From Gammaproteobacteria bacterium (GTDB lineage: Bacteria > Pseudomonadota > Gammaproteobacteria > SZUA-152): a stretch of DNA of 64,000 nt. Location: positions 48,003 to 112,002 of the forward strand of contig JAVVEP010000002.1 in the NCBI GenBank assembly GCA_032250735.1, written 5' to 3'. Both the position numbers and the translations under genes were made by a program. The notes under the pieces were generated by a model that worked only from the letters and a program-made list of their open reading frames with translations, was not told the DNA's origin and did not search any database. This document shows positions 1-64,000 of this stretch, in pieces; position 1 is the first letter of the stretch, and every line of letters begins with the position of its first letter.

Positions 1-965
1 AGGCCAAGGCAGAGGCACAGGCCAAGGCAGAGGCACAGGCCAAGGCAGAGGCACAGGCCAAAGCAGAAGCACAGGCCAGGGCAGAGGCAGAAGCGCAGGC
101 CAAATTGGTGGCAAAGGCACCCGCTATTTCCACCACAGCACCGATTGCATTGCCTACCCCACCAACACCTGTGACGATCGACCCCACCAGCCTCGCAGCA
201 CTGGTTTCCACGTTTGAAACGGCGTATCAGGCCGGCGACGTCGATACCCTGGCGAGTCTTTTTGCGCCCACAGTGCGCACCAATGAGCAGGTGAATCTTG
301 CCGGCCTACGTGGCGAATATCAGGACCTGTTCAGGAGCACGACGGAGCGAAAGATCCAGTTCAAAAACCTGAAATGGGAACGTGAAAAGAGTTACGCACG
401 TGCAACGGGTGAGTATGAAGCCTCCAAACGCCGCGAGGCGGCGGATTCGCTTTATCAGGAACAGGGCAAGGTAATTCTGCAGCTAGAGAGACGCGCCGAT
501 AAATTGCAGATCACCCGATTTTATTCATCTGATGTTACCCCGGTGACAACCGCAACAGCGAGTGCGCAGGTAACAACGACGCAGGTAACACCCGCCGCGA
601 AGAGCCTGCCGACCGCAGAGCTGGAGAAGTTAATCAAGACGCTCATCGCCACCTATAATGCGGGGGATATCACCAGCTTCATGAAGCTGTTTGCGAAAGA
701 TGCGCAAACCAATGATCGCGCCACGCTACAGGGTATTCGTGATGATTATGTCAGCCTGTTTAATAATACGACGTCGCGAAAAATTGCCCTGAGTCAGCTT
801 AACTGGAAGTGGGATGGCGGTATCGCACGCGGCGAGGCGCGTTATGATGTGGATATTCAGCCGAGCGGCCAGGATAAAAAAGATCATTATCAGGGGTTGC
901 TGTGGCTGCAGGTCGAGCGCAGGGATAACAATATGCGCATTACCCATTTCGCCTTCTCTGAATAA
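1..965 (+). CDS. Ala/Gln/Glu/Lys-repeat protein with two NTF2-like domains (5' end outside window)
   Basis: The frame is already open at base 3, so the gene starts upstream of the window. The first 34 or so codons are a hexapeptide repeat (AKAEAQ and variants) made by an 18-bp tandem repeat, probably a charged helix or coiled coil. Two homologous segments of about 115 residues follow (near bases 185-530 and 610-960). Each has an AYxAGD(V/I) stretch, then LF and tandem beta strands, typical of the SnoaL/NTF2-like fold often used as a periplasmic binding or scaffolding domain. No catalytic residue can be assigned. It lies directly upstream of yjbE-like and yjbH genes, so a role in exopolysaccharide secretion is inferred from context only. 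Confidence 0.7.
   Translation, partial: AKAEAQAKAEAQAKAEAQAKAEAQARAEAEAQAKLVAKAPAISTTAPIALPTPPTPVTIDPTSLAALVSTFETAYQAGDVDTLASLFAPTVRTNEQVNLAGLRGEYQDLFRSTTERKIQFKNLKWEREKSYARATGEYEASKRREAADSLYQEQGKVILQLERRADKLQITRFYSSDVTPVTTATASAQVTTTQVTPAAKSLPTAELEKLIKTLIATYNAGDITSFMKLFAKDAQTNDRATLQGIRDDYVSLFNNTTSRKIALSQLNWKWDGGIARGEARYDVDIQPSGQDKKDHYQGLLWLQVERRDNNMRITHFAFSE
3..92 (+). repeat. 18-bp in-frame tandem repeat
   Basis: The unit gccaaggcagaggcacag is repeated about three times exactly and then decays into variants (aaagcagaagcacag, agggcagaggcagaa). It encodes AKAEAQ. The array continues past the left window edge, so its copy number is unknown. Being a multiple of three, length change would keep the reading frame. 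Confidence 0.85.
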
Positions 966-995
966 CGCCTTTAATGAATGCTGCGAACCAGGGCG

Positions 996-1040
996 ATAGA
1001 AAGACAGACGAATAGAAAGATAGAAGAATAGAAAAATAAG
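996..1040 (+). repeat. Purine-rich imperfect short repeats
   Basis: Copies of a unit close to gatagaaaga and gaatagaaa are stacked between the NTF2-like gene and the yjbE-like start. They give an A/G-rich, probably unstructured leader just before the ribosome binding site. Function unknown. Confidence 0.5.
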
Positions 1041-1052
1041 AGGTAACCCAAA

Positions 1053-1385
1053 ATGAAAAATACAATAAGCCATCGCCTTTTAGTCGCTACCACCTGGTTG
1101 ATCTTGAGTGGCTCGCTTTCTACACAAGCAGTCCTGGCCGGTGAAGAAATCCAGTTGGCGGCGGCGATTGGCGCCGGTTCCAGTGCAACCTCGCCGACAT
1201 CAGGGGGGGCTGCCACCGGCGCTGAGGCGGCCGCCACAGGTTCGACGGCGACCGCGGGCGCAGGGTCAGCGGCCGCATCCGCCGCCGCGATGGGGACGAC
1301 AACTATGGTGACGATTGGCGTGCTTGCCGCTGGGGCGATCGCCGCGATCGCCAGCGGCGGCAGTTCCAGTACCTCCCAACATTGA
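1053..1385 (+). CDS. YjbE-like secreted Ala/Gly/Ser/Thr-rich small protein
   Basis: This 110-residue protein has a clear Sec signal peptide (about residues 1-30, ending near LAGEE) and then a mature part made almost entirely of Ala, Gly, Ser and Thr, with a hydrophobic stretch TMVTIGVLAAGAIAAIA near the end. E. coli YjbE, the first gene of the yjbEFGH exopolysaccharide operon, has the same build, and a yjbH homologue follows here. The start is supported by AGAGGTA about 8 bases upstream. A strong terminator lies between it and yjbH, so it may be made in excess over the downstream genes. Low-complexity sequence makes homology weak; assignment rests on composition and neighbours. Confidence 0.6.
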   Translation: MKNTISHRLLVATTWLILSGSLSTQAVLAGEEIQLAAAIGAGSSATSPTSGGAATGAEAAATGSTATAGAGSAAASAAAMGTTTMVTIGVLAAGAIAAIASGGSSSTSQH

Positions 1386-1493
1386 ATGAGCCAGCATTGA
1401 GTCTGCCAGCTAAACGTATCGTCAGTCGCGGTAAACGCAGGGTGGTATCTTTCTATCGTTAGACATGGCGTTGAAATTAGTGTGAGCATGAAG

Positions 1494-1526
1494 AATGCCT
1501 CTAGACTATCGCTAGAGGCATTTTTG
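1494..1526 (+). terminator. Rho-independent terminator after yjbE-like gene
   Basis: A perfect stem aatgcctctag / ctagaggcatt with a 7-nt loop is followed by TTTTGTTTG. It sits 110 bases past the yjbE-like stop and about 60 bases before yjbH, and would separate or attenuate the two genes. Confidence 0.85.
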
Positions 1527-1586
1527 TTTGTGCGCTTCGTGAGAATTGGTTGTAAAAATTGAGAGAAGAGCGGTATTCGGACAGAT

Positions 1587-3806
1587 ATGCAAACCCGGCA
1601 GACAATCATCGATAGTTCACGTGGGCTCCGTGTGTGGCTGTTGGCGGCGCTGCTGGGTGCCGGCATGCTGACTAATGCCGAAGGGGCCCCCACTAACATG
1701 GGTCAGACCGGGCTGGTCAGTATGCCGACGGCACGGGTTGACGAGGAGGGCAGCTGGCGTCTTGGGCTCAGTCAGTTTTCACCCTATACCACCTTCTGGA
1801 GCAGCCTGAGTCCATTTCCCCGCCTGGAACTGGGGGCGCGTTATACCTCGATCGAGAACACCATTGGGCTGACGGTAGAGGATAATTACGGCACCTTCAA
1901 GGACAAGGCCTTTGATGCCAAGTTGATGTTGCTCAAGGAGAGCCGCTATTTCCCGGCTGTCAGCATCGGCGCACAGGATTTCCTGGGGACGCGGGTATTC
2001 AATGCGGAGTATGTGGTGCTGAGCAAGGCGGTGGGTAATTTCGACCTGAGCCTGGGCTATGGCCGCGCCAGGATTAATGGTTATTTTGGCGGCATCGAGT
2101 ACCGGCCGCCGTGGGCCAAAAATGTCTCCCTGGTCTACGAGCATGACGCGCTGGATTATCCGCATGAACGCTTTGCCACGACCAGTGGCGCGATCGACTA
2201 CCGGGGCGGGTCCACGGTCGGTATCCATTATCGCCGGGGCTGGCTGGGTCTGAATCTCGACTATCAGCGCGACCGGGATCTGGGAATCAATGCCTATCTC
2301 ACGGTCCCGTTGATGGCCAGGGAGTTTATTCCTAAACTGGACGAACCGCCGGTATTTGCCGAGACGACCGCTCGGGCGACGGTGGCAGACTGGTCCGCAG
2401 ATGCGCGCCATCAGCGAAAACTGATTTCGGCGCTGGAGATCCAGGGTTACAAAAATGTGCAGCTGCTGTTGCGGGGTCGGCAGCTGGAGCTTGGTTTCTC
2501 GCATGCCCGGATCAGCCTGACAGGCCGTGCCGTCGGCCGCGCGGCACGCACCGCCCTGTTGCTCGGCCCGTCGGATATGGCCAGCCTGCGTATCACCTAT
2601 TTTACCGTCACCGACCTGCCGCTGGTGACGTATGAGTTTGACGACCTCGCGCTATTGATGCGCTTTTTTGAGGGGCAGGTGACCTACGGTGAGCTGCTGG
2701 CGGGATTGACGGTGAGTTACGCGAATCCACGCACCGCAGAGCGGCTTTCCGCAGTGGCGCTGGAGTCGCCGATGGCCGAACAGGCGGCGGGGCAGCAGTC
2801 GCCACCAGAAAAAGCGCCAGAAGAAGTGCAAGAAAAACCGGATGATATATCGGAGCAGACAGGCACCACCAAGGCGCCTGCCTTTCAATGGGTCCCCAAT
2901 GAGGATGGCGATGCGATCAGTTTTAAAAGGCAGGATGCCTCCCTCGGCAGTTTTCTGATCAGTCCGCTAAACGCGGGGATCTATTTCAACGATGCCAATG
3001 GGGCGTTTCGCTATGAAACATTTGCCCTGGCAAGATATGCACGCCACCTGCGCCGGGGACTGTTCCTCAACAGCGCGGTGCGCCTTCGGCTGCTGGAGGA
3101 TGTGAGCCAGGTGGTTGATAAATCCAACAGCACCCTGCCGCATGTGCGCAGCGATGTGGCGGATTACAAGCGCGATGCCGATTTCAAGATTGATCACCTG
3201 TTGGTGAATCAGTTTTTGCAATTGCGGCCACGCGTGTATGCCCGCCTGTCGGCCGGTTATTACGAGGAAATGTTTGCCGGTATTGGCGGGCAGGTACTGT
3301 ATCTCCCCAAACAGGGCGTCTGGGCGACCGACCTGTCCGTGGATGCGGTGAGGCAGCGTGATACCGATGGCGACCTGGGGCTCCAGGATTATGAAACCGT
3401 CACGGCGATTGTCGCGCTCCATTACCAGATCCCCCAACAGGGGCTGACGTTCACGCTACGCGGCGGGCGGTTCCTGGCAAAGGACCGGGGGCTTCGCTAT
3501 GAGATCCAGCGGCGTTTCCGCTCCGGGGTGAGGATTGGCGCCTGGTATACGGTGACCGATGGTGACGATATCACCAAGCCCGGCAGCCCGGACGATCCCT
3601 ATCGGGACAAAGGCATCTTTGTCTCGATCCCGCTGGGGAGTATGCTAACCAGCGATACCCGTGCGACCGCCCGTTTTGCCATTGCGCCATGGACCCGGGA
3701 CGTGGGCCAGATGGTAAAGTCGCCGGGAGATTTATACACTATTCTGGAAGATCCATTATTGCTGGACTGGAGCGGGCATCACCTGCTGTCGGATTTCCAC
3801 CGTTAG
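1587..3806 (+). CDS. yjbH: YjbH/WbfB-type exopolysaccharide outer-membrane protein
   Basis: A 739-residue protein with a Sec signal peptide (about residues 1-33), then the NMGQTGLVSMPTARV segment characteristic of the YjbH (DUF940) family, followed by many short amphipathic strands expected of an outer-membrane beta-barrel. Length is close to E. coli YjbH (about 700). A Glu/Pro/Gln-rich linker (about residues 395-430) separates two beta-rich halves. YjbH proteins assist export of a group of extracellular polysaccharides, and in Vibrio capsule loci the homologue WbfB sits with an SLBB export protein, as here. The gene ends 81 bases before the SLBB gene. The exact polymer is unknown. Confidence 0.85.
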   Translation: MQTRQTIIDSSRGLRVWLLAALLGAGMLTNAEGAPTNMGQTGLVSMPTARVDEEGSWRLGLSQFSPYTTFWSSLSPFPRLELGARYTSIENTIGLTVEDNYGTFKDKAFDAKLMLLKESRYFPAVSIGAQDFLGTRVFNAEYVVLSKAVGNFDLSLGYGRARINGYFGGIEYRPPWAKNVSLVYEHDALDYPHERFATTSGAIDYRGGSTVGIHYRRGWLGLNLDYQRDRDLGINAYLTVPLMAREFIPKLDEPPVFAETTARATVADWSADARHQRKLISALEIQGYKNVQLLLRGRQLELGFSHARISLTGRAVGRAARTALLLGPSDMASLRITYFTVTDLPLVTYEFDDLALLMRFFEGQVTYGELLAGLTVSYANPRTAERLSAVALESPMAEQAAGQQSPPEKAPEEVQEKPDDISEQTGTTKAPAFQWVPNEDGDAISFKRQDASLGSFLISPLNAGIYFNDANGAFRYETFALARYARHLRRGLFLNSAVRLRLLEDVSQVVDKSNSTLPHVRSDVADYKRDADFKIDHLLVNQFLQLRPRVYARLSAGYYEEMFAGIGGQVLYLPKQGVWATDLSVDAVRQRDTDGDLGLQDYETVTAIVALHYQIPQQGLTFTLRGGRFLAKDRGLRYEIQRRFRSGVRIGAWYTVTDGDDITKPGSPDDPYRDKGIFVSIPLGSMLTSDTRATARFAIAPWTRDVGQMVKSPGDLYTILEDPLLLDWSGHHLLSDFHR

Positions 3807-3887
3807 CAGTGCGGCGAAAGCCGATAATTAGAAAAATTGTTCGGCGCACGGGATGATGCCGCACAGCATAAATGACTTGAGGGAAGC

Positions 3888-6731
3888 ATGAAAAAACGCG
3901 GTACGGGAAGCATCAGCCCAATAGGGATAATGGCCATTTTTGCGGTGATGCTGGGCTGTCTGTCGGCACTGGGCCAGGTATATGCAGACACGGTGACCGC
4001 AGAGCAGCTGGAGATGTTTCGCCAGTTACCGGCTGACCAGCAGGACAGGCTGCGTCAGTCGCTCTCCACCAAAATACCCACAACCAGGCCCGCGGCGCTT
4101 GAGCAGCCGGTGGTGGTGGAGCCGCTCGGCCGTCGTGGCGAAACCCCTGGTCGCAGCGCCCCAAGAACTGTGGAGACAGCGCCGGGCGATCGCAGTGAAC
4201 CACTGCAGCCCTTTGGTTATGACCTGTTTGCCGGCGCACCCACCACCTTTTCCCCTGTCACCGAAATCCCCATTCCCGTGGATTATGTGATCGGTCCCGG
4301 CGATACGATCCAGGTGCAATTGTTTGGCAAGGAGAATGCCGAGTATGAGCTGATGGTGGGGCGTGACGGGCAACTGCAGTTTCCGGGGCTTGGGCCGGTT
4401 GCGGTAGCCGGTATGCGTTTTGTCGAACTGAAAGAGGAGCTGACGCGACGCATCAGCAAAAAAATGCTGGGCGTCCAGCCCTACGTGTCGTTAGGCGCGC
4501 TGCGCTCCATGCGGGTGTTTGTGATGGGCGATGTGAACCGGCCCGGTTCATATATGGTGAGTGCCTTGTCCACCATGACCAATGCCCTGTTTGTGAGCGG
4601 TGGGGTGAAGACCATCGGCTCATTGCGTGACATTCAGCTAAAGCGTAGCGGTAAGGTGATCCAGAAGTTTGACCTGTATGACCTGCTATTGAAGGGTGAC
4701 ACCAGCACCGATTCCAGGATTCAGCCCGGCGATGTGATCTTTGTGCCACCGATCGGCAAGACGGTGGGCATCGCGGGCGAGGTGCGGCGGCCCGCGATCT
4801 ATGAGGTCCGGCAGGAAAAGACCATCCAGCAACTGGTAGAGATGGCCGGTGGTTTGCTGCCGACGGCTTACAGTCCCGCCAGCCAGGTAGAGCGCATCAA
4901 CACCCAGGGGGAGCGCACCCTGATCAATGTCGATCTTTCGCTGGCCGCAGACAGTGCGCGTCAACTGCTGGACGGCGACACGCTGCGCATATATTCCGTG
5001 CCCGACAAAATGGAAAATGTGGTGTTTGTGCTTGGGCATTTTCTACGCCCCGGCGGCCTGCAATGGTTTGATGGCATGCGCCTCTCGGATGCCGTGCCCA
5101 GCGTCAATAGTCTGTTGCCCGAGCCGGGCCTGCGCTTTGTCTTGCTGCGGCGTGAGCGGCAACCAGATCGGGGGATCGAGGTCTTGATCTCACGTCTGGA
5201 TGCGGTGTTCGCTGATGCAAATTCTCCGGCCAACCTGCCGCTGCTTCCTCAGGACAAGATTTTCCTGTTCGGTCTCGATGATGATTCGGTCGACTTTCGT
5301 GACCGGGTGCTGGCGGATCTGGTGATGGAGTTGCGCCAGCAGGTCAGCCAGGGGCAGCCTGAGTCGGTCGTGAATATCGACGGTAACGTGCAATGGCCGG
5401 GTGAATATCCACTGTCTGCCGGCATGGCGCTGTCCGATCTCATCCGCGTGGCCGGCGACACGATGCCGCACACCGATCTGCGTTATGTGTTGCTGGTGCG
5501 TGAAAATGCAAACGCCACCACGCTAGTGGCCCAGTCCTTTGACCTGACGCGGGCGACGGGCCTTGCGCGTGCGACGGCATTGACCTTGGCGCCGCGGGAC
5601 AGAGTCTATGTGTTTGATGAGCAGGGTGATCGATCAGAATTGCTGTCGAGTGTGATGGCGCAATTCAAACAACAGGCCAACCTGCATACACCGACTTTGC
5701 TGGCGCGCATCAGCGGTCTGGTGCGCTCCTCCGGTGAATACCCGCTGGAGGCCGGAATGACGGTGGCCGACTTGATCCGCGCGGCGGGGGGGCTGACCGA
5801 GTCCGCCTATAGCCTCGAGGCCGAAATCAGTCGCTATTCTATTAACAGTGATCAAACCCGCGAGACCCAGCATCTCCAGGTGGATCTTGAAAGAGTGTTT
5901 CTGGGCGATGCCGCCGCCAATGTTGAACTGCAACCGCATGACAGCCTGCAGATCAAACGCCTGCCTTTTTGGGCGGAGCAGAGAGTGGTGGAGATCAGGG
6001 GAGAGGTGCGCTTTCCGGGGCTATATCCGGTTAGCCGCAATGAAACCCTGCTCGAAGTCATCAAGCGGGCGGGCGGTTTGACTGATCAGGCCTTTGCGGA
6101 AGGCGCGGTTCTGGTGCGTGAAAGCCTGCGGAAAAAAGAACAGGAACAGCTGGATAGCCTGCGCCTGAGGCTGGAATCCGATCTGGCCGCGGTCGATCTC
6201 GAAAAGGCGCAGGCCTCGACGGATGAGCAGCGTTCCGTCGGCATGGCCAGCTCGCTGTTGAATCAGTTGCGCTCCACCAAGGCGTTGGGCCGTCTGGTGA
6301 TCAACCTCCCCGAAATGCTCGAAGCCGAGGCGGAGAACGCTGTGGTACGGGACGTGCTGCTGCGTGATGGCGATAAGCTATTTGTCCCGCCCCTGACCCA
6401 GGAGGTCACCATTCTGGGCGAGGTCCAGCATGCCACCTCGCATCTGTATACGCCAAATATCACGGTCAGCGAATATATCGGCAAAAGCGGCGGTCTGACC
6501 TACCGTGCCGACGAGGACCGCATCTATGTGGTGCGGGCCAATGGCGAGGTGCTGCCCAGCCACGCCGCCGACTGGTTTTCCAGCAACCTGGATGTCAGGC
6601 CGGGAGATACCATTGTGGTGCCACTGGACGCGGAACGGATGAAGCCGCTGACCCTGTGGACCAGCGTCAGCCAGATCATCTACCAGATCGGAATTGCAGC
6701 CGCGAGCTGGAATGCCGTGGGAATTTTTTGA
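3888..6731 (+). CDS. Wza/WbfF-like polysaccharide export protein with multiple SLBB domains
   Basis: This 947-residue protein starts with a signal sequence (cleavage near YADT, with a weak lipobox-like LGC slightly earlier). The polysaccharide export domain begins near residue 130 (VDYVIGPGDTIQVQLFGKE). At least five SLBB (soluble ligand-binding beta-grasp) repeats follow, each recognisable by a V.(G)EV.RPG.Y pattern and a later D.(I/L).VPP pattern. A helical insert lies around residues 750-800. It is much longer than E. coli Wza (about 380) and resembles WbfF of Vibrio capsule clusters. Proteins of this type form the outer-membrane or periplasmic conduit of Wzy-type export. The start has the site GAGGGAAGC just upstream. 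It pairs with yjbH before it and wzz-like after it. Confidence 0.85.
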   Translation: MKKRGTGSISPIGIMAIFAVMLGCLSALGQVYADTVTAEQLEMFRQLPADQQDRLRQSLSTKIPTTRPAALEQPVVVEPLGRRGETPGRSAPRTVETAPGDRSEPLQPFGYDLFAGAPTTFSPVTEIPIPVDYVIGPGDTIQVQLFGKENAEYELMVGRDGQLQFPGLGPVAVAGMRFVELKEELTRRISKKMLGVQPYVSLGALRSMRVFVMGDVNRPGSYMVSALSTMTNALFVSGGVKTIGSLRDIQLKRSGKVIQKFDLYDLLLKGDTSTDSRIQPGDVIFVPPIGKTVGIAGEVRRPAIYEVRQEKTIQQLVEMAGGLLPTAYSPASQVERINTQGERTLINVDLSLAADSARQLLDGDTLRIYSVPDKMENVVFVLGHFLRPGGLQWFDGMRLSDAVPSVNSLLPEPGLRFVLLRRERQPDRGIEVLISRLDAVFADANSPANLPLLPQDKIFLFGLDDDSVDFRDRVLADLVMELRQQVSQGQPESVVNIDGNVQWPGEYPLSAGMALSDLIRVAGDTMPHTDLRYVLLVRENANATTLVAQSFDLTRATGLARATALTLAPRDRVYVFDEQGDRSELLSSVMAQFKQQANLHTPTLLARISGLVRSSGEYPLEAGMTVADLIRAAGGLTESAYSLEAEISRYSINSDQTRETQHLQVDLERVFLGDAAANVELQPHDSLQIKRLPFWAEQRVVEIRGEVRFPGLYPVSRNETLLEVIKRAGGLTDQAFAEGAVLVRESLRKKEQEQLDSLRLRLESDLAAVDLEKAQASTDEQRSVGMASSLLNQLRSTKALGRLVINLPEMLEAEAENAVVRDVLLRDGDKLFVPPLTQEVTILGEVQHATSHLYTPNITVSEYIGKSGGLTYRADEDRIYVVRANGEVLPSHAADWFSSNLDVRPGDTIVVPLDAERMKPLTLWTSVSQIIYQIGIAAASWNAVGIF

Positions 6732-6760
6732 GGACGGTTTTGGGCGTCGAACTGCCATTT

Positions 6761-6774
6761 TTATCCGCGGATAA
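6761..6774. promoter_or_regulatory. Perfect 14-bp palindrome upstream of wzz-like gene
   Basis: TTATCCGCGGATAA is self-complementary and followed at once by GCGGTTATACTGG, which contains a possible -10 hexamer (TATACT). It sits in the 194-base gap between the SLBB gene and the Wzz-like gene and could be an operator. No known regulator is assigned. Confidence 0.4.
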
Positions 6775-6925
6775 GCGGTTATACTGGTGTCTGGCCATGG
6801 TGGCCCAGGCGTCACAGACCGACGATCCAGGCCGGCAATTCAGACTGACATTTTATTCCGAGAAAGGCGCTCTACCATAGTGGGTTACCAGTAACAGTGA
6901 AGGTTTTATACAGCGGTGATTGTGG

Positions 6926-7930
6926 ATGGAAAAGTCGGGATCAAAGATACATAAACTGGGTACCCCCGCGGATCGTACGGTCGACACGGAGGTGGAAGCC
7001 GGCCACGAGCCGGTTGCGCGCCCCGCCGAGGAGACCATCCGTTATGTCGCCGTTCCGCACTATGATGCCGCCTTCCTGGCGGGCGATGATGCGATTGACC
7101 TGCTGGAACTATGGTCCATTCTCAACCGATACAAAAAGGCCCTGCTCAGCGTGGTGCTGCTGGCACTGCTGGTTTCCATCGGTGTCGCCACTCTGACACC
7201 GCCCCTGTATCGGGCGGAGTTGATTGCCGCGCCCGTCACTGAAGAGAAGGGGGGCGGCCTGTCCGCCCTGGCCGGTCAGTTCGGTGGACTGGCTTCACTG
7301 GCGGGCGTCAACATTGCCTCGGGCGGCAGTGACGTCAATCGGCTACTGGCGACCCTGCACTCGCGCGCCTTCCTGGTAGGCTTCCTCAAACAGGAGGCGG
7401 TGTTTAAGGCCCTTTCGGCGCAGTTGGCAAAGGACGACCTGACGTTGCTGGATGCCTATGATTACTTTGTCGAAAATGTGGTCGATGTACGCAAGGACAA
7501 CAAGACCGGCCTTGTCACCCTGAGTATCGAGTGGCGGGAGCCGCAGCTTGCCGCAGACTGGGCCAATGATCTGCTCTTACAACTGAATGAACACCAGCGT
7601 AAAAATGCGATCCATGAGGCGGAACAGAGTATCGAATACCTGAATACCCAGCTACAGCAAACCGGTGTTGTGGATATGCAGCAGGCGATCTATCGCCTGA
7701 TCGAGGCGCAGACCAAGTCGATTATGCTGGCCAATGTCAAAAAGGAATATGCCCTGCAGGTGATTGATCCCGCGGTTGCGTCCGAGGAACCGGTCTATCC
7801 CCGTGTCGGACTGATCATTAGTCTCGGCACGATGCTGGGACTCATACTGGGTGTGTTTCTGGTTTTTGTCCTGCACGCTGTCCACAATTTCAGGTCGCGT
7901 CTGCAACCGGATGCAGAATACCGGACATAG
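6926..7930 (+). CDS. Wzz-family polysaccharide chain-length determinant / co-polymerase
   Basis: The protein of 334 residues has a hydrophilic N-terminus, a first membrane helix near residue 69 (ALLSVVLLALLVSIGVATL), a PPLYRAE motif right after it (the Wzz/FepE N-terminal signature), a long periplasmic helical region (about 100-285) and a second membrane helix near residue 293. No C-terminal BY-kinase domain is present, so it is a PCP-1/PCP-3-like co-polymerase without kinase. I prefer the ATG at 6926 over an upstream TTG. Such proteins set polymer length in Wzy-dependent pathways. It belongs with yjbH and the SLBB gene on the same strand. Confidence 0.8.
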   Translation: MEKSGSKIHKLGTPADRTVDTEVEAGHEPVARPAEETIRYVAVPHYDAAFLAGDDAIDLLELWSILNRYKKALLSVVLLALLVSIGVATLTPPLYRAELIAAPVTEEKGGGLSALAGQFGGLASLAGVNIASGGSDVNRLLATLHSRAFLVGFLKQEAVFKALSAQLAKDDLTLLDAYDYFVENVVDVRKDNKTGLVTLSIEWREPQLAADWANDLLLQLNEHQRKNAIHEAEQSIEYLNTQLQQTGVVDMQQAIYRLIEAQTKSIMLANVKKEYALQVIDPAVASEEPVYPRVGLIISLGTMLGLILGVFLVFVLHAVHNFRSRLQPDAEYRT

Positions 7931-8009
7931 AATAGATTGACGCGGTTAAAGCGATACTGAATAAACCATACACTCGAAGCGAAAAAATGCAAACAGGGAA
8001 TAGGACCAG

Positions 8010-8651
8010 ATGACTGACAAACGAGCAACTATCGATTCATCAACGACCGACTCATCAAGTACCAATGTGGTCTGGCACAATGCCACGGTAACGCGAGAGC
8101 GTCGGCAGGCACAGAATGGCCATAAGAGTGTCATCCTGTGGTTTACCGGCCTCTCGGGTGCCGGCAAGTCCAGCCTGGCGCATGCCGTGGAGGAACAGCT
8201 GCATCAACTGGGCTGCCGCACCTTTGTGCTGGATGGCGACAATGTGCGGCACGGCCTGTGTGGGGATCTCAGTTTTTCCGTTGCCGACCGCATGGAAAAT
8301 ATTCGGCGTATCGGCGAGGTGGCAAAGCTGATGCTGGAATCCGGTGTCATTGCCATGACCGCCTTCATCTCCCCGTTTCGCGCGGAACGTGAGGCGGCCC
8401 GCAAGCTGGTGCCACATGGGGAGTTTATCGAGATCTACTGCCATGCCGATATTGAGGTCTGCGAGGCAAGGGACGTGAAAGGTCTCTATCAGCGCGCCCG
8501 TGCGGGGGAGATCCGGGATTTCACCGGCATTTCATCGCCCTACGAAGCGCCCTTAAAGCCCGAGTTAATGGTGGATACCGGTGCGCGGCCTATCGAAGAG
8601 TGCGTCGATTCTGTACTGGAACTGCTCCGGCTGCGCGGTGTGATTCAATAG
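8010..8651 (+). CDS. cysC: Adenylyl-sulfate kinase (APS kinase)
   Basis: A 213-residue protein that phosphorylates adenosine 5'-phosphosulfate to PAPS with ATP. The P-loop GLSGAGKSS is near residue 47, followed by [10 protein letters not shown], the APS-binding FISPFR and the [10 protein letters not shown] segments of the family. Length is normal for stand-alone CysC. No cysD, cysN or cysH lies nearby; instead the gene follows exopolysaccharide export genes. PAPS is the sulfate donor of sulfotransferases, so supplying sulfate for a sulfated surface polymer is a reasonable inference. A 57-bp hairpin-forming repeat begins just after the stop codon. Confidence 0.93.
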
Positions 8652-8656
8652 TGCAG

Positions 8657-8713
8657 AGAGCCTGTGAAATAATCGACGCCCTCGCTACGGCCGTCGATTT
8701 TTTCACAGGCTCT
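8657..8713. repeat. Short copy A of an inverted-repeat element (MITE-like)
   Basis: Arms of 22 bp beginning AGAGCCTGTGAAA and ending TTTCACAGGCTCT pair with one mismatch around the centre CCCTCGCTACGGC. It matches the two ends of the longer copies at 14337 and 15710 with the interior missing. It lies in the convergent gap between cysC and the M16C gene and would form a long hairpin in RNA of either strand. Confidence 0.8.
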
Positions 8714-8762
8714 GAGACATACGGCGCAATGCCCTTCGGTTATTGCGCCCTACGGCACTATC

Positions 8763-11705
8763 CTAAAGCCGGTTCACCGTAAGCCCCAGCTGCCCGCCAA
8801 GTTCTGCGTATTGTGGGCTGGTGATGATCGCTGTGCTGGCTATTTCGGGTTTCAGGTACGTCTCCCCAACGCGCAGTAAATCTTCCAGGCTGACCTCAAG
8901 GATGCGCCGGCGATGCTGTTGGCGTTGTTCCGCCGTGCGGCCATAGAGGGCACTGTGGAAGGCGTTTTTTGCCTCGCCGGCGGGGGAGGAGGGTTTGTCC
9001 AGCCCGCCGATGACACCGAGGATGGCCTCTTCCACCTGACGCCAGTCGTGTTTTTCGGACAACAGCCACTCCACCGAATGATCAAAGTCATTGAGTGTGT
9101 CGGTCAGACGTGGGTCACGGTAAGAATAGAAACGGAAGCTTGCGCTGTCGGCGTCATAGCCGGCACCGCCGCCATAGGCGCCGCCCTGTTCACGGATTAC
9201 GCGGTGCAGGAAGCCGTTGCGCAGGAAACCACCGAGCACACTCAGTGCGGCGGCATCCGGATGCGAGACGGGGACGACAGGATAGGCCCTGGCGCAGAAA
9301 TTGACGGAGGTGCTGGTGGTCCATAACTCCTTCACCGGCTCGCGTATCTCCGGCAACGAGATGCCGGTGAAACCGTCACTGTTCGGCGCCGACCACAGCG
9401 TCGCGCAATCGTTTTGCAGATCGTTGAGCGCCTCTTGCTCACCGATCAATAAAAACTGGCTCGGGCTGCGCTGTAACATATCGTGCAGCGTGGCCATTTT
9501 TTCCGCTAGCTGCTGGATGGCCGTGTGGTCATCCAGGGTGTCATCCAGTTGTTTGAGCGATTGGATGCCGTTGAGGCCTGATAGTCGTTGTTTAAGCGCC
9601 GCAGTCGGACTCATGCCGGCGCTGGCGGTTTGCATGGCGAGAGAATGGCCAAGCCCGGTGATGCTTTGCTCACGACTGGCGCGCAGCTGCGCCATCAGTT
9701 CGCGTATGCGGTCATGTTCATCAAACCGGGTCATGTGGAAAATGTCGCGTGCCAGTTCGTTAAACGGCACATGATTGCGCGCCAGCGCCTTGCCCGAGAG
9801 GATGAAGTGTCCTGATGATCGCTGTTCATTGTCGACCGCGCCACGTAAGGTGGTGTAGGCCCCAATGCCGCCGCTGACGCTGCTCTGCAAGGCCTGCATG
9901 ATGAGATAGTCACGGTCGCCGCAGCCGAGTTCAGTGAGGCAGTTGGTGTAATAGGGCATAACCTCGAGTAGCTCATCATCAAGTGCGGGAAGATCAACCA
10001 CCAGCTGTTGATAGATCAGGCCATTGGTGCCTTGTTCAAACAAGGCAGTGGAGCGGCCATTGAGCAATGTTGTGGTCCCGGTGGCAATGTGCATCTCTGC
10101 GGGCACGTCTTCGAGGCCGACTTTCGGCAGAAGGGTCTCGTCATCCTCCCGCTTCTGACGTTCCTCAAGCTGTTTCGCAAGCTCAATGATGTGTTGTTTT
10201 TCATTATCGCTGAGCGACTGTTTGATGGCGGCCAAACGGGCGGCCTCGGCGGCGTCGCGGCGGGCGGCCAACTGGGCGTCCGGTTTTAATGTCAGGCGGA
10301 TGCGGTGCGGATTGTCCAGCAACTGGCTCTGGATCAGCTTGGGAATAAATTGCGGATCCTGAATGTCGCTGCGCAACTGTTCCAGTACCGGTGTCAGGTT
10401 GAGTGCCGACAGGGCGTCGCCGTAATGTACGGCGGTGGTGATGGCGTCCAGAATCAATTGCAGGCCATAGGGGTAGCTGCCGCCACCGATCTCACGCTGC
10501 TCAATTTCCAGCTGGTGCAGCACGGATTCGATACGGTCCTGTGCTATGCCCTGTTCCACAATTTTCTGCAGGGTGTTGATGATGAGCGCCTCGATCGCCG
10601 CGGTGTTTTCGGGAGTGCAGCCTTCCAGGCCACAGACGAAGGTCATCTCCTTGTTGGAGTTATCGAGCCCACACAGGGGTGAGGGTGCCGTGCCCAGGTC
10701 GCTGGTCTCCAGCGCCTGTTGCAGCGGCGAGGCGCTGTCATCCAGCAGCACGCCGCTCAGGAGTTCAGCGGTTAAGGCGGCGCGCAGGTCGGTAGTGGGC
10801 CCCAGCAACCAGCTCATCACGACGTGGGTTTTGTGGCCATCCTGTTCGGACTCATCCAGGGCATAAAATTCTTCGACGTAGATAGGGGCGACCAGACGCT
10901 TTTCCGCCGGCACGTTGATACGAGTCTCTGCACGCTGAAAACGGCTGAGCACCCGGTCCTCAAATTGCTGCTGAAGCTCGGTTGCCGGAATATCTCCATA
11001 GGTCATGAAAATCGCGTTGGAGGGATGGTAGTGCTTCTGATAGAAGGCCTTGAGCTCGGCATAACTGAGATCGGGGATGTCGGCCGGTTCGCCACCGCTG
11101 TTGTAGTGGTAGGTGTTGGTCGGAAAGGTGTATTTGGTCAGGGTCTGCCACAGGGTGCTGATAGGCGAGCTCATGGCGCCTTTCATTTCGTTGAACACAA
11201 CGCCCTTGAAGGTCAGCTCGCTATTGGGGTCATTGGGGGTGGCAAATTCGATGCGGTGGCCTTCCTGTGCGAAGTCGAGTTCGTCCAGGCTGGAGAAAAA
11301 CACGGCATCGAGATACACATCCAGCAGATTAAAGAAGTCTTTCCGGTTTTGGCTGGCGAAGGGGTAGGCCGTCCAGTCACTGCTGGTGAAGGCGTTCATA
11401 AAGGTGTTGAGCGAGCGACGGATCATCATGAAAAAGGGGTCGCGCACCGGATAACGCTCGCTGCCGCAGAGCGCGGTGTGTTCCAGTATATGGGCAACGC
11501 CGGTGGAGTCGGTGGGTACGGTGCGCAGCGCGACCAGAAAGACATTTTCGGTGTTGTCGGCGGCGAGGTGGTAATGCTTTGCCCCGGTTTCAATGTGTTC
11601 AAACTCATCAATAGCCAGACTCAGGGATTCGATGTTTTGGCGGCGAAGATGGCGGAAGTTGGGGTGTGATTCGATCGTGCTGGGGATGCTTGCAGTTACG
11701 CTCAT
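8763..11705 (-). CDS. M16C-family zinc peptidase (presequence protease-like, insulinase family)
   Basis: A 980-residue protein with the inverted zinc motif HILEH at residues 72-76 and the distal glutamate in FNEMKG about 100 residues later. The sequence around TALCGSERYPVRDPFF and NAFTSSDWTAYPF is characteristic of the M16C branch (PreP/Cym1 and bacterial homologues), which has four half-domains on one chain and a central helical linker (M16C-associated domain, about residues 470-720). These enzymes degrade peptides of up to roughly 65 residues inside a closed chamber. No signal peptide is visible, so a cytoplasmic location is likely. It stands alone, convergent to cysC. Confidence 0.9.
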   Translation of the reverse strand: MSVTASIPSTIESHPNFRHLRRQNIESLSLAIDEFEHIETGAKHYHLAADNTENVFLVALRTVPTDSTGVAHILEHTALCGSERYPVRDPFFMMIRRSLNTFMNAFTSSDWTAYPFASQNRKDFFNLLDVYLDAVFFSSLDELDFAQEGHRIEFATPNDPNSELTFKGVVFNEMKGAMSSPISTLWQTLTKYTFPTNTYHYNSGGEPADIPDLSYAELKAFYQKHYHPSNAIFMTYGDIPATELQQQFEDRVLSRFQRAETRINVPAEKRLVAPIYVEEFYALDESEQDGHKTHVVMSWLLGPTTDLRAALTAELLSGVLLDDSASPLQQALETSDLGTAPSPLCGLDNSNKEMTFVCGLEGCTPENTAAIEALIINTLQKIVEQGIAQDRIESVLHQLEIEQREIGGGSYPYGLQLILDAITTAVHYGDALSALNLTPVLEQLRSDIQDPQFIPKLIQSQLLDNPHRIRLTLKPDAQLAARRDAAEAARLAAIKQSLSDNEKQHIIELAKQLEERQKREDDETLLPKVGLEDVPAEMHIATGTTTLLNGRSTALFEQGTNGLIYQQLVVDLPALDDELLEVMPYYTNCLTELGCGDRDYLIMQALQSSVSGGIGAYTTLRGAVDNEQRSSGHFILSGKALARNHVPFNELARDIFHMTRFDEHDRIRELMAQLRASREQSITGLGHSLAMQTASAGMSPTAALKQRLSGLNGIQSLKQLDDTLDDHTAIQQLAEKMATLHDMLQRSPSQFLLIGEQEALNDLQNDCATLWSAPNSDGFTGISLPEIREPVKELWTTSTSVNFCARAYPVVPVSHPDAAALSVLGGFLRNGFLHRVIREQGGAYGGGAGYDADSASFRFYSYRDPRLTDTLNDFDHSVEWLLSEKHDWRQVEEAILGVIGGLDKPSSPAGEAKNAFHSALYGRTAEQRQQHRRRILEVSLEDLLRVGETYLKPEIASTAIITSPQYAELGGQLGLTVNRL

Positions 11706-11798
11706 TAAGGATTCCGTTGTGTAGTGTCTGGTTTGCTCAAGAACCGGAGAAATAGAGGTGTGAAAGGGTAACGTAGTGTCCGAGCTTGCACCACCGGC

Positions 11799-12668
11799 CT
11801 ATTGAGGAAGTTTGAGTGTGCCCAATAATTTCGCGTAGGCGGTAAGGTGGGCCCATTCCTGCTTTATCTGTGCGGGATCTTCTTTGATGGGGTTGAGGGC
11901 AAAGAGATCGTCGATCACGTATTGCATGGAGAGTAACACGGCCGCGCCGGGCACGTCGGCCAGTGTTTCGGTGGCATCCTGCTTGCGGGTGAATTTTTTG
12001 TCCAGGTTCAGGTCTTTTGCCATCTGTCGTAATTGGCTCATCTTCAATACGGTCAATCGCTGCGCCAGGGGAATGTGTCGGCCCTTGCGCGCGATGCCGG
12101 ACTGGGCCAGAGATTCCATGATCTTGCGGTCAGGGTCAAAGGGCGGTACGTGTAAGGTGATGGACGGCTCACGGGCGGCATAATGGGCAAACAAAAGTTC
12201 AAAACTGTGACCACCAAAGCGTGACATAAGTTCTCGGGTGATCAGGCGTGGAGAGCCTGGCGTCGCTGATAATAGCTCCCGTTGCTCGTCTTTGGTGAGC
12301 GCGGCCAGCCGCAGTCCGGCCGGCAGGGGAATGTTGCCTTTTTCAGCGGGTGTGGCCTGAATCTGGGCGATACATTCATTGAGTTCGATGAACCCGGGCC
12401 GGTTAAAGGCGAGAAAGGCGGTGAGCGCGCCCACATCATTCTGGCCAATCAGCTGTTTGAGTTGTTCAATGGCCCGGTCATCCAGCCCGCTCACCGACAG
12501 CCCTTCGACCAGCGGTCGGCCGCGGGGGCGTGGAGGCGGGGCGGGGGGTGCGGCCTGGGGTAGTTCGGCAGGCTGGTCCGGGGGAGTGACGCGGCTGAGT
12601 AGGCGCTGCACGGCGAGCAATGCTAGGATGGCGCTCATGACGATCAGTAGTGGTGCAGCATTCAGCAT
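11799..12668 (-). CDS. Hypothetical protein with one N-terminal membrane helix
   Basis: I do not recognise this 289-residue protein. It begins with a single hydrophobic helix (about residues 5-22), then a Pro-rich linker with PPAPPPRPRGRP, then a soluble mostly helical domain of about 230 residues rich in Leu, Ala and charged residues. No catalytic motif is evident. The arrangement fits an inner-membrane-anchored cytoplasmic or periplasmic protein. It lies 93 bases upstream of the M16C gene on the same strand and could be co-transcribed with it. Confidence 0.6.
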   Translation of the reverse strand: MLNAAPLLIVMSAILALLAVQRLLSRVTPPDQPAELPQAAPPAPPPRPRGRPLVEGLSVSGLDDRAIEQLKQLIGQNDVGALTAFLAFNRPGFIELNECIAQIQATPAEKGNIPLPAGLRLAALTKDEQRELLSATPGSPRLITRELMSRFGGHSFELLFAHYAAREPSITLHVPPFDPDRKIMESLAQSGIARKGRHIPLAQRLTVLKMSQLRQMAKDLNLDKKFTRKQDATETLADVPGAAVLLSMQYVIDDLFALNPIKEDPAQIKQEWAHLTAYAKLLGTLKLPQ

Positions 12669-12989
12669 GGTGTTGGTGGGACAGTCTCTCGTAGTGATTA
12701 TTGCTTGCGTGAGGCGCGTCGTTGCGCACAGCCGGCATTATATACCCGATACCGGTAAATGGGGCGGCACTGGTGGTGATGGGCAGTCGGCCCGCGTCTA
12801 TGTAGTATCGCGCCGTGAGATCGCGCCAGGGGGATTGCTCAAAGATGCAGCACAAATCATTCAGGTTTACTGGGGCTGGACGATATATAAATCAGGGTAC
12901 TGTTCAGACCATTGCGAGACAGATATAAATTAATGATTAATATACAGTAGCTTATAGTACGTATGTAAAGTGATTGATAGGAGGCAGAC
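12669..12989. other. Divergent intergenic region, 321 bp
   Basis: This gap separates the minus-strand hypothetical gene from the small plus-strand gene at 12990. The last 120 bases are AT-rich and end in GGAGG before the small gene. I see no RNA gene or convincing reading frame; it probably holds promoters for both genes. Confidence 0.4.
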
Positions 12990-13196
12990 ATGGACATTAG
13001 TGGTGTGCAAACCCCGGCGGTAGCTGAGGTACAGCCAACGCCTCCTCGGGATGCCCAGTTGGAAACGGCCGTTCGAGAGACGTCACAGAGTGAGGCCCAG
13101 CAGAATGCGACGAGTTCTGATTCGGGTGGTGACAGGGGGGCTCCGGCCCGTGATGCGTCTTCCACAGTTGGCCGTCATATCGACGAACGCGCCTAG
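12990..13196 (+). CDS. Small hydrophilic protein of unknown function (68 aa)
   Basis: This short gene has a near-perfect ribosome binding site (AGGAGG, 7 bases before ATG) and is followed after about 35 bases by a strong terminator, so it looks like a real single-gene transcript. The product starts MDISGVQTPAVAEVQ and is rich in Ser, Ala, Glu, Gln and Asp with no hydrophobic segment; it is probably disordered. No family is recognised. Short proteins with an MDxSG-like start occur among motility-related genes, but I cannot support that here. Confidence 0.6.
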   Translation: MDISGVQTPAVAEVQPTPPRDAQLETAVRETSQSEAQQNATSSDSGGDRGAPARDASSTVGRHIDERA

Positions 13197-13233
13197 CATT
13201 TTCGTCCGGACCGCACTGGTCCAGTAACAGAAG

Positions 13234-13267
13234 ATCCCGTGATGCCCCCGCATCGCGGGATTTTTTT
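13234..13267 (+). terminator. Rho-independent terminator
   Basis: The stem atcccgtgatgc / gcatcgcgggat (one wobble) has a CCCC loop and is followed by seven T residues. It ends the small gene at 12990-13196. Confidence 0.9.
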
Positions 13268-13454
13268 ATGGCCATTTTTACAATAAATAGAATGGCTTGA
13301 GACTGGTTTCTAATCCTGTCTGTTGCATGTTGTGGTGCAACAGCTAACGGCCGTTCACCCAGATGTGGATGTGGGTGAGCGATATACATCGCCATGGATT
13401 GCCGTGCCAGCGGCCTTTCAGGCTGACTATGACAGGCTAGGTGATGACAGGCTC

Positions 13455-13805
13455 CTAGGCACCGGGCCTGGCCGCGTAATCGTAGTATTTGGTGTCCCTG
13501 CGACGACGTGCATTGCGCTGGGTAATCACCCCCCTTTTCCGAAACCCCGCCGCCAGAATGACGGGGTCCATCCCGGGTTTCAGGTATTCGATCCGGCAGG
13601 CGCCGCGCCCGGGGCCGCCTTCGAAATATTGACCAAAGATGATCTCGCCGTTGTTTTCGATGACGGCAAATACGCCGTCCAGCAACGGAAAGCCTGGATC
13701 GACGATGATGATGTGCCCGTCCTCGAATTCGGGGGACATGCTGTCACCGATCACCTGCAATGCAAAGGCCTCCATCCCTTCAGAGCTACAGCCTGTTTGT
13801 GCCAT
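13455..13805 (-). CDS. S24/LexA-like peptidase-fold protein, no DNA-binding domain
   Basis: This 116-residue protein contains ALQVIGDSMSPEFEDGHIIIVDPG, the LexA/UmuD/S24 core with the nucleophile Ser in GDSM. No helix-turn-helix precedes it. In LexA and UmuD a catalytic Lys follows about 35-40 residues later in a (T)VK(K/R)L strand; here the matching strand reads IIFGQYFEG, so the Lys appears to be Gly or Gln. The protein may therefore be an inactive relative. The tail is basic and Tyr-rich. It lies 12 bases downstream of yheU on the same strand and may be co-transcribed. Confidence 0.65.
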   Translation of the reverse strand: MAQTGCSSEGMEAFALQVIGDSMSPEFEDGHIIIVDPGFPLLDGVFAVIENNGEIIFGQYFEGGPGRGACRIEYLKPGMDPVILAAGFRKRGVITQRNARRRRDTKYYDYAARPGA

Positions 13806-13817
13806 GGTCTTTTTACC

Positions 13818-14078
13818 TCATGAGTCGGTGGTGTTGTCTGCCGTGGTTGCCGCAGCCTCGAACTTTTGCGCCTCTGCGGCCGACAGGATAGTGCAGGTCT
13901 CGGTCGCCGCATCAAACACAATAAAGGCATCCTCTTTCGCCAGCTGGCCAATGACCTGCTGTACCTTCTGCTGCAGCGAGGTCTCGTGTTCACCGTAATC
14001 GGTACCCCCGCGGGTGACAAATTCCTCCACCAGGGAGTACAGGGTATCGGGGGATAATTGCTGGTGGGGGATTTTCAT
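13818..14078 (-). CDS. YheU family (UPF0270) protein
   Basis: The segment MKIPHQQLSPDTLYSLVEEF, then TRGGTDYGEHETSLQQKV and a run through DAFIVFDAATETCTIL, follows the YheU family throughout. The ATG at 14078 gives the usual family start; an upstream in-frame ATG at 14111 would add 11 non-conserved residues. The family is small, cytoplasmic and of unknown biochemical role. Here the C-terminus extends about 20 residues past the conserved domain (AEAQKFEAAATTADN). Confidence 0.85.
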   Translation of the reverse strand: MKIPHQQLSPDTLYSLVEEFVTRGGTDYGEHETSLQQKVQQVIGQLAKEDAFIVFDAATETCTILSAAEAQKFEAAATTADNTTDS

Positions 14079-14336
14079 AACGGTTGCGTCGATCAGGTAC
14101 AGGCGGGCCAACGATCAGGAGGCGATTATAACAGGTTCATTGGCGTCATTGAGCCACGGACGGTGGTGAAGTGCTAGTAGCACATTGGCTGGACATATCA
14201 GTGAATCGGATGAGGGGCAGGTACGCTATCGATAAATTTTTTGCATTAATGAGATGAATGGTTTATCACTACAACCTGTGGTTTTATTTCGCCATTAATG
14301 GTGCCATGCGCTGTGCATTTTCAGGATAAGGAGCTG

Positions 14337-14527
14337 AGAGCCTGTGAAAAAATCGTCGACCTACTGCGGACGTCGCGTTTCGGCTGCAACGGCGTTGCGC
14401 TACGTGAAAACGGCAGTCATTTGGTTCACCAAACTCCCTTGTTTTCATGGTGCGCGCCTTGTTTCGCTCGAAGTTTCGCTTGAAAATCGACGCCCTCGCT
14501 ACGGCCGTCGATTTTTTCACAGGCTCT
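14337..14527. repeat. Full-length copy B of the inverted-repeat element (MITE-like)
   Basis: This 191-bp element starts AGAGCCTGTGAAAAAATCG and ends with the reverse complement CGATTTTTTCACAGGCTCT. The interior has a second inverted pair around GCGCTACGTGAAAAC, decayed in this copy. It is about 80-85% alike to copy C at 15710. It ends 18 bases before the ATG of the Sel1 gene and, read through in that frame, would add a spurious N-terminal extension to it. Confidence 0.88.
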
Positions 14528-14545
14528 GAGTTGTTGGTGAGCAAG

Positions 14546-15079
14546 ATGCATATCGGTGGCGCATTGTTGTTGCTGTTCTGTGTCAGTCAGCCGTCAGTGG
14601 CGTTTGAGGGTGACTATATTTGGGATGAGCGCTTTAAGGCCGGTCTGGCGCAGGCCCGCTCCGGCCAGGCCGATGACCAGTATGCCCTGGGCGACATGTA
14701 CTTCCGCGGCCGCGGTACTCCTACCGATCACGCCCAGGCGCTGCACTGGTTTTTGCTGGCGGCAGAGCAGGGACACCAGCAGGCGGCCTACAAGGTCGGT
14801 TATCTCTTGTTGTATGGCGAGAAGCTGGAACATGCGCCCGCCAGGGCGCTCGACTGGTTTCGTCGTTCGGCGCTGGCCGGGCACGTGCCGGCACAGTACG
14901 AGCTGGGTAAGCTGCTTTTCTCCGGCAGGGCGGGGCCGCGCGACAAGGCCCGGGCGTTAAAGTGGTTGGGTAAGGCCAAAGCGGCGAAATATGCTCCCGC
15001 TGAGGCCGAGTTCAGGCAAACCGTGAGCCGCTTGATCAAGCAGCAAACAGAACAACAGGGTACAACATCCCCGCGTTAA
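14546..15079 (+). CDS. Secreted Sel1-repeat (TPR-like) protein
   Basis: From the ATG at 14546 the 177-residue product has a signal peptide (MHIGGALLLLFCVSQPSVAFEG) and then about three to four Sel1-like repeats, seen as (A)xxxLGxMYFxGxG...A..W...AA..GH patterns. Sel1 repeats are periplasmic protein-protein scaffolds. A longer in-frame opening reaches back to 14447 but that part is the transposon-like repeat, so the signal-peptide start is preferred. The promoter must lie inside or upstream of the repeat, which ends 18 bases before the gene. Confidence 0.8.
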   Translation: MHIGGALLLLFCVSQPSVAFEGDYIWDERFKAGLAQARSGQADDQYALGDMYFRGRGTPTDHAQALHWFLLAAEQGHQQAAYKVGYLLLYGEKLEHAPARALDWFRRSALAGHVPAQYELGKLLFSGRAGPRDKARALKWLGKAKAAKYAPAEAEFRQTVSRLIKQQTEQQGTTSPR

Positions 15080-15170
15080 GGCCTGTGCGGATACCGCCTA
15101 TACTGGCTGGCGGTGTGATAAGTGAGGCCGGGTGATTGCGCAGGTTGTTTGCGCAGTGTGTGAGTAGACG

Positions 15171-15455
15171 TTAGGCCGGTTGTTTGAGTAGGTAGTGCTT
15201 TTCGATGTCTTCGGTGATGTGCCAGGTACAGGTCATTCCGGCCGGAAAGCGGACCAGATCGCCACGTTCAATGCTGACCGGTTCGCCGTCAGCCGGGGTG
15301 ATTACCGCGGCACCCTCAAGGATGTAACACACCTCATCGGTATCGTAGGACCATTCAAAGGTCGAGATCTCCTTCTTCCAGATGGGCCAGCAATCCACGT
15401 CCATGGCGTCCAGTTTGATGGGGGTCACGTTGTGCTCGATGGTGATTTCGGTCAT
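15171..15455 (-). CDS. Small cupin-domain protein (DUF861 / Cupin_3 type)
   Basis: A 94-residue single cupin of the type related to ureidoglycine aminohydrolase. The conserved WPIWxxExSTFEWSYDxDEVCYILEG run and the later ERGDLVRFPAGMTCTWHI are readable. Small cupins with this motif pair are usually metal-binding or sugar-binding folds with unknown substrates. It is monocistronic and stands between the Sel1 gene and element copy C. Confidence 0.8.
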   Translation of the reverse strand: MTEITIEHNVTPIKLDAMDVDCWPIWKKEISTFEWSYDTDEVCYILEGAAVITPADGEPVSIERGDLVRFPAGMTCTWHITEDIEKHYLLKQPA

Positions 15456-15709
15456 GGTCCGGTTCTCAGTGAATAAAGGTGGGTGCGGCGCAAATTATAC
15501 CCGTGTTGCTGTGGGGAGGGTAAGTATGCGTCTCTGGAGGCCCTGACAGCCGCTTCATTTTCCGACACTTACGCCGATAAGCTGAGGCAGGATATTATGG
15601 GGTATAAGCGGGTGGAAGAAGGGTGCGCAAACGGTGTGCAGGGGAGGGGGAGTGCCGGCGGCTGACAGGCTTCGTGCGGTTGCGGTGTTTCGCCTTAGCG
15701 AGTGTGTTG
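15456..15709. other. Intergenic region, 254 bp
   Basis: G-rich sequence upstream of the cupin gene and left of element copy C. It contains no open frame with a plausible start and no RNA gene that I can see. Confidence 0.3.
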
Positions 15710-15888
15710 AGAGCCCGTGAAAAAATCGCCAGCCTACTGCGGGCGCCGCTTTGCGGCTGCAACGGCGTTGCGCTACGTGAAAACGGCGGTCATTTGGTCC
15801 ACCAAACTCCCTTGTTTTCACGTAGCGCGCCTTGTTTCGCTCGCAAATCGACGCCCTCGCTACGGCTGTCGAATTTTTCACAGGCTCT
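15710..15888. repeat. Full-length copy C of the inverted-repeat element (MITE-like)
   Basis: This 179-bp copy has ends AGAGCCCGTGAAAAAATCG and GAATTTTTCACAGGCTCT and a perfect internal inverted pair GCGCTACGTGAAAAC / GTTTTCACGTAGCGC. It ends 8 bases before the ATG of the PilZ gene at 15897. Its antisense strand has a fortuitous open frame shared with copy B. Confidence 0.88.
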
Positions 15889-15896
15889 GAGTCGGT

Positions 15897-16211
15897 ATGG
15901 CGAGCATGATGGACGACAAGCCTAAAAATAAGCGCGTATTTCCCCGCATCACCGTAACCTGCCCGGTCCTGTATCGGCAATCCGCCAACAAACGCTGGCA
16001 GGTCGCCCGTCTGGTGGACTTTTCCGCCACCGGTGTCTGCATGATCTGTGACGAAAATCTCCCCGAGCAGGCCGAGGTCTCGATCCAGATAAAGCCGGGC
16101 AGCCAGAAAACGGTGCCCGCCATCTCCGCCTCCGGGATCGTGGTGCGTTGTCAGGTCAACGCCGAGCACCGCTTCGAGGTCTCCTGCAAGATCCTCAAGG
16201 TGTATCGGTAG
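15897..16211 (+). CDS. PilZ-domain protein (104 aa)
   Basis: The protein is a single PilZ domain with the c-di-GMP binding signatures RVFPRI (RxxxR-like) near residue 13 and DFSATGVCM (D/NxSxxG) near residue 41, followed by an alternating strand region ending in RCQVNAEHRFEVSCKI. It has no output domain, so it probably acts by binding a partner. Start ATG at 15897 or 15906; both lie just after element copy C. A longer paralogue follows at 16544. Confidence 0.85.
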   Translation: MASMMDDKPKNKRVFPRITVTCPVLYRQSANKRWQVARLVDFSATGVCMICDENLPEQAEVSIQIKPGSQKTVPAISASGIVVRCQVNAEHRFEVSCKILKVYR

Positions 16212-16543
16212 TCACACGAATTTTCTCTCCGCGAATCTGATGGCACACATTTCCTTGCTGGCCACTTGACCGCGCCAGGCCTTTGGCCCGATCAACGCCT
16301 TATCCAGTATCTGTTCAGCCCAATTACTACCTGCATCCCCTAATCTGCGCGATTATCCTGCGAAGGTATGAAGTGGTCGGCCTAAATATCTAAATCAGCA
16401 ATAAGAATAATATTTTAAGATTTCGCGATATCGGCCGACACAGTGGCTGTAGGGCGTCACTGTGTCTGGTGATGGGGGGCAAGCGTTGTACCCGCTAACG
16501 GTACTCAAACGGAATTTCAGCGTTTAATAGGTGAGGGGGTGTT
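16212..16543. other. Intergenic region between two PilZ genes, 332 bp
   Basis: It contains an AT-rich block (16380-16430), the inverted repeat at 16437-16466 and GAGGGGG just before the next gene. It probably carries the promoter and leader of the second PilZ gene. No open frame is supported. Confidence 0.4.
16437..16466. promoter_or_regulatory. Inverted repeat upstream of second PilZ gene
   Basis: GACACAGTG and CACTGTGTC form a perfect 9-bp inverted pair around a 12-base centre, with no T tract after it. It may be an operator or a leader hairpin, 78 bases before the start codon. Confidence 0.45.
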
Positions 16544-16918
16544 ATGTCGATACCGTATCAGGGGCAGGAACACTCCGCCGGTGGCGCCGAGCGCAGGATG
16601 TTTCCCCGCATTGTGGCCAGCTGTCCGGTACGTTATGCGCACCGGCCTGGGCTAGCGCATGAACACTTCGCGGAAGGCCACTGGGAAAACGCCGACCTGT
16701 GCGACTATTCCGCAACGGGCGTGCGTATGGTCTGCGACAATACCCTGTTGCAGGACACCAAAATCAATCTTGAGCTGCTGCCGGGAACTATGCGGCGCGT
16801 GCCCCGGATTGTCGCGGAAGCGGTGGTGGTGCGATGTGGCTTGCGGGATGATCACCGCTATGAGATTGCCTGCAAGCTCACCAGGGTGAGGCCCAGCAAA
16901 CAAAATAGTCGTGGATGA
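16544..16918 (+). CDS. PilZ-domain protein (124 aa), paralogue of the one at 15897
   Basis: The product has RRMFPRIVASCPVRY and DYSATGVRMVCD, the two PilZ c-di-GMP motifs, and an ending VVRCGLRDDHRYEIACKLTRV that parallels the first PilZ protein. It is about 20 residues longer, with an N-terminal tail and a loop after the first strand. The ribosome site GTGAGGGGG precedes the ATG. The stop codon touches the left direct repeat of the tRNA-Arg-associated insert, so the insert landed exactly at the gene end. Confidence 0.85.
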   Translation: MSIPYQGQEHSAGGAERRMFPRIVASCPVRYAHRPGLAHEHFAEGHWENADLCDYSATGVRMVCDNTLLQDTKINLELLPGTMRRVPRIVAEAVVVRCGLRDDHRYEIACKLTRVRPSKQNSRG

Positions 16919-16960
16919 TTGGTGCCCCGGAGACGATTCGAACGTCCGACCTATCCCTTA
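16918..16960. repeat. Distal attachment-site copy: 43 bp of the tRNA-Arg 3' half
   Basis: These 43 bases are identical to 18123-18165, which is the 3' half of the tRNA-Arg gene from the anticodon loop through CCA plus three bases. The rest of the tRNA is missing here. A duplicated tRNA 3' half at the far end of an insert is the usual scar of tyrosine-recombinase integration. Confidence 0.9.
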
Positions 16961-17003
16961 CTGATTTGTGATCAATCAGCCTGCCGCAAAAGCGGTTATA
17001 TCC

Positions 17004-17035
17004 CCCGCCAAGGATTGTCCGAGGCGGGTTTTTTT
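17004..17035 (+). terminator. Rho-independent terminator beside the insert's left end
   Basis: CCCGCC and GGCGGG form a 6-bp GC stem with a 13-base loop, followed by seven T residues. It may stop plus-strand transcription from the PilZ gene running into the toxin-antitoxin pair. Confidence 0.75.
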
Positions 17036-17106
17036 ATGCCATCGGCATCTGCTTGTAGCTACGCCGCCAGCTATGGCAATGGGCGCGAAATCGGGCTTAG
17101 GTTGCT

Positions 17107-17571
17107 TTAAGCAGCGGCTTTAGCTGTCCAGCCGCTTTCCGTTTCCTCTAACTCGATACGATTCTTGCCTGTTTCTTCGTCCAGGTCGCTGATGCTTTCC
17201 AGCATTTCGAGAATCTTGCCGTCTCCCTGCACAGATTCCCGATATAAAGCGCGCAGTATGCGGTCGGCGGGGCCAGGGATACGCGCTCTGCCTTTATCTT
17301 CTGATTCCCAATTTCGCGCCGTTGTTTCGCTAACGCCGAGAATTCTAGCTAGGTGAGTCTGGGAGAGGTTTAGCTCTTTGCGCAGAAATCGCACTTCATT
17401 GGGTTGCAGTTGCGACTTTCTGCACACAATGTCCAAACCGATAGCGCGGTGCAGGCCTTCGATATTATGAATGGAAACGGCTTTGCCGTAAGGAGTGGTG
17501 GTTTCAGTAAAACCGTTCCGCAGCCAAACGCCATCCAAACCGCTGCTTGTGTAGTGGAAAAGTTTACCCAT
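17107..17571 (-). CDS. MqsA/HigA-like helix-turn-helix antitoxin
   Basis: This 154-residue protein has an N-terminal part of about 55 residues with WLRNGF and a single Cys, then a helix-turn-helix (about 60-110) reading FLRKELNLSQTHLARILGVSETTARNWE, typical of the C-terminal DNA-binding domain of MqsA/YgiT-type antitoxins. The CxxC zinc finger of classical MqsA is absent. It follows the DUF4258 gene by 38 bases on the same strand, an arrangement often seen for toxin-first type II modules. The ribosome site AGGAGC precedes the ATG. Confidence 0.75.
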   Translation of the reverse strand: MGKLFHYTSSGLDGVWLRNGFTETTTPYGKAVSIHNIEGLHRAIGLDIVCRKSQLQPNEVRFLRKELNLSQTHLARILGVSETTARNWESEDKGRARIPGPADRILRALYRESVQGDGKILEMLESISDLDEETGKNRIELEETESGWTAKAAA

Positions 17572-17609
17572 AATTTAATGCTCCTATGATTCTTCAGTCT
17601 TCACGGTTA

Positions 17610-17942
17610 TCAATAAACTGTGATTACAACTATCCGGTTACCATCAGAATCAAAGCCCAATGCGGCGGCCGTCTTGATGATGTCCCCCGCAGAGATGACT
17701 TCCATTAGGAATGTCCAGTCGTCATTTTGCCCTTTAGCCGGCCCTTCGATAATTCGTCCGCTACGCAGACACCTCAGCACTTGAGCGCGGGTTATCTGGC
17801 GTTCCTGCATCCGTTCTTCGGCATGGTCAGTAAAAAACACACGCCCCGAAGTTTTGGCGATATCACTGATGACCCTGCGCGCTGATTCCGGTGTCAGATT
17901 TAGCTCGGTGATGTTTCTGGCGGGCAATGGCGCCTCCTGCAT
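17610..17942 (-). CDS. DUF4258-domain protein, putative toxin of a type II module
   Basis: A protein of about 110 residues with FFTDHAEERMQERQITRAQVLRCL near the middle and a C-terminal VVITVY strand, the pattern of the DUF4258 family, which resembles RelE/MqsR-fold toxins. It is the first gene of a two-gene unit with a helix-turn-helix partner. The ATG at 17942 has no Shine-Dalgarno site; a TTG at 17927 has AGGAGG in front and could be the true start. A perfect inverted repeat lies 16 bases upstream, fitting autoregulation. Both genes lie between the tRNA-Arg direct repeats. Confidence 0.7.
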   Translation of the reverse strand: MQEAPLPARNITELNLTPESARRVISDIAKTSGRVFFTDHAEERMQERQITRAQVLRCLRSGRIIEGPAKGQNDDWTFLMEVISAGDIIKTAAALGFDSDGNRIVVITVY

Positions 17943-17957
17943 TTTATATCGTCCAAC

Positions 17958-17976
17958 ACCGTCAAGTATTGACGGT
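17958..17976. promoter_or_regulatory. Putative operator of the toxin-antitoxin pair
   Basis: ACCGTCAA-gta-TTGACGGT is a perfect inverted repeat immediately upstream of the DUF4258 gene and close to a TATAAA box. Such palindromes are bound by the antitoxin in most autoregulated modules. Confidence 0.6.
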
Positions 17977-18122
17977 CGGGTTTTCTATGTCAACTTTGTT
18001 TTTGGTGGGGCTGCGACTGGTAGGAGACCCCGGTCAATTCGGTCTGCTGCACTTACACAGCACTTACGATTCAGCTTGCCTTGTGACTACCGGGGGAAAT
18101 ACTGGTGTAAGTATTTGATTTA

Positions 18123-18165
18123 ATTGGTGCCCCGGAGACGATTCGAACGTCCGACCTATCCCTTA
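18123..18165. repeat. tRNA-proximal attachment-site copy (43 bp direct repeat)
   Basis: Identical to 16918-16960 and lying within the intact tRNA-Arg gene. The two copies are 1205 bp apart and bound the toxin-antitoxin insert. Confidence 0.9.
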
Positions 18166-18201
18166 GGAGGGGATTGCTCTATCCAGCTGAGCTACCGGGG
18201 C
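18125..18201 (-). tRNA. tRNA-Arg (anticodon CCT)
   Basis: The minus strand reads GCCCCGGTAGCTCAGCTGG..., with a 7-bp acceptor stem GCCCCGG/CCGGGGC, anticodon loop CTCCTAA, T loop TTCGAAT and an encoded CCA. The anticodon CCT reads AGG. Its 3' half is duplicated at 16918, marking it as an integration site. Confidence 0.95.
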
Positions 18202-18241
18202 AGGGTGTTGAATATGGACCGCTTGGGGTGAGAGGGGGAAT

Positions 18242-18317
<76 letters not shown>

Positions 18318-18380
18318 ACATCTACTCTCGTGTGACGCGGAGTGTAGCATTCACTTCTGGCCTCTCGCCAGTGGTGCAGA

Positions 18381-18644
18381 CTATTCCGAATCGATTTTTG
18401 CGCTCGGTTTTTGCAGCTGTGCGACGATGGCCTGCACCTGCTGTCCATCGACCTCGGGTGGCGTGGCCTCTGGCGTTTGACCCAGTGTGCGAATGGTGAG
18501 TTTGAGTTGGTCTATATAACGGCGGCAATGTACGCACATCACAAGGTGCAGCCAATAGCCAGGCCGTTGCCACCACTGCAGGTGGTGATCCACATAGTCA
18601 CTGGCGTGTTTTGTTATGTCTTTACAGCTTGGCATCATACTCAT
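18381..18644 (-). CDS. Small zinc-finger anti-sigma factor
   Basis: An 87-residue protein with a C...H..(8)..H...C.(2).C-like layout (CKDITKHASDYVDHHL, then MCVHCRRY), the zf-HC2/ZAS anti-sigma signature. It lacks a membrane helix, so it would be a soluble sensor rather than a transmembrane one. Its ATG overlaps the sigma gene's stop codon (ATGA), indicating translational coupling. It probably binds and holds the ECF sigma encoded just upstream. Confidence 0.8.
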   Translation of the reverse strand: MSMMPSCKDITKHASDYVDHHLQWWQRPGYWLHLVMCVHCRRYIDQLKLTIRTLGQTPEATPPEVDGQQVQAIVAQLQKPSAKIDSE

Positions 18645-19252
18645 CTCTTTTCGTGCTCCTCGATGGCCAGCTGGATACGACTGCGGGCGCGATGAAGCAA
18701 AACTCTCCCATTGGACTCAGAAACCTCTAAAACCTTACAAATATCTTCCATGTCGAGCCCCTGCATATCCCGCAGTGTGAGCACGGCGCGCTGGATCGGT
18801 GGCAGTGCGTCCAGCGCCGCGCTGATGCATTCCCGCAATTGGGTGCTGGCGAGCAGGGCCTCGGGTGTTTCGGCGTGCCACATCGCCGGGGGGCTGGACC
18901 AGTGGGCGTTGGGTCTGAAGCGTGCGGGATCCACAATGGGCGCCTCTTCGAGTGTATCGCCCAGATTCACCGTGCGGGATTCATGGCGCAGGCGGCTTTT
19001 GGCCGTATTGCTGACGATGCGCAGAATCCAGGTTTTCAGGCTGGAGCGCCGTTCAAATTTGGGCAGGGCCCTGAGAACCGCCAGCCAGGACTCCTGAGCA
19101 ACTTCGTCCGCGATGGCACTGCCCACGATGGCGCGGGCCAGGTGCACCATCAGGCCGTGATAGGCGGCAACAACCTGGGCATAGGCCTGTTCGTCGCGGG
19201 CCAATAATTTGGGAATCAGTATGTCGTCTGGGGGAAGCACGGGAGTCGCCAC
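18641..19252 (-). CDS. ECF-type RNA polymerase sigma factor
   Basis: The 203-residue protein has sigma region 2 (AYHGLMVHLARAIVGSAIADEVAQESWLAVLRALPKFERRSSLKTWILRI) and region 4 (LDALPPIQRAVLTLRDMQGLDMEDICKVLEVSESNGRVLLHRARSRI) with a linker of about 50 residues. The start is a GTG preceded by AAGGTAA. It forms a two-gene unit with the anti-sigma gene and is divergent from the arsS cluster over a 293-base gap. Control of that cluster by this sigma is a guess from position. Confidence 0.9.
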   Translation of the reverse strand: MATPVLPPDDILIPKLLARDEQAYAQVVAAYHGLMVHLARAIVGSAIADEVAQESWLAVLRALPKFERRSSLKTWILRIVSNTAKSRLRHESRTVNLGDTLEEAPIVDPARFRPNAHWSSPPAMWHAETPEALLASTQLRECISAALDALPPIQRAVLTLRDMQGLDMEDICKVLEVSESNGRVLLHRARSRIQLAIEEHEKR

Positions 19253-19498
19253 GTAGATTACCTTGGTAATTTTTTATTTTTTTATAGCGTAACAGGAGAC
19301 AAAAACAGGTGTCTTAATCATTCATACTCGAGGCTGACACTGTGCCCGTCGCGGCAGAGGGCCATTTTGCCCACAAGTCGCGTAGCCGGCAAGTCATCCA
19401 CCGATCAATGCCCGCCGGGCCGCGATGCGGATTTGGTACTGGAAAATCATTGTTCTATCATGATCGATCAAATTGATGTGACTGGATTCTGATGTGGT

Positions 19499-19522
19499 CA
19501 TCAATACACGCATCAATACACG
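19499..19522 (+). repeat. 12-bp direct tandem repeat upstream of arsS
   Basis: CATCAATACACG occurs twice head to tail, ending 23 bases before the arsS start and just ahead of its GAGGAG ribosome site. It could be two half-sites for a regulator or a recent duplication. Confidence 0.6.
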
Positions 19523-19545
19523 AATAAAGAGGAGTTAGCGATACG

Positions 19546-20508
19546 ATGTTGGAGACACTGCCATTGCTTGAAAAGACTGCCTTTCCCGCCCTGTCGCGGA
19601 TGGGTGTATCTGTGCTGCAGGTAAATCTCGGCTATTTATGCAATCAGCAGTGTCTACACTGCCATGTGAACGCCGGTCCCAAACGCACCGAGATCATGAG
19701 CGGTGAAAATATCCAGGTGATCATTGACTACCTCGATGCCAATGTCGTGGAAATGCTCGATCTCACCGGCGGCGCGCCGGAGCTGAATCCCTTTTTTCGA
19801 GACCTGGTCAAGGCGGCGCGCAGCCGAAATGTGCGGGTGATGGATCGCTGTAATCTGACCGTATTGAGTGAGCCCGGTCAGGTGGGGCTGGCCGATTTTC
19901 TGGCCGAACATCAGGTACAGATCACCGCCTCATTGCCCTGTTACCAGCAGGAGAATGTCGATGGCCAGCGGGGCAAAGGCGTGTTTGAACGCAGCATTGC
20001 CGGTCTCAAGGCTCTCAATGCGCTGGGCTATGGGCAGCAGGGCAGCAGTCTGGAACTGCATCTGGTCTACAATCCCACCGGCCCCTACCTTCCGCCGCCG
20101 CAGGCCGATCTTGAAGCGGATTACAAATTGCAGTTATTCGAGAAGTACGGGATTGTCTTTACGCGCCTGTTAACCCTGGCAAACATGCCGATCCAGCGGT
20201 TTGGCAGCAGCCTGATATCCAAGGGTCAGTTTAATGCCTACATGAGCCTGCTGCGGGAGGCACACCAGGATACAAACCTGGAAACCGTGATGTGCCGGAA
20301 CCTGGTCAGCATTGACTGGCGGGGCTTCCTTTATGACTGTGACTTTAATCAAATGCTCGGCCTGCCCATGCAACTCCCCAAGAATAAGACTCCCCACCTG
20401 CGTGATTTAATTCATGCCGATACGGCCGGGTTACCGATTACCGTTAGGGGCCATTGCTATGGCTGCACGGCGGGTCAGGGCAGTAGCTGTGGTGGCGCAC
20501 TTAATTAA
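19546..20508 (+). CDS. arsS: Arsenosugar biosynthesis-type radical SAM protein (ArsS family)
   Basis: A 320-residue radical SAM protein. The cluster cysteines are C32, C36 and C39 in CNQQCLHCHVNAGPKRTE, the ArsS signature, followed by LDLTGGAPELNP. The C-terminal GHCYGCTAGQGSSCGGAL is the family's second cysteine-rich motif. ArsS transfers an adenosyl-derived group in arsenosugar synthesis from dimethylarsenate; related proteins are also called selenodomain-associated. The start has GAGGAG eight bases ahead. Two sugar-transferase genes follow at once, matching the known family neighbourhood. No arsM methyltransferase is in the window. Confidence 0.9.
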   Translation: MLETLPLLEKTAFPALSRMGVSVLQVNLGYLCNQQCLHCHVNAGPKRTEIMSGENIQVIIDYLDANVVEMLDLTGGAPELNPFFRDLVKAARSRNVRVMDRCNLTVLSEPGQVGLADFLAEHQVQITASLPCYQQENVDGQRGKGVFERSIAGLKALNALGYGQQGSSLELHLVYNPTGPYLPPPQADLEADYKLQLFEKYGIVFTRLLTLANMPIQRFGSSLISKGQFNAYMSLLREAHQDTNLETVMCRNLVSIDWRGFLYDCDFNQMLGLPMQLPKNKTPHLRDLIHADTAGLPITVRGHCYGCTAGQGSSCGGALN

Positions 20509-20531
20509 GCCTCACCGGGACGTCTCCGCGA

Positions 20532-21242
20532 TTGTTGAAACTTTCCATTATTATCCCCGTGTTAAATGAGGCAGGCATTCTCGAGGCCCAGCTCAAAAGA
20601 CTGCAATGGATGCGACATCTGGGGCATGAACTGATTGTCGCTGATGGCGGCAGTCAAGACGACACCGTGTTGCTAGCGGCCCCGCTTGCCGACCGGGTGG
20701 TCTCTGCGCCTGCCGGGCGCGCTGTGCAGATGAATGCGGGAGCGAGATCCGCGGTGGGCGATGTGCTGCTGTTCCTGCATGCCGACACCTTATTGCCCGA
20801 CGATGGCATCAGGGCGATCACCGAAAACATCGTTCGGCAGTCGACCACCTGGGGACGATTCGATGTGCGCCTGTCGGGTGGGCATATTTTATTTCGGCTG
20901 ATTGAACAGATGATGAATTGGCGTTCCCGACTCACGGGGATCGCGACCGGCGATCAGGCGATCTTTATTGCCCGGTCGCTGTTTGAAAAGCTGGGCGGCT
21001 ATGCGGCGATCCTGTTAATGGAAGATGTCGAGATGAGTCGCCGACTTAAACAACAGGCCAGGCCGATCTGTCTTTCACAAAAGGTCGTGACCTCCAGTCG
21101 GCGCTGGGAACAAAACGGCATCCTTAAAACGGTCTGGCTCATGTGGCGATTACGACTGGCCTACTGGCTGGGGGCTGACCCGGCCCGGCTAGCCCGACAC
21201 TATCGCCCGAAAATATCGCCAATAGGCACACGCAATCAATGA
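20532..21242 (+). CDS. TIGR04283-type glycosyltransferase (rSAM/selenodomain-associated transferase 2)
   Basis: A GT2-like protein of about 236 residues beginning KLSIIIPVLNEAGILEAQL, with VADGGSQDDT and FLHADTLLP carrying the DxD-like metal site, then GIATGDQAIFIARSLFEKLGGY and LMEDVEMSRRL. These match the arsenosugar-cluster glycosyltransferase family. The start is one of two adjacent TTG codons (20532 or 20535). The 3' end overlaps the next gene by 4 bases. It probably adds or transfers a sugar to the arsS product. Confidence 0.85.
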   Translation: MLKLSIIIPVLNEAGILEAQLKRLQWMRHLGHELIVADGGSQDDTVLLAAPLADRVVSAPAGRAVQMNAGARSAVGDVLLFLHADTLLPDDGIRAITENIVRQSTTWGRFDVRLSGGHILFRLIEQMMNWRSRLTGIATGDQAIFIARSLFEKLGGYAAILLMEDVEMSRRLKQQARPICLSQKVVTSSRRWEQNGILKTVWLMWRLRLAYWLGADPARLARHYRPKISPIGTRNQ

Positions 21243-21922
21243 GCACTGACCTGTTATACCCCGATGGCCGCATCATGGTTTTCTGCAAGGCCCCCGAACC
21301 GGGCCGTGTGAAGACACGGCTTGCCGCCTCTATCGGTGATGCCGCCGCTGCAACGGTGCATGAATACCTGGCATGGCATTGCCTGAACAGGCTGGCGAGG
21401 GCCGCTATTGCCCCCGTCGAGCTGTGGTGCACCCCGGATGTGGGACATGATTTTTTTCGGCGCTGTGCGGCGGAATATGGGCTGGTATTGAAACAGCAGA
21501 CAGGGGAATGCCTGGGACAACGGATGGAACAGGCCTTCTCCAACGCATTGTCTCAGTCACGCAACGCCGTCGTTGTGGGCACAGACTGCCCGACACTGGA
21601 TACGGCCTATATACGTGCGGCATTTGCTGCGCTGGAACAGCAAGACGCGGTGTTGGGACCCGCCGAAGATGGCGGCTATGTGCTGCTGGGGTTGCGCAAG
21701 CCTCAGCCGCCACTATTTGCCGATATGCCCTGGGGGACATCAAAGGTGCTGGCAAAAACCCGATCGCGCCTCACCGGTAAGGTGAAGGAGCTATCCACGT
21801 TGTGGGATATCGATGATGTCGATGACCTGAGACGCCTGCGGGATTCTGCGGATGAGCTGGCGCTGGAGCGGGGGTTTTCTGAGTATCTGGTGAAACTGAT
21901 TGGTAGGAAGCCAATCCTTTAG
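21239..21922 (+). CDS. TIGR04282-type transferase (rSAM/selenodomain-associated transferase 1)
   Basis: This 227-residue nucleotidyltransferase-like protein begins with GRIMVFCKAPEPGRVKTRLA, the family signature near the N-terminus, then VVGTDCPTLD and GPAEDGGYVLLGL. It belongs to the DUF2064 fold related to GT-A/cofactor nucleotidyltransferases and is regularly found with arsS and the transferase 2 gene. Its ATG overlaps the previous stop (ATGA), so the three genes form one operon. The 3' end overlaps the convergent ycgR gene by 4 bases. Confidence 0.85.
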   Translation: MSTDLLYPDGRIMVFCKAPEPGRVKTRLAASIGDAAAATVHEYLAWHCLNRLARAAIAPVELWCTPDVGHDFFRRCAAEYGLVLKQQTGECLGQRMEQAFSNALSQSRNAVVVGTDCPTLDTAYIRAAFAALEQQDAVLGPAEDGGYVLLGLRKPQPPLFADMPWGTSKVLAKTRSRLTGKVKELSTLWDIDDVDDLRRLRDSADELALERGFSEYLVKLIGRKPIL

Positions 21923-22692
21923 CGCTGCATTTTTTTCCGGTTTTCGCGTTGCTGCTCAATCACGAACCGTTCGATGGCCCGGCTCTGAGCCTTGTCGAGT
22001 CGCTCAAAGTGGCCGCCAATGTGCACGCAGTTGCTCGCATCGTTGACGATGGAGTGACAGATTTTAAACGCGCACTTGATGTCTTGTTTGTTCGGCAGCT
22101 TTATATGGCACTGGTTTACTTCCGTATCATTCGCAAAAGCACTGGCCAGTTTTTTTGGGAACCGAATGCACATGCCTCCCAGGGAGATGTCGCTTAGCTC
22201 GCCACAATACATCTGTTCATTCCTGGCATGAATGACGACATCGATCCTGTCAGCGCCACTCACCGGCACCCGAAAAGAGGTTCTGCGTTGAAGGTAACGA
22301 ATGCTTTGCGGGAATTCCAACTGATAAAGGGCAATGCCATTTTCGCTACTGGCACTTTTAAGCTTGGTCGTGAAGTTGATCTCTACACCTTCATGCATGG
22401 TTTGCAGCGTGACACGTTGGGCATTTATCAGCAGGTCATGGCCGGTGTTTGGCTTGAGTTCATCAATTACCAGCATTCCCTTGTCAAGATCCATTTCAAG
22501 AAATGCGGTATTAAAAAAATGGCTGGAGCCCGGCAGCATCGCTGTAATGATCGTATGATTCGCCATCACAGGACGCAGTATTGCGGCGATACGCACGGAG
22601 GAGGTGATGGTTTCGTGTTGCTGAACATAACTGTCGTCAGTATCTGCGCTATTAGCAGGTTCACGATTGGCCATTAGTAATGCCTGTTGCAT
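21919..22692 (-). CDS. ycgR: YcgR-like flagellar brake protein (YcgR-N and PilZ domains)
   Basis: The 257-residue protein has an N-terminal YcgR-type beta domain (about 30-135) and a C-terminal PilZ domain with c-di-GMP motifs RRTSFRVPV near residue 135 and DISLGGMCIRF near residue 168. On binding c-di-GMP, YcgR acts at the flagellar motor to slow rotation. Its place after flgA-flgM-flgN on the same strand supports this. Two start codons are possible (22692, or 22671 giving MANREPANS). A candidate sigma-28 promoter lies 20 bases upstream. Confidence 0.87.
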   Translation of the reverse strand: MQQALLMANREPANSADTDDSYVQQHETITSSVRIAAILRPVMANHTIITAMLPGSSHFFNTAFLEMDLDKGMLVIDELKPNTGHDLLINAQRVTLQTMHEGVEINFTTKLKSASSENGIALYQLEFPQSIRYLQRRTSFRVPVSGADRIDVVIHARNEQMYCGELSDISLGGMCIRFPKKLASAFANDTEVNQCHIKLPNKQDIKCAFKICHSIVNDASNCVHIGGHFERLDKAQSRAIERFVIEQQRENRKKMQR

Positions 22693-22711
22693 GCGGGTGG
22701 TTTTATATTCC

Positions 22712-22738
22712 GTATCGTCAAAATTGGCTGCCTTGTTA
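22712..22738 (-). promoter_or_regulatory. Candidate sigma-28 promoter of ycgR
   Basis: On the minus strand TAACAAGG, 11 bases, GACGATAC. The spacing is exact and the -10 is 6 of 8 to the enterobacterial GCCGATAA, but the -35 is weak. ycgR is a sigma-28 gene in E. coli, which raises the likelihood. Confidence 0.4.
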
Positions 22739-22784
22739 CTATCCGTTCTTACCTTCCCTGATTGCCTTCCCTTGCCAATTCCTG

Positions 22785-23303
22785 TTAGGCCGTCGCGAGT
22801 GATTGTCCGTTGGAGTTCGCCTTTTGCCGACCGGATGCACCATAAACGTTGACCGTCGGGCCACTTAGATCACCGCGTAAAATGCTGATGGCCTGCCGCA
22901 GGTGCGTGCTGGAGGCATCCATGATTCTATTGTTAATGATATTTTGCTCGCTGCAGTCCCTGGTTGTCTTTTGCAGCGTATCCCACAGACTTTCGAGTTG
23001 TGAGCGTTGGCTACCGGCGGGCAATTTCCCGATATAACTGACAATGGTCGTTTTTGAAAACTTTCCATTCAGGATGGGTGTCAGTGCGCCCAGCTGGGCC
23101 TGTGTCTGCTCAAGGATCGTTACCTGATCCTGCTTGTTGCGAACGGATCTTTCAAAGCTTTCGAGATCGGCAGAGGACAGTGTGCGGTGTTCCTCGCGGA
23201 GCGCGTCCAACATGCACAGCATGACCCTGGTTTGCTGCTCCAGGGCCTGGGCCAGGATTATGCTGCTGTTTTCAGTGTTCATTGTCGTTGTCATGTCGCT
23301 CAC
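22785..23303 (-). CDS. flgN: FlgN-type flagellar export chaperone
   Basis: A helical 172-residue protein with the FlgN pattern: EEHRTLSSADLESFERSVRNKQDQVTILEQ, then a C-terminal helix and an NVYGASGR-like tail (VNVYGASGRQ) that is typical of FlgN. It is the cytoplasmic chaperone for hook-filament junction proteins FlgK and FlgL, both encoded in this window. It lies 26 bases after flgM on the same strand. Sequence conservation in the family is low, so the assignment also rests on position. Confidence 0.82.
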   Translation of the reverse strand: MSDMTTTMNTENSSIILAQALEQQTRVMLCMLDALREEHRTLSSADLESFERSVRNKQDQVTILEQTQAQLGALTPILNGKFSKTTIVSYIGKLPAGSQRSQLESLWDTLQKTTRDCSEQNIINNRIMDASSTHLRQAISILRGDLSGPTVNVYGASGRQKANSNGQSLATA

Positions 23304-23329
23304 TATGATTGTGTTGATGTTTGGTGATG

Positions 23330-23659
23330 TCAGGCGACAAATTGAGATTCGAGTTCAATGAGTTTCTCTGCTACGCGCTGTGGGTCAATATCATAATTGC
23401 CCGCATCAATGGCAGATTTCAGGCTTTCGATGCGGGCGTCATCCACATCGGGCTGAGCATTGACGGTTGTCTCAATCAGTCGCAGGCGTTCCGCCTGAGG
23501 ACTAATGGTGACGGAGTCGGTGGACGGTGCACTCGTGGCAGCGTTGTCGCTGCTCAGGCGTGATTTCAGGCCGACTACTCCTGCGTTGTGTGTGTCAGTT
23601 TTCGCCGTCTGATGGTTGGGTAATGGGGCCCCAGGGACTCCGGTGATTTCAACTGCCAT
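23330..23659 (-). CDS. flgM: Anti-sigma-28 factor FlgM
   Basis: This 109-residue protein has a disordered N-terminal half and the FlgM core DSVTISPQAERLRLIET...VDDARIESLKSAIDAGNYDIDPQRVAEKLIELE. It holds FliA until the hook is complete and then leaves the cell through the flagellar export channel. A good sigma-28 promoter lies 33 bases upstream of the ATG, giving the usual negative feedback loop. The ribosome site is CAGGAG. Confidence 0.92.
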   Translation of the reverse strand: MAVEITGVPGAPLPNHQTAKTDTHNAGVVGLKSRLSSDNAATSAPSTDSVTISPQAERLRLIETTVNAQPDVDDARIESLKSAIDAGNYDIDPQRVAEKLIELESQFVA

Positions 23660-23691
23660 GCCTATACTCCTGGTTACTTACTCTGATGATT

Positions 23692-23718
23692 CTATCGGCC
23701 TTTCGGCCAGATTCTTTA
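23692..23718 (-). promoter_or_regulatory. Sigma-28 promoter of flgM
   Basis: On the minus strand TAAAGAAT, 11 bases, GCCGATAG. This is 6 of 8 at -35 and 7 of 8 at -10 against the enterobacterial TAAAGTTT-N11-GCCGATAA, with exact spacing. Confidence 0.85.
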
Positions 23719-23751
23719 TCTCGAAAAAAATGCATAAGCCCGTGATTTGTT

Positions 23752-24546
23752 TCACATTTGTACACTGACGACGCCGGATTCAACGGCCGTGCCCTGTACA
23801 ATTCTCTGTGACTGGTTGTTTCGCACCGGGACACGCTCTCCCAGCGCGGCATCGTCCAGTGCCTTGCCTTTTCCCCTGACTTGCAGGCCGCCAACCGAGG
23901 CCAGAATTACCACTTCATCGCCACGACGAACCAGTAACGGCGGCTGGACATTGGTGACGGTGAATGCCTGGCCTGTTGAAATCGGGCGCTTCACAATTTT
24001 GCCGATAAGATTTTTGCCTTTGGTGAAATAGCCGCCGCGTAGTCGACTGATGTCCTGTCTGACGGTCATCAGGTCCGCATCCGTGAGTTGCGTGCCGCGG
24101 GGCAGTGGGCGGGCGGCGGTGACTACGGTGGCGTAACTGTTTATGTTCGCAGGGATATAAACGGTCCAGGGTTTTTCACCCGCGCAACGCAGTCCGACAC
24201 TGAGCTTCCCCTGCAGTTTGCTGCCGGGTGATAAAAAGGCGGTAGGGGGGATCGAGCACTCGGTAAGCTGCAGGCGCCGATCCAGATGACCAATACTGAT
24301 CTCTGACTCCTGTTCGCGCTGATGGGCGGTTTGTTGCTGGAGGAACGTCTGTGCCGTGAGACGTAAGCTCTCGGAAGACTGAAAGGCGCTGGTCTCTGCG
24401 TAGACCGGGGCACTAGCCAGCAGAGCACTAGCCAGCAGGACACTAGCCAGCAGGGAGATGACCAGCAGTAGCCCCGGAACAGGACTGTTTTCACGCCTGA
24501 CGGACGGGGCTTTTGTTATCGGGGTCTCTGTTTTCATAGTCATCAC
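23752..24546 (-). CDS. flgA: P-ring assembly chaperone FlgA
   Basis: A 264-residue secreted protein with a long hydrophobic signal segment (LLLVISLLASVLLASALLASAPVYA), an N-terminal domain with RRLQLTECS, and a SAF domain (about 125-260) reading AARPLPRGTQLTDADLMTVRQDISRLRGGYF and later V.RGDEVVILAS. FlgA helps FlgI assemble the P ring around the rod. The hydrophobic core of the signal is built from a 15-bp tandem repeat. It is upstream of flgM on the same strand and divergent from cheV. Confidence 0.9.
   Translation of the reverse strand: MMTMKTETPITKAPSVRRENSPVPGLLLVISLLASVLLASALLASAPVYAETSAFQSSESLRLTAQTFLQQQTAHQREQESEISIGHLDRRLQLTECSIPPTAFLSPGSKLQGKLSVGLRCAGEKPWTVYIPANINSYATVVTAARPLPRGTQLTDADLMTVRQDISRLRGGYFTKGKNLIGKIVKRPISTGQAFTVTNVQPPLLVRRGDEVVILASVGGLQVRGKGKALDDAALGERVPVRNNQSQRIVQGTAVESGVVSVQM
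24411..24455 (-). repeat. 15-bp tandem repeat inside the flgA signal-peptide coding region
   Basis: Three head-to-tail units of cactagccagcag plus two variable bases (starts at 24411, 24426, 24441). On the coding strand they encode LLAS(A/V) pentapeptides in the signal hydrophobic core. Copy-number change would lengthen or shorten the signal in steps of five residues without a frameshift. Confidence 0.8.
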
Positions 24547-24940
24547 TTCATATTTGCCATTATTCGGTCAGTCTTTACCGGTTGAATAAAATGTAGCTGT
24601 TGAGCTTGTGTCATCTCACTTGTAGGTACTATCGTCAAAAAACCGTCCAGCTTTAATAATTATTTTCTAAATGATTGAATGTGGTGGAAAAACTATTTTG
24701 ACGCTGATCACGGGCCCGTTTTCTATGGCCCTTCAGTCGCCTATACCCGCAATAGTGGCCCGCCATCAGGTGTCTATCTGAATTAGGGAGCACATGCTGT
24801 GCCATCTCCTTTTTGTCAGCGGCCGATGTGCGGTAACGCGCGCCAGATATCGCATCGGCTGATTCAAGTATTGGTAGTGGGATGTCGATAGGGGGAAAGC
24901 TTTATGTCCTCTTTACTATTGCAATCGTGGGAGCAGAAAA
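24547..24940. other. Divergent intergenic region between flgA and cheV, 394 bp
   Basis: It contains an AT-rich central block (about 24630-24700) and a GGGAG ribosome site for cheV. I found no exact sigma-28 or sigma-54 match in it, although promoters for both flanking genes must lie here. No supported open frame or RNA gene. Confidence 0.5.
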
Positions 24941-25879
24941 ATGGCGGGAATGCTGGATGATATCGACCGACGCACGCAACTTGTGGGCGCCAATCGTCTT
25001 GAGTTGCTGTTATTCCGCCTGCATGGGCCACAGCTATACGGTATTAACGTCTTTAAGGTGCAGGAGGTGATTCGTTGCCCCGCCTTGAGACATGTTCCGA
25101 ATTCCAATCGGGTGGTCAAAGGTGTCGCCAACATGCGGGGTCGAACAATCCCCGTGCTTGATTTATGCATGGCAATGTCCGGGCCGGCAATGGAAGCGAC
25201 GGAAAATTCATTTGTTATCATCGCCGATTACAATCGGACCACACAGGGCTTCCTGGTCGAAGGCGTCGAACGTATTGTGAATATGAACTGGGAGGAAATC
25301 CTGGCACCGCCCAAGGGTTCCGGTAAAAACAGTTACATGACGGCGGTGACCCGTGTCGACGATAAACTCGTGGAAATCATCGATGTGGAGAAAATTCTTT
25401 CTGAAGTAGTCGGTGTTACCTCGGACATTTCAGCATCGATTGTCACGGGGAGCACCATTGAGGCGGGGGCGAATATCCTGGTTGCCGATGACTCCAGCGT
25501 GGCCCGCAAGCAGATTAAACGCACCCTTGATCAGCTGGGAATAGAGTCCACCCTGGTGAATGATGGGAAGGAAGCATTGGATATATTATTAGACTGGGCA
25601 AAGGAAGACCCGAAAATCGCGGATCACCTGACCATGGTGATATCCGATGTCGAAATGCCCAATATGGACGGCTATACCCTGACCACCGAGATCCGCAAAC
25701 ATCCGCTGTTAAAGGATCTTCACGTTATTCTACATACCTCACTGAGCGGCGTGTTTAATCAGGCAATGGTTGAAAAAGTCGGTGCAAATAAATTTATTGC
25801 GAAGTTTAATGCGGATGAGCTGGCGAACGCGGTCATCGAAGCGGTTGCACTGAAAGATGCCCGACAAGCAGGAAAATAG
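24941..25879 (+). CDS. cheV: Chemotaxis coupling protein CheV (CheW-receiver fusion)
   Basis: The 312-residue protein has an N-terminal CheW domain (about 15-160, with INVFKVQEVIRCP and VKGVANMRGRTIPVLDL) and a C-terminal receiver domain (about 175-305) with acidic pocket VADDSS, phospho-acceptor Asp in VISDVEMPNMDGY and the Lys in FIAKFNAD. CheV couples chemoreceptors to CheA and can be phosphorylated for adaptation. It is upstream of cheR, whose longest reading frame overlaps its 3' end. cheV-cheR next to flgB is the layout in Pseudomonas and Vibrio. Confidence 0.95.
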   Translation: MAGMLDDIDRRTQLVGANRLELLLFRLHGPQLYGINVFKVQEVIRCPALRHVPNSNRVVKGVANMRGRTIPVLDLCMAMSGPAMEATENSFVIIADYNRTTQGFLVEGVERIVNMNWEEILAPPKGSGKNSYMTAVTRVDDKLVEIIDVEKILSEVVGVTSDISASIVTGSTIEAGANILVADDSSVARKQIKRTLDQLGIESTLVNDGKEALDILLDWAKEDPKIADHLTMVISDVEMPNMDGYTLTTEIRKHPLLKDLHVILHTSLSGVFNQAMVEKVGANKFIAKFNADELANAVIEAVALKDARQAGK

Positions 25880-25922
25880 GCAATGCCAATCATTATCAAT
25901 AAAAAATTCACTGAGAAAGCCA

Positions 25923-26756
25923 GTGGCCGCTGACGAATTAACTCTCGAGGACTATAAGGCCTTTCGTATTTTTCTGGAGGATGCCAGCGGCATCATTCTG
26001 GGTGAAAACAAGCAATACCTGGTCACCAGCCGCCTGACCCGGATTATGGCTGAAAATGAGGTATTGAGTTTCAGCACCCTGATGGGGCGCATGAAATCCG
26101 ATGCCCGATTACGCCAGCGCATAATGGATGCGATGACGACCAATGAAACTTCCTGGTTTCGTGACATTTATCCTTTCGAGATACTTAAGGAAATGCTCTT
26201 GCCGGAGTTGTCGAAACGCCAGCCACGGCAGATTCGGATCTGGTCGGCCGCCTGCTCCACCGGCCAGGAGCCGTATTCCCTGAGCATGATGGTGCAGGAG
26301 TATTGCCAGTCAAAGCCCGGCGGCTTGCTCGCCAATGCGGTACAAATTATTGGCACGGATATCTCGCCACGCGTGCTTGAGGCCGCGAAATCCGCCACCT
26401 ATGAGGGCGTGGCCGTGTCACGCGGCCTGTCACCGGAGCGTCAGGCACGCTTTTTTCGCGAAACCGGCGATGGCGGTTGGCGGGTCACGGATGATATCCG
26501 GCGGCGGGTGAGCTTTCGTGAGGTCAACCTGATGCAGAGTTACAACCTGATGGGCCGGTTTGATATCATCTATTGCCGCAATGTGCTGATCTATTTCTCC
26601 ACCGAACTCAAGCGTGACATCCTGTCGCGCATGGCGAAATGCCTGAACCCAGGCGGTTATCTGGTGTTGGGCGGTTCCGAGTCCATTTCCAATTACTCGG
26701 ATGAATTTGATCTGATTCGTTGGCGTAACGGCGTCATCTACCAGCTCAAATCCTAA
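25923..26756 (+). CDS. cheR: Chemotaxis protein methyltransferase CheR
   Basis: CheR methylates glutamates of chemoreceptors using S-adenosylmethionine. The N-terminal helical domain (DYKAFRIFLEDASGIILGENKQYLVTSRL) and the catalytic domain with TTNETSWFRD, WSAACSTGQEPYSLSM, IGTDISPRVLEAA and FDIIYCRNVLIYF are all intact. I favour GTG at 25923 because GAGAAAG lies just ahead and the length (277) fits; an ATG at 25857 inside the cheV end would add 22 residues without a clear ribosome site. Confidence 0.93.
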   Translation: MAADELTLEDYKAFRIFLEDASGIILGENKQYLVTSRLTRIMAENEVLSFSTLMGRMKSDARLRQRIMDAMTTNETSWFRDIYPFEILKEMLLPELSKRQPRQIRIWSAACSTGQEPYSLSMMVQEYCQSKPGGLLANAVQIIGTDISPRVLEAAKSATYEGVAVSRGLSPERQARFFRETGDGGWRVTDDIRRRVSFREVNLMQSYNLMGRFDIIYCRNVLIYFSTELKRDILSRMAKCLNPGGYLVLGGSESISNYSDEFDLIRWRNGVIYQLKS

Positions 26757-26771
26757 ACGTTTAATCCCTCG

Positions 26772-26811
26772 CACGGTTAACCCGGACGCAATCGCCGCCG
26801 GGTTAACCGTG
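26772..26811. promoter_or_regulatory. Long inverted repeat after cheR
   Basis: CACGGTTAACCCGG and CCGGGTTAACCGTG pair perfectly over 14 bp around a 12-base centre, 15 bases past the cheR stop. There is no T tract, so it is a possible factor-dependent terminator, RNA-processing hairpin or operator rather than a classical terminator. Confidence 0.6.
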
Positions 26812-26957
26812 GGCGTAACAGATGTTTCTTTCCCGCCTCCCTGCCTGCAAATCCAGGCATTTCGGCTTGCCGCTGTTCGGCGGTGAGTTGCCGCTTTAGC
26901 CCAGTCCAGGTTCCCTGATAATTCATAACCTCCTGTAATTGCTGATAAATAATTCTT

Positions 26958-26973
26958 TGGCACGGCGTTTGCT
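26958..26973 (+). promoter_or_regulatory. Sigma-54 promoter upstream of flgB
   Basis: TGGCACG-gcgt-TTGCT matches the -24/-12 consensus (TGGCACG-N4-TTGCW) completely, with GG and GC 12 bases apart. It lies 35 bases before the flgB ATG, implying RpoN plus an FleQ/FlrC-type activator for the flgB operon. Confidence 0.9.
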
Positions 26974-27007
26974 CATGTCTGCTTGTAATCACCCCGTGGA
27001 GCAGGAC

Positions 27008-27424
27008 ATGCAATTTGGACTCGACAAGTTTTTTGGCATCAATCAGCAGGCGCTGACGATTCATTCCCGTCGTTCCGAGATTCTGGCCGGCAATCTGGCC
27101 AATGCCGATACGCCGGGATACAAGGCCCGCGATGTTGATTTCAAGGCGGCACTGCAGGCGGTGAAGAGCGGGGCAGCGGATGGCAGTCTGAAAACCACCC
27201 ATGCGCGTCATCTTACCAGCTCGGGCACGACCGCCGGTCGGGTTGATGATGTGCTGGGCGAGATGAAATATCGCACCCCCAGTCAGCCCGCAATCGATGG
27301 TAATACCGTCGACCCGCTGCTTGAGAAATCCAAGTTCATGGAAAACTCATTGCTGTATCAGACCAACCTGCAATTTCTCGGTAGTAAGATCAAGCATATT
27401 AAGGCGGCGTTGAAGGGTGAGTAG
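27008..27424 (+). CDS. flgB: Flagellar proximal rod protein FlgB
   Basis: The 138-residue product begins MQFGLDKFFGINQQALTIHSRRSEILAGNLANADTPGYKARDVDF, the FlgB N-terminus, and ends with FMENSLLYQTNLQFLGSKIKHIKAALKGE. It forms the rod segment nearest the MS ring. The ATG at 27008 is preceded by GGAGCAGG; an upstream in-frame opening is not conserved. First gene of the flgBCDEFGHIJ(KL) series, 35 bases after the sigma-54 promoter. Confidence 0.95.
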   Translation: MQFGLDKFFGINQQALTIHSRRSEILAGNLANADTPGYKARDVDFKAALQAVKSGAADGSLKTTHARHLTSSGTTAGRVDDVLGEMKYRTPSQPAIDGNTVDPLLEKSKFMENSLLYQTNLQFLGSKIKHIKAALKGE

Positions 27425-27505
27425 CGCTTCCGGCATTTTTGCTCGGCATGAAGCCACGTATTTTCAGCAACACATTTACAGTTACTTATTTACAGGTACA
27501 AAATA

Positions 27506-27919
27506 ATGTCTCTCTTTAAGGTTCTTGATATCGCGGGTAGTGGCATGAGTGCGCAGGCACTGCGCCTCAATACCACGGCCAGTAATCTGGCGAATGCCGA
27601 GAGCGTCAGCAGCAGTAGCGGTGAAACCTACCGCGCCAGGCAGCCCGTGTTTGCCGCCATGGTCAAGGCGCTGGGCGAATCCCCGGCAGGCACCGGCGTA
27701 CAGGTCAACGGCATCGTTGAGAGTCAGGCGCCATTGCGCCAACAGTATGAGCCAGGCCATCCAATGGCCAATGAGGAAGGCTACATTTTTCTGCCGAACG
27801 TGAGCATGGTGGAAGAAATGGCGAACATGATCTCGGCCTCGCGCTCCTATCAAAGTAATTCAGAAGTGGCGAAGACATCAAAAGAACTTCTTATGCGTAC
27901 ATTGAGCCTGGGCCAATAA
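27506..27919 (+). CDS. flgC: Flagellar proximal rod protein FlgC
   Basis: A 137-residue rod protein with MSLFKVLDIAGSGMSAQALRLNTTASNLANAES at the N-terminus and SMVEEMANMISASRSYQSN...ELLMRTLSLGQ at the C-terminus, both family-typical. It polymerises in the rod with FlgB, FlgF and FlgG. The 81-base gap after flgB carries two near-identical short stretches (ttacagttacttatttacaggta). Confidence 0.95.
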   Translation: MSLFKVLDIAGSGMSAQALRLNTTASNLANAESVSSSSGETYRARQPVFAAMVKALGESPAGTGVQVNGIVESQAPLRQQYEPGHPMANEEGYIFLPNVSMVEEMANMISASRSYQSNSEVAKTSKELLMRTLSLGQ

Positions 27920-27943
27920 GCCAACACAGAGCGGGTAAAGAAA

Positions 27944-28627
27944 ATGACTACCATCAATAACAACATATCATCCACCATCAATGAGCTTGGCCTCGGTGCG
28001 CAATCGGCCGTTGGTAAAAATAAACCTGATCAACTGGGGCAGACAGAATTTCTGGACCTGATGATCACCCAGCTCAAGAATCAGGATCCCTTTGCGCCGA
28101 TGGAAAATGGTGAATTTATTTCACAAATGGCCCAGTTCAGTAGCGTTACCGGACTTGCCGAACTGCAGCAGTCGTTCGAGAAACTGGCCACCTCGTTACA
28201 GTCGAATCAGGCATTGCAGGCATCGAGTCTGGTGGGTCGCACCGTGCTGGTGCCATCGGCGGTAGGAACCTTGCCGGTGGGTGGCTCGATTGTCGGCGCA
28301 GTTAATCTGCCGGCTTTCGGGAATTCGGTGGGCGTCAATATTCAGGATGCGGCAGGTCAGGTGATTCGACGGCTGGAGCTGGGTTCGCAATCCGCCGGCG
28401 AGGTGTATTTCAACTGGGATGGCCTGACCAACGCCGGTGTGCCAGCCGATGCCGGGCGCTACTTTGTGAGTGCCGATGCGGGATTCGATGGCGAGACCGT
28501 GGCGCTGGAAACCCTGATGAGTTCTTCCGTCGCCAGCGTCACCCTGGGACAGGGTGGTAATGGTCTGACACTGAATTTAACCGATGGAAATGTCGTCGAC
28601 TTCTCCAGCGTGAAAGAAATCAAGTAA
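27944..28627 (+). CDS. flgD: Flagellar hook-capping protein FlgD
   Basis: The 227-residue protein has the scaffold motif LGQTEFLDLMITQLKNQDPFAPMENGEFISQMAQFSSVTGL, then a Tudor/FnIII-like C-terminal part with FNWDGLTNAGVPADAGRY. It caps the growing hook and directs FlgE assembly, and is discarded once the hook is complete. It starts 24 bases after flgC. Confidence 0.95.
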   Translation: MTTINNNISSTINELGLGAQSAVGKNKPDQLGQTEFLDLMITQLKNQDPFAPMENGEFISQMAQFSSVTGLAELQQSFEKLATSLQSNQALQASSLVGRTVLVPSAVGTLPVGGSIVGAVNLPAFGNSVGVNIQDAAGQVIRRLELGSQSAGEVYFNWDGLTNAGVPADAGRYFVSADAGFDGETVALETLMSSSVASVTLGQGGNGLTLNLTDGNVVDFSSVKEIK

Positions 28628-28755
28628 CGATTAATAGCGATCAGACAAACACTTCACTATTAACAAATTGCATTATTTACAGATTGCGCGATTAACAGAT
28701 AAAACCAGCCGGTTACCTGACCGGGTTGACTAACAGCAGAGTAAGGAGATAGATC
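28628..28755. other. Intergenic leader between flgD and flgE, 128 bp
   Basis: AT-rich with repeated aacagat/acagatt motifs and a good AAGGAG site at its end. A long leader before flgE is common because hook protein is needed in large amount. No promoter consensus is certain. Confidence 0.4.
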
Positions 28756-29976
28756 ATGCCATTTCGCATCGCTTTGAGTGGATTGAACGCCGCGCAGACC
28801 GACCTTTCGGTAACCGGTAATAACATTGCCAATGCGAGTACCGCAGGCTTCAAGGGTTCACGTACCGAGTTTTCAGATGTGTACGCCGTGGCTTTCGAAG
28901 GTATCAGTAGTCTGGCCACCGGTAATGGTGTTTCGGTTACGGGTATTTCGCAGAATTTCTCCCAGGGCAATATCGACTTTACCGAACGCAACCTGGACAT
29001 CGCGGTCAGTGGCCAGGGGTTCTTTGTGCTGGATGATGCATCCGGTCAGTCCTATAGCCGCGCCGGCGCCTTTCATATTGATCGCAATGGCCTGATTGTG
29101 AATCAGGGTGGACAAAAGCTGCAGGTGTTCCCCGCGATTGCCGGCGGTGGCTTTAATACCGGTGTGCTTTCGGACATCCAGTTGCTGACCTCTGATGGTC
29201 CTCCACAGACGACCAGCAATATCGATGTGACGCTGAATCTCAGCGCATCCGATTCGGTACCGACCACGTTGCCTTTTAATCCAGGTGATCCCACCAGCTT
29301 CAATAACTCCACCTCCACTGTCATTTATGACTCGCTGGGCTCGGCGCATACCTCGACCCTGTACTACGTAAAATCGGCAACCCTGAATCAGTGGAATACC
29401 CACCAGTTTATCGATGGCAACGAAATCACCAGCGGTGGTCTTTCTCCGGTCAGCCTGACCTTCAATGCCGACGGTACCCTCTCGGGTCCGACCAGTATTG
29501 CCTATGATGCAGTGCCGTCGGGTACCGGCGCGCTGCCAATACAGGTCGATGTGAATTATCCCAACTCGACACAATTCGGTAGCCCATTTGCGGTGAATGG
29601 TCTGTCCCAGGATGGGTTTACCACGGGTCGTCTGAGTGGTATCGATATCGATAGTGAGGGTGTGGTGTTTGCCCGCTTTACCAATGGCCAATCTAACCCC
29701 CTGGGCAAGGTGGCGCTGGCCAATTTTGCGAATGTGAGCGGGCTGGCACAACAGGGTGACACCTCCTGGAGTCAGACCTTCAATTCCGGCGACCTTATTC
29801 TGGGTGAGGCGAATACCGCCAGTTTTGGTCTGGTGCAGTCCGGCGCGCTGGAGGCCTCCAATGTTGATATCGCCGCCAGTCTGGTGAATCTCATCACCGC
29901 GCAACGTAACTTCCAGGCCAACGCACAGGTTATCAGTGCCGCGGATACCGTTACCCAGACGATCATCAATATCTAA
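28756..29976 (+). CDS. flgE: Flagellar hook protein FlgE
   Basis: A 406-residue axial protein with the rod/hook N-terminal motif MPFRIALSGLNAAQTDLSVTGNNIANASTAGFKGS, the LDIAVSGQGFF segment and C-terminal SNVDIAASLVNLITAQRNFQANAQVI. Size is close to E. coli FlgE (402). It forms the universal joint between rod and filament. AAGGAG lies upstream of the ATG. The middle region (about 140-300) is the surface domain and is less conserved. Confidence 0.95.
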   Translation: MPFRIALSGLNAAQTDLSVTGNNIANASTAGFKGSRTEFSDVYAVAFEGISSLATGNGVSVTGISQNFSQGNIDFTERNLDIAVSGQGFFVLDDASGQSYSRAGAFHIDRNGLIVNQGGQKLQVFPAIAGGGFNTGVLSDIQLLTSDGPPQTTSNIDVTLNLSASDSVPTTLPFNPGDPTSFNNSTSTVIYDSLGSAHTSTLYYVKSATLNQWNTHQFIDGNEITSGGLSPVSLTFNADGTLSGPTSIAYDAVPSGTGALPIQVDVNYPNSTQFGSPFAVNGLSQDGFTTGRLSGIDIDSEGVVFARFTNGQSNPLGKVALANFANVSGLAQQGDTSWSQTFNSGDLILGEANTASFGLVQSGALEASNVDIAASLVNLITAQRNFQANAQVISAADTVTQTIINI

Positions 29977-30059
29977 TTGACGTTATTGATGGCTAGCTGT
30001 CAGTCGTAACACGTAGCACTTACGACAAAAAACTTAACAAGAAACAACAGGAACAGACC

Positions 30060-30803
30060 ATGGATCGTATGCTTTATGTTGCAATGTCAGGCGCCAAACA
30101 AACCATGCTGGCGCAGGCGAGTAACAGCAACAATATGGCCAATGCCAACACCACCGGCTTTCGGGCCGATCTGGCGTCCTTTAGAAGCATGCCGGTCTAT
30201 GGTGCCGGCGAACCCACCCGTGTCTATGCCATGGCGGAAAGGCCGGGGGTGGACACCACCAGCGGTGCAATCAGTGCAACCGGGCGTGATCTGGATGTCG
30301 CCATAAAAGATGATGGCTGGATTGCGGTACAGGCAAAGGACGGGTCCGAGGCCTACACCCGTGCCGGCAATCTGCGTATCGAAGATGGCGGCATTCTCAC
30401 CACGGGTAGTGGCCTGCCAGTGCTGGGCAATGGCGGGCCGGTGGCGATACCGCCGGCAGAGAAGGTTGCCATCGGTAAAGATGGCACTATTTCAATCCAG
30501 GGAATCGGCCAGACAGCGAGCACGCTAACGGTGCTGGATCGCATCAAGCTGGTCAAGATCGACAGTGGAGCGCTGGTGAAGGGCACTGACGGCCTGATGC
30601 GCAGAACCGATGGTGTCAGCGCAGAGCCGGACGCCACCGTCAATCTGGTTTCCGGCGCTCTGGAAACCAGTAACGTCAGCGCAGTGGATTCAATGGTGAA
30701 TATGATCACCCTGGCAAGGCAGTACGAGGCACAGATTAAAATGATGAAGACTGCCGAAGACATCGACAGTGCATCGACCCAGCTGTTGAGCCTGTCAAGC
30801 TAG
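30060..30803 (+). CDS. flgF: Flagellar proximal rod protein FlgF
   Basis: The 247-residue protein starts MDRMLYVAMSGAKQTMLAQASNSNNMANANTTGFRAD and ends with ETSNVSAVDSMVNMITLARQYEAQIKMMKTAEDID, the FlgF pattern. It is a rod component between FlgC and FlgG. It is separated from flgE by 83 bases and from flgG by 32. Confidence 0.95.
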   Translation: MDRMLYVAMSGAKQTMLAQASNSNNMANANTTGFRADLASFRSMPVYGAGEPTRVYAMAERPGVDTTSGAISATGRDLDVAIKDDGWIAVQAKDGSEAYTRAGNLRIEDGGILTTGSGLPVLGNGGPVAIPPAEKVAIGKDGTISIQGIGQTASTLTVLDRIKLVKIDSGALVKGTDGLMRRTDGVSAEPDATVNLVSGALETSNVSAVDSMVNMITLARQYEAQIKMMKTAEDIDSASTQLLSLSS

Positions 30804-30835
30804 TCTCGATATCAATGATTAAGGAGTAACTGAAG

Positions 30836-31621
30836 ATGAATTCTGCACTATGGATCGCAAAAACAGGACTGGACGCGCAGCAAACCCGTCTCTCCGTTAT
30901 TTCAAATAATCTTGCCAATGCCAATACCATGGGCTTCAAAAGCAGCCGTCCTGTTTTTGAAGACCTGCTCTACCAGAATGTACGACAGGTCGGTGCGCAA
31001 TCCTCCGAGGGCACCCAGCTGCCATCGGGTCTGATGATCGGTACCGGTGTGCGAACGGTGGCGACGGAAAAAAATCATTCACAGGGAAACCTGGTGCAGA
31101 CCGAAGGCTTTCTTGACCTGGCGGTGCAGGGCCGGGGTTTCTTCCAGGTGCTGCGCCCGGACGGCTCGCTGTCGTATACCCGTGACGGTTCGTTCCAACT
31201 CAATGCCACCGGCGAGATCGTTACCGCTTCGGGTAACCCCTTGCAACCGGCGATCACCGTTCCCAACAATGCGCAGAGCGTTACCATTGGCTCCGACGGT
31301 ATTGTTTCTGTCACGCTTTCCGGCAACGCCACACCGACCCAGATAGGCAATATTCAGTTAGCCGATTTTCCGAATCCCACCGGCCTTCAGCCCCTGGGTG
31401 AAAATCTCTATTCCGAGAGTGCCGCCAGTGGCGCACCCCAGACCGGCACACCGGGGCTTAACAGCATCGGCAGTCTGGTGCAGGGCGCCCTGGAATCCTC
31501 TAACGTGAATTCCGTGAAGGAACTGGTTGCGCTGATCGAAACGCAACGTTCCTATGAGATGAATTCAAAGGCCATCTCCACGGCCGACCAGATGTTGCAG
31601 TACCTGAATAACAACCTGTAA
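30836..31621 (+). CDS. flgG: Flagellar distal rod protein FlgG
   Basis: A 261-residue protein with [35 protein letters not shown], the [20 protein letters not shown] stretch that distinguishes FlgG, and C-terminal [27 protein letters not shown]. It builds the distal rod that crosses the periplasm inside the P and L rings. AAGGAG lies upstream of the start. Confidence 0.96.
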
Positions 31622-31656
31622 CCGATGCCTGAAATACTGAACCAAGGGTAACTGCC

Positions 31657-32388
31657 GTGACCATGATTCCAACAACAAAGACAAGCAGCCCAACTCTGGC
31701 AGTGCCCCGGAATGTATTCACCTGGCTTGTTATATCCGGCGCATTTTTGTTGTCCGTGGGTTGTAGTACCACGCACCATGCGGTGTCCGATCCCGAGTTC
31801 GCACCCGTACGTCCATTGAGCGTCGAGCCATTACCGGTCAGCGATGGCTCGATCTATAAGTCAGGCTTTGGCGTAGCACTGTTCGAGGATGCCAAGGCGC
31901 ACCGTGTCGGCGATATCATCACCATCATTCTGCAGGAAAAGACCAACGCCAGTAAAAGCGCCAGCACCAATACGGCAAAAGATGCCGAAGTCTCCATTGC
32001 CGCTCCCACCCTGTTCGGGCAGGGCGTGACCCGCAACGGGCGTGACATTCTATCAGCCAGCATTGATGCCGAGCGGGATTTTGCGGGCGAGGGCGACAGT
32101 ACGCAAAGTAACAGTTTGACGGGCCGGATCACGGTGACCGTGGTGGATGTATTTTCCAATGGCAATCTGATGATTCGTGGCGAAAAGCTGCTGACCCTGA
32201 ACCAGGGTTCCGAGCACGTGCGCATTTCCGGCATTGTCCGCGCCTCGGATGTTAGCCCCACCAATACGGTATTTTCCACCCAGGTGGCCAACGCCCGTAT
32301 CGTCTATGGCGGGCAGGGCGTGCTGGCCGATGCCAATACCAAGGGCTGGCTACAGCGGGTATTTGATAGCAATTGGTGGCCCTTCTAG
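31657..32388 (+). CDS. flgH: Flagellar L-ring lipoprotein FlgH
   Basis: The 243-residue product has a lipoprotein signal ending in LLSVGC and then the FlgH body with GSIY, LFEDAKAHRVGDIITIILQEKT and the C-terminal RIVYGGQGVLADANTKGWLQRVF. It forms the ring in the outer membrane. GTG at 31657 has AAGGG eight bases ahead; ATG at 31663 is a possible alternative. Confidence 0.95.
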   Translation: MTMIPTTKTSSPTLAVPRNVFTWLVISGAFLLSVGCSTTHHAVSDPEFAPVRPLSVEPLPVSDGSIYKSGFGVALFEDAKAHRVGDIITIILQEKTNASKSASTNTAKDAEVSIAAPTLFGQGVTRNGRDILSASIDAERDFAGEGDSTQSNSLTGRITVTVVDVFSNGNLMIRGEKLLTLNQGSEHVRISGIVRASDVSPTNTVFSTQVANARIVYGGQGVLADANTKGWLQRVFDSNWWPF

Positions 32389-32468
32389 TTTCTTTTGATT
32401 GACGGACGAACGACAGCACGACTTGAACAATGACTGACCTTAATGATGATAAAAAACGGGTGTATAAA

Positions 32469-33590
32469 ATGACGATTGCTAAGAGATCGATTACTGTAAA
32501 TCAGCTGCTGGTCGTCATCGGGCTTTGCCTTATCTCGTTCAACGTCTCTGCCGAACGGCTGAAAGACATTACCTCGATTGCCGGTGTGCGCAGCAATCAG
32601 CTGGTGGGCTACGGCCTGGTGGTCGGTCTGGATGGCACGGGTGACCAGACCAGTCAGGCCCCCTTCACCGTACAAAGCCTGAAGAGCATGCTGGCGCAGT
32701 TTGGCATCACCGTTCCGCCGGATGTGAACCCCCAGGTCAAGAACGTGGCCGCGGTTTCCCTGCATGCGGAATTGCCGGCCTTCGCAAAACCGGGTCAGAC
32801 CATTGACGTCACCATCTCGTCCATTGCCAATTCGAAAAGCCTGCGCGGCGGCACACTGCTGATGGCGCCCCTGAAAGGCGCGGATGGCAATATCTATGCG
32901 ATCGCCCAGGGTAACGTGGTAGTGGGTGGCTTTGGGGTCGGTGCCGGTGGTTCGAGTATTACCGTCAACGTCCCCAGTGTCGGCCGGATTCCTAACGGGG
33001 CGATGGTAGAGCGGGGCGTTACCACGGCCTTTCTGCAGGGCAATTCCCTGACCCTGAATCTGCATACCCCGGACTTTACTACCGCCAATCGCGTTGCCAC
33101 TGCGATCAATGCCGAAATCGGTGATGGCACCGCACAGGCCGTCGATGGTGCGTCGATCATGGTCAATGCGCCACGCGACGCGTCACAGCGGGTGGCCTTC
33201 ATGTCCCTGCTGGAAAACTTTGAAGTCTCGCCGGCGGAGGCCTCGGCCAAGATCGTGGTCAATTCGCGCACCGGCACCATCATCATTGGCCGCCATGTGC
33301 GGGTGATGCCGGCGGCGATCACCCACGGCAGTCTGACCGTCACCATCGCCGCACAGCCGGAGGTGAGCCAGCCAGCGCCATTCTCCGAGGGCGAGACCGT
33401 GGTGGTGCCGCGCACCCAGCTTGCAGTGAGCGAGACGGCCAAGCCCATGTTCCTGTTTAATCCCGGTGTCTCGCTGAATGATATCGTGCGGGCGATCAAT
33501 GAGGTGGGCGCCACGCCCAGTGACCTGATCGCGATTCTTGAGGCACTGAAACAATCCGGTGCACTGAAGGCCACTCTTCTGGTTATCTAG
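32469..33590 (+). CDS. flgI: Flagellar P-ring protein FlgI
   Basis: A 373-residue periplasmic protein with a Sec signal ending near [10 protein letters not shown], then [24 protein letters not shown], the FlgI hallmark, and a conserved ending [32 protein letters not shown] chose ATG at 32469 because it leaves a normal signal peptide; ATG at 32430 would add 13 charged residues before it. FlgA, encoded upstream in this window, assists its assembly. Confidence 0.95.
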
Positions 33591-33627
33591 CCGCGATGTT
33601 TACGGATAGAGCAGAAGCCTGAACCCC

Positions 33628-34569
33628 ATGACCACACCTCTTCAATCAGCCGGAGTCTATGCCGACCTGCAAGGCCTGAACACCTTGCGCCACGGTACCA
33701 CCGAAGAGAATTCGGCGGAGTCGCTGCGCTTTGTCGCCGAGCAGTTTGAGGCCATCTTCCTGCAGATGATGTTGAAGAGTGCCCATGGTGAAGGCGATGA
33801 GGAGGGCCTGTTTGATAATCAGCAGACGGAGTTTTATCAGGACTGGCATGACAAGCAACTGTCCATTGATCTGGCCGCCGGTAAAGGGGTGGGCATTGCA
33901 GAGATGTTGATCAAGCAATTACAAACCGGCCAGTCAACGCCCGAAGCCTCGATTCCCAATACCGCAATTCATTCCGACAGGCCTTCCCCTGTCTTTCCGG
34001 TGGTACGTCCTGTGCCGCTGACCGATGGTGCAATACCCAGGGTCGATGCGCGGGACAAGGTATCGCTGAGCGAAGAGGTGGTATTAGGCACCCCGCAGGC
34101 GTTCGTGGAGCACCTGTGGCCCCTGGCCAGGGCAGCGGCGGAAAAACTGGGCGTTGCCCCTGAGGTGATCCTTGCCCAGGCCGCGCTGGAAACCGGCTGG
34201 GGAAAAAAGGTCAACCGTGATAGGTCCGGCGCCAGCAGTCACAACCTGTTTAACATCAAGGCCGATGCGCGCTGGAGCGGGGAGACGGCCAGCGTATCGA
34301 CCCTGGAGTATCGGGACGGCATTGCGGTGCGCGAGCGGGCAAACTTCCGGGCCTATGAGTCCTTTGCCGAGAGCTTCGCGGACTACGTCAATTTTATGCA
34401 GCAGTCGCCCCGTTACCAGGCGGCGCTGGAGGTGGCGGCGGATGCCGAGGCATTTACCCAGCAGCTGTCGCAGGCGGGTTACGCCACCGACCCACATTAT
34501 GCAAATAAAATCATGCGCATAGCCGGTGGAGACGACCTCCAGCAGGCATTGAGATCGGTAAAGATTTAG
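33628..34569 (+). CDS. flgJ: Rod-assembly protein and peptidoglycan hydrolase FlgJ
   Basis: The two-domain FlgJ of 313 residues: an N-terminal rod-binding domain (FVAEQFEAIFLQMMLKSAH...DQQ-like NQQTEFYQDWHDKQLS) and a C-terminal glucosaminidase domain from about residue 155, with the catalytic Glu in AALETGWGKK near residue 190 and a conserved HNLFNIKADARW. It opens the cell wall for the rod. The sigma-28 promoter of flgK overlaps its last codons. Confidence 0.95.
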   Translation: MTTPLQSAGVYADLQGLNTLRHGTTEENSAESLRFVAEQFEAIFLQMMLKSAHGEGDEEGLFDNQQTEFYQDWHDKQLSIDLAAGKGVGIAEMLIKQLQTGQSTPEASIPNTAIHSDRPSPVFPVVRPVPLTDGAIPRVDARDKVSLSEEVVLGTPQAFVEHLWPLARAAAEKLGVAPEVILAQAALETGWGKKVNRDRSGASSHNLFNIKADARWSGETASVSTLEYRDGIAVRERANFRAYESFAESFADYVNFMQQSPRYQAALEVAADAEAFTQQLSQAGYATDPHYANKIMRIAGGDDLQQALRSVKI

Positions 34570-34585
34570 GCGTTTTAGACGATAA
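34559..34585 (+). promoter_or_regulatory. Sigma-28 promoter of flgKL
   Basis: TAAAGATT, 11 bases, GACGATAA: 7 of 8 at -35 and 7 of 8 at -10 with exact spacing, starting inside the end of flgJ and 60 bases before flgK. flgKL are late genes in the classic hierarchy. Confidence 0.85.
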
Positions 34586-34644
34586 CCACTTTGGGTGGCG
34601 GGCACATGTAGTGCCTTAAAACCCGGGATTGATTGGAGTATTTC

Positions 34645-36315
34645 ATGGCCAGTTCAGGCGATATGTTGAGCATCGGGATATCCGGGTTGCAGGCGTCCCA
34701 ACGCAACCTGGCCACCGCTGGCCACAATATCAGTAACGTCAATACCGATGGCTTTAGTCGTCAGTCGGTGGAGCTTGCGACCCGCAATCCCATCGCGGTC
34801 GGTAATGGCTTTGTCGGCTCCGGCGTGAATGTCGTTACCGTCAAGCGCGTATACGATGACTTCCTGTCCGCGCAGGTCACGGCGCGCACCTCCACCTTCA
34901 ATCAGCTGGATACCCTGCAGCAGCTCGCCTCTGGTCTGGATGGCCTGCTCGCCAATGATGATGCAGGACTGAATCCGGCATTACAGAGCTTCTTCAATGC
35001 CTTGCAGGATGCCGCCAATAACCCGACCTCGATTCCTGCCCGCCAGGTGGTGATCCTCGAAGCGGAGACCCTGGTGGATCGCTTCGCCTCGCTGGATAAA
35101 CGCTTTGAGGATTTGCGTAACTCGGTCAACGATCAACTGGGCGCGGTCACCACCGAGATCAGCAACATTGCCTCATCGGTTGCCAATCTGAACAGCAGTA
35201 TCAGCCAGGAGATGGCGCGTTCCGGCGGTCAGCCCCCCAATGACCTGCTGGACAAACGCGACGTGCTCATCAATCAACTGGCGGAACTGGTTTCCGTGAG
35301 TACGGTGGATGGCGGCGATGGCTCGATCAATATCTTTATCGGCAATGGCCAGACCCTGGTGCTGGGAAATGAAGCGAACACCATTGGCACCATGCGCAAT
35401 GAATTCGACAAGAGCCAGCTCGAAGTGAGTACGAGCAGTGGCGCCACGGACTATTCCATCAGCAGCCAGATCACTGGTGGCAAACTGGGCGGCCTGCTGG
35501 CCTTCAGGGAGGAGATCATCAATCCGGTACAGGATTCGATGGGCCGACTCGCCATCGGCCTGGCGGCCACCTTTAATACCCAACATCAATTGGGTGATGA
35601 TATTAATGGTAATGCGGGCGGGCTCTTTTTTAACGCCATCGACGTCTCCAGCCCGGAGGTGTTTTCCAGTTCCAATAATAATCCGGCCAGTGGCACCGTG
35701 GGGGTTGCCATTGACGATGCCACGCTGTTAAAAGCCAGCGACTATCGGCTGAACTATGACGGCGCAACCTTCTCGTTGCGGCGTATTAGCGATGACACTA
35801 TTGTGGACAGCGGCTTTGCGATCGGCGATTTTCCCCGCACCGTCGCCGCCGATGGGCTCACACTCACACTGACCGGCACCGCCGCCGCCGGTGATAGTTT
35901 CCTGATTCGCCCGGTACGCAATGCGGGCAATGACATTGATGTGGCCATCGGCTCAGCCGCCGAATTCGCGGCGGCCACGTCGGGCAACGCCCTGGGCGAT
36001 AACACCAATGCCCTGGCCCTCGCCGCCATGCAGTCAAAGAGCCTGCTGGGCGGTAATACCGAGACCTATCAGTCGGCCTATGCAAAACTGGTGGCCACCG
36101 TGGGCGGCGCGACCAGCAAGGCCAAGGTGAATGCCGATGCCCAGGCGGCGCTGTTGAACCGGGCCGTAGAGGAACATCAGAGCGTCTCCGGGGTGAACCT
36201 GGATGAGGAGGCGGCCAACCTGGTGAAGTTCCAGCAGGCCTATCAGGCCGCGGCCCAGCTGATACGGATTTCCGATGAAATTTTTCAGACCTTGATCAAT
36301 GTGACGGGCCGCTAG
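34645..36315 (+). CDS. flgK: Hook-filament junction protein FlgK (HAP1)
   Basis: The 556-residue protein starts MASSGDMLSIGISGLQASQRNLATAGHNISNVNTDGFSRQ and ends with SGVNLDEEAANLVKFQQAYQAAAQLIRISDEIFQTLINV, both FlgK-specific. It links hook to filament together with FlgL. The ATG at 34645 is preceded by GGAG; an in-frame TTG 12 bases earlier is unlikely. FlgN, encoded at 22785, is its export chaperone. Confidence 0.95.
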   Translation: MASSGDMLSIGISGLQASQRNLATAGHNISNVNTDGFSRQSVELATRNPIAVGNGFVGSGVNVVTVKRVYDDFLSAQVTARTSTFNQLDTLQQLASGLDGLLANDDAGLNPALQSFFNALQDAANNPTSIPARQVVILEAETLVDRFASLDKRFEDLRNSVNDQLGAVTTEISNIASSVANLNSSISQEMARSGGQPPNDLLDKRDVLINQLAELVSVSTVDGGDGSINIFIGNGQTLVLGNEANTIGTMRNEFDKSQLEVSTSSGATDYSISSQITGGKLGGLLAFREEIINPVQDSMGRLAIGLAATFNTQHQLGDDINGNAGGLFFNAIDVSSPEVFSSSNNNPASGTVGVAIDDATLLKASDYRLNYDGATFSLRRISDDTIVDSGFAIGDFPRTVAADGLTLTLTGTAAAGDSFLIRPVRNAGNDIDVAIGSAAEFAAATSGNALGDNTNALALAAMQSKSLLGGNTETYQSAYAKLVATVGGATSKAKVNADAQAALLNRAVEEHQSVSGVNLDEEAANLVKFQQAYQAAAQLIRISDEIFQTLINVTGR

Positions 36316-36356
36316 GCCGTCGCTAAATAAAGCTATGTTGTCGCGGGTGAAATAAA

Positions 36357-37271
36357 ATGAGAATCTCAACCACACAAATGCAGGACCGTGGCGTCACCGC
36401 CATGCTGGAGCGGCAGAGTGATCTGAGCTTCACCCAGCAACAGGTGGCCTCCGGCAAGCGTATTCTGGCGCCCTCGGATGACGTGCTCGGTAGCACGCAG
36501 ATCCTGGCCCTGAACAAGGTCATCGAGACCCACCAGCAATACGGCGAAAATGCGGATGCCGCGGTGGGGCGTATCAGCCAGGAAGAGAGTGCGCTGACCC
36601 AGGGCATCAATGTGCTGCAGCGCGTCCGCGAGCTGGCGGTACAGGCCGAGAACACCACCCTGCCGGCCACAGCGCGCGCCAATCTGGCGATCGAGACCCG
36701 CGAACTGCTCAATGAGGTGATGAGCGTCGCGAACGAAAAGGACTCTAACGGGGAATATATATTTTCCGGCTTCAATGTGAATACCACACCGTTTACCGCC
36801 ACCGAAGGGCCGCCCGGAGAGTTTACCTATGCCTATACCGGCGATCTGGGGCAGCGCAATGTGCAGATCGGCGAGACGCGTTTTATTGCGGTGGGCGATC
36901 CGGGGCAATCGGTGTTTGTGGATATCCCCAAGACCGGTGGCGGCACCGAAAATGTCTTTGAAACCCTGGAGCAGTTTGCCCTTGATCTCGAGGCCGGCAC
37001 GCCCAACACCAACATTGTTGCGGATCTGGATCTGGCCCTGGAGCACCTGAGCAGCTTCCGTACCCAGACCGGTGGTCGACAGAATTCCATCGACAGCCAT
37101 CGGGTACTGAATGAGGATATTATCTTCCAGGGACAGAAGACGCTGTCCTCCATCGAAGACCTGGATTTTGCCGAGGCAGTGAGCCGCCTGAACCTGCAAC
37201 TGGCCACCTTACAGGCCGCCCAGCAGAGTTTCGCCAGGATTCAGAATCTGTCGTTATTTAATTATCTGTAG
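36357..37271 (+). CDS. flgL: Hook-filament junction protein FlgL (HAP3)
   Basis: A 304-residue flagellin-like protein beginning MRISTTQMQDRGVTAMLERQSDLSFTQQQVASGKRI and ending with DFAEAVSRLNLQLATLQAAQQSFARIQNLSLFNYL, family-typical. It sits between FlgK and the flagellin filament. It ends the flagellar run in this window; no flagellin gene follows. It begins 42 bases after flgK. Confidence 0.95.
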   Translation: MRISTTQMQDRGVTAMLERQSDLSFTQQQVASGKRILAPSDDVLGSTQILALNKVIETHQQYGENADAAVGRISQEESALTQGINVLQRVRELAVQAENTTLPATARANLAIETRELLNEVMSVANEKDSNGEYIFSGFNVNTTPFTATEGPPGEFTYAYTGDLGQRNVQIGETRFIAVGDPGQSVFVDIPKTGGGTENVFETLEQFALDLEAGTPNTNIVADLDLALEHLSSFRTQTGGRQNSIDSHRVLNEDIIFQGQKTLSSIEDLDFAEAVSRLNLQLATLQAAQQSFARIQNLSLFNYL

Positions 37272-37411
37272 TCAGGGACAGAGCCACTGCCTGGTGTGAG
37301 TGGCCGCTGGATATAGCGTGACGGTAACGCGATGGTGCGGGAATTACGGCTTGCCCCTTTGATGAATCAACCTGCTAATGCTTATCCGCCTCGTATCACG
37401 GAAAGACACTA

Positions 37412-38323
37412 TTAGTTGAAGCTCGTGTTGCGCACCGTGAGGATGTAATGCACGGAGTTGCCTGATGGGCTGATAGTGCAGTCGTGTTCCATTCGTATCA
37501 CCCCAATCTCCGGAATCACAAACATCTCGCCGTTGTGGCTGATTTGATCGCTGCTGGTGCCGCAGGCGTCGCGTATGTCTCCCAGAAATGCAATCGCCTG
37601 TTCACCATTGGGGGTGGTGGTGCCCGAAAAGTTGATCTGGAAGGGATTGCTGAAGATGCCCAGGTTGGTGCTGATCTCACGCGTATCGCCTACGACTGCA
37701 AATATATTCTCATTCAAGGTATAAATTTTTGTATCACACAGGCCAGGGCTGTTGCACTCCATGATGGAATAGGCATAAGGCGAAGACGGCATAGATATTA
37801 ATGGAGACGCAAAAATCACCGGGCGTATTACCGGTGAGCTAGAGTTTGATGTTGTCGTGGGATCATATGGCCAGAATTTTTCACCGGCGGCTTCAATGGC
37901 ATGCAGGAGCATGCTGCCCTGGTCGGGGTCTGCCGAGTCGGTATTGACCTGGCTGATGTAGCGCACGACGGTGGCATCAGGGATGTCGTTGCCCTCATAG
38001 GTCAGGGTGGTGGTCTCTTTTAATACTGGGTAGGTCGAGACGATGTTTGCGAGCGTGATGGGGTCCTGTAATTCTGCAATGCTCTCCCACAGGATGCGCA
38101 CGCTGCCAATTTGGGTGACGGGGATGTCGCCGTTGGCACTGATGATGGCGGTAAGGTTGTAATCAATGAAATCCCCGTCCCGGTAGATGCGCAGGGTATC
38201 CGTCTTGCGGGCGATCTTTTCTACAATCTTGTCCTTTTCCACCAGGCAGCTGCTCAGCAGGAGGCTGGCGCTCGTGGCCAGCAGCACCATCCCGATCTTT
38301 TTCACCATTGTCCTATGCCGCAT
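37412..38323 (-). CDS. Hypothetical lipoprotein
   Basis: From ATG at 38323 (GAGAGGA seven bases ahead) the 303-residue product has a lipoprotein signal with LLLSSC, followed by a charged helix (VEKDKIVEKIARKTDT) and a beta-rich body with several Cys (NSPGLCD, IRDACGTSS, MEHDCTIS) that may form disulfides. I do not recognise a family. It is most likely attached to the outer membrane facing the periplasm. It is convergent to flgL and monocistronic. Confidence 0.6.
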   Translation of the reverse strand: MRHRTMVKKIGMVLLATSASLLLSSCLVEKDKIVEKIARKTDTLRIYRDGDFIDYNLTAIISANGDIPVTQIGSVRILWESIAELQDPITLANIVSTYPVLKETTTLTYEGNDIPDATVVRYISQVNTDSADPDQGSMLLHAIEAAGEKFWPYDPTTTSNSSSPVIRPVIFASPLISMPSSPYAYSIMECNSPGLCDTKIYTLNENIFAVVGDTREISTNLGIFSNPFQINFSGTTTPNGEQAIAFLGDIRDACGTSSDQISHNGEMFVIPEIGVIRMEHDCTISPSGNSVHYILTVRNTSFN

Positions 38324-38340
38324 AACACGTCCTCTCAACA

Positions 38341-38463
38341 CCTGATGTTCTGATTTTCAACGCCGGTGGCTTCACCAGCCACTCACTGATAGCGGCGTAT
38401 GGTTTGCCTGACTTTATCGCCGCCTTGCCGCTGGACGGATTCGACGCCTTCCTGAAGGAGTAC
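38341..38463 (+). pseudogene. Possible orphan gene tail (about 40 codons)
   Basis: A plus-strand frame reading PDVLIFNAGGFTSHSLIAAYG then LPDFIAALPLDGFDAFLKEY and a stop looks protein-like in composition but has no start or upstream body; it runs into the lipoprotein leader. It may be the leftover 3' end of a deleted gene. I do not recognise the family. Confidence 0.3.
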
Positions 38464-38612
38464 TAGTGTGCCGATTTGTTCATCCCGAATCAAAAAAAAC
38501 CTGCGCCGCGAGGGCCCTGGCTCATCAACGGCAATGGCAAATGTTATGCTACGGGCGTGCCCATTGGCCAATCAATCAACCGCCCATCCATGACCGACCT
38601 GCCGGGAGCCGC

Positions 38613-39281
38613 GTGACTACAACGAAGCCCATTTTTGATCCCGATTGCCGCCGCTGCCCGCGGCTGAGCGATTTCCTCGACCAGATCAAACGGACCTATC
38701 CGGACTATCATGCCCGGCCGGTCGCGCCGTTTGGCGTGGACGATCCCGCCCTGCTGATTGTGGGGCTGGCGCCGGGCATGCACGGCGCCAATGCCACCGG
38801 TCGGCCGTTTACCGGCGACCATGCCGGCATCCTGCTCTATCAGACGCTCTATGACTTCGGCTTTAGCAGCGCCCCGACCTCAGTCTCGGCAGACGATGGC
38901 CTGGTGCTGATCGACTGTCGGATCACCAATGCCGTGAAGTGTCTGCCGCCGCAAAACAAGCCCAGCCCGGAGGAGATCCGTACCTGTAATGTCTATCTGC
39001 AGGCCGAGCTGGCAGGGCTGTCGCCGGGCGCCTGTGTGCTGGCGCTGGGGACCATCGCGCACCATGCGGTGTTGCGGGCGCTGGGCCTGAAGTTGAAGGA
39101 CTATCCTTTTGAACACAATAGCTTACGACAACTACCTGATGGAAAATCGCGGTCCATCTACCTGCTGGATTCCTACCATTGTAGCCGTTACAACACCCAG
39201 ACCCGGCGGCTAACGGCGGAGATGTTTCAGGCGGTATTCGCCCAGGCCCGCAAGCGGGTAAAGGCCAGCAGAAGGCGCTGA
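38613..39281 (+). CDS. Type 5 uracil-DNA glycosylase (UDGb family)
   Basis: The 222-residue protein has the UDGb motif GLAPGMHGANATGRPFTGD near residue 46 and the second motif DSYHCSRYNTQTRRLT near the C-terminus. Cys residues in DPDCRRCPRL and later CLPP and C(N) positions fit the 4Fe-4S cluster of families 4 and 5. These enzymes remove uracil and related damaged bases from DNA. GTG at 38613 has GGGAG ahead and gives the family length; the longer frame from 38466 is not conserved. Its stop overlaps the uvrC start (TGATG). Confidence 0.88.
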   Translation: MTTTKPIFDPDCRRCPRLSDFLDQIKRTYPDYHARPVAPFGVDDPALLIVGLAPGMHGANATGRPFTGDHAGILLYQTLYDFGFSSAPTSVSADDGLVLIDCRITNAVKCLPPQNKPSPEEIRTCNVYLQAELAGLSPGACVLALGTIAHHAVLRALGLKLKDYPFEHNSLRQLPDGKSRSIYLLDSYHCSRYNTQTRRLTAEMFQAVFAQARKRVKASRRR

Positions 39282-41212
39282 TGGCGGATAAAGAACCCAT
39301 CAACAGAGCGGACGACCAGCCCGCAGCAACGCCGACCACCGGTGCCGGGTTTGATGCCCGGGCCTATCTGAAAACCCTCACCAGCCGCCCCGGTGTGTAT
39401 CGCATGCTCGATGCCGAGGGCCAGGTGCTGTACGTGGGCAAGGCGAAAAATCTCAAAAAGCGCGTCTCCAGCTATTTTCGCAGCGCCTCGCAGGGGGCCA
39501 AGACCCGCGCCCTGGTGGCGCAGATCCGGGGGGTGGAGGTCACCGTCACCCACACCGAGGGCGAGGCCCTGCTGCTGGAAAACAACCTCATCAAGGAGCT
39601 GAAGCCGCGCTACAACATCCTGCTACGCGACGACAAGAGCTACCCCTATATCTTCCTCTCCGACCACCCGCACTATCCACGGCTGGCCTATCACCGCGGG
39701 GCGAAGCGCGCCAAGGGGCGCTATTTCGGGCCCTATCCCAGTGCCGGGGCCGTGCGCGAGAGCCTCAACCTGCTGCAAAAGCTGTTTCGGGTGCGCCAGT
39801 GCGAGGACAACTTTTTCAACAATCGCACCCGGCCCTGTCTGCAATACCAGATCAAGCGCTGCACCGGGCCCTGCGTGGGGCTGATCGACGAGGCCCGCTA
39901 CCGGGAGGACATCCGCCACACCACAATGTTTCTGGAGGGCAAAAGCTCGCAGGTGATCGACGAGCTGGTCGGGCAGATGGAGCAGGCATCCGCGGCGCAG
40001 GCCTTTGAGGAGGCGGCGCAGTACCGCGACCTGATCGCCAATCTGCGGCGCGTGCAGGAGTCGCAATACGTTAGCGGCGAGGGTGGGGATCTGGACGTGA
40101 TCGCCGCGGTCACCGGCGGCGGACTGGCCTGCGTGCAGGTCTTCTTTGTGCGCGATGGCCGCCACCTCGGCAACAAGACCTTTTTCCCGCGGCACGCCGA
40201 CGGGGCGGAGGCGGGGGAGGTGCTGGCGGCCTTTATCGCCCAGTATTACCTGAGGGGCGACAGCGGACGCAGGGTGCCCTCGGAGATCCTGGTCAATCAG
40301 GCGCTGGAAGATAGCGAGCTGCTGCAGAGCGTGTTGAGCGCGGAGAGCGGCCGGCGCGTGCAGATTTCCCACAAGCTGCGCGGAGAGCGTGCGCGCTGGG
40401 TGGAGATGGCGGTGACCAATGCGGACAATGCGCTCACCACCCAGATCGCCACCAAGAGCACAGTATTGCGCCGCTTCGAGGCCCTGCAGGATGTGCTGCA
40501 GCTGGACAGCCCGCCCCAGCGCCTGGAGTGCTTCGATATCAGCCACACCATGGGCGAGGCCACCGTGGCCTCCTGCGTGGTGCTGGATACCAGCGGGCCG
40601 GTGAAAGCGGATTATCGGCGCTTCAACATCGAGGGCATCACCCCCGGTGACGATTATGCCGCCATGCATCAGGCCCTGCTGCGGCGCTATACCCGGCTGA
40701 AAAAGGGCGAGGGCAAGATGCCCGACGTGCTGCTCATCGATGGCGGCAAGGGGCAGGTGAGCGAGGCCGAGGCGGTGCTGGAAGAGCTGCAGATCAGCGG
40801 CATCACCCTGGTGGGCGTGGCCAAGGGCCCCGCCCGGCGGCCGGGACAGGAGCAGCTGATCCTGTCACGGTATCGCGGGGCGAATGGTGCAGCGGATAAA
40901 AAATTGTCCGCCAAAGGCACCACCCGTATACTGCCGGCAGACTCGCCAGCCCTGCACCTCATCCAGCAGATTCGCGACGAGGCACACCGATTTGCGATTA
41001 CCGGACACCGTCAGCGGCGCGCCAGAGCCCGTAACACCTCGGTGCTGGAAGGGATCGTTGGCCTCGGCCCCAAACGTCGCCAGACCCTGTTAAAACAGTT
41101 CGGCGGCTTGCAGGAGGTGTCGCGCGCCGGGGTGGAAGATCTGGCCCGCGTGCCCGGCATCAGCAAGCAGCTGGCGCAGCGTGTGTATGATGTGTTTCAT
41201 GTTGATGAATAG
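39281..41212 (+). CDS. uvrC: UvrABC system protein C
   Basis: The excinuclease subunit that makes both incisions in nucleotide excision repair. The GIY-YIG domain near residues 35-110 (RPGVYRMLDAEGQVLYVGKAKNLKKRVSSYF), the Cys-rich stretch (RTRPCLQYQIKRCTGPC), UVR motif, RNase H-like endonuclease domain (ECFDISHTMGEATVASCVV, LLIDGGKGQ) and C-terminal helix-hairpin-helix pair (VGLGPKRRQTLLKQFGG, ARVPGISKQLAQRVYDVF) are all present. Length 643 is slightly above E. coli (610) because of a polar N-terminal extension of about 25 residues. Confidence 0.97.
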   Translation: MADKEPINRADDQPAATPTTGAGFDARAYLKTLTSRPGVYRMLDAEGQVLYVGKAKNLKKRVSSYFRSASQGAKTRALVAQIRGVEVTVTHTEGEALLLENNLIKELKPRYNILLRDDKSYPYIFLSDHPHYPRLAYHRGAKRAKGRYFGPYPSAGAVRESLNLLQKLFRVRQCEDNFFNNRTRPCLQYQIKRCTGPCVGLIDEARYREDIRHTTMFLEGKSSQVIDELVGQMEQASAAQAFEEAAQYRDLIANLRRVQESQYVSGEGGDLDVIAAVTGGGLACVQVFFVRDGRHLGNKTFFPRHADGAEAGEVLAAFIAQYYLRGDSGRRVPSEILVNQALEDSELLQSVLSAESGRRVQISHKLRGERARWVEMAVTNADNALTTQIATKSTVLRRFEALQDVLQLDSPPQRLECFDISHTMGEATVASCVVLDTSGPVKADYRRFNIEGITPGDDYAAMHQALLRRYTRLKKGEGKMPDVLLIDGGKGQVSEAEAVLEELQISGITLVGVAKGPARRPGQEQLILSRYRGANGAADKKLSAKGTTRILPADSPALHLIQQIRDEAHRFAITGHRQRRARARNTSVLEGIVGLGPKRRQTLLKQFGGLQEVSRAGVEDLARVPGISKQLAQRVYDVFHVDE

Positions 41213-41253
41213 GCGCCGTTGCACGCGCCGCCGAAGTTGAGACCACGAAGCCA

Positions 41254-41829
41254 ATGAACCTGAACCTGCCCAATGCCCTCACCCTGCTGCGTATCGCCCT
41301 GATCCCGGTGTTTGTGGTGCTGTTCTATCTGCCGGTGGGGTGGGCCAACCTGGCGGTCACTATCGTCTTCGCCTTTGCCGCCGGGACCGACTGGCTGGAC
41401 GGCTATCTGGCACGGCGCATGAACCTCACCTCGGCCTTCGGGGCCTTTCTCGACCCGGTTGCCGACAAGCTGATGGTGGCCGTGGCCCTGGTGCTGCTGG
41501 TGGACGTCAACCCGACCGCCTATGCCGGGCTTTTTCTCGCCGCGCCGGCGGCGGTGATCATCGGCCGCGAGATCGTCATCTCCGCGCTGCGCGAGTGGAT
41601 GGCCGAACTGGGTGAACGCGCCCAGGTCGCGGTCTCCGTGATCGGTAAAATCAAGACCTTCACCCAGATGCTGGCCCTGGTGCTGCTGCTCTACCGGGAA
41701 CCCATTGGCGATTTTCCCACCGCCGAAATCGGCTTCACCTTTTTGTACATTTCCGCCGGGCTGACTTTGTGGTCAATGGTCATCTATTTGCGGGCCTCCT
41801 GGCCGGCAATGCAAAAAGAAAATGAATAA
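41254..41829 (+). CDS. pgsA: CDP-diacylglycerol-glycerol-3-phosphate 3-phosphatidyltransferase
   Basis: A 191-residue membrane enzyme making phosphatidylglycerophosphate. The start MNLNLPNALTLLRIALIPVFV and the CDP-alcohol phosphotransferase signature DWLDGYLARRMNLTSAFGAFLDPVADK are intact, with several transmembrane helices. It follows uvrC by 41 bases and is followed by tRNA-Gly and tRNA-Cys, as in E. coli. Confidence 0.97.
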   Translation: MNLNLPNALTLLRIALIPVFVVLFYLPVGWANLAVTIVFAFAAGTDWLDGYLARRMNLTSAFGAFLDPVADKLMVAVALVLLVDVNPTAYAGLFLAAPAAVIIGREIVISALREWMAELGERAQVAVSVIGKIKTFTQMLALVLLLYREPIGDFPTAEIGFTFLYISAGLTLWSMVIYLRASWPAMQKENE

Positions 41830-41912
41830 GTCGACATTAAGTTGCCATTAAGTTGCTTCAGACGCTTGACAGTGAATCTCTCGCCAGTACAATACCTCGG
41901 CTTAAAGCGCAG

Positions 41913-41988
41913 GCGGGAATAGCTCAGCTGGTAGAGCACAACCTTGCCAAGGTTGGGGTCGCGAGTTCGAATCTCGTTTCCCGCTCCA
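41913..41988 (+). tRNA. tRNA-Gly (anticodon GCC)
   Basis: Acceptor stem GCGGGAA/TTCCCGC, anticodon stem-loop CAACC-TTGCCAA-GGTTG, T loop TTCGAAT and an encoded CCA. It corresponds to E. coli glyW after pgsA. Confidence 0.97.
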
Positions 41989-42022
41989 TTAATTTTTCAG
42001 GAATAAATGGCGCAAGAATCTA

Positions 42023-42050
42023 AACCTCGATCCTGCGGTCGGGGTTTTTT
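42023..42050 (+). terminator. Terminator after tRNA-Gly
   Basis: Stem aacctcga / tcggggtt with one wobble pair and an 8-base loop, followed by six T residues in total. It would end the uvrC-pgsA-tRNA-Gly transcript or process it before tRNA-Cys. Confidence 0.65.
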
Positions 42051-42063
42051 AGTTTTACGCCTA

Positions 42064-42122
42064 TGCAATACTAGGGTCATGCAATAAAGGTTATGCAATA
42101 TAACCGGTAGTGGTAACGCAAT
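42064..42122 (+). repeat. Short atgcaata repeats between tRNA-Gly and tRNA-Cys
   Basis: Four copies of gcaata, three of them as atgcaata, at irregular spacing in 60 bases. They may reflect slippage or a protein-binding array. Weak signal. Confidence 0.35.
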
Positions 42123-42124
42123 AC

Positions 42125-42198
42125 GGCGGAATGGCAGAATGGCTATGCAGCGGATTGCAAATCCGTGTATCTCGGTTCGACTCCGGGTTCCGCCTCCA
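42125..42198 (+). tRNA. tRNA-Cys (anticodon GCA)
   Basis: Acceptor stem GGCGGAA/TTCCGCC, anticodon loop TTGCAAA, T loop TTCGACT and an encoded CCA. It corresponds to E. coli cysT; the tRNA-Leu (leuZ) that follows in E. coli is not seen here. A palindrome TACCCGG-t-CCGGGTA then TCTTTTC at 42243-42263 may be its terminator. Confidence 0.96.
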
Positions 42199-42321
42199 TG
42201 TGTTTCAGTCGTCAGGCCGTGTTGTCATCAGGGTTTAACGCTTACCCGGTCCGGGTATCTTTTCACGAAGGCCTGCTTGCCGCCTGAAAACCCGATCACT
42301 ATATTCTTCGTGATCCTCATT

Positions 42322-42672
42322 TCATCCAAATTTACTTCTGAACATAAAATAGACCGCCCCAACAAGGCAGAGACCTGCCCAGAGATAATCCAGCTTCAGG
42401 GGTTCTTTTAGATAATACAGCGAAAAAGGTACGAAGATGCTCAGGGTGATGATTTCTTGCAGTATCTTGAGCTGCCCGATGGATAAGACAGTATAGCCAA
42501 TACGATTGGCCGGGACCTGGAACATATATTCAAATAATGCAATCCCCCAGCTGACCAGCGCGGCAATAATCCAGGGTTTGTTGTTGAGTTCCTTGAGATG
42601 GGCATACCAGGCGAATGTCATGAAGACATTGCTACAGGCCAGTAAAAAGATTGTCGATACAACGGGTTTCAA
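42322..42672 (-). CDS. DUF486 / DMT-family small membrane protein
   Basis: A protein of about 116 residues with four hydrophobic segments and the family motif ACSNVFMTFAWYAHLK near the N-terminus, then SWGIALFEYMFQVPANRIG and LKILQEIITLSIFVPFS. TTG at 42672, with AAGGGTAAG ahead, gives the usual family start; the longer frame to 42750 adds 26 unsupported residues. DUF486 proteins belong to the drug/metabolite transporter superfamily with unknown substrates. Confidence 0.75.
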   Translation of the reverse strand: MKPVVSTIFLLACSNVFMTFAWYAHLKELNNKPWIIAALVSWGIALFEYMFQVPANRIGYTVLSIGQLKILQEIITLSIFVPFSLYYLKEPLKLDYLWAGLCLVGAVYFMFRSKFG

Positions 42673-42750
42673 TGCTCTTACCCTTTGAATGTACAACGCT
42701 GCCCTTGCACAGGCGTCGGACGTTAACGTGTGAATAGCAAACCGAACCAA

Positions 42751-43012
42751 CGCGGTAACACGTAGGCCTTATATCCAATGCCGATTATATTTGCAAGCAG
42801 CCTTTTAGTCCGGGATGCCGTCCGGTTTTCCATGCTAGCCGTTAAGCAACTGCTTTATCCACCAGTGAACATTTTTTCATTATGTTATCAATTGTTAGCC
42901 GTTGAAGCTTGGTCAGACCAAGCGGAAACCCGGCCGCAAAGCTCATAGTCAATCATAGTAACTTGGCTGCCCGGCGTCATAACAGCAGGAGGTGATATTT
43001 CTACGAGTTTAG
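42751..43012. other. Intergenic region, about 260 bp
   Basis: Contains a hyphenated palindrome GCTTGGTC-a-GACCAAGC at 42907-42923 and no supported gene. Base composition drifts toward AT as the accessory patch begins. Confidence 0.4.
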
Positions 43013-43228
43013 TTCATAACTGGCAATAGTATTTACGACTATACGCAATACAATCTGTCCAGTTGGCGCTGCCTGACAGGTGCTTCGGTGACCATCGATG
43101 CTACGTGTAACTGGTGGGGTAGTGCGGACATTCCCACGATTGCCAGCAAGATCTATGACAATGTGGATAATTTCGACAATGCGCCGGTGGTAATCTATGT
43201 TCCAGTGCTGGAAATAATACCGTACTAG
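43013..43228 (+). pseudogene. Remnant of a right-handed parallel beta-helix repeat protein (C-terminus only)
   Basis: A frame with no start codon translates to 71 residues with YDYTQYNLSSW, then SVTIDATCNWWGSADIPTIA and SKIYDNVDNFDNAPVVIYVPVL before a stop. The (D)AT.NWWG....I..KIYD pattern is the C-terminal end of large secreted beta-helix repeat proteins. Only the tail is left; the body has been deleted. Confidence 0.6.
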
Positions 43229-43631
43229 CGCACAAATATTAATATGAATGTGTCGCTATCTCGATCGCAGTGAAGCGGCTGTCAGGAACGGATTAAAACA
43301 TCTCCGTCTTGTGTCATAATAACCATTTTCTCATTGAGTAACCTGATGAGTATGTGCATTATAGCGCTTTTTGGCGGCTTCAAATTAATGTGCTGAGTAT
43401 TCCCACTATTTATTTTGTCATGTGCATTAAGGTCACTTACCTATGGTTATTCCTAGCTCTGCTTTTTTTTTAAGAAAACGCTGACATTTGATTGTTTGCG
43501 CCTGGTGAGTAATTTTCTGAATGCAGCATTAAAGTTAGCAGGTTTAGATGGCTTGGCCGGGACGTCTGTTAATGGATTTTTATCTGCAATTTTCTTTTCT
43601 ATGCCAAAAATAAAATTTTTAGGTCGTTATA
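43229..43631. other. AT-rich intergenic region, 403 bp
   Basis: AT-richer than the rest of the window and without a credible open frame. It probably holds the promoter of the following AT-rich glycosyltransferase gene; the ribosome site there is weak (tttttaggtcgttataATG). Confidence 0.4.
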
Positions 43632-45227
43632 ATGTCTCCCATCATCTTTAGCCTACAAAATTCATGGCGTAATCCACGACAACAATATTGGATCGTATTT
43701 TTTATACTGTCTCTGTTGTCATTGACACTGTATTCCCCATCTTTTTTCGGTGGTTTTATCTGGGATGATACAGAAACGTTTTTAAATGATCCGTCAATTC
43801 GTGACTCCAGTTATATTTCTTCGTACTTTACGGAGGGCGTGGCTAGCCACCTTGAAAAACAAGGAGTGGCCCATAAAAGCCTTGGCTATTACCGCCCGCT
43901 TATCAGGATGCTTCATTTTTTGGAGTATAAAATATTCGGGAAAAATCCGGCGGGTTTTCACGCTGTCAGTATCATTTTAAATTTATTGGTTGTGTTGTTG
44001 GCTTTTTTGGTGGTGCGTGAAGTAACCAGGAATTCTTTAGTCGCTTTCATGTCAGCGATGTTTTTTGCAGTTAACCCTAGTCATGTAGAGGCGGTAAGCT
44101 GGGCTTATTCAGATTCTTATCTTGTTTTTTCGTTGTTTTGCCTTTTATCATTTTATTTCCACCTTAGAAATAAAATAATGTGGTCTTTAGTTTCGTTTTC
44201 TACGGCATTGTTGGCGCAAGAATCGGCGATACTGTTGCCTATAATATTGGTATTGGAGCGATATCTGATAGCAGATAAAAAGACATTTAAGGATTATAAT
44301 TTTTTAATCCCGTATTTGGTATTGGTAGTATCATTTCTTGTTTTGCGCTCATTCGCTGTTGGTAGCTTGCCGATCACCAACATTGGGATTGTGCCATGGT
44401 TGAATGCGATATCAACGATACTGACTACCAGCGTAAAGATATTTTTTGTGCCGGATGCAGCGATAGCGCTTTACCATAACAAGCCTGGAATGTTTGCTGA
44501 AATATCAGTCGGACAGAGTTTTATTTATTTTGGCGTAATAGGTCTTGGCTTGGTTGCTGCGTGGCTCTGGAAATACCATCAGGCATGGCTATTTTGGTAT
44601 GCATGGTTTTTCGTGTGGCTGCTTGTGATGTTCAATGTGGGTGAATTCGCACAATTCTATTTTATGGACAAGATACTTTATTTGGGATCGCTGGGATTCT
44701 GTGTGTTGTTAGCAAAGGGACTGTTAAGTTTGCGCGTCAAGGAGAGTGTTTTAGTTTTGATAACGGTCAGTTATGTAGCGCTTTATTTTTCGGTATCAAT
44801 GTGGCGCGTGTCTTATTTTTTAGATGAGAAAAAATATTTTGAAAAAGCGGTATTATTCTCACCTGATTTTCCCTTGTTGCGCTATTCCACAGGCATGATG
44901 TATCTGGAGAGAGAGGAATATAACAAAGCCGAAAAGGAGTTTAATCTGACGGTAAGATTGGATCCAAAGTACTCCTATGCGTATAACAATTTAGGTAATA
45001 TTTTGTATATGCGTAACGATTTTTCTGGGGCGATAAACTCTTGGCGACGCGCCATTTCTGCTGATCCGACAAACCCGCAGCCCTATTACAATATTGGTGC
45101 CACCTATGATCGTCAAGGTGATTTCCAGCAAGCTTTACGCTATTACAGGCAATATCTTGTTAAACAGCCAAATCCACCCGGGAATTTGTTGAATCGAATC
45201 CAGAAAATTCAAAACATTCAGCATTGA
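43632..45227 (+). CDS. TMTC-like GT-C membrane glycosyltransferase with C-terminal TPR repeats
   Basis: The 531-residue protein has about ten hydrophobic segments. The acidic motif GGFIWDDTETF in the first external loop and GYYRPLIRMLHFLEYKIFG plus NPSHVEAVSWAYSDSYLVF match the TMTC/PMT-type GT-C superfamily, which uses polyprenyl-linked sugars. After residue 415 come about three TPR units (FPLLRYSTGMMYLEREEYNKAEKEF, YAYNNLGNILYMRNDFSGAINSW, PQPYYNIGATYDRQGDFQQALRYY), facing the periplasm. Codon usage is AT-rich unlike neighbours, suggesting acquisition by transfer. Acceptor (protein or glycan) is unknown. Confidence 0.75.
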   Translation: MSPIIFSLQNSWRNPRQQYWIVFFILSLLSLTLYSPSFFGGFIWDDTETFLNDPSIRDSSYISSYFTEGVASHLEKQGVAHKSLGYYRPLIRMLHFLEYKIFGKNPAGFHAVSIILNLLVVLLAFLVVREVTRNSLVAFMSAMFFAVNPSHVEAVSWAYSDSYLVFSLFCLLSFYFHLRNKIMWSLVSFSTALLAQESAILLPIILVLERYLIADKKTFKDYNFLIPYLVLVVSFLVLRSFAVGSLPITNIGIVPWLNAISTILTTSVKIFFVPDAAIALYHNKPGMFAEISVGQSFIYFGVIGLGLVAAWLWKYHQAWLFWYAWFFVWLLVMFNVGEFAQFYFMDKILYLGSLGFCVLLAKGLLSLRVKESVLVLITVSYVALYFSVSMWRVSYFLDEKKYFEKAVLFSPDFPLLRYSTGMMYLEREEYNKAEKEFNLTVRLDPKYSYAYNNLGNILYMRNDFSGAINSWRRAISADPTNPQPYYNIGATYDRQGDFQQALRYYRQYLVKQPNPPGNLLNRIQKIQNIQH

Positions 45228-45263
45228 ATGTTCTTTGCAATTTATTTTCACTGCAGGTGAATG

Positions 45264-45540
45264 GGTGATGGGTTATGTTGAACGGGGAGCGAAAATGGAA
45301 ATGACGGCTGGGTAAGGTTGATGCAGCATTTCTGCCCCACGCTTTTTTGGGAAAATCGATTTTTTCTTACGAATGTAAATGCGAATGCGAATAAGCAGAA
45401 AAATAACTCGGCCAGTAAGTCACCGATTTTTAATCTGCACCTGTAGTTATATATGGATGTTCGGCGCGTCGTCCATTGACATCTGACGATGATTTGTGGA
45501 CGTGCGTGTTTTAGGCCATCCGTTAAGTCGATCAGCCAAG
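45264..45540 (+). pseudogene. Degraded duplicate of the Acg-like nitroreductase tail and its downstream region
   Basis: The frame at 45264 reads VMGYVERGAKMEMTAG then stop, matching the C-terminus VMGYVERGAKIEMTPR of the protein at 47155. The following 250 bases (gggaaaatcgatt, aatgcgaatgcgaataagcag, ggccagt and further) align with the sequence after that gene (48150-48450). Point changes and small indels are scattered through it. It is the relic of a second copy of the locus. Confidence 0.75.
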
Positions 45541-45677
45541 GGGAAGGCATTGAAAAAGAGGTCGCTGATCTCTTGAAGGGGCACCGTCCGCTACTGGATG
45601 CCCTGGCCGAACACCTGTTGAACAAGGAGACGCTTGAAGCCGCAGAAATTCAATCAATCCTTGAACTCAATCCTTGA
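45540..45677 (+). pseudogene. Possible FtsH C-terminal remnant
   Basis: The frame reads IEKEVADLLKGHRPLLDALA and EHLLNKETLEAAEIQSIL before a stop. The pattern (L.)EHR.(L)LDALAEALLEKETLD.(E)EI is that of the C-terminal helix of the FtsH/M41 protease. Nothing else of FtsH is present, so this would be a truncated fragment joined to the duplicated nitroreductase flank. Confidence 0.45.
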
Positions 45678-45712
45678 GCTCATTTATTGAGCCCATTTAT
45701 TGAGCCCATATA
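45661..45712 (+). repeat. 13-bp tandem repeat
   Basis: Units ttgaactcaatcc, ttgagctcattta, ttgagcccattta and ttgagcccatata follow head to tail. The first two overlap the end and stop codon of the FtsH-like fragment. A simple slippage array. Confidence 0.75.
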
Positions 45713-45727
45713 TTGAAGAATAGATTC

Positions 45728-45856
45728 GGAGCCTGCCCGAAGACATTCGCACCAGCATTGCCGAATACGGCATCCGCTGCTTATGAAATTGCCCATTCCA
45801 AGGGCCTCAAGGGATACGCTACCCTCCGTCCCAACCCGGTCACCGGCGCAATGTAG
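45728..45856 (+). pseudogene. Unidentified gene tail
   Basis: A plus-strand frame reads NTASAAYEIAHSKGLKGYATL and RPNPVTGAM then stop, with no start codon. GLKG..T.RPNPVTGA resembles the C-terminal region of B12-dependent ribonucleotide reductases, but the match is from memory of a short motif and is uncertain. Confidence 0.25.
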
Positions 45857-46045
45857 AGTACGGAAAAGGGCGAGGAGGAAGGGGCGGGTGGCAGCCTGTG
45901 TTGCAGTATCGAGCGCGGGCCGGACTGAGGGTCTGAGCGTCGTTAAGAAACGCCGGCTCCTGGCGCTCGACTTGCCATCTAACAAAAAATATCGACAGCG
46001 ATGCGACGGCGACGATATAGCCGGGTTGCCGCTGAATGACGGCAT
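45857..46045. other. Non-coding or degraded stretch, 189 bp
   Basis: No supported gene. Fragments flanking it suggest that the whole 45.2-46.0 kb interval is eroded sequence. Confidence 0.3.
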
Positions 46046-46186
46046 TTAATCCAGGGGCAGGCCGTCGATCAATACCTGTTCAGCACGCCCTTGTGCGAAG
46101 CAAAGCAGGCCGGCGATACGTGTCATCCCGCTGAGGGTATAAGGGTAATACCAGAACAGGTCATAGATCACCAGGGTATCGGTCAT
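46046..46186 (-). CDS. Small ORF downstream of wrbA (46 aa), possibly truncated
   Basis: The minus strand from ATG at 46186 encodes MTDTLVIYDLFWYYPYTLSG followed by MTRIAGLLCFAQG and a short tail. It starts 10 bases after the wrbA stop. The sequence is hydrophobic/aromatic at first and not recognised. It could be a genuine small protein or the start of a gene cut off by the erosion of the adjacent region. Confidence 0.4.
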   Translation of the reverse strand: MTDTLVIYDLFWYYPYTLSGMTRIAGLLCFAQGRAEQVLIDGLPLD

Positions 46187-46196
46187 CAGGGAATAG

Positions 46197-46811
46197 TTAT
46201 GCGCGAGTCAGTTTGGCCGCCAGTGCGGCGACATGGCTGCCCTGATAGCGGGCGCCTGCCAGTTCATTCTCGCTGGGCATGCGAACACCGTCGGCACCGG
46301 CAATGGTGCTGGCACCATAGGGTGAACAACCGGTAATTTCATCCATACGCATTTGCCCCTCAAAGCTGTAGGGTAGGCCCACAATGACCATGCCGTGATG
46401 CAGCAGCGTGGTATGCATGGAGAGAATGGTGGACTCCTGGCCGCCATGCTGTGTGTTTGAGCTGGTGAAGACACTGCCGATTTTTCCGATCAGCGCGCCC
46501 GTTGCCCATAGATGACCGGTGGCATCAAAAAATTGCCGCATTTGGCCACACATATTGCCGAAGCGTGTGGGCGTGCCGAAGATGATGGCGTCCGCCTGTT
46601 CGAGTTCATCCACGGTTGCCAGGGTGATGTTGGCCGAACTCTTTTTTTCGTCCAGGGCGCCCATCTTTTCCAATACATCATCGGTTAGTGTTTCCGGTAC
46701 CCGGCGCAGTTCCGCGTGAGCACCACTGATAGATTCAACGCCCTCGGCGACGGCTTGGGCCATCTGATAAATGTGTCCATACATAGAGTAATAAACAACC
46801 AGAATTTTCAT
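46197..46811 (-). CDS. wrbA: NAD(P)H:quinone oxidoreductase, WrbA type
   Basis: A 204-residue flavodoxin-fold enzyme that reduces quinones by two electrons. [20 protein letters not shown] (FMN phosphate loop), [24 protein letters not shown] and the [33 protein letters not shown] segment are WrbA-specific. ATG at 46811 with AGGGATCG ahead is chosen over an in-frame ATG 15 bases earlier. Length is normal (E. coli 198). Confidence 0.95.
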
Positions 46812-46826
46812 ATGCGATCCCTGCAA

Positions 46827-47154
46827 TATTCGTGTCTTTCAGTGTCGGTGTAACAAGCAGATGGATGGGGAATGGATGTCGTTAATTATCGATCGAATTA
46901 ATTGATTCGAGTCATGCGCCAATCCCATTGCAGAGAGTATTGATCTGTCCTGATCGAGTCATTGCGTTTTCGCAATAGCCATAGGTGGGTTCATAGAGGA
47001 ATGTGGGAGAATAACCAGTTGCAAGGTGGTGGTATCTGTTATTGGGGCAGCAGCGATATTGATGTTTTTCAATGATATTAATGATGGAATGGATAGGATC
47101 TAGACATTAATAATCAGCGATAAATTTGTATCGCATGTCACAAGGAGATCGATT
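46827..47154. other. Divergent intergenic region, 328 bp
   Basis: Between wrbA and the nitroreductase-like gene. It holds an AT-rich stretch with partial palindromes (ttaattatcgatcgaattaattgattcg near 46885) and ends in AAGGAG. Likely promoters for both redox genes; no open frame is supported. Confidence 0.4.
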
Positions 47155-48210
47155 ATGGAGATTGAAAAAGCCACAATGTCAGCTTGGCAGGTTGACCCGA
47201 AAGATTTTCCACGCAATGGCAGTCAGCATGATAAATCGGAATTCATGTTGCGCTATGCACTATTGGCGTCATCTTTCTACAATACCCAGCCATGGCAGTT
47301 CGAAGTCAATGATAAGGGAGATCAGATTAATATCTACGCTGATAATTCCCGTTGGCTGAAGATGGCGGATCCGGATAAGCGGGAGTTATACATCAGTTTG
47401 GGCTGTGCCCTGGAGAATCTATTGATCACCATAGCTTATTTCGGGATGGGTCACCGTAGTGTCTCTTATTTTCCGGAAGGTTATAGTAACGACTGGGCGG
47501 TAAGAATCATTCTGGGAGCGGCGAATGAATCGATAGCGCCGCGACCGGAGTATTTATTTTCGGCAATCAGTCATCGCGATACCTTTATAAAGAAGTATTT
47601 TAAAAATGAACCAATATCCAGTGCCGATCTGCAGAGCATAACCGGCTTTCTCGGCGAACACATTTACGTCGATACCGATATGCAGCATCAGGTTGAATTA
47701 GACACTATTAATGATCCGAAGTATAAAGATGAGTTTGTTCGACTTGTGCGTGACAGTGATGCGATATTGTTTTCTGATTCTGAATTCCGCCATGAATTGA
47801 CCAGCTTGAACTCTGGTGGGCACTACTATAATCCCTGGTTGTCGGAAGAGCTGGAATTGCTTGATCGGGATATGGAGGCCGTCGATATGATTGCCACAAA
47901 AGAATCGAAAATAATTGCCAATGCAGCAGTTTTTGGTGTGTTGACCTCAAATCTGGATGAGCCCACATCGGCGGTCAAAGTGGGGCAGGTATTCGAGAGA
48001 ATGGCCCTGGAAGCCTCGCTGCATGACGTGAGTATTTATCCTGTGTTTCAGTTGCTCGAAATTCCGGAAATGAGGACCGATCTGGAGAAAATGCTGCCCG
48101 ACCTGAAGACTATTCCGCAGCTGGTGTTTGTAATGGGGTATGTTGAACGGGGTGCGAAAATTGAAATGACGCCACGGATACCTCTGGATCAGGTGATGCG
48201 GTATTCCTGA
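47155..48210 (+). CDS. Acg-family nitroreductase-like FMN-binding protein
   Basis: The 351-residue protein contains ALLASSFYNTQPWQFEV near residue 35, the (S)xHNTQPW motif of Acg-type nitroreductase-fold proteins, with His replaced by Tyr, and LGCALENLLITIAYFGMG. It is about twice the length of a simple nitroreductase because the Acg family is a fused double domain; the second half keeps AVKVGQVFERMALEASLHDVSIYPVFQLLE. Acg proteins bind FMN and may sequester it rather than catalyse. AAGGAGATCGATT precedes the ATG. It is divergent from wrbA, another flavin protein. Confidence 0.8.
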   Translation: MEIEKATMSAWQVDPKDFPRNGSQHDKSEFMLRYALLASSFYNTQPWQFEVNDKGDQINIYADNSRWLKMADPDKRELYISLGCALENLLITIAYFGMGHRSVSYFPEGYSNDWAVRIILGAANESIAPRPEYLFSAISHRDTFIKKYFKNEPISSADLQSITGFLGEHIYVDTDMQHQVELDTINDPKYKDEFVRLVRDSDAILFSDSEFRHELTSLNSGGHYYNPWLSEELELLDRDMEAVDMIATKESKIIANAAVFGVLTSNLDEPTSAVKVGQVFERMALEASLHDVSIYPVFQLLEIPEMRTDLEKMLPDLKTIPQLVFVMGYVERGAKIEMTPRIPLDQVMRYS

Positions 48211-48450
48211 CCTCACGCCCTCCCGGGAAAATCGATTTCCTCACCAATGCAAATGCGAATGCGAATAAGCAGAAAAACAACGCGGCCAGTCTCACTCTGA
48301 CCTGTTATTGACTACCTGTCGTTATGTATGGCGGCGCAGCGAGCCGTCCACCGACCTCCGCGGATGGTTCGTGGTCGGTGCGTATTTTATGGCCGCAGTA
48401 GCGGGATTCAGTAATTTGACGCGATAGGTCAGCCATTAAGTCGAGCCGCC
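48133..48450 (+). repeat. Intact copy of the region duplicated at 45264
   Basis: The end of the nitroreductase gene and about 240 bases after it match 45264-45540 imperfectly. The two copies are in direct orientation about 2.87 kb apart and flank the wrbA and nitroreductase genes. Confidence 0.7.
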
Positions 48451-48558
48451 GAGCAGAGATAGCGGAGCTGGCGGCCACATCCTGTTCTCCTGTTCTCCTA
48501 CTATCCTGTTCTCCTACTATCCTGCCCCATAGCCGACCCAACCACGGTTGACCGGTTG
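48211..48558. other. Convergent intergenic region, 348 bp
   Basis: Holds the duplicated sequence just described and, at 48489-48520, two exact head-to-tail copies of CCTGTTCTCCTACTAT with partial units on both sides. No gene is supported. Confidence 0.5.
48489..48520 (+). repeat. 16-bp tandem repeat
   Basis: CCTGTTCTCCTACTAT occurs twice exactly, preceded by the partial unit CCTGTTCT and followed by CCTG. A small slippage array in the convergent gap. Confidence 0.75.
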
Positions 48559-49335
48559 CTAGGTCGCGATGCCTTTTGATGCCAGAAATTCCAGTGGAAC
48601 GTCTGCATTCTTTCGGCAGGCGATCGCGAAATAATAGAGCGGTTCGCCTTCAATGGATAATCTGTGTCGATACCGTTCGATATGATAGACATCAAGATAT
48701 TCCGAAAAGATCAGTTCCCTGATCATGGTCGAAAAGCCGGTGCTGTCACGGGTGTCAAAGAAGCTTTCCTTGATGTTGAAGGCCACCCAGCCCTTTGGCT
48801 TGATGATATTGAATGCCTCTATAAAGGCCCGCGTCGGGATGTCGCCAAAACCCAGGGCGGCGACGGTTACCAGGCAGTCACACTGCCACGATTCGATATC
48901 CTGTTTTTTTTCGTCGCTGAGGGCGGTGAAGTCTTCGACATAATAGGCGTCATACAATCCCGGTCGGTCACGGATGGTTGCCTCGTAAGCCTCCGGGATG
49001 ATGTCGACGCCTATCAGGCGTGATACGCCGTGTTTCTTCAGTTCTTCACCCATCAGGCCATTGCCCGCGCCCAGATCCAGGACCCGCAATTCTGTAAAGT
49101 TGTCCTGCGATTGCCTGACGGAGGATTCAAGAATGGCGGTGACCTTGTTCGGGGATGTGCATTTCAGGCGGTCATAAAAGACCTGTTCGTAGAGGCCTTG
49201 CAGCTGATAGATTTCAGCATAATCATGCAGCCGCATTTTTCGTTGTCCTGCTGATCCCTGTAGATAGAAATAGGCCTCGTCCTGGTTAAGATTGAAGGCC
49301 CCTGATCGGGGAAACTGTATGCGGTGTCGTTTCAT
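48559..49335 (-). CDS. Class I SAM-dependent methyltransferase
   Basis: The 258-residue protein has SAM motif I LRVLDLGAGNGLMGEELKKHG near residue 103, followed by IGVDIIPEAYEAT (motif II) and a CLVTVAALGFGDIP stretch (post-I/motif IV). The N-terminal 90 residues (DEAYFYLQGSAGQRKMRLHDYAEIYQLQGLYEQVFYDRLKC) form a helical lid typical of small-molecule methyltransferases. Its substrate is unknown. The start is ATG at 49335; the frame upstream is antisense to the amidotransferase gene. It lies 95 bases after that gene on the same strand, so it could be the last gene of the carbamoyl-solute operon. Confidence 0.75.
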   Translation of the reverse strand: MKRHRIQFPRSGAFNLNQDEAYFYLQGSAGQRKMRLHDYAEIYQLQGLYEQVFYDRLKCTSPNKVTAILESSVRQSQDNFTELRVLDLGAGNGLMGEELKKHGVSRLIGVDIIPEAYEATIRDRPGLYDAYYVEDFTALSDEKKQDIESWQCDCLVTVAALGFGDIPTRAFIEAFNIIKPKGWVAFNIKESFFDTRDSTGFSTMIRELIFSEYLDVYHIERYRHRLSIEGEPLYYFAIACRKNADVPLEFLASKGIAT

Positions 49336-49430
49336 CAAGCTACTCCTGTTTTGATGTTGGATAGTGGATCTCCTTTGTTGTATGTAAAAAGTTGTCTCTG
49401 AAAAGTGGCCACGGAAAAAATGCTGTGGCT

Positions 49431-51440
49431 TTATGCGACCAGCCAGCCGAGTTGCTTTGCCGTGCGGCGTGCCCTGGCGGGGATGTCGTCGGCGATAAAG
49501 TGCTGGTGCATCACCTGCACGCCGATCAGGTGGTTGATGACAGCATCGAGCTGGGTCTGGGTTGCGGCCGAGGTGTCCGGTGATTCGTGCAGCCGGAACA
49601 GGGCATCGACACCCTGCGGATCCAGCAGGCCGGTCTCTCTGAGTCGCTCCGGGCTGAGGTGACGGCTGGCGAGGCTGCGCATGGCCGTCCATTTTTTTGG
49701 GTCTGTGTGTGCGGGTGGGGCCATGAAGGCAAATTTTTCGCGCTTGTAGAGCGTCTCCGGCAGCAGCCCCTTCATCGCCTCGCGCAGCACGTATTTTTCA
49801 GTGCGGCCGTGGATGCGCATGGAGGGGGGCAGGGTCGCGGCGTATTCCGCCAGGTGGTGATCCAGAAATGGCGGTCGTGCCTCCATGGAGTTGGCCATGT
49901 CCACCCGGTCACCGCCCCAGGTGAGGATCTGGCCTTCCAGCATGGTCTTGATCCACACGTACTGGGCACGATCCAGCGGGTGGCGGTTGTGCAGTGCATC
50001 CGCATTGAAGGTGTCGGCAATCGCCGCGCCAGGTGAGTAACCCTGCAACGTGCGGCGATGCTCCGGGTGTAACAGATCGGGTACGTACTGACTGCTGGCC
50101 AGCCAGGGTTGCAGACAGGAGGGGGTAAAACCGATCTTGTCGGTGAGGGCAGGATCTTCCACGCTCTGTTCCGCCAGCATCGCGCCTTTAAACAGTTTGT
50201 TGTTTTCGTTCAGCACGCCTTCCCATTCGCCGCGTTCCTCGGCCGACAGGTGATCCAGTCCGTGCAGAAACATGTCGCGACGAAACGCCGGATAGCCGCC
50301 GAACAGTTCGTCGGAACCTTCGCCGGTGAGCACGACCTTGTAACCGACCTGATTGACGCGGCGACTCATGAGGAGTTTGGCCACGCCCAGGGTGTTATAG
50401 ATGGTGCGTTCGGTGTGCCACAGGGTTTCCTCAAAGTGGTCATACAGCTGGTCCGCATCGAGGCGCAATATATCCTGCTCCGCGCCGACGGATTTGGCCA
50501 TCTCGGTGGCGATGGGGGTCTCGTCATAGTCGGCGCTATCAAACCCGATAGTGAAGGACTTGACCGAACCCTGGGTGCTGGCCGCCGACAGGCCGACGAT
50601 GGAGCAGGAGTCGATGCCACCGGACAGGTAACAGCCGACCGGCACATCGGCCTCCAGTCGCAGTTGCACTGCTTCGATTAACTGTTCGCGAACCGCGTCG
50701 ATATACTCCTGTTCGTCAGCCATTTTTCCGCGTGCATCCTGTTCCGGAAATGGCATATCCCAATAGCATTTTTCGTCGATACGCAGGCGCCCATCGCGAC
50801 GCTGAATGCTGAGCACATGCCCCGGCTTGACCTGATGGACTCCGCTGAAAGCGGTGGTGCCCGGCACAATGGTCTGCATTAACTGGTGATAGAGGCCCGC
50901 GGAATCAAACTGACGGCTGACCTCGGGGTGTGCGAATAACACCTTCAATTCAGAGCCAAACACGATGCCGCCGTTAATCTCTGTCCAGTAGAGGGGCTTG
51001 ATGCCAAACCGGTCACGCACCAGATGCAGGCTGTCCTGTTCGCGATCATACAGCGCAAAGGCAAATTCGCCGCGCAGATGCGGCAGGGTTTTGTCCAGCC
51101 CAAGGCGCGGATAAAGGTGCATGATGATCTCGGAATCACTGCGGGTGTGGAAGCGTGCACCCTGCGCGGTCAGGTCGGCGCGGATGCGCTGGTAATCATA
51201 AAGCTCACCGTTTTTTGTCAGCATCAGACTTTTGTCGTCAGACACAAAGGGCTGGCGTCCGCGCTCCTGATCCAGATCGATAATGGACAGGCGGGCATGG
51301 CTGAAACCGATACCCGGCATGGCTTCCCAACCGAAGCCATCCGGGCCGCGGTGATGTTGAATGGCGGCCATGGCCACCAGGGTTTCCGGGTCAACGGGGT
51401 GTTGTCTGTCTTGGTATATAAATCCGGCTATGCCACACAT
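49431..51440 (-). CDS. Asparagine-synthetase-like glutamine amidotransferase
   Basis: The 669-residue protein has the class II amidotransferase domain with nucleophile Cys2 (MCGIAGF), RGPDGFG at 31-37, and NGELYDYQ, and a synthetase domain with the ATP-pyrophosphatase P-loop SGGIDS at 273-278 and GEGSDELFGGY. It is longer than E. coli AsnB (554) with extra C-terminal helices, closer in size to the AsnO/NAGGN type of amidotransferase that amidates alpha-carboxyl groups. It would use glutamine nitrogen and ATP to turn a carboxylate into an amide. It follows the carbamoyltransferase-like gene by 30 bases. True asparagine synthesis is the alternative; the operon partners argue for another acceptor. 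Confidence 0.88.
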   Translation of the reverse strand: MCGIAGFIYQDRQHPVDPETLVAMAAIQHHRGPDGFGWEAMPGIGFSHARLSIIDLDQERGRQPFVSDDKSLMLTKNGELYDYQRIRADLTAQGARFHTRSDSEIIMHLYPRLGLDKTLPHLRGEFAFALYDREQDSLHLVRDRFGIKPLYWTEINGGIVFGSELKVLFAHPEVSRQFDSAGLYHQLMQTIVPGTTAFSGVHQVKPGHVLSIQRRDGRLRIDEKCYWDMPFPEQDARGKMADEQEYIDAVREQLIEAVQLRLEADVPVGCYLSGGIDSCSIVGLSAASTQGSVKSFTIGFDSADYDETPIATEMAKSVGAEQDILRLDADQLYDHFEETLWHTERTIYNTLGVAKLLMSRRVNQVGYKVVLTGEGSDELFGGYPAFRRDMFLHGLDHLSAEERGEWEGVLNENNKLFKGAMLAEQSVEDPALTDKIGFTPSCLQPWLASSQYVPDLLHPEHRRTLQGYSPGAAIADTFNADALHNRHPLDRAQYVWIKTMLEGQILTWGGDRVDMANSMEARPPFLDHHLAEYAATLPPSMRIHGRTEKYVLREAMKGLLPETLYKREKFAFMAPPAHTDPKKWTAMRSLASRHLSPERLRETGLLDPQGVDALFRLHESPDTSAATQTQLDAVINHLIGVQVMHQHFIADDIPARARRTAKQLGWLVA

Positions 51441-51470
51441 AATAGGTAAATTTTTCTCCGCTAATGGATA

Positions 51471-52529
51471 TCAGGTAAAACTCTTTAACATGGATGACAA
51501 CAACGCCATGCGAATGAATACCGCGCCACGGGCCTGGGCGAAATACCAGTTGTGCGGCGTGTCATCCAGTTCCCGTGCAAGTTCATCGCCGCGCGCCAGC
51601 GGATGCAGAATGATGGCGTTTTCTTTCAGGGGCGATGCTTTGTCGAGCCGGTACTGGCTGCCCAATTCTTCATAATCATCACCCACCCAGGCGATGGTGT
51701 TGATGTACACCACATCCAGTTTCGGCAGCTCTTTGTTCATGTCGTTGCTAACCCGAAAGCTGAGGCCCTTGCCTTCCAGTTCTTCACGCTGGTCTTTGGC
51801 AAACGGATCACTCTCATCACTGATGATGACGACTTCGGTGAGGGCATCGGCAAACAGACTCAGCAGGATCAGCAGGCTGCGCACGGTGCGCATGCGCCCC
51901 GGCACGCCGATAATGCCGATGCGGATGCGCTCATGCATGTTGATCTCGGGTAGGCATAGCTCGGGTCGCCATTTAAGGATGGCGTAGATGTCCGCCATGG
52001 CCTGTGTCGGGTGTTCATCGGTGCCGTTGCCGCCATTGATGATGGGGATGCGCAGGCCTTCGAGCATTTCATAGACGGCCTTCTCGTCACCGTCACGCAG
52101 CACAATCAGATCACCGTAGTGATTGAGCATCTCGCCGATGTCGTACAGCGACTCGCCCTTGGCGATGCCGGTCGAGGCGGGGTCGGTGATCGACATGATG
52201 TCGCCGCCCAGACGATGCCAGGCGCTTTCAAATGACAGCCGGGTTCGGGTGCTGGGTTCATAAAAGGCGCTAATGAGAATCTTGCCGGTCAGCGGCCGCG
52301 TGATCATCTGTGGCTGGGTTTCATACCGGGCCGCCAGCCGTGACAGCTGCAGCAGCTGCGCGCGCGTGAACTGGCTGGCGGACACCACCGGACGCAAGGT
52401 CAGGTCGAGCAGCGGGGCCAGGTCTTCATGGATCGCGTCCATCAGATCGCGGGGGCGTTCGAATCCCTGGGTGTCCAGGGTCTGGTCTCCAAGCTGTTCC
52501 CGGAGAATGGGGCTTTTTTTGTCTACCAT
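51471..52529 (-). CDS. Aspartate carbamoyltransferase-like enzyme with altered acceptor site
   Basis: A 352-residue carbamoyltransferase. The carbamoyl phosphate site is intact: STRTR at 93-97, the 80s-loop Ser and Lys (PASTGIAKGES), HPTQ at 173-176 and the HPLARGDEL loop at 309-317. The Arg167-equivalent in GRMRTVRSL is kept. The E. coli YMTR.Q segment that binds aspartate (Arg229, Gln231) reads YINTIAW here, so Arg and Gln are gone. An acceptor amino acid without a beta-carboxylate is therefore likely. The start ATG overlaps the 3' end of the preceding 40-residue gene. It is not the pyrimidine enzyme by these criteria; the neighbours are carbamoyl and amide enzymes. Confidence 0.8.
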   Translation of the reverse strand: MVDKKSPILREQLGDQTLDTQGFERPRDLMDAIHEDLAPLLDLTLRPVVSASQFTRAQLLQLSRLAARYETQPQMITRPLTGKILISAFYEPSTRTRLSFESAWHRLGGDIMSITDPASTGIAKGESLYDIGEMLNHYGDLIVLRDGDEKAVYEMLEGLRIPIINGGNGTDEHPTQAMADIYAILKWRPELCLPEINMHERIRIGIIGVPGRMRTVRSLLILLSLFADALTEVVIISDESDPFAKDQREELEGKGLSFRVSNDMNKELPKLDVVYINTIAWVGDDYEELGSQYRLDKASPLKENAIILHPLARGDELARELDDTPHNWYFAQARGAVFIRMALLSSMLKSFT

Positions 52530-52645
52530 AGGCGTTTGGTTAACCAGTCCTTTATCCACAAGATGATTAATACAAGGGGTGCAATGGCAGTTATAGCTAT
52601 TGCCGTTCCAACCAACCAGGTCAGTGCGTTTATCGAGATCGTCAT
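52523..52645 (-). CDS. 40-residue single-helix membrane peptide between symporter and carbamoyltransferase
   Basis: Too short for most gene callers. The minus strand from ATG at 52645 encodes MTISINALTWLVGTAIAITA and then IAPLVLIILWIKDWLTKRLW before TAG: one transmembrane helix and a basic, Trp-rich cytoplasmic end. Its ATG overlaps the symporter stop (ATGA) and its end overlaps the carbamoyltransferase start by 7 bases. The double overlap argues that it is translated. Small partner peptides accompany several SSS symporters, so it may be an accessory subunit. Confidence 0.65.
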   Translation of the reverse strand: MTISINALTWLVGTAIAITAIAPLVLIILWIKDWLTKRLW

Positions 52646-54081
52646 ACTCGTGTCTCCCCGCGGCCAGCGAGCCTGTCCCAGTCAAACTCATGGGGCCGTA
52701 GCCAGGTGGTCAGCAACACGACACTCATGGAGACCGCCGCGGAGATCAGCGCCGCCACATAGAAGCCGATGAGGAAATAGCCGGCCAGGCCGATGACGGT
52801 GCCGGCCACCATCGCCAGCGCCGCGCCGCCCGGATTGACGCGTCGCCAAAACAGCCCGGCGGCGATGGGCCAGATGGTGCTGGCCACGAAGGCACCGGTG
52901 AAATACAGCAGCTCGGCCAGGGTGGTGAGGCGCGGCAGGCATAACAGCCAGGCGGTGATACCCAGCCCCAGCACCACCCAGCGCGCGGCGCGGGCGAGTT
53001 CTGCCTCGCTGGCCCGGGGGCGGAAATGGCCCTTATATATGTCGGTGAGGATCAGGTCAGAGGTGGCGGCCAGCAGCGAATCAAGACTGGAGGCGAGGGC
53101 GGCAAACACCACGATAAACACCAGCACGGCACCACCAGCCCCGAGCAGGTTGGCCGCCACCAGCGGCCCCACCATGTCGGCGGCAGGCACATTGATCCCC
53201 AGTGCCGGTACCGTGAGGGCAATAAATCCGGCCACAATCGGGATCGGCAACCAGAACACCCCGGCGATGAAATAGGCCTTGAAGCCGACGCCGGCACGGA
53301 AGGCAAAGGCCCGGCTCCACCAGACATTGGAATGAAAGATTTCGCCGATCCCAAACAGCAGGTTGTTAAACAGAAACATGATGGCGGCCGGCATCAGCAG
53401 GTTCAGCAGCTCGGGGCGTTCTTCCAGTGCCGCCGCATGCATGCGCTCAAAACCCACTTCGGCGATCGCCAGCCAGGCCAGGATGACGATACCGACCAGG
53501 ATGATCAGGGTCTGTAGAAAATCCGTGCCGATCACCGCGCGCAGCCCACCCAATATTGTGTACAGCACGCACACCGCGAGGATCACGCTCATGCCGATGC
53601 GGTAGTCGATCCCGGTCAGGGCATGTACCAGCACACCGCCCGCCATGCCCATGGAGACCAGCCAGCCGAAGCCATAAAACAGGGAGATGAGCAGAAAGAT
53701 GCGCCACGCCGTCTTGCCATAGCGCAGGCGCACAAAATCGCCGCTGGTATAGCCGCCGGGCATTAGCGCATGGATGCGCCTGGCCAGCGGGGCGAAGAGG
53801 ATCAGGCCCACCGAGCCGAGGGAGTATCCCAACATGCCCCATACGCCCATCTGCAGGGCCAGTTGCGGGGCCGCCATGGTGGTGTTGCTGGTGACCCAGG
53901 TGGCCATGGCGGTGGCGGTGCCCAGGGCCAGACCCACCCGACGCCCTGCCAGCATAAAGCCTTCCAGGCCTTTGGCGCGCCGGCCGAGATAGGCCCCCAG
54001 GGCGATCCACAGCAGCGAGAAGGCGGCGAGGATCATCCAGCCGGTATTGGCGTCCAGCAGGGCGCTGTGCATGTTATTCAT
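52642..54081 (-). CDS. Sodium:solute symporter (SSS family)
   Basis: The 479-residue membrane protein has about 13 hydrophobic segments and SSS-family features: AYLGRRAKGLEGFMLAGRRVGLALGTATAMATWV, GGLRAVIGTDFLQTLIIL and a conserved region around ASSLDSLLAATSDLILTDIYK. SSS carriers take up small solutes such as proline, pantothenate or ureides with sodium. Its ATG overlaps the isochorismatase-type stop (ATGA). In this operon the likely cargo is the carbamoylated or amidated compound handled by the neighbouring enzymes. An upstream in-frame opening to 54264 is antisense-like and not used. Confidence 0.9.
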   Translation of the reverse strand: MNNMHSALLDANTGWMILAAFSLLWIALGAYLGRRAKGLEGFMLAGRRVGLALGTATAMATWVTSNTTMAAPQLALQMGVWGMLGYSLGSVGLILFAPLARRIHALMPGGYTSGDFVRLRYGKTAWRIFLLISLFYGFGWLVSMGMAGGVLVHALTGIDYRIGMSVILAVCVLYTILGGLRAVIGTDFLQTLIILVGIVILAWLAIAEVGFERMHAAALEERPELLNLLMPAAIMFLFNNLLFGIGEIFHSNVWWSRAFAFRAGVGFKAYFIAGVFWLPIPIVAGFIALTVPALGINVPAADMVGPLVAANLLGAGGAVLVFIVVFAALASSLDSLLAATSDLILTDIYKGHFRPRASEAELARAARWVVLGLGITAWLLCLPRLTTLAELLYFTGAFVASTIWPIAAGLFWRRVNPGGAALAMVAGTVIGLAGYFLIGFYVAALISAAVSMSVVLLTTWLRPHEFDWDRLAGRGETRV

Positions 54082-54824
54082 GGCTCGACCACTTCGCGGA
54101 TTTCGGTGATGGCCTCTTGCGTGGTCAGTACGCGGGCGTAGCGGTCCTTCATGGTGGTAATGGTGGCGTGCTGCAATTCCGGGGTGACGGTTGCGCAGGC
54201 ATCGGATATGAGAGTGACGTGAAAGCCGAGATCGCAGGCATCCCGAATGGCGGTGGAGACGCACTCGTTGCTGTAGACGCCGACCACGAACAGGCCGTTG
54301 ATGCCCAGGTTGCGCAGGATGTATTCGATATTGCTGGAGTTAAACACGCCGCTGGCGGTCTTGTTGATGATGATCTCGTCGTCCAGCGGGGCGACCTGTT
54401 CCAGAAATTCGGCCTCCCTGGAGCCCGGCGCGGCATGCAGGCCCAGGCGCTTGTGGCCTGGGCTGCGGTCGCGGCCGTCGTGGGTGAGCGACTGGATGCG
54501 GGTATGGATGACCTCCAGCCCGCGGGCCCGAAAGGCGTCCTGTAGCTGGCGCACATTGGGTAGCACGGTCTGTTCGAGACGATCGAAATAGTAGCGCTGG
54601 GCCGCGAGCGGCACCCCCGAGGCCTCGGCCGTGGCAAACACCCCGAAGCCCGCTGCCGCGTCCAGGTACTGCATATCGATGCACAGCAGGGCGGTCTGAT
54701 GGGTCTCCAGCGAGAGGGTGACGGCCGGGGTGTGGGTGATGGAGCGCCGGTAGGCCTCGCGCAGGGGATCCACATCCAGAAAGTCTTCGGTGGAGGGTGT
54801 GGGGGTCTGGTGTTTGTGGGTCAT
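54078..54824 (-). CDS. Isochorismatase-fold amidohydrolase
   Basis: This 248-residue cysteine hydrolase has the catalytic triad of the family: Asp50 (LLCIDMQ), Lys155 (IIINKTASGVF) and Cys188 (VYSNECVS). Relatives include N-carbamoylsarcosine amidase, ureidoacrylate amidohydrolase RutB and nicotinamidase. It would hydrolyse either a primary amide or a ureido group. It starts 2 bases after the M20 gene and overlaps the symporter by 4. The substrate cannot be read from sequence, but the position suggests an amide made by the asparagine-synthetase-like enzyme. Confidence 0.88.
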   Translation of the reverse strand: MTHKHQTPTPSTEDFLDVDPLREAYRRSITHTPAVTLSLETHQTALLCIDMQYLDAAAGFGVFATAEASGVPLAAQRYYFDRLEQTVLPNVRQLQDAFRARGLEVIHTRIQSLTHDGRDRSPGHKRLGLHAAPGSREAEFLEQVAPLDDEIIINKTASGVFNSSNIEYILRNLGINGLFVVGVYSNECVSTAIRDACDLGFHVTLISDACATVTPELQHATITTMKDRYARVLTTQEAITEIREVVEP

Positions 54825-54826
54825 GG

Positions 54827-56068
54827 TCAGGTGGACAGCCGTTTGAGGGTGTTTAACAGGACATTGGCGCCGGCCTCGATGTCCGCCCACGCCGTCCACT
54901 CTGCGGGGGAGTGGCTGCGGCCTTCCTTGCTGGGGACGAAAATCATGCCGGCGGGTGCGATGCGGGCGATGATCTGGGCATCATGGGCCGCGCCACTGCT
55001 CAGGTGGGTCGCGGACAGGGCCAGGGCGGTTACCGCCTCATCGATGGCGTCCAGCACGCTGGTGGCGCACGGCACGGGGGCGATCTCACTCAGTACTGTA
55101 AAGGCGAACATCAGATTGCGGCGGCGGGCGATCGCGGACAGGCTTCTGCGCAGGGCGGCGGCCATGGTCTCGAGGGTGGTGGCGTCGGTATCGCGGACAT
55201 CCAGTGAAAACACCGCCTCGCCCGGCACCATATTGGCCGCACCGGGCTTGAGCGCCACTCGGCCGATGGTCGCGGTGCTTTGCGGGCTGCCGTATTCCGC
55301 CAGTACGCGATCCAGCTGGCCAGCGAATTCGGCGAGGCCCTGAAAGGCATCGGCGCGCATATGCATGGGGGTGGTGCCGGCATGGTTGGCGGCGCCGCTC
55401 AGGGTGATTTCCCATTTGAACAGGCCGGTAATGGCGTCAACGATGCCGATGCTGCAACGCTTGCGGTCCAGCACCGGCCCCTGTTCGATGTGTAATTCGA
55501 CATAGGCATGGATGCTGCCGGGGGCACGCTGGGCGTGCAGCGCCTGGCGGGCATCCAGTCCGCGGGCCGCCAGCGCGGCGCTCAGGCTGACGCCGTCGAG
55601 GTCGCAGGCCTGGTGTAGATACTCGGGTGTCACCAGCCCCGCCACGGCCTGGGAGCCAAACATGCCGCCGAAGCGGCCTTCTTCATCACTGAAGGAGACG
55701 GCCTCCAGCGGGCGCTTCAGCGTGAGCCCGGATTCCTGCAATACGCGCAAGGCCTCCAGCGCACAGATGACCCCCAGGGCGCCATCCAGATGGCCCGCAC
55801 CCGGTACGGTATCCGCGTGCGAGCCTGCCATCACGCTGGCGGTCTGGTCATTCCAGTTCAGGCGCGCATAAAGATTGGCGGCGCCGTCCTGATAACACTC
55901 CAGACCGCTATCGATAATCCGCTGGCGTAACCAGTCACGGCCGGCCATGTCGCCATCACTGAAGGCCATGCGGTAGATACCCTGGTCTTCATACCGACCA
56001 ATCCGGGCGAGGGCGTCGATGTCCTCGCGCAGACGTTCGGCGTTGACCCGCAGCTCGGGGGTACTCAT
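54827..56068 (-). CDS. M20-family N-carbamoyl amino acid hydrolase (HyuC/AllC/beta-ureidopropionase type)
   Basis: A 413-residue dinuclear metallo-amidohydrolase. Metal ligands are visible: His84 and Asp95 in GSHADTVPGAGHLDG, Glu130 in SDEEGRFGGMFGS, His193 in ELHIEQGPVL and a final His in GRSHSPAEW near residue 385. The family (N-carbamoyl-L-amino acid hydrolase, allantoate amidohydrolase, beta-ureidopropionase) removes a carbamoyl group as CO2 plus ammonia. The ATG overlaps the stop of the upstream membrane-protein gene. In this operon it would undo what the carbamoyltransferase makes. Confidence 0.9.
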   Translation of the reverse strand: MSTPELRVNAERLREDIDALARIGRYEDQGIYRMAFSDGDMAGRDWLRQRIIDSGLECYQDGAANLYARLNWNDQTASVMAGSHADTVPGAGHLDGALGVICALEALRVLQESGLTLKRPLEAVSFSDEEGRFGGMFGSQAVAGLVTPEYLHQACDLDGVSLSAALAARGLDARQALHAQRAPGSIHAYVELHIEQGPVLDRKRCSIGIVDAITGLFKWEITLSGAANHAGTTPMHMRADAFQGLAEFAGQLDRVLAEYGSPQSTATIGRVALKPGAANMVPGEAVFSLDVRDTDATTLETMAAALRRSLSAIARRRNLMFAFTVLSEIAPVPCATSVLDAIDEAVTALALSATHLSSGAAHDAQIIARIAPAGMIFVPSKEGRSHSPAEWTAWADIEAGANVLLNTLKRLST

Positions 56069-56583
56069 TTTGCTGCCTCCGGGCCGCGCACAATCAGCAC
56101 CACGGTGGCCACAAACACCACGATACCCAGCGACAGAAACAGCAGGGCGCGGGACAGGCTATGATGGGTGACTCGCACGCTAACGGTGTCACTCCAGGGG
56201 CTGGCCTGCGGCGCCACACTGCGCAGGCGATAATGCCGGGCGCCGTCCGGTTTGCCGGAGAAGACCGTGGCGCTATCGGGGCCGCGGTAGGCGGTCACCG
56301 CATCGCGAAAATCCGCCTGGGTGGCCTCCTGTAGTTCCCAAACAGGTGTCCAAATAGATTCCTTTAGGGGTGCTGTTACCGATTCCACTTCACTGCTCGC
56401 CGTCTCCCAGCTGAGGCGGTAGTATCCTGCCGTGACGACATCACCCGAAGTGGATAGTCGTGGCGCGGGCAGTTGAGATCCGGCGGCCGCGGTGCTGAAC
56501 AGGCACGCCAGCAACAACACGGCCAGCCCGATCCGTTGCGGGCGGCTTTTGGTCGTGAGGTGTCTACGGGACAGGGCGGTCAT
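56065..56583 (-). CDS. Membrane-anchored protein with signal peptide and FnIII-like domain
   Basis: I do not recognise a named family. The 172-residue protein has a signal peptide (LAVLLLACLFSTAAAGS), an extracytoplasmic beta-rich domain of about 90 residues in fibronectin III style (GYYRLSWETA...HYRLRSVAPQASPWSDTVSVRV) and a C-terminal membrane helix (ALLFLSLGIVVFVATVVLIV). It would be anchored in the inner membrane facing the periplasm. Its ATG and stop overlap both neighbours by 4 bases, so it is part of the operon, possibly as a partner of the symporter or an osmosensing component. Confidence 0.7.
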   Translation of the reverse strand: MTALSRRHLTTKSRPQRIGLAVLLLACLFSTAAAGSQLPAPRLSTSGDVVTAGYYRLSWETASSEVESVTAPLKESIWTPVWELQEATQADFRDAVTAYRGPDSATVFSGKPDGARHYRLRSVAPQASPWSDTVSVRVTHHSLSRALLFLSLGIVVFVATVVLIVRGPEAAK

Positions 56584-56768
56584 GATAAAAAGGGATCGGA
56601 GAGTTGTTCAAGGAGCGGCGCCTCTAGCCACCAGGCGGCGAGGGCGACCAGCACGCCGAGAATCAATACGCTGATGGCGAGACGAATGAGGGGGTGGCGA
56701 CGGCGTCGGTGAAACAAGGCTTTGTGCTTCCAGCGTTTCTCGTTTATACGGAGATTGGGTCTGAGCAT
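56580..56768 (-). CDS. Small membrane protein, first gene of the carbamoyl-solute operon
   Basis: From ATG at 56768 the product is 62 residues: a very basic N-terminus (MLRPNLRINEKRWKHKALFHRRRRHP), then one membrane helix (LAISVLILGVLVALAAWWL) and a short periplasmic tail. The basic part would face the cytoplasm. It overlaps the next gene by ATGA. No family is recognised. A frame reaching 56789 adds seven residues and is less likely. Confidence 0.6.
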   Translation of the reverse strand: MLRPNLRINEKRWKHKALFHRRRRHPLIRLAISVLILGVLVALAAWWLEAPLLEQLSDPFLS

Positions 56769-56892
56769 GGTTTCGGGCGACATGGGCAACGGAAAACAGT
56801 GAGACGAACGATCCGAATAATAATTTGATCCCTAAATAGTTTGTGGTGGCGCATCTGTCCAAAAGGTGTCCCAAAAGGGCTTGAGGCGAATG

Positions 56893-56927
56893 ATTATAAG
56901 ATATAATGGCCGATTATTAAAGTCGGC
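56893..56927. promoter_or_regulatory. Divergent promoter region with inverted repeat between operon and marR
   Basis: TATAAT occurs on both strands within 15 bases: plus strand at 56902-56907 and minus strand at 56893-56898. Next to them GCCGA-n9-TCGGC (56909-56927) forms an inverted repeat of the size bound by MarR dimers. The layout suggests one operator controlling both directions. -35 boxes are weak (TTGAGG plus strand, TTTAAT minus strand). Confidence 0.55.
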
Positions 56928-56997
56928 ACGATAGTGGCAGAGGATAGTACCGAGGAATATATGCTTACGACACAAACAATTTGCGGAGCAATAAACC

Positions 56998-57528
56998 ATG
57001 GGCGGACATGAGGATATCGGCGATAAGGTGATTATCGCTCTGCGACGCGTGATTCGCGCCGTGGATCTGCATTCCCGCACCCTGGTGCAAAGTCACGGCC
57101 TGACCGGGCCGCAGGCGCTGATTCTGAAGGCCTTGAGACAGGGCAGCCTGCCCGCCGGTGAGCTGGCGACCCGGGTCAGCCTCAGTCAGGGTACGGTGAC
57201 CGATATCCTCATTCGGCTTGAACAGCGCGGCCTGCTCAAGCGCATACGGGATACCACGGACAAACGCCGGGTGCTGGTGGAGGCCACGGCCGCCGGCATG
57301 ACCCTGCTCAGGCAGTCGCCACCACTGTTGCAGGAGCGCTTTGTGGAGCGCTTCACTAATCTGCACGAATGGGAGCAGACGCAACTGCTGGCCTCGCTGC
57401 AACGGATTGCCGCGATGATGGATGCGGAGGATATCGACGCTGCACCGGTGCTCTCCAGTGGCTCGATGCGGGCCACGGCCAGGGCCGTCGAGGAGGTGTT
57501 GGGGCCGGAAGATCTCGGCGGTGAATAA
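56998..57528 (+). CDS. MarR-family transcriptional regulator
   Basis: A 176-residue winged-helix protein with HGLTGPQALILKALRQGSLPAGELATRVSLSQGTVTDILIRLEQRGLLKRIRDTTDKRRVLVEAT, the MarR DNA-binding domain, and helical ends for dimerisation. Length fits the family. It is divergent from the carbamoyl-solute operon and 81 bases before amylosucrase. MarR-type EctR proteins control ectoine operons in halophiles, so control of osmolyte genes here is a reasonable inference, not shown. Confidence 0.85.
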   Translation: MGGHEDIGDKVIIALRRVIRAVDLHSRTLVQSHGLTGPQALILKALRQGSLPAGELATRVSLSQGTVTDILIRLEQRGLLKRIRDTTDKRRVLVEATAAGMTLLRQSPPLLQERFVERFTNLHEWEQTQLLASLQRIAAMMDAEDIDAAPVLSSGSMRATARAVEEVLGPEDLGGE

Positions 57529-57566
57529 CGCAACGCCGGGCCACTAACCATAAGCAGGACTTCAGT

Positions 57567-57584
57567 CTGAATCGCCGGATTCAG
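57567..57584 (+). promoter_or_regulatory. Perfect hairpin in the marR-amylosucrase gap
   Basis: CTGAATC-gccg-GATTCAG, a 7-bp stem with a 4-base loop and no T tract, 25 bases before the amylosucrase start. It might be an operator half-pair or a leader hairpin that limits translation. Confidence 0.4.
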
Positions 57585-57609
57585 GTGTAACGATGACACA
57601 AGGCATTCT

Positions 57610-59568
57610 ATGTACGAACAGGTATCCCACTCATTACTCAATGACATCCTTAATGATCTAAAGGCAGAGATCAGCAAAAAGGATCTGCGGCATTTCTATA
57701 CCCGCCTGGGCGCGAATTTCTATGCCATCCATTCACTGTTTGAACGGCTCTATGGGCACCGGGACGATTTCAGACAGCAGTCCCTGCGGCTGGTCGAGAC
57801 CATGGCGCGGCAGTATATCCAGCGTCCCGATGCGCTGAAGCAGCTGGATATCGAGCGCGAAAAAGATCACAACTGGTTTCTTAGCCAGAAGTGGGTGGGC
57901 ATGGCGCTCTATAGCCAGGGCTTTGCGGGAGACCTCAAGGGGGTGCATGAGCATCTGGGTTATTTCCAGGATCTGGGTGTCAACCTGGTGCACATCATGC
58001 CCATCTTGCAGTGTCCCGAAGGACACAGTGATGGCGGCTATGCCGTGAGTAACTACCGTGAAGTCGATCCGCGCGCGGGCAGCGTGGAGGAGCTGACGGA
58101 ACTGGCCAAGGCGATGCGCGAGCGGGATATCCTGCTGGTGCTGGACGTGGTGGTAAACCATACATCGAATGAACATGACTGGGCGGTGCGCGCCCGTGGC
58201 GGGGATCCGCAGTATCAGGACTATTATTACACCTTCGCAACGCGCAACGTCCCCGACATGTTTGAACAGAGCATGCCGGAGATCTTTCCCGAGACATCGC
58301 CCGGCAATTTCACCTGGGATGAAGAGATGCAGCGCTGGGTGATGACGGTGTTCAACGATTTCCAGTGGGACCTCAACTACAGCAATCCGGCGGTGTTCAT
58401 CGAGATGCTGGATATCCTGTTGTTCTGGGCGAACAAGGGCGCGGATATTCTGCGCCTGGATGCGGTGGCCTTTTTGTGGAAGAAGATTGGCAGCACCTGC
58501 CAGAACGAACGCGAGGCGCATTTGATCCTGCAATTGCTCAAAGACTGTTGCCAGGTATCGGCGCCCGGCGTGCTGTTTATTGCCGAAGCGATTGTCGCGC
58601 CCGTGGAAATCACCAAGTACTTTGGTGAAGATGCGATTATCGCCAAGGAGTGTGAGATTGCCTATAACGCCACCTTTATGGCCCTGTTGTGGGACGCGGT
58701 CGCCACCAAAAATAGCAAATTGCTGAACCAGGGCATCAAGAGCCTGCCGGTGAAACTGGAACGTGCGACCTGGCTGAACTATGTGCGTTGCCACGATGAC
58801 ATCGGGCTGGGATTTGATGACGGTGATATTCGGCTGGCGGGTTATGACGCCCACAGCCATCGGAAATTCCTGATTGATTACTATACGGGAAGGTTCGATG
58901 ACTCCCACGCCCGTGGACTGCCGTTCGGCAGTAACGTGAAAACAGGCGATGCGCGTATTTCCGGTTCGCTCGCCTCGCTGGCAGGGCTGGAGTACGGACT
59001 GGAGCAGAATGACCCGGTTGCCATCGACGAGGCGATAAAAAACATCCTGCTGTTGCATAGCCTGATTATGTCGTTTGGCGGTATCGCGCTGCTTTATTAT
59101 GGCGACGAGATGGGCGCCCTGAATGACTATTCGTATCAGGATGATGCAGGCAGGTCGGTCGATTCGCGCTGGCTGCACCGTCCGACCATGGACTGGAAAA
59201 AGGCAGAGAATCGCAATGTCCCCGGTACGGTGGAATACCGGATTTTCCGCGCCCTCAAGAAAATGATCGCGGTGCGCAAGGAGATAGATGCGTTTGCCGA
59301 TTTTAATAATCGGGAACTTATTGATGTACAAAATCCGCATCTGTTTGTGTTCGGGCGCACCAACGTCACCAAACAGACTGACCAGGTACTGGTTGTGGCG
59401 AATTTTGATGACCGTCCCCAGTCGCTGAACATCAATGATGTGGCGGGCTGGACCAACCAGCAGCTGGGCCGGATGGTGGATCTGTATTCCGGACAGTCGC
59501 CGGATATTTTTAAAGACGCCCTGGTCATACCCGGATACCATTTTTACTGGTTACGAGAGAAGATGTAA
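57610..59568 (+). CDS. ams: Amylosucrase (GH13 glucosyltransferase)
   Basis: The 652-residue enzyme uses sucrose to build alpha-1,4-glucan and releases fructose. The catalytic nucleophile is Asp284 (DILRLDAVAF), the acid/base Glu326 (LFIAEAIV) and the third Asp396 (RCHDDIG), very close to positions 286, 328 and 393 of Neisseria amylosucrase. The N-terminal helical domain unique to amylosucrase (about 1-90) is present and no signal peptide is seen, so it is cytoplasmic. It sits with sucrose synthesis genes, as in methanotrophs and other halotolerant bacteria that use it to consume excess sucrose. Confidence 0.93.
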   Translation: MYEQVSHSLLNDILNDLKAEISKKDLRHFYTRLGANFYAIHSLFERLYGHRDDFRQQSLRLVETMARQYIQRPDALKQLDIEREKDHNWFLSQKWVGMALYSQGFAGDLKGVHEHLGYFQDLGVNLVHIMPILQCPEGHSDGGYAVSNYREVDPRAGSVEELTELAKAMRERDILLVLDVVVNHTSNEHDWAVRARGGDPQYQDYYYTFATRNVPDMFEQSMPEIFPETSPGNFTWDEEMQRWVMTVFNDFQWDLNYSNPAVFIEMLDILLFWANKGADILRLDAVAFLWKKIGSTCQNEREAHLILQLLKDCCQVSAPGVLFIAEAIVAPVEITKYFGEDAIIAKECEIAYNATFMALLWDAVATKNSKLLNQGIKSLPVKLERATWLNYVRCHDDIGLGFDDGDIRLAGYDAHSHRKFLIDYYTGRFDDSHARGLPFGSNVKTGDARISGSLASLAGLEYGLEQNDPVAIDEAIKNILLLHSLIMSFGGIALLYYGDEMGALNDYSYQDDAGRSVDSRWLHRPTMDWKKAENRNVPGTVEYRIFRALKKMIAVRKEIDAFADFNNRELIDVQNPHLFVFGRTNVTKQTDQVLVVANFDDRPQSLNINDVAGWTNQQLGRMVDLYSGQSPDIFKDALVIPGYHFYWLREKM

Positions 59569-59673
59569 TGCCGTTGCATTCATGTCCGCGTTTATCGCCA
59601 TACTTTGAGTTAGGTCATTTATCCGATAAATCCATCACGCCGTTTTATCTACGCTTGCCAGCCCGAGGCCACG

Positions 59674-61041
59674 ATGCCTGACCATAACGATAAATCGCAA
59701 TACGATTTCCGGGAACTGCTGCACAAGGCGCTGGAAGAGCAATCTCTGCAAACCGTAGTTGACCTGCTCAAGGGCCTGCACCCGGCGGAAATTGCCGATG
59801 CACTAGAGGCCTTGCCCCGCGAGCTGAGACCGGCGCTGTGGGCGCAGGTGGATATTCTCTTCAAGGGTGAGGTGTTGCTGGAGACCCATGCGGAGGTGCG
59901 GCGGCAGCTCATTGAGGCCACCGATGAGGACGAATTGCTCACCGCGCTGGCCACCCTGGAGATGGATGAGCTGGCCGACCTTGACGCCGAACTGCCCATG
60001 TCGGTGGTCGATGCCATGGTGCAGACCATGGACGTACAGCGGCGCAGGCGTTATGAGGCGGTGCGCTCCTATCCCGACAACACGGCCGGTGGGCTGATGG
60101 ATGTCGACGCCGCAGCGGTGCGGGGTGACGTGAGCCTGAAGGCGGTGCAGCGTTATCTGCGACAGTTGCGCAGCCGCGAGGGTAAGCTGCCTGAACATCT
60201 TGATAGCCTGGTGGTGGTCGATCGCAACAATACCTATCTCGGCATGCTGCAGTTAAGTGATGTTGTCTCGCTGAATTCCGGGACCATTGTCAGTGAGGTG
60301 ATGACGGCGCGGGTACCGGCGATTCCGGTGTTGGCATCCGCGAGCAAGGTGGCCCGCCTGTTCCAGGATCAGGATCTGCTTTCCGCTCCCGTGGTCAATG
60401 AGGCCAACCAACTTTTGGGACGCATCACTATCGACGACGTGGTCGACGTGATGCGCGGTGATGCGGAGCGTGAGGTGATGAGCCGTGCGGGCCTGACCTC
60501 AGCCACCGATATGTTCGCGCCCATTATGTCGAGCGCCACACGACGTGCGGTGTGGCTCGGCGTTAACCTCATCAATGCCTTTATTGCCGCCTGGGTCATC
60601 GGCCTGTTCGAGGGCTCGATTGAACAGGTGGTCGCCCTTGCCATACTCATGCCGGTGGTCGCCAGCATGGGCGGTGTGGCGGGCAATCAGACCCTGACCC
60701 TGGTGACGCGCGGGATTGCGCTTGAGCAGGTTGGGCGCAGCAATGCGCGCCGCCTGCTGCTGAGGGAGCTGTCCCTGAGTTTGCTGAATGGCGCCTTCTG
60801 GTCGGTAGTGGTGGCCGTGGTTGCGGTGCTCTGGTTTGGCAGTGTGCAGCTGGGGATCGTGTTCGGTGCCGCCCTGATCATCAACCTGATTACCGGGGCG
60901 GTCGTCGGTACGCTGGCGCCGCTGGCCCTGTTGCGGGTGGGTATTGATCCGGCCCTTGCAGGTGGCGTGGTACTGATTGCGGCGACCGATGTGATCGGCT
61001 TCCTGTCATTTCTGGGACTGGCCACTATTTTCCTGTTGTAG
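59674..61041 (+). CDS. mgtE: Magnesium transporter MgtE
   Basis: A 455-residue protein with the MgtE N-terminal superhelical domain (LKGLHPAEIADALEALP), two CBS domains (about 130-255, with AARVPAIPVLASASKVARLFQDQDLLSAPVV-type segments) and five C-terminal membrane helices including VVASMGGVAGNQTLTLVTRGIAL, the family ion-pore motif. It imports Mg2+ under control of its own CBS/N domains. It follows amylosucrase by 105 bases and is convergent to the glutamate kinase gene. Confidence 0.93.
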   Translation: MPDHNDKSQYDFRELLHKALEEQSLQTVVDLLKGLHPAEIADALEALPRELRPALWAQVDILFKGEVLLETHAEVRRQLIEATDEDELLTALATLEMDELADLDAELPMSVVDAMVQTMDVQRRRRYEAVRSYPDNTAGGLMDVDAAAVRGDVSLKAVQRYLRQLRSREGKLPEHLDSLVVVDRNNTYLGMLQLSDVVSLNSGTIVSEVMTARVPAIPVLASASKVARLFQDQDLLSAPVVNEANQLLGRITIDDVVDVMRGDAEREVMSRAGLTSATDMFAPIMSSATRRAVWLGVNLINAFIAAWVIGLFEGSIEQVVALAILMPVVASMGGVAGNQTLTLVTRGIALEQVGRSNARRLLLRELSLSLLNGAFWSVVVAVVAVLWFGSVQLGIVFGAALIINLITGAVVGTLAPLALLRVGIDPALAGGVVLIAATDVIGFLSFLGLATIFLL

Positions 61042-61098
61042 CGGGTTGCAGGCGTTTTCTTCAGACGTCACCGATACCGGATGGACTCTGCCGCGTGC

Positions 61099-61872
61099 TT
61101 ACAGGGTTTCATCAGGGGCCATAAACAGGCTGCCGTCCTGCTGTTCGCCATTGAGTAAAAATACTTCCGCGGCCGACAGGTCGTAACCACTGCAGAGAAA
61201 CATCTTTCTTCCCTTTTCCATCAGATAAGCCGCCGCTTTAAGCTTGGTGACAATCCCGCCGGTGGCAAATTCATTGCTGGGTGTGTGCGCCGCCTCCAGT
61301 GCCTCCTGCGGAATCTCGGTGATGCGCCTGATGATTACGGCGTTGTCATGCACGTCGGGATTTTTGTCGTAATAGCCGTTGATGTCGCTAAGGATCACCA
61401 GCAGATCAGAATTGGTATGGTGAGTGACGTGGGCGGCAAGCTGGTCGTTGTCACCGAAGACCTGTTCGGACATGGTGGTGATATCATTTTCATTCACTAT
61501 GGGAAGAATGTCGTTTTCCAGCTGGGTATCAATTATCTGCTTGAAGATATCGACATGTGCAATGGAGTCGAAATCCTCTTCCGTCGTTAATATCTGGCTA
61601 ATGTCGATATCGTAAATATCAAACAATTGCTTATAGATGCTCATGAGGATTGGCTGGCCGACAGCCGCCAATACCTTTTTGCCGATGTGTTCTTTCCGAT
61701 CCAGGCGCAGGGCGGTGTAACCCGAGGCGACGGCGCCGGATGTCACCAGGATCACCTCATAGCGCTTTCGCAGGGTGACGATGAAGGTCACCAGGTTAAG
61801 CATCCTCTGTTTGGCGATGGCGTTGTTTTCCGTTAATACACCGCTGCCGACTTTTAATGTAATACGTTTCAC
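61099..61872 (-). CDS. Glutamate 5-kinase-like protein lacking the PUA domain
   Basis: The 257-residue amino-acid kinase begins VKRITLKVGSGVLTE and contains VILVTSGAVASGYTALRL, LPIVNENDITT, FGDNDQLAAHV and TGGIVTKLKAAAYL, the ProB series for glutamate phosphorylation. Most bacterial ProB proteins are about 370 residues with a C-terminal PUA domain; that domain is missing. The start is GTG at 61872 with AGGAG ahead. It is downstream of spp on the same strand, 83 bases away, in a compatible-solute neighbourhood, so a stress-dedicated proline route is plausible. proA is not nearby. Confidence 0.8.
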   Translation of the reverse strand: MKRITLKVGSGVLTENNAIAKQRMLNLVTFIVTLRKRYEVILVTSGAVASGYTALRLDRKEHIGKKVLAAVGQPILMSIYKQLFDIYDIDISQILTTEEDFDSIAHVDIFKQIIDTQLENDILPIVNENDITTMSEQVFGDNDQLAAHVTHHTNSDLLVILSDINGYYDKNPDVHDNAVIIRRITEIPQEALEAAHTPSNEFATGGIVTKLKAAAYLMEKGRKMFLCSGYDLSAAEVFLLNGEQQDGSLFMAPDETL

Positions 61873-61955
61873 TGAATCTCCTGATGATGATAATTGATGT
61901 GTAATCATACACTTTTCATGACGCGTTTTTTTGATGGGGTTTTATCGCAGGATGG

Positions 61956-62798
61956 TTATTCAGATAACCATGCCGTGGTTTCGGGTATGAAGTGCGCAAT
62001 GCCTTCCAGAATGCCAGCGGCATAGTTTCCGTTCATTCCCATAAAATCGCCTTTGGCGAAATACAGCGCATCGGACAGGCCGTTTTTCCTTGCCTCTTGC
62101 GCGGCCTGTTCACGCACATCCTGGCGGGCATTGGCGACGAGTACCGACTGGATGCGACTGGTCAGCACGGGAATGTCGTTGCCGCTGTCGCCGGCAAAAA
62201 TGGTGCGTTCAATGGCGTAGGCCTTCTGTGCCATCAGAAATTCAATGGCATGCAGTTTGGTCGCCCGCCGGGGCAAAACATCCAGCAGGCCGCTGTGGGT
62301 GATGTCATCAATGCTCCATATCAGGCTGGCGCGTATCGCCTGTTGTTGCAGGCGGGCCTGCATGGCGGATCGAAGCGCCTCGCTGTCGATGTTGGCGGGG
62401 ACATAGTAACTGAGCTTGAAGACGTTCTGTTTTTCCGCCTCCTGCAGCTGCAACCCATCCATGTCGGTAAACAGTTTAGCGATATTGTCGTGCGTATTGC
62501 CCTGCCAGTCCGTTGCGATCTCGTCCTGCCAGGCGGGCCATGGATGCCATTGCTGGTTGACGATGGCATAGATGCTGCTGCCCACATCGGCAATGACGTA
62601 ATCGGGAGTCGGCAGCTGATATTCATTGATCGCTTGCTGCGTCAGGCGCTGATCACGTCCACTGACATAGACCAGGTTGACATCGTCACGCGCCACCAGT
62701 CGGGCGAACAGGGCGCGTGCCTGCAGCGATTCGGGATGCGTGCCATTGGGGATAAGGGTCCTGTCCAGGTCGGTGCAGATGAGCAGTCGCTGTTTCAT
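61956..62798 (-). CDS. spp: Sucrose-phosphate phosphatase-like HAD hydrolase
   Basis: The 280-residue HAD-IIB phosphatase starts MKQRLLICTDLDRTLIPNG with the nucleophile Asp10 and Asp12 and has VYVSGRDQRLTQ, then KLHAIEFLMAQ and the metal site FAGDSGNDIPVL. It would remove the phosphate from sucrose-6-phosphate. It overlaps the sps gene by 4 bases, the standard pairing. The C-terminal YFAKGDFMGMNGNYAAGILEGIAHF stretch resembles the same part of the sps-encoded HAD domain. Confidence 0.88.
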   Translation of the reverse strand: MKQRLLICTDLDRTLIPNGTHPESLQARALFARLVARDDVNLVYVSGRDQRLTQQAINEYQLPTPDYVIADVGSSIYAIVNQQWHPWPAWQDEIATDWQGNTHDNIAKLFTDMDGLQLQEAEKQNVFKLSYYVPANIDSEALRSAMQARLQQQAIRASLIWSIDDITHSGLLDVLPRRATKLHAIEFLMAQKAYAIERTIFAGDSGNDIPVLTSRIQSVLVANARQDVREQAAQEARKNGLSDALYFAKGDFMGMNGNYAAGILEGIAHFIPETTAWLSE

Positions 62799-64000
62799 GT
62801 GGACGCCGGTGCCTGGCAGGTTTCGTAAAAATCATAATGTTCGATGGCCTCCAGGATGCCGGCGGCAAAGGGTTTTTGCGCAAAATAGATCCGTTCGATG
62901 CCGGCCAGTTCGGACAGCTCTTCATGGTGTCGGTTGGACACCACCACCGCCAGCGTATTGCCCCGCATCATATCTTCATCCGCACCGGAGCCGCCGGCGG
63001 CGAGGATGTGTTCCAGCGGAATCCCCCACTGATTCGCAAACCAGCGCAAGGCCAGTCCCTTGGATGCGCGCACCGGCACGATATCCAGAAACTGGTCAAA
63101 GGAATAAAAGACATTCGCCGTCAGGTCGTTCTGTAACAGCAGGTGGGTGATGTCTCCCAGCCTGGGGGCCTTGGCCGGATCCACAAAATAACTGACCTTG
63201 TAACGGCTCTGTTCCGTTTTCGGCTGCAGCGCGAGCCCCGGAATTTCGCTCAACAGCAGTTGTATGGACGTTGGTTTCCAGAGATGGTCGATATGGTCAT
63301 GCCAGGCCCAGTCACGGGTAAGATTGGGCGCATAGTGAATTTCTGTGCCCAGGCTGGTGATCAGGGCATCGGGCTGCGGAATGTTGTTCTGGCGGAGTAT
63401 CTGTAGCGCGGCATCGAGGCGCCGGCCGGTGGCAATGCCAAAGCTGGTGTATTTACGGCGGTCACGCATCTCCTGGATGAAGGCGTTGAGTGAGGCGGAA
63501 TCACCCAGCAGGTTTTGATCCAGGTCGCTGAAAATGGCGCGGTCGTGGTAGAGCAGGGGACGGCGGCTAAGGTTCATGTGTGGCACCGGCTCAGTGCCTT
63601 CGACCAGGGGTTTGACAAGTTGCAGATAGGTTTTTGCATGTGCCGGCCAGGAATAATACTGGCGTACGCCCTCAAGGCCGTTTTTCGCCAGCCGTTGCCA
63701 GGTCTGTTTGGCCTTGAGCAGCTTGCCGATGGTTTTCGCCATCGCCGGCTTATCCAGTGGGTTGATCAGATAACCGTTTTTGCAGTTGCCGATAATATCT
63801 CTCGGCCCGCCATCCTCAGTTGCCACAATGGGCAATTGACTTGCCGCAGCTTCGATCAGGGTGAGTCCAAAGGGTTCGGTAAGCGCGGGATTGACGAAAA
63901 CGCCCTGACTGAGCGCCGCGAGTCGATACAGTATAGACACCTCATCGGCCTGATGGTGTTTTGGATAGGCCACCTTGCCGTATAGGTCATAGCGGTCGAT
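62795..64000 (-). CDS. sps: Sucrose-phosphate synthase, C-terminal part (5' end outside window)
   Basis: The frame is open to the right window edge (first codons read IDRYDLYGK), so only the last 400 or so residues are seen. They hold the end of a GT4 glycosyltransferase domain with NPALTEPFGLTLIEAAASQLPIVATEDGGPRDI, the E(x7)E-type nucleotide-sugar motif, and a C-terminal HAD-like domain of about 240 residues (ALFSDLDQNLL, IATGRRLDAAL, AAGGSGADEDMM). Its nucleophile site reads SDLDQN rather than DxDxT, so phosphatase activity is doubtful and the separate spp gene is needed. It makes sucrose-6-phosphate from UDP- or ADP-glucose and fructose-6-phosphate. Confidence 0.9.
   Translation of the reverse strand: MDRYDLYGKVAYPKHHQADEVSILYRLAALSQGVFVNPALTEPFGLTLIEAAASQLPIVATEDGGPRDIIGNCKNGYLINPLDKPAMAKTIGKLLKAKQTWQRLAKNGLEGVRQYYSWPAHAKTYLQLVKPLVEGTEPVPHMNLSRRPLLYHDRAIFSDLDQNLLGDSASLNAFIQEMRDRRKYTSFGIATGRRLDAALQILRQNNIPQPDALITSLGTEIHYAPNLTRDWAWHDHIDHLWKPTSIQLLLSEIPGLALQPKTEQSRYKVSYFVDPAKAPRLGDITHLLLQNDLTANVFYSFDQFLDIVPVRASKGLALRWFANQWGIPLEHILAAGGSGADEDMMRGNTLAVVVSNRHHEELSELAGIERIYFAQKPFAAGILEAIEHYDFYETCQAPAST

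Follow-up and report, generated by a model that had tools for sequence, protein, structure and literature searches.

A candidate operon for the synthesis, uptake and recycling of carbamoyl-glutamine amide in Gammaproteobacteria of saline and soda habitats

Introduction

What would a carbamoyltransferase and an asparagine synthetase-like amidotransferase make when they are encoded together with a symporter and two hydrolases? An earlier note on this locus proposed that the genes make, recover and recycle a carbamoylated, amidated amino acid such as carbamoyl-glutamine amide (CGA; N-alpha-carbamoyl-L-glutamine 1-amide). A report from 1991 is said to have described CGA in Ectothiorhodospira marismortui, a purple sulfur bacterium. 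In no other species has CGA, a compatible solute, been reported (PMC3857566). The earlier note held that no gene cluster was established for the compound, and our literature search for CGA genes likewise found no gene or cluster assigned to it.

We consider it likely that the operon makes, retrieves and recycles CGA, with inferred substrates: the carbamoyltransferase (CT) and AsnB-like enzyme would carry out synthesis, the amidase and M20 hydrolase the return, and the SSS symporter uptake. The reading of the earlier note proved consistent with every test made.

Results and Discussion

A conserved operon and its limits

Within the window (the whole stretch of 64,000 nucleotides that was analysed), a minus-strand operon spans 49431-56789, adjoined by a divergent MarR gene. 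From the first gene, the order is the 69-aa membrane protein, FN3 protein, M20, amidase, SSS, 40-aa peptide, CT and AsnB-like enzyme. The features are as follows.

49431..51440, minus: AsnB-like class II glutamine amidotransferase, 669 aa, proposed N-carbamoyl-glutamine alpha-amidating synthetase (Pfam, TIGR01536)
51471..52529, minus: ATCase-fold carbamoyltransferase (CT), 352 aa, proposed glutamine N-alpha-carbamoyltransferase (OTCace_N, OTCace, AF2)
52523..52645, minus: 40-aa single-span membrane peptide, proposed symporter small subunit (conserved sequence and place at sister loci)
52642..54081, minus: SSS-family Na+/solute symporter, proposed solute re-uptake (Pfam SSF, 110 bits)
54078..54824, minus: isochorismatase-type cysteine amidase, proposed CGA 1-amide hydrolase (PF00857, 122 bits)
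54827..56068, minus: M20 N-carbamoyl-L-amino acid hydrolase, proposed N-carbamoyl-glutamine hydrolase (TIGR01879, NF006771)
56065..56583, minus: FN3-domain protein with N- and C-terminal membrane helices, proposed symporter accessory (AF2, FN3 matches in PDB)
56580..56789, minus: small 69-aa membrane protein, first operon gene (4-nt overlap with the next gene)
56998..57528, plus: divergent MarR-type regulator, EctR-like by sequence (PF01047)
57610..59568, plus: GH13 enzyme adjoining the operon, in the sucrose flank (Alpha-amylase domain, 161 bits)
61956..63973, minus: sucrose-phosphatase-like protein and C-terminal part of sucrose-phosphate synthase (SPS) (TIGR02471, 314 bits; TIGR02472, 173 bits, for the SPS part)

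All the genes named in the earlier note lie on the minus strand and are of the kinds it had given, by Pfam and NCBIfam profiles for all but the 40-aa peptide. The mostly 4-base overlaps it described were also found: four are of 4 nt (69-aa gene/FN3 gene, FN3 gene/M20, amidase/SSS and SSS/40-aa peptide) and one, between the 40-aa peptide and CT, is of 7 nt, with gaps of 2 nt between M20 and amidase and 30 nt between CT and AsnB. CT was taken to start at residue 55 of its longest ORF. The same gene order is found at dozens of loci with CT identities of 58-81%. Because this order recurs so widely and the sequence of the 40-aa peptide is conserved, the operon is far beyond chance.

The limits of the unit needed revision. 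The genes named earlier stand as members, but the FN3 protein, the 69-aa membrane protein and the divergent MarR gene had been overlooked. Comparison of sister loci identifies the FN3 protein and MarR as conserved parts, and the 69-aa protein has counterparts at just two further loci (L030 and L032). The left boundary at 48559 did not hold, as it takes in a class-I methyltransferase gene. Neither this gene nor a nitroreductase-like gene at 47155 has relatives at the sister loci, and both were therefore placed outside the unit.

The putative transport genes form a trio. The symporter is 71-75% identical at sister loci, and its gene is missing from the Ectothiorhodospira loci. Both the 40-aa peptide, which had no NCBIfam match and no significant Pfam match, and the FN3 protein are present in 51 of the 51 complete loci with SSS; the FN3 protein occurs in none of the 10 without it. 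The AF2 model of the FN3 protein (pLDDT 87) matched FN3 structures in the PDB.

A carbamoyltransferase with a changed acceptor site

CT resembles aspartate transcarbamoylase (PyrB) in its fold and carbamoyl-phosphate site. Its Pfam scores are 128 bits for OTCace_N and 56 bits for OTCace, and it falls under every NCBIfam cut-off, including those of the aspartate transcarbamoylase profiles (TIGR00670, 188 against 237; NF002032, 186 against 263). The best PDB matches of its AF2 model (pLDDT 87) are ATCases, with TM scores of 0.84-0.88 by target length. The YgeW knotted carbamoyltransferase and the putrescine and ornithine carbamoyltransferases belong to the same superfamily, but CT scores far more weakly against YgeW (33 bits) and putrescine carbamoyltransferase (75 bits), both far under their cut-offs.

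CT differs from PyrB in a shorter loop, an N-terminal extension, its status as a third paralogue, always additional to ArgF and PyrB, and its acceptor site. R229 and Q231, which we take to be the pair that binds the aspartate side chain in aspartate transcarbamoylase, are lost in 38 of 38 relatives: R229 is replaced by A, S or T, and Q231 by A (33 of 38), V, S or L. True ATCases keep R-x-Q, and PyrB of the same genome retains RLQ. The carbamoyl-phosphate residues (equivalents of S52-T-R-T, K84, R105, H134 and Q137) are invariant in the 38 sequences, save for one change of Q137 to K, as are N277, W281 and the R167 equivalent. The changed acceptor site noticed earlier is shared by all 38 relatives. 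Judged from these residues, aspartate, raised in the earlier note as a competing acceptor, would be a poor fit; the probable acceptor is an alpha-amino acid whose side chain is not acidic, and the residues fix no more than this.

An amidotransferase tied to the carbamoyltransferase

The AsnB-like enzyme fits the glutamine-hydrolysing asparagine synthase superfamily, with a Cys2 nucleophile and GATase and ATP-pyrophosphatase domains (Pfam Asn_synthase, 308 bits, and GATase_7). Cys2 (MCGIAG) and SGGIDS with its flanks are invariant among 11 orthologues. The enzyme exceeds the cut-off of TIGR01536 (440 bits against 267) and lies under those of asnB (NF006949, 278 against 499) and the XrtA amidotransferase (410 against 817). 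CT and the AsnB orthologue occur in the identical 23 of 369 gammaproteobacterial genomes; neither is found in the other 346.

In the NAGGN pathway, an AsnO-type AsnB-like enzyme (TIGR03104) amidates an alpha-carboxyl. That pathway and this operon would share the making of an uncharged, glutamine-derived osmolyte through an AsnB-like enzyme, the product here being the predicted one. They differ in that a carbamoyltransferase takes the place of the acetyl/peptide synthetase, and the AsnB-like enzyme, with a score of 324, falls short of the NAGGN amidotransferase cut-off of 570.

The pathway that we propose begins with CT, which would convert glutamine and carbamoyl phosphate to N-carbamoyl-glutamine and Pi. 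The AsnB-like enzyme would then use glutamine and ATP to convert N-carbamoyl-glutamine to CGA, releasing glutamate, AMP and PPi. Together, these two steps would mask both charged groups. CGA that leaks out would be recovered with Na+ by the symporter, the 40-aa peptide and the FN3 partner. Upon salt downshift, the amidase would strip the 1-amide and M20 would then cleave off the carbamoyl moiety to give back glutamine, with release of CO2 and ammonia. The EctR-like MarR protein would control the unit. We infer the substrates, the order of the steps and the regulation by salt. Since synthesis and degradation are encoded in one operon, post-transcriptional control would be needed to avoid a futile cycle.

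The known CGA producer carries the cluster

The earlier note suggested a search for the gene set in Ectothiorhodospira. We found the cluster in NZ_FOUO01000006 (locus L061); the prefix FOUO denotes the E. marismortui DSM 4180T genome (PMC8877833), and DSM 4180 is strain EG-1 (PMC6548819). Thus, the CGA type strain, a source of CGA known as a metabolite only, carries a cluster whose enzymes would yield CGA from glutamine. CT is present in 38 of 38 high-quality genomes of the GTDB family of E. marismortui. Because nearly all Ectothiorhodospiraceae have the genes, their carriage by the producer is not discriminating at the strain level.

A different solute, an N-carbamoyl amide built on a neutral amino acid other than glutamine (for example asparagine or alanine), would also suit an acceptor site defined only in the terms given above, with the CGA of E. 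marismortui coming from other genes or being one product among several. We regard this as unlikely. The cluster lies in the genome of the CGA type strain, which has no transcarbamoylases other than ArgF, PyrB and CT, and M20 scores high, under the cut-off, against the N-carbamyl-L-glutamate amidohydrolase ErtE (395 against 520).

Separable, proposed recycling enzymes

M20 scores over the cut-offs of TIGR01879 (hydantoinase/carbamoylase; 375 against 204) and NF006771 (500 against 399), and under that of the allantoate deiminase AllC (TIGR03176; 280 against 598). Residues H84, D95, E130, H193, H386 and R292 are at least 97% conserved in 72 sequences, and the candidate metal ligands are kept. In the amidase, D49, K154 and C187 are invariant, consistent with an isochorismatase-like D-K-C triad, and presumably form the catalytic triad.

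The biosynthetic pair (CT and AsnB), the degradative pair (M20 and amidase) and the transport trio separate across loci, in keeping with the separate roles that the earlier note had assigned to synthesis, return and uptake. The Idiomarina, Aliidiomarina and Pleionea loci have transport, CT and AsnB only, and amidase orthologues were not found in genomes of Idiomarina, Aliidiomarina, Pleionea or Kangiella.

These enzymes could suggest ureide or hydantoin scavenging, in which the symporter imports an N-carbamoyl compound, the amidase and M20 degrade it and CT runs in reverse to give carbamoyl phosphate. M20 is annotated in the allantoate amidohydrolase/carbamoylase group, and the nearest NCBIfam family to the amidase is biuret amidohydrolase (NF050097, 74 bits against a cut-off of 370). 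Against this, neither allantoinase nor carbamate kinase was found over the cut-off in any of 17 operon genomes. Carbamate kinase relatives under the cut-off occur in two of these genomes, and the sub-threshold allantoinase matches checked by position, for example in the window's own genome, adjoin pyrB and look like PyrC. Moreover, an ATP-consuming AsnB always accompanies CT, and M20 and the amidase are parts that may be lacking. We thus rejected ureide catabolism, the reading that the earlier note had set against its own, and give scavenging very little credence.

Links to salt

Under the CGA reading, the unit should have ties to salt. Such a link, drawn in the earlier note, is consistent with the regulator, the sucrose genes and the saline or soda habitats of the operon hosts. 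Of 61 complete loci, 39 have MarR next to the operon. It is 50-52% identical to MarR genes divergent from ectA (L114, L116) and has matches near ectoine genes in L117, L119 and L120 too, in a comparison by sequence identity with the MarR genes at these loci; this similarity suggests an EctR-like protein. An EctR site was sought in the intergenic regions and not found. A different palindrome, TTTTTGTACAAAAA, lies upstream of MarR in Thioalkalivibrio and Ectothiorhodospira, where near-exact copies number 21 within 63 kb of start regions versus 8 in 1.42 Mb elsewhere; it is absent from the window itself. Ectoine operons (ectABC, doe; EctR/CosR) likewise combine a related MarR protein (about 50%) with modules for synthesis, uptake and degradation. 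Unlike them, this unit has unrelated enzymes and product, and usually holds all three modules in one operon.

The sucrose flank described earlier was recovered, with GH13, sucrose-phosphatase-like and SPS genes beside the operon; the ORF at 61956-62798 was assigned by eye, and the full SPS extends past the window end (G000:C2:111616-112929). Sucrose synthase directly adjoins the operon in E. marismortui. SPS is enriched in operon genomes (16/23 vs 77/346, p=5e-6), and ectoine synthase, used as a salt proxy, showed no enrichment with the operon (2/23 vs 48/346).

Glutamine synthetase rises 8-fold at 3 M Na+ in Thioalkalivibrio versutus, a species with the operon (L096); the main text of this salt transcriptome study does not name the operon genes (PMC9062515). 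The nitrogen response could be plain nitrogen limitation. Thioalkalivibrio solute surveys, as quoted in citing papers, list glycine betaine and some sucrose, not CGA.

It is highly improbable that the product serves instead as a nitrogen store, signal or antibiotic-like small molecule: the predicted compound is nitrogen-rich and salt expression data for the operon were not found, but the unit has no further conserved tailoring genes, the regulator appears EctR-like, sucrose genes are linked to it and CGA is described as a compatible solute (PMC3857566).

A probable overlooked osmolyte

The cluster has a much wider distribution than reports of the metabolite. We think it probable that this is the first CGA gene cluster, comprising a glutamine N-alpha-carbamoyltransferase and an alpha-carboxyl-amidating AsnB, both new, with a three-part Na+ symporter and recycling enzymes, and that CGA is an osmolyte common to, but overlooked in, marine Gammaproteobacteria and sulfur oxidisers of this class from saline habitats rather than a curiosity of one species. 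This would close the gene gap for a compound known since 1991 from one organism, and would extend the transcarbamoylase superfamily to a new substrate and provide a new AsnB that amidates an alpha-carboxyl. Dozens of halophiles would then be predicted to hold CGA, among them Thioalkalivibrio, which is employed in desulfurisation. The cluster also offers an answer for Thiorhodospira sibirica, the genome of which is said to be without annotated osmotic-stress genes (PMC7824335): CT, AsnB and the amidase lie there at three distant loci, and all are retained.

Results

The minus-strand gene run described in the earlier note is genuine, and each family named in it is borne out by Pfam and NCBIfam (M20, amidase, symporter, carbamoyltransferase and AsnB-like genes). 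In the window, from a 3.43 Mb genome, the genes lie as follows.

56998-57528, plus: MarR gene, divergent from the operon
56580-56789, minus: p70, small membrane protein
56065-56583, minus: p172, FN3-domain membrane protein
54827-56068, minus: M20 carbamoylase
54078-54824, minus: isochorismatase-type amidase
52642-54081, minus: SSS (Na+/solute) symporter
52523-52645, minus: 40-aa peptide
51471-52529, minus: carbamoyltransferase (CT)
49431-51440, minus: AsnB-like class II glutamine amidotransferase
48559-49345: gene for a class I methyltransferase, with a long ORF that overlaps the AsnB end

Overlaps are 4 nt at four operon junctions and 7 nt between peptide and CT; gaps are 2 nt (M20/amidase) and 30 nt (CT/AsnB). 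The proposed left end at 48559 does not stand, as relatives of the methyltransferase were sought at sister operon loci and none was found.

Among 57 relatives compared, CT occurs at 59% identity or more in only six genomes, including its own, and the remaining matches (at most 39%) include true ATCases and OTCases. The five sister loci group the same genes within differing flanks. Scanning named genomes gave 80 CT loci at 58-81% identity, in Ectothiorhodospira, Thiorhodospira, Thioalkalivibrio, Thiohalobacter, Thiohalophilus, Kangiella, Idiomarina, Aliidiomarina and Pleionea, which are saline, soda-lake or marine genera. Across the 61 loci with sufficient flank, CT and AsnB are constant, Thiorhodospira sibirica excepted. 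The FN3 protein is present at 51/51 loci with the SSS gene and 0/10 without; the 40-aa peptide is found at those 51 and in T. sibirica. Wherever the amidase occurs M20 is there too, and M20 sometimes occurs without the amidase. Idiomarina, Aliidiomarina and Pleionea loci hold only FN3-SSS-peptide-CT-AsnB, and no amidase orthologue was found in genomes of these genera, Kangiella or Aliikangiella. Ectothiorhodospira loci read MarR-M20-amidase-CT-AsnB and lack the transporter. These patterns of presence define three modules: synthesis (CT, AsnB), transport (SSS, peptide, FN3) and degradation (M20, amidase).

A complete unit also lies on a contig labelled alphaproteobacterial (L105, 3245-10606; MAG labelled Hyphomicrobiaceae), where M20 and amidase are transcribed divergently from the synthesis genes; either horizontal transfer or mis-binning would account for it.

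In a sample of 369 genomes across the class, the 23 with CT orthologues are the same 23 that have AsnB orthologues (log10 p ~ -36, uncorrected for relatedness). Within 18 carrier genomes, orthologues of AsnB reach about 1250 bits or above, and no other AsnB-like protein exceeds 386. Linkage does not explain the pairing, because T. sibirica retains CT (1.60 Mb), AsnB (2.30 Mb) and amidase (0.66 Mb) far apart on a single contig. At its CT locus (L054, 8710-11026), distant from AsnB and amidase, the 40-aa peptide gene seems to lie directly upstream of CT, with no SSS gene near.

All 13 named carrier genomes examined hold exactly three OTC-family genes, CT being the third paralogue. CT has the ATCase fold (AF2 pLDDT 87; TM ~0.85 by target length; 193 bits against PDB profiles). 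All 38 CT sequences keep the carbamoyl-phosphate residues and the R167 equivalent unchanged, bar one Q137 to K, and in place of T228-R229-V230-Q231-K232 they read N-[AST]-I-[A, rarely V/S/L]-W, followed by a shortened loop; the genome's own PyrB retains R-L-Q. We take R167 to bind the alpha-carboxylate of aspartate in ATCase, and R229/Q231 its side chain. Loss of R229/Q231 in all 38 sequences speaks against aspartate, which the earlier note had weighed as an acceptor. On these roles, with R167 retained and R229/Q231 lost, the acceptor would be an alpha-amino acid whose carboxyl is free and whose side chain is neutral. Glutamine fits this description, and CT would act before AsnB.

A diverged CT relative, ~38% identical and in different surroundings, lies at the end of contig 10 of another genome (L029, 14058-14788); NPSQ replaces HPTQ and SDLLKP the NxIAW motif, possibly reflecting another transcarbamoylase specificity.

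The AsnB-like protein has Cys2 and the SGGIDS motif, and its NCBIfam scores stay under the thresholds for asparagine synthase B and for the NAGGN and XrtA amidotransferases. M20 falls in the carbamoylase group, and its probable metal ligands, like R292, are conserved across 72 sequences; its second-best NCBIfam match is ErtE, an N-carbamyl-L-glutamate hydrolase. The amidase retains D49, K154 and C187. Together, amidase and M20 would reverse both synthetic steps.

Sucrose-phosphate synthase (SPS) lies near the operon in the window, within a flank (57610-63973) that also encodes a GH13 enzyme, an MgtE-like transporter, a ProB-like amino acid kinase and sucrose phosphatase. Sucrose synthase (1182 bits) adjoins the operon in E. 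marismortui, and an SPS/phosphatase gene follows it at another locus, L037. SPS occurs in 16/23 operon genomes versus 77/346 others (p=4.6e-6, uncorrected for relatedness); ectoine synthase is not enriched in operon genomes among the 369. The MarR proteins of the operon loci share ~50% identity with MarR genes that diverge from ectA (L114, L116); further matches lie close to ectoine genes at L117, L119 and L120. A near-perfect palindrome, TTTTTGTACAAAAA, stands directly upstream of MarR in Thioalkalivibrio (T. versutus L096, 5272-5283) and, doubled, in Ectothiorhodospira (L061, 7310-7336), with similar spots at other loci; it is probably an operator. The intergenic region of the window itself showed no copy.

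Discussion

Sequence and genome context support the proposed carbamoylated, amidated amino-acid solute, and we are confident that the operon makes some N-carbamoyl amino acid amide osmolyte. That this solute is carbamoyl-glutamine amide (CGA) is likely, though less firmly so. CGA was reported from E. marismortui (PMC3857566, PMC1224877), where it is called a minor solute (PMC3857566). Operon locus L061 sits on NZ_FOUO01000006, from the E. marismortui DSM 4180T genome (PMC8877833); DSM 4180T is strain EG-1 (PMC6548819). Finding the gene set there is a passed prediction, because the earlier note made the link to Ectothiorhodospira from sequence before any check. It is not strain-specific evidence, because the whole GTDB family carries the genes (CT in 38/38 high-quality genomes). 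Galinski and Oren reportedly worked with this strain.

Possibly the solute is built on a different neutral amino acid. Thioalkalivibrio solute surveys, as quoted in later papers, name glycine betaine and sucrose and not CGA; in that genus, on those quotations, either CGA is a minor solute, as in E. marismortui, or the product differs. Ureide catabolism, the other context that the earlier note had considered, is not supported, as allantoinase and carbamate kinase each exceed cut-off in 0/17 operon genomes, two of which hold weaker relatives of the kinase.

Two observations touch on salt in carriers. The T. sibirica genome is said to have no annotated osmotic-stress genes (PMC7824335); it possesses CT, AsnB and amidase. 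At 3 M Na+, T. versutus D301 strongly raises nitrate uptake and glutamine synthetase (PMC9062515), an indirect fit with a glutamine-derived solute.

Follow-up and report, generated by a model that had tools for sequence, protein, structure and literature searches.

The stretch of DNA analysed here (the window; 64,000 nucleotides from a gammaproteobacterium) carries an operon around a carbamoyltransferase (CT) that resembles aspartate transcarbamylase (ATCase) and is most likely a transcarbamylase of an undescribed family. The family shares one residue pattern, forms a separate clade, is almost invariably paired with an asparagine-synthase-like amidotransferase (AsnS) and lies among genes for hydrolases and transport. 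With somewhat better than even confidence, we interpret CT as a glutamine N-alpha-transcarbamylase in an operon for making, recapturing and recycling an uncharged glutamine-derived osmolyte, CGA. If this is true, genes can be assigned to an osmolyte described in 1991, the transcarbamylase family gains a new acceptor, the annotation has to be corrected (models place CT nearest aspartate carbamoyltransferase), and a nitrogen-rich solute is predicted in picocyanobacteria and other saline bacteria.

Domains and active-site residues of CT

Both transcarbamylase-superfamily domains were found in CT, with Pfam scores above cut-off (OTCace_N, 128.5 bits; OTCace, 56 bits). Sequence models put CT nearest aspartate carbamoyltransferase, a pyrimidine-synthesis label; the NCBIfam ATCase models scored 188 bits (cut-off 237) and 186 bits (cut-off 263), both below threshold. 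Among the knotted transcarbamylases (YgeW, AOTCase, SOTCase), which are marked by a proline-rich loop and a trefoil knot, the YgeW model gave a weak match of 33 bits over just 66 residues. The structure model used (pLDDT 85.8; an earlier one had 73.8) has a two-domain fold, for which ATCases were the best matches in overall fold alignments (Z 33 to 37, rmsd about 2). The top chain had a VIA-align Z of 36.8 and an rmsd of 2.3 over 312 residues, and the best 50 matches comprised 49 ATCases and one OTCase.

In CT numbering the retained motifs are STRTR (93-97), Lys124 (E. coli Lys84), Arg145 (Arg105), HPTQ (173-176) and Arg214, which lies in GRMRTVRSL and corresponds to Arg167. Conservation was counted over 84 distinct CT family sequences in E. 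coli PyrB numbering. K84, R105, H134, Q137 and R167 are kept in all 84, so that the transcarbamylase HPxQ motif is present throughout, and STRTR / SxRT is kept in 83, the remaining row having a gap there. The first-pass annotation had listed STRTR, HPTQ, the arginine of GRMRTVRSL and both serine and lysine of the 80s loop as retained; this stands except for the serine, since glycine occupies the Ser80 position in 84/84 sequences.

The segment equivalent to YMTRVQK of E. coli PyrB reads YINTIAW in CT (residues 275-281) by alignment. This replacement, noticed earlier for YMTRVQ in the single protein, proved universal in the family: Arg229 is replaced by Ala, Ser or Thr and Gln231 by Ala in every one of the 84 sequences, the PyrB stretch Arg229-Val-Gln231-Lys appearing as (A/S/T)-I-A-(W/F). 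The RxQxER motif of the ATCase 240s loop is absent from all 84, positions 233-234 being gaps, and the OTC motif DxxxSMG was likewise absent from CT, where the corresponding residues are N(A/S/T)IAW(x)GD or similar. According to the excerpted text of a review (PMC4581275), RxQxER is present in all known ATCases, Arg229 and Gln231 both bind the beta-carboxylate of aspartate, and the alpha-carboxylate is held by Arg167 and by Lys84 of the adjoining subunit; an excerpt on plant ATCase (PMC7878868) agrees on the residue roles. Because Arg167 and Lys84 are kept whereas Arg229 and Gln231 are lost, the acceptor of CT should carry an alpha-carboxylate and no side-chain carboxylate; judged from the residue pattern, an alpha-amino acid whose side chain is not acidic is the probable acceptor.

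A second departure from ATCase, which the first-pass annotation did not mention, concerns the HxLP motif. This motif is common to transcarbamylases with some variation allowed (PMC4581275, in excerpt), and it reads HPLA in 84/84 family sequences, so that catalysis by CT could be altered. A crystal structure exists for the E. coli ATCase mutant P268A (title of entry 1ezz), which indicates that the ATCase fold tolerates the change from HPLP to HPLA.

Phylogeny, distribution and the amidotransferase partner

A tree was built from 38 chosen rows (22 CT, 13 other carbamoyltransferases from the loci and three from E. coli). In it the CT family forms a clade with support 100/99, apart from the PyrB rows, OTC and YgeW; the tree flags long branches, o_L009 among them, and the YgeW branch is very long and its placement unsure. 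The clustering inside PyrB that would have spoken against a different specificity was not seen. Together with the loss of RxQxER, a clade outside the sampled PyrB rows bears out the earlier expectation of altered specificity, and a changed acceptor for the family is, at the level of sequence, well supported. L009 and L135 (G032:C10, contig end) hold a degraded-looking paralogue, in which the carbamoyl-phosphate motifs are changed and two stops interrupt the reading frame; the L009 row lies inside the CT clade on a long branch.

A search of the named genome collection with short exact peptide patterns yielded 40 loci of the family (Thioalkalivibrio, other gammaproteobacteria, Synechococcus and Nitrosomonas halophila). 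It is present in 23/369 gammaproteobacterial genomes (counting the source genome of the window), 17/386 cyanobacterial genomes (E 1e-50), 4/125 genomes of the Nitrosomonas family and 41/47 genomes of the Thioalkalivibrio order. In one of these 41, a phototrophic genome, CT is split in two frames (L130, G070:C1:1194674-1195662), either through a genuine lesion or through faulty sequencing. In the window's own genus, no CT match better than 1e-21 was obtained in any of 11 other genomes, and two of 12 genomes in the rest of the window's taxonomic family had a CT family member; the distribution is therefore patchy. G000 and four named genomes (two Thioalkalivibrio, Nitrosomonas halophila and Synechococcus) each contain two further, lower-scoring carbamoyltransferase genes, which look like PyrB and OTC, and the window's genome has a separate PyrB-like gene of its own besides CT.

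The most constant feature of the loci is the gene following CT. An AsnS orthologue lies directly downstream on the same strand in 87/88 distinct CT relatives with at least 700 bp of downstream flank, and in the sole unpaired case (G105) both genes are kept about 0.7 Mb apart (C4:1598446 and C4:2304938). The CT of that genome (L127, G105:C4) is without the usual neighbours and stands beside genes for a lipid A acyltransferase and 2-oxoglutarate dehydrogenase. AsnS, the M20 amidohydrolase and the isochorismatase-fold hydrolase (ISO) occurred in none of 29 lower-scoring, mostly PyrB-like carbamoyltransferase loci that served as controls (26 with at least 700 bp of flank). Among the 47 genomes of the Thioalkalivibrio order, 40 have CT and AsnS, one CT only, one AsnS only and five neither; both genes are present in all 11 genomes of the order with a photosynthetic reaction centre, which are probably Ectothiorhodospira and kin.

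AsnS exceeded the cut-off of TIGR01536 (440 bits), and its N-terminal MCGI and its SGGIDS are conserved. It did not reach the thresholds set for the NAGGN and XrtA amidotransferase models, scoring 323.9 bits with the NAGGN model TIGR03104 (curated cut-off 570). A carbamoyltransferase and an ATP- and glutamine-dependent amidotransferase constitute a biosynthetic pair, and the partner points to glutamine as a specific acceptor for CT and to a specific product; its constancy turns the acceptor question into a concrete candidate osmolyte pathway.

Gene content of the operon

On the minus strand the genes are arranged in the order 172-aa protein, M20, ISO, symporter, 40-aa microprotein, CT and AsnS, with a MarR gene divergent upstream (Table 1). 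Most junctions overlap or nearly touch, which suggests one transcript. Longer mechanical open reading frames exist for CT (start at 52691), ISO and the symporter; the ATG codons of the latter two were chosen by us. Promoter- and terminator-like sites were counted above the shuffled mean but were scattered, and neither these nor the short inverted repeats that were detected entered the interpretation.

Table 1. Genes of the CT operon in the window
Feature	Position	Strand	Remarks
Asparagine-synthase-like glutamine-dependent amidotransferase (AsnS), 669 aa; candidate for alpha-carboxylate amidation of the carbamoylated amino acid	49431..51440	-	
ATCase-like carbamoyltransferase (CT), candidate L-glutamine N-alpha-transcarbamylase	51471..52529	-	352 aa from ATG
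Putative single-pass membrane microprotein, 40 aa	52523..52645	-	Start overlaps symporter stop; stop overlaps CT start
Sodium:solute symporter, candidate for osmolyte uptake	52642..54081	-	PF00474, 109.7 bits; probable ATG 54081, mechanical ORF to 54264
Isochorismatase-fold cysteine hydrolase (ISO), candidate amidase opening the 1-amide	54078..54824	-	PF00857, 122.5 bits; probable ATG 54824, mechanical ORF to 54899
M20 N-carbamoyl-amino-acid amidohydrolase, candidate for release of the amino acid from N-carbamoylglutamine	54827..56068	-	NF006771, 500 bits, above cut-off
Putative membrane protein, 172 aa, accompanies symporter	56065..56583	-	N-terminal signal-like and C-terminal hydrophobic stretches, by eye
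MarR-family regulator, divergent, candidate operon regulator	56998..57528	+	PF01047, 49.4 bits

Asp75, Lys180 and Cys213 of ISO, which we take to be its catalytic residues, are conserved in 40 distinct relatives, and its closest relatives of solved structure, among them biuret hydrolase and N-carbamoylsarcosine amidohydrolase, are cysteine hydrolases. M20 scored 395 bits with the ErtE N-carbamyl-L-glutamate amidohydrolase model, below the cut-off of 520. Its Asn279 and Arg292, the latter presumably a carboxylate-binding residue, are kept in common with its best solved relative, the N-carbamoyl-L-amino acid hydrolase 3n5f. The 172-aa protein had no Pfam or NCBIfam match. Similar short open reading frames with a terminal -LW or -VW separate symporter and CT in 12/12 relatives examined (L067 with unread bases); Nitrosomonas and Synechococcus are among the relatives that have them. 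The microprotein, being small, probably partners the symporter. The MarR neighbour is 83% identical in L033 and L035 and 59% in L132.

Gene content was counted at 42 distinct loci that have long flanking sequence to either side of CT. An M20 homologue was present at 39, an amidase candidate at 38 (29 isochorismatase-type, nine DUF1028), the symporter at 34, the 172-aa protein at 25 and a MarR gene above 60 bits at eight. The phototrophic loci of the Thioalkalivibrio order (L125, L126, L128-L130) have the order M20-amidase-CT-amidotransferase without symporter, and the Synechococcus loci the order symporter-CT-amidotransferase-M20-DUF1028. Two Nitrosomonadaceae loci (L159, L160) consist of the 172-aa protein, symporter, CT and amidotransferase, and no M20 or amidase match was found nearby. 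At cyanobacterial-type loci the isochorismatase-type amidase is missing and a DUF1028 gene follows M20 (L064:12450-13184, also L060, L061, L063, L065-L068, L071 and L161-L163); DUF1028 looks like a non-homologous replacement of the amidase there.

Proposed pathway, alternatives and related systems

In the pathway that we envisage, CT would carbamoylate L-glutamine on its alpha-amino group with carbamoyl phosphate as the donor, and AsnS would turn the alpha-carboxylate of the resulting N-carbamoyl amino acid into an amide, using ATP and glutamine. The symporter and the two small putative membrane proteins would recapture leaked or external solute, and in recycling ISO would remove the 1-amide before M20 removed the carbamoyl group, which would give glutamine back. 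Deamidation by ISO followed by decarbamoylation by M20 is plausible because the residues named above are kept in both enzymes. CGA is glutamine with exactly one carbamoylation and one alpha-amidation. It was reportedly described by Galinski and Oren in 1991 as an osmolyte that salt-living bacteria use against osmotic stress. The acceptor, the order of the steps, CGA as the product and the osmotic role are inferred. Glutamine is our best guess for the acceptor, and asparagine or other neutral amino acids are possible.

The literature excerpts name E. marismortui/E. mobilis as the source of CGA and describe it as a minor solute known to date from a single organism; no genes for its biosynthesis were found in the open-access literature searched. 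According to an excerpt of PMC7824335, E. mobilis/E. marismortui are without choline-to-betaine genes. No betA was found in G063, G065, G066 and G105, and a partial match in G067, which only hints at which genomes could be E. mobilis/E. marismortui. A search for ectoine synthase in the 11 phototrophic genomes gave no match, but as the control likewise matched nowhere, this result carries no information. Further sources cited are PMC1224877, PMC3857566 and PMC5231179.

Several observations weigh against the CGA pathway. CGA is reported as a minor solute of one organism, whereas the CT family is widespread; the HPLA motif could mean altered catalysis; a MarR gene above 60 bits accompanies just 8/42 long loci; L159 and L160 are without the two hydrolases nearby and L062 without an amidase; and the CT of G105 has no adjoining AsnS, M20 or ISO. 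Another acceptor (e.g. asparagine, alanine, glycine), or amidation as the first step, would follow the same carbamoylate-and-amidate logic, and the osmolyte would then be some other uncharged N-carbamoyl amino-acid amide. We regard this as a possible but rather unlikely outcome: the residue pattern specifies just an alpha-amino acid without acidic side chain, and M20 scores below threshold with the N-carbamyl-glutamate model, but CGA is the sole such osmolyte reported in the excerpted sources and comes from a group with the genes in 11/11 phototrophic genomes, and the retention of R167 speaks for an alpha-carboxylate that is still free when carbamoylation takes place.

Considered by themselves, the hydrolases and the symporter would fit hydantoin or allantoate utilisation as well, and an M20 enzyme of allantoate amidohydrolase/carbamoylase type, an isochorismatase-type amidase and a symporter in one operon could form a catabolic cluster, in which imported ureido compounds (hydantoin, allantoate, N-carbamoyl amino acids) are degraded and CT runs in reverse, like UGTCase, to give carbamoyl phosphate. 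This is improbable, since the constant partner (87/88) is an amidotransferase consuming ATP and glutamine that has no place there, the H(T/S)LP signature of UGTCase was found in none of the 84 sequences, and L159 and L160 keep CT, AsnS and the symporter without the hydrolases. CT was therefore rejected as a UGTCase or other catabolic enzyme. In our view it is very improbable that CT is a divergent ATCase in which a different loop supplies the residues for continued use of aspartate, or that it is an ATCase-like regulatory protein without activity. Fold and sequence are indeed closest to ATCases, but the genomes checked hold a separate PyrB-like gene and the CT clade lies outside PyrB, and since the carbamoyl-phosphate residues are invariant, CT is unlikely to be inactive. 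ATCase was rejected as its identity because RxQxER is absent and the clade stands apart, and a relationship to YgeW or OTC because of weak model scores and the tree, in which the place of YgeW is unsure. The CGA pathway thus remains the reading that we prefer.

Compared with known systems, CT shares with PyrB ATCase the fold, the carbamoyl-phosphate site and Arg167/Lys84, and differs from it in the absence of RxQxER, a shorter 240s loop, HPLA instead of HPLP, glycine at Ser80 and its separate clade. UGTCase is also an enzyme of the ATCase branch with a changed acceptor, annotated as a pseudo-ATCase (PMC4581275, in excerpt), but it has H(T/S)LP, and the constant amidotransferase partner of CT misfits purine breakdown. 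A parallel in operon logic is offered by the NAGGN operon asnO-ngg, in which, according to excerpts of PMC8070244, the osmolyte is finished by the asparagine-synthase-like AsnO and which in P. aeruginosa is controlled by the divergent MarR regulator PA3458. Common to both are an uncharged glutamine-derived osmolyte completed by an asparagine-synthase-like amidotransferase (both product and last step being predicted for the CT operon) and a divergent MarR gene. The NAGGN operon pairs AsnO with another amino-blocking enzyme: there the amino group is blocked by acetylation and peptide formation, whereas in the CT operon it would be blocked by carbamoylation.
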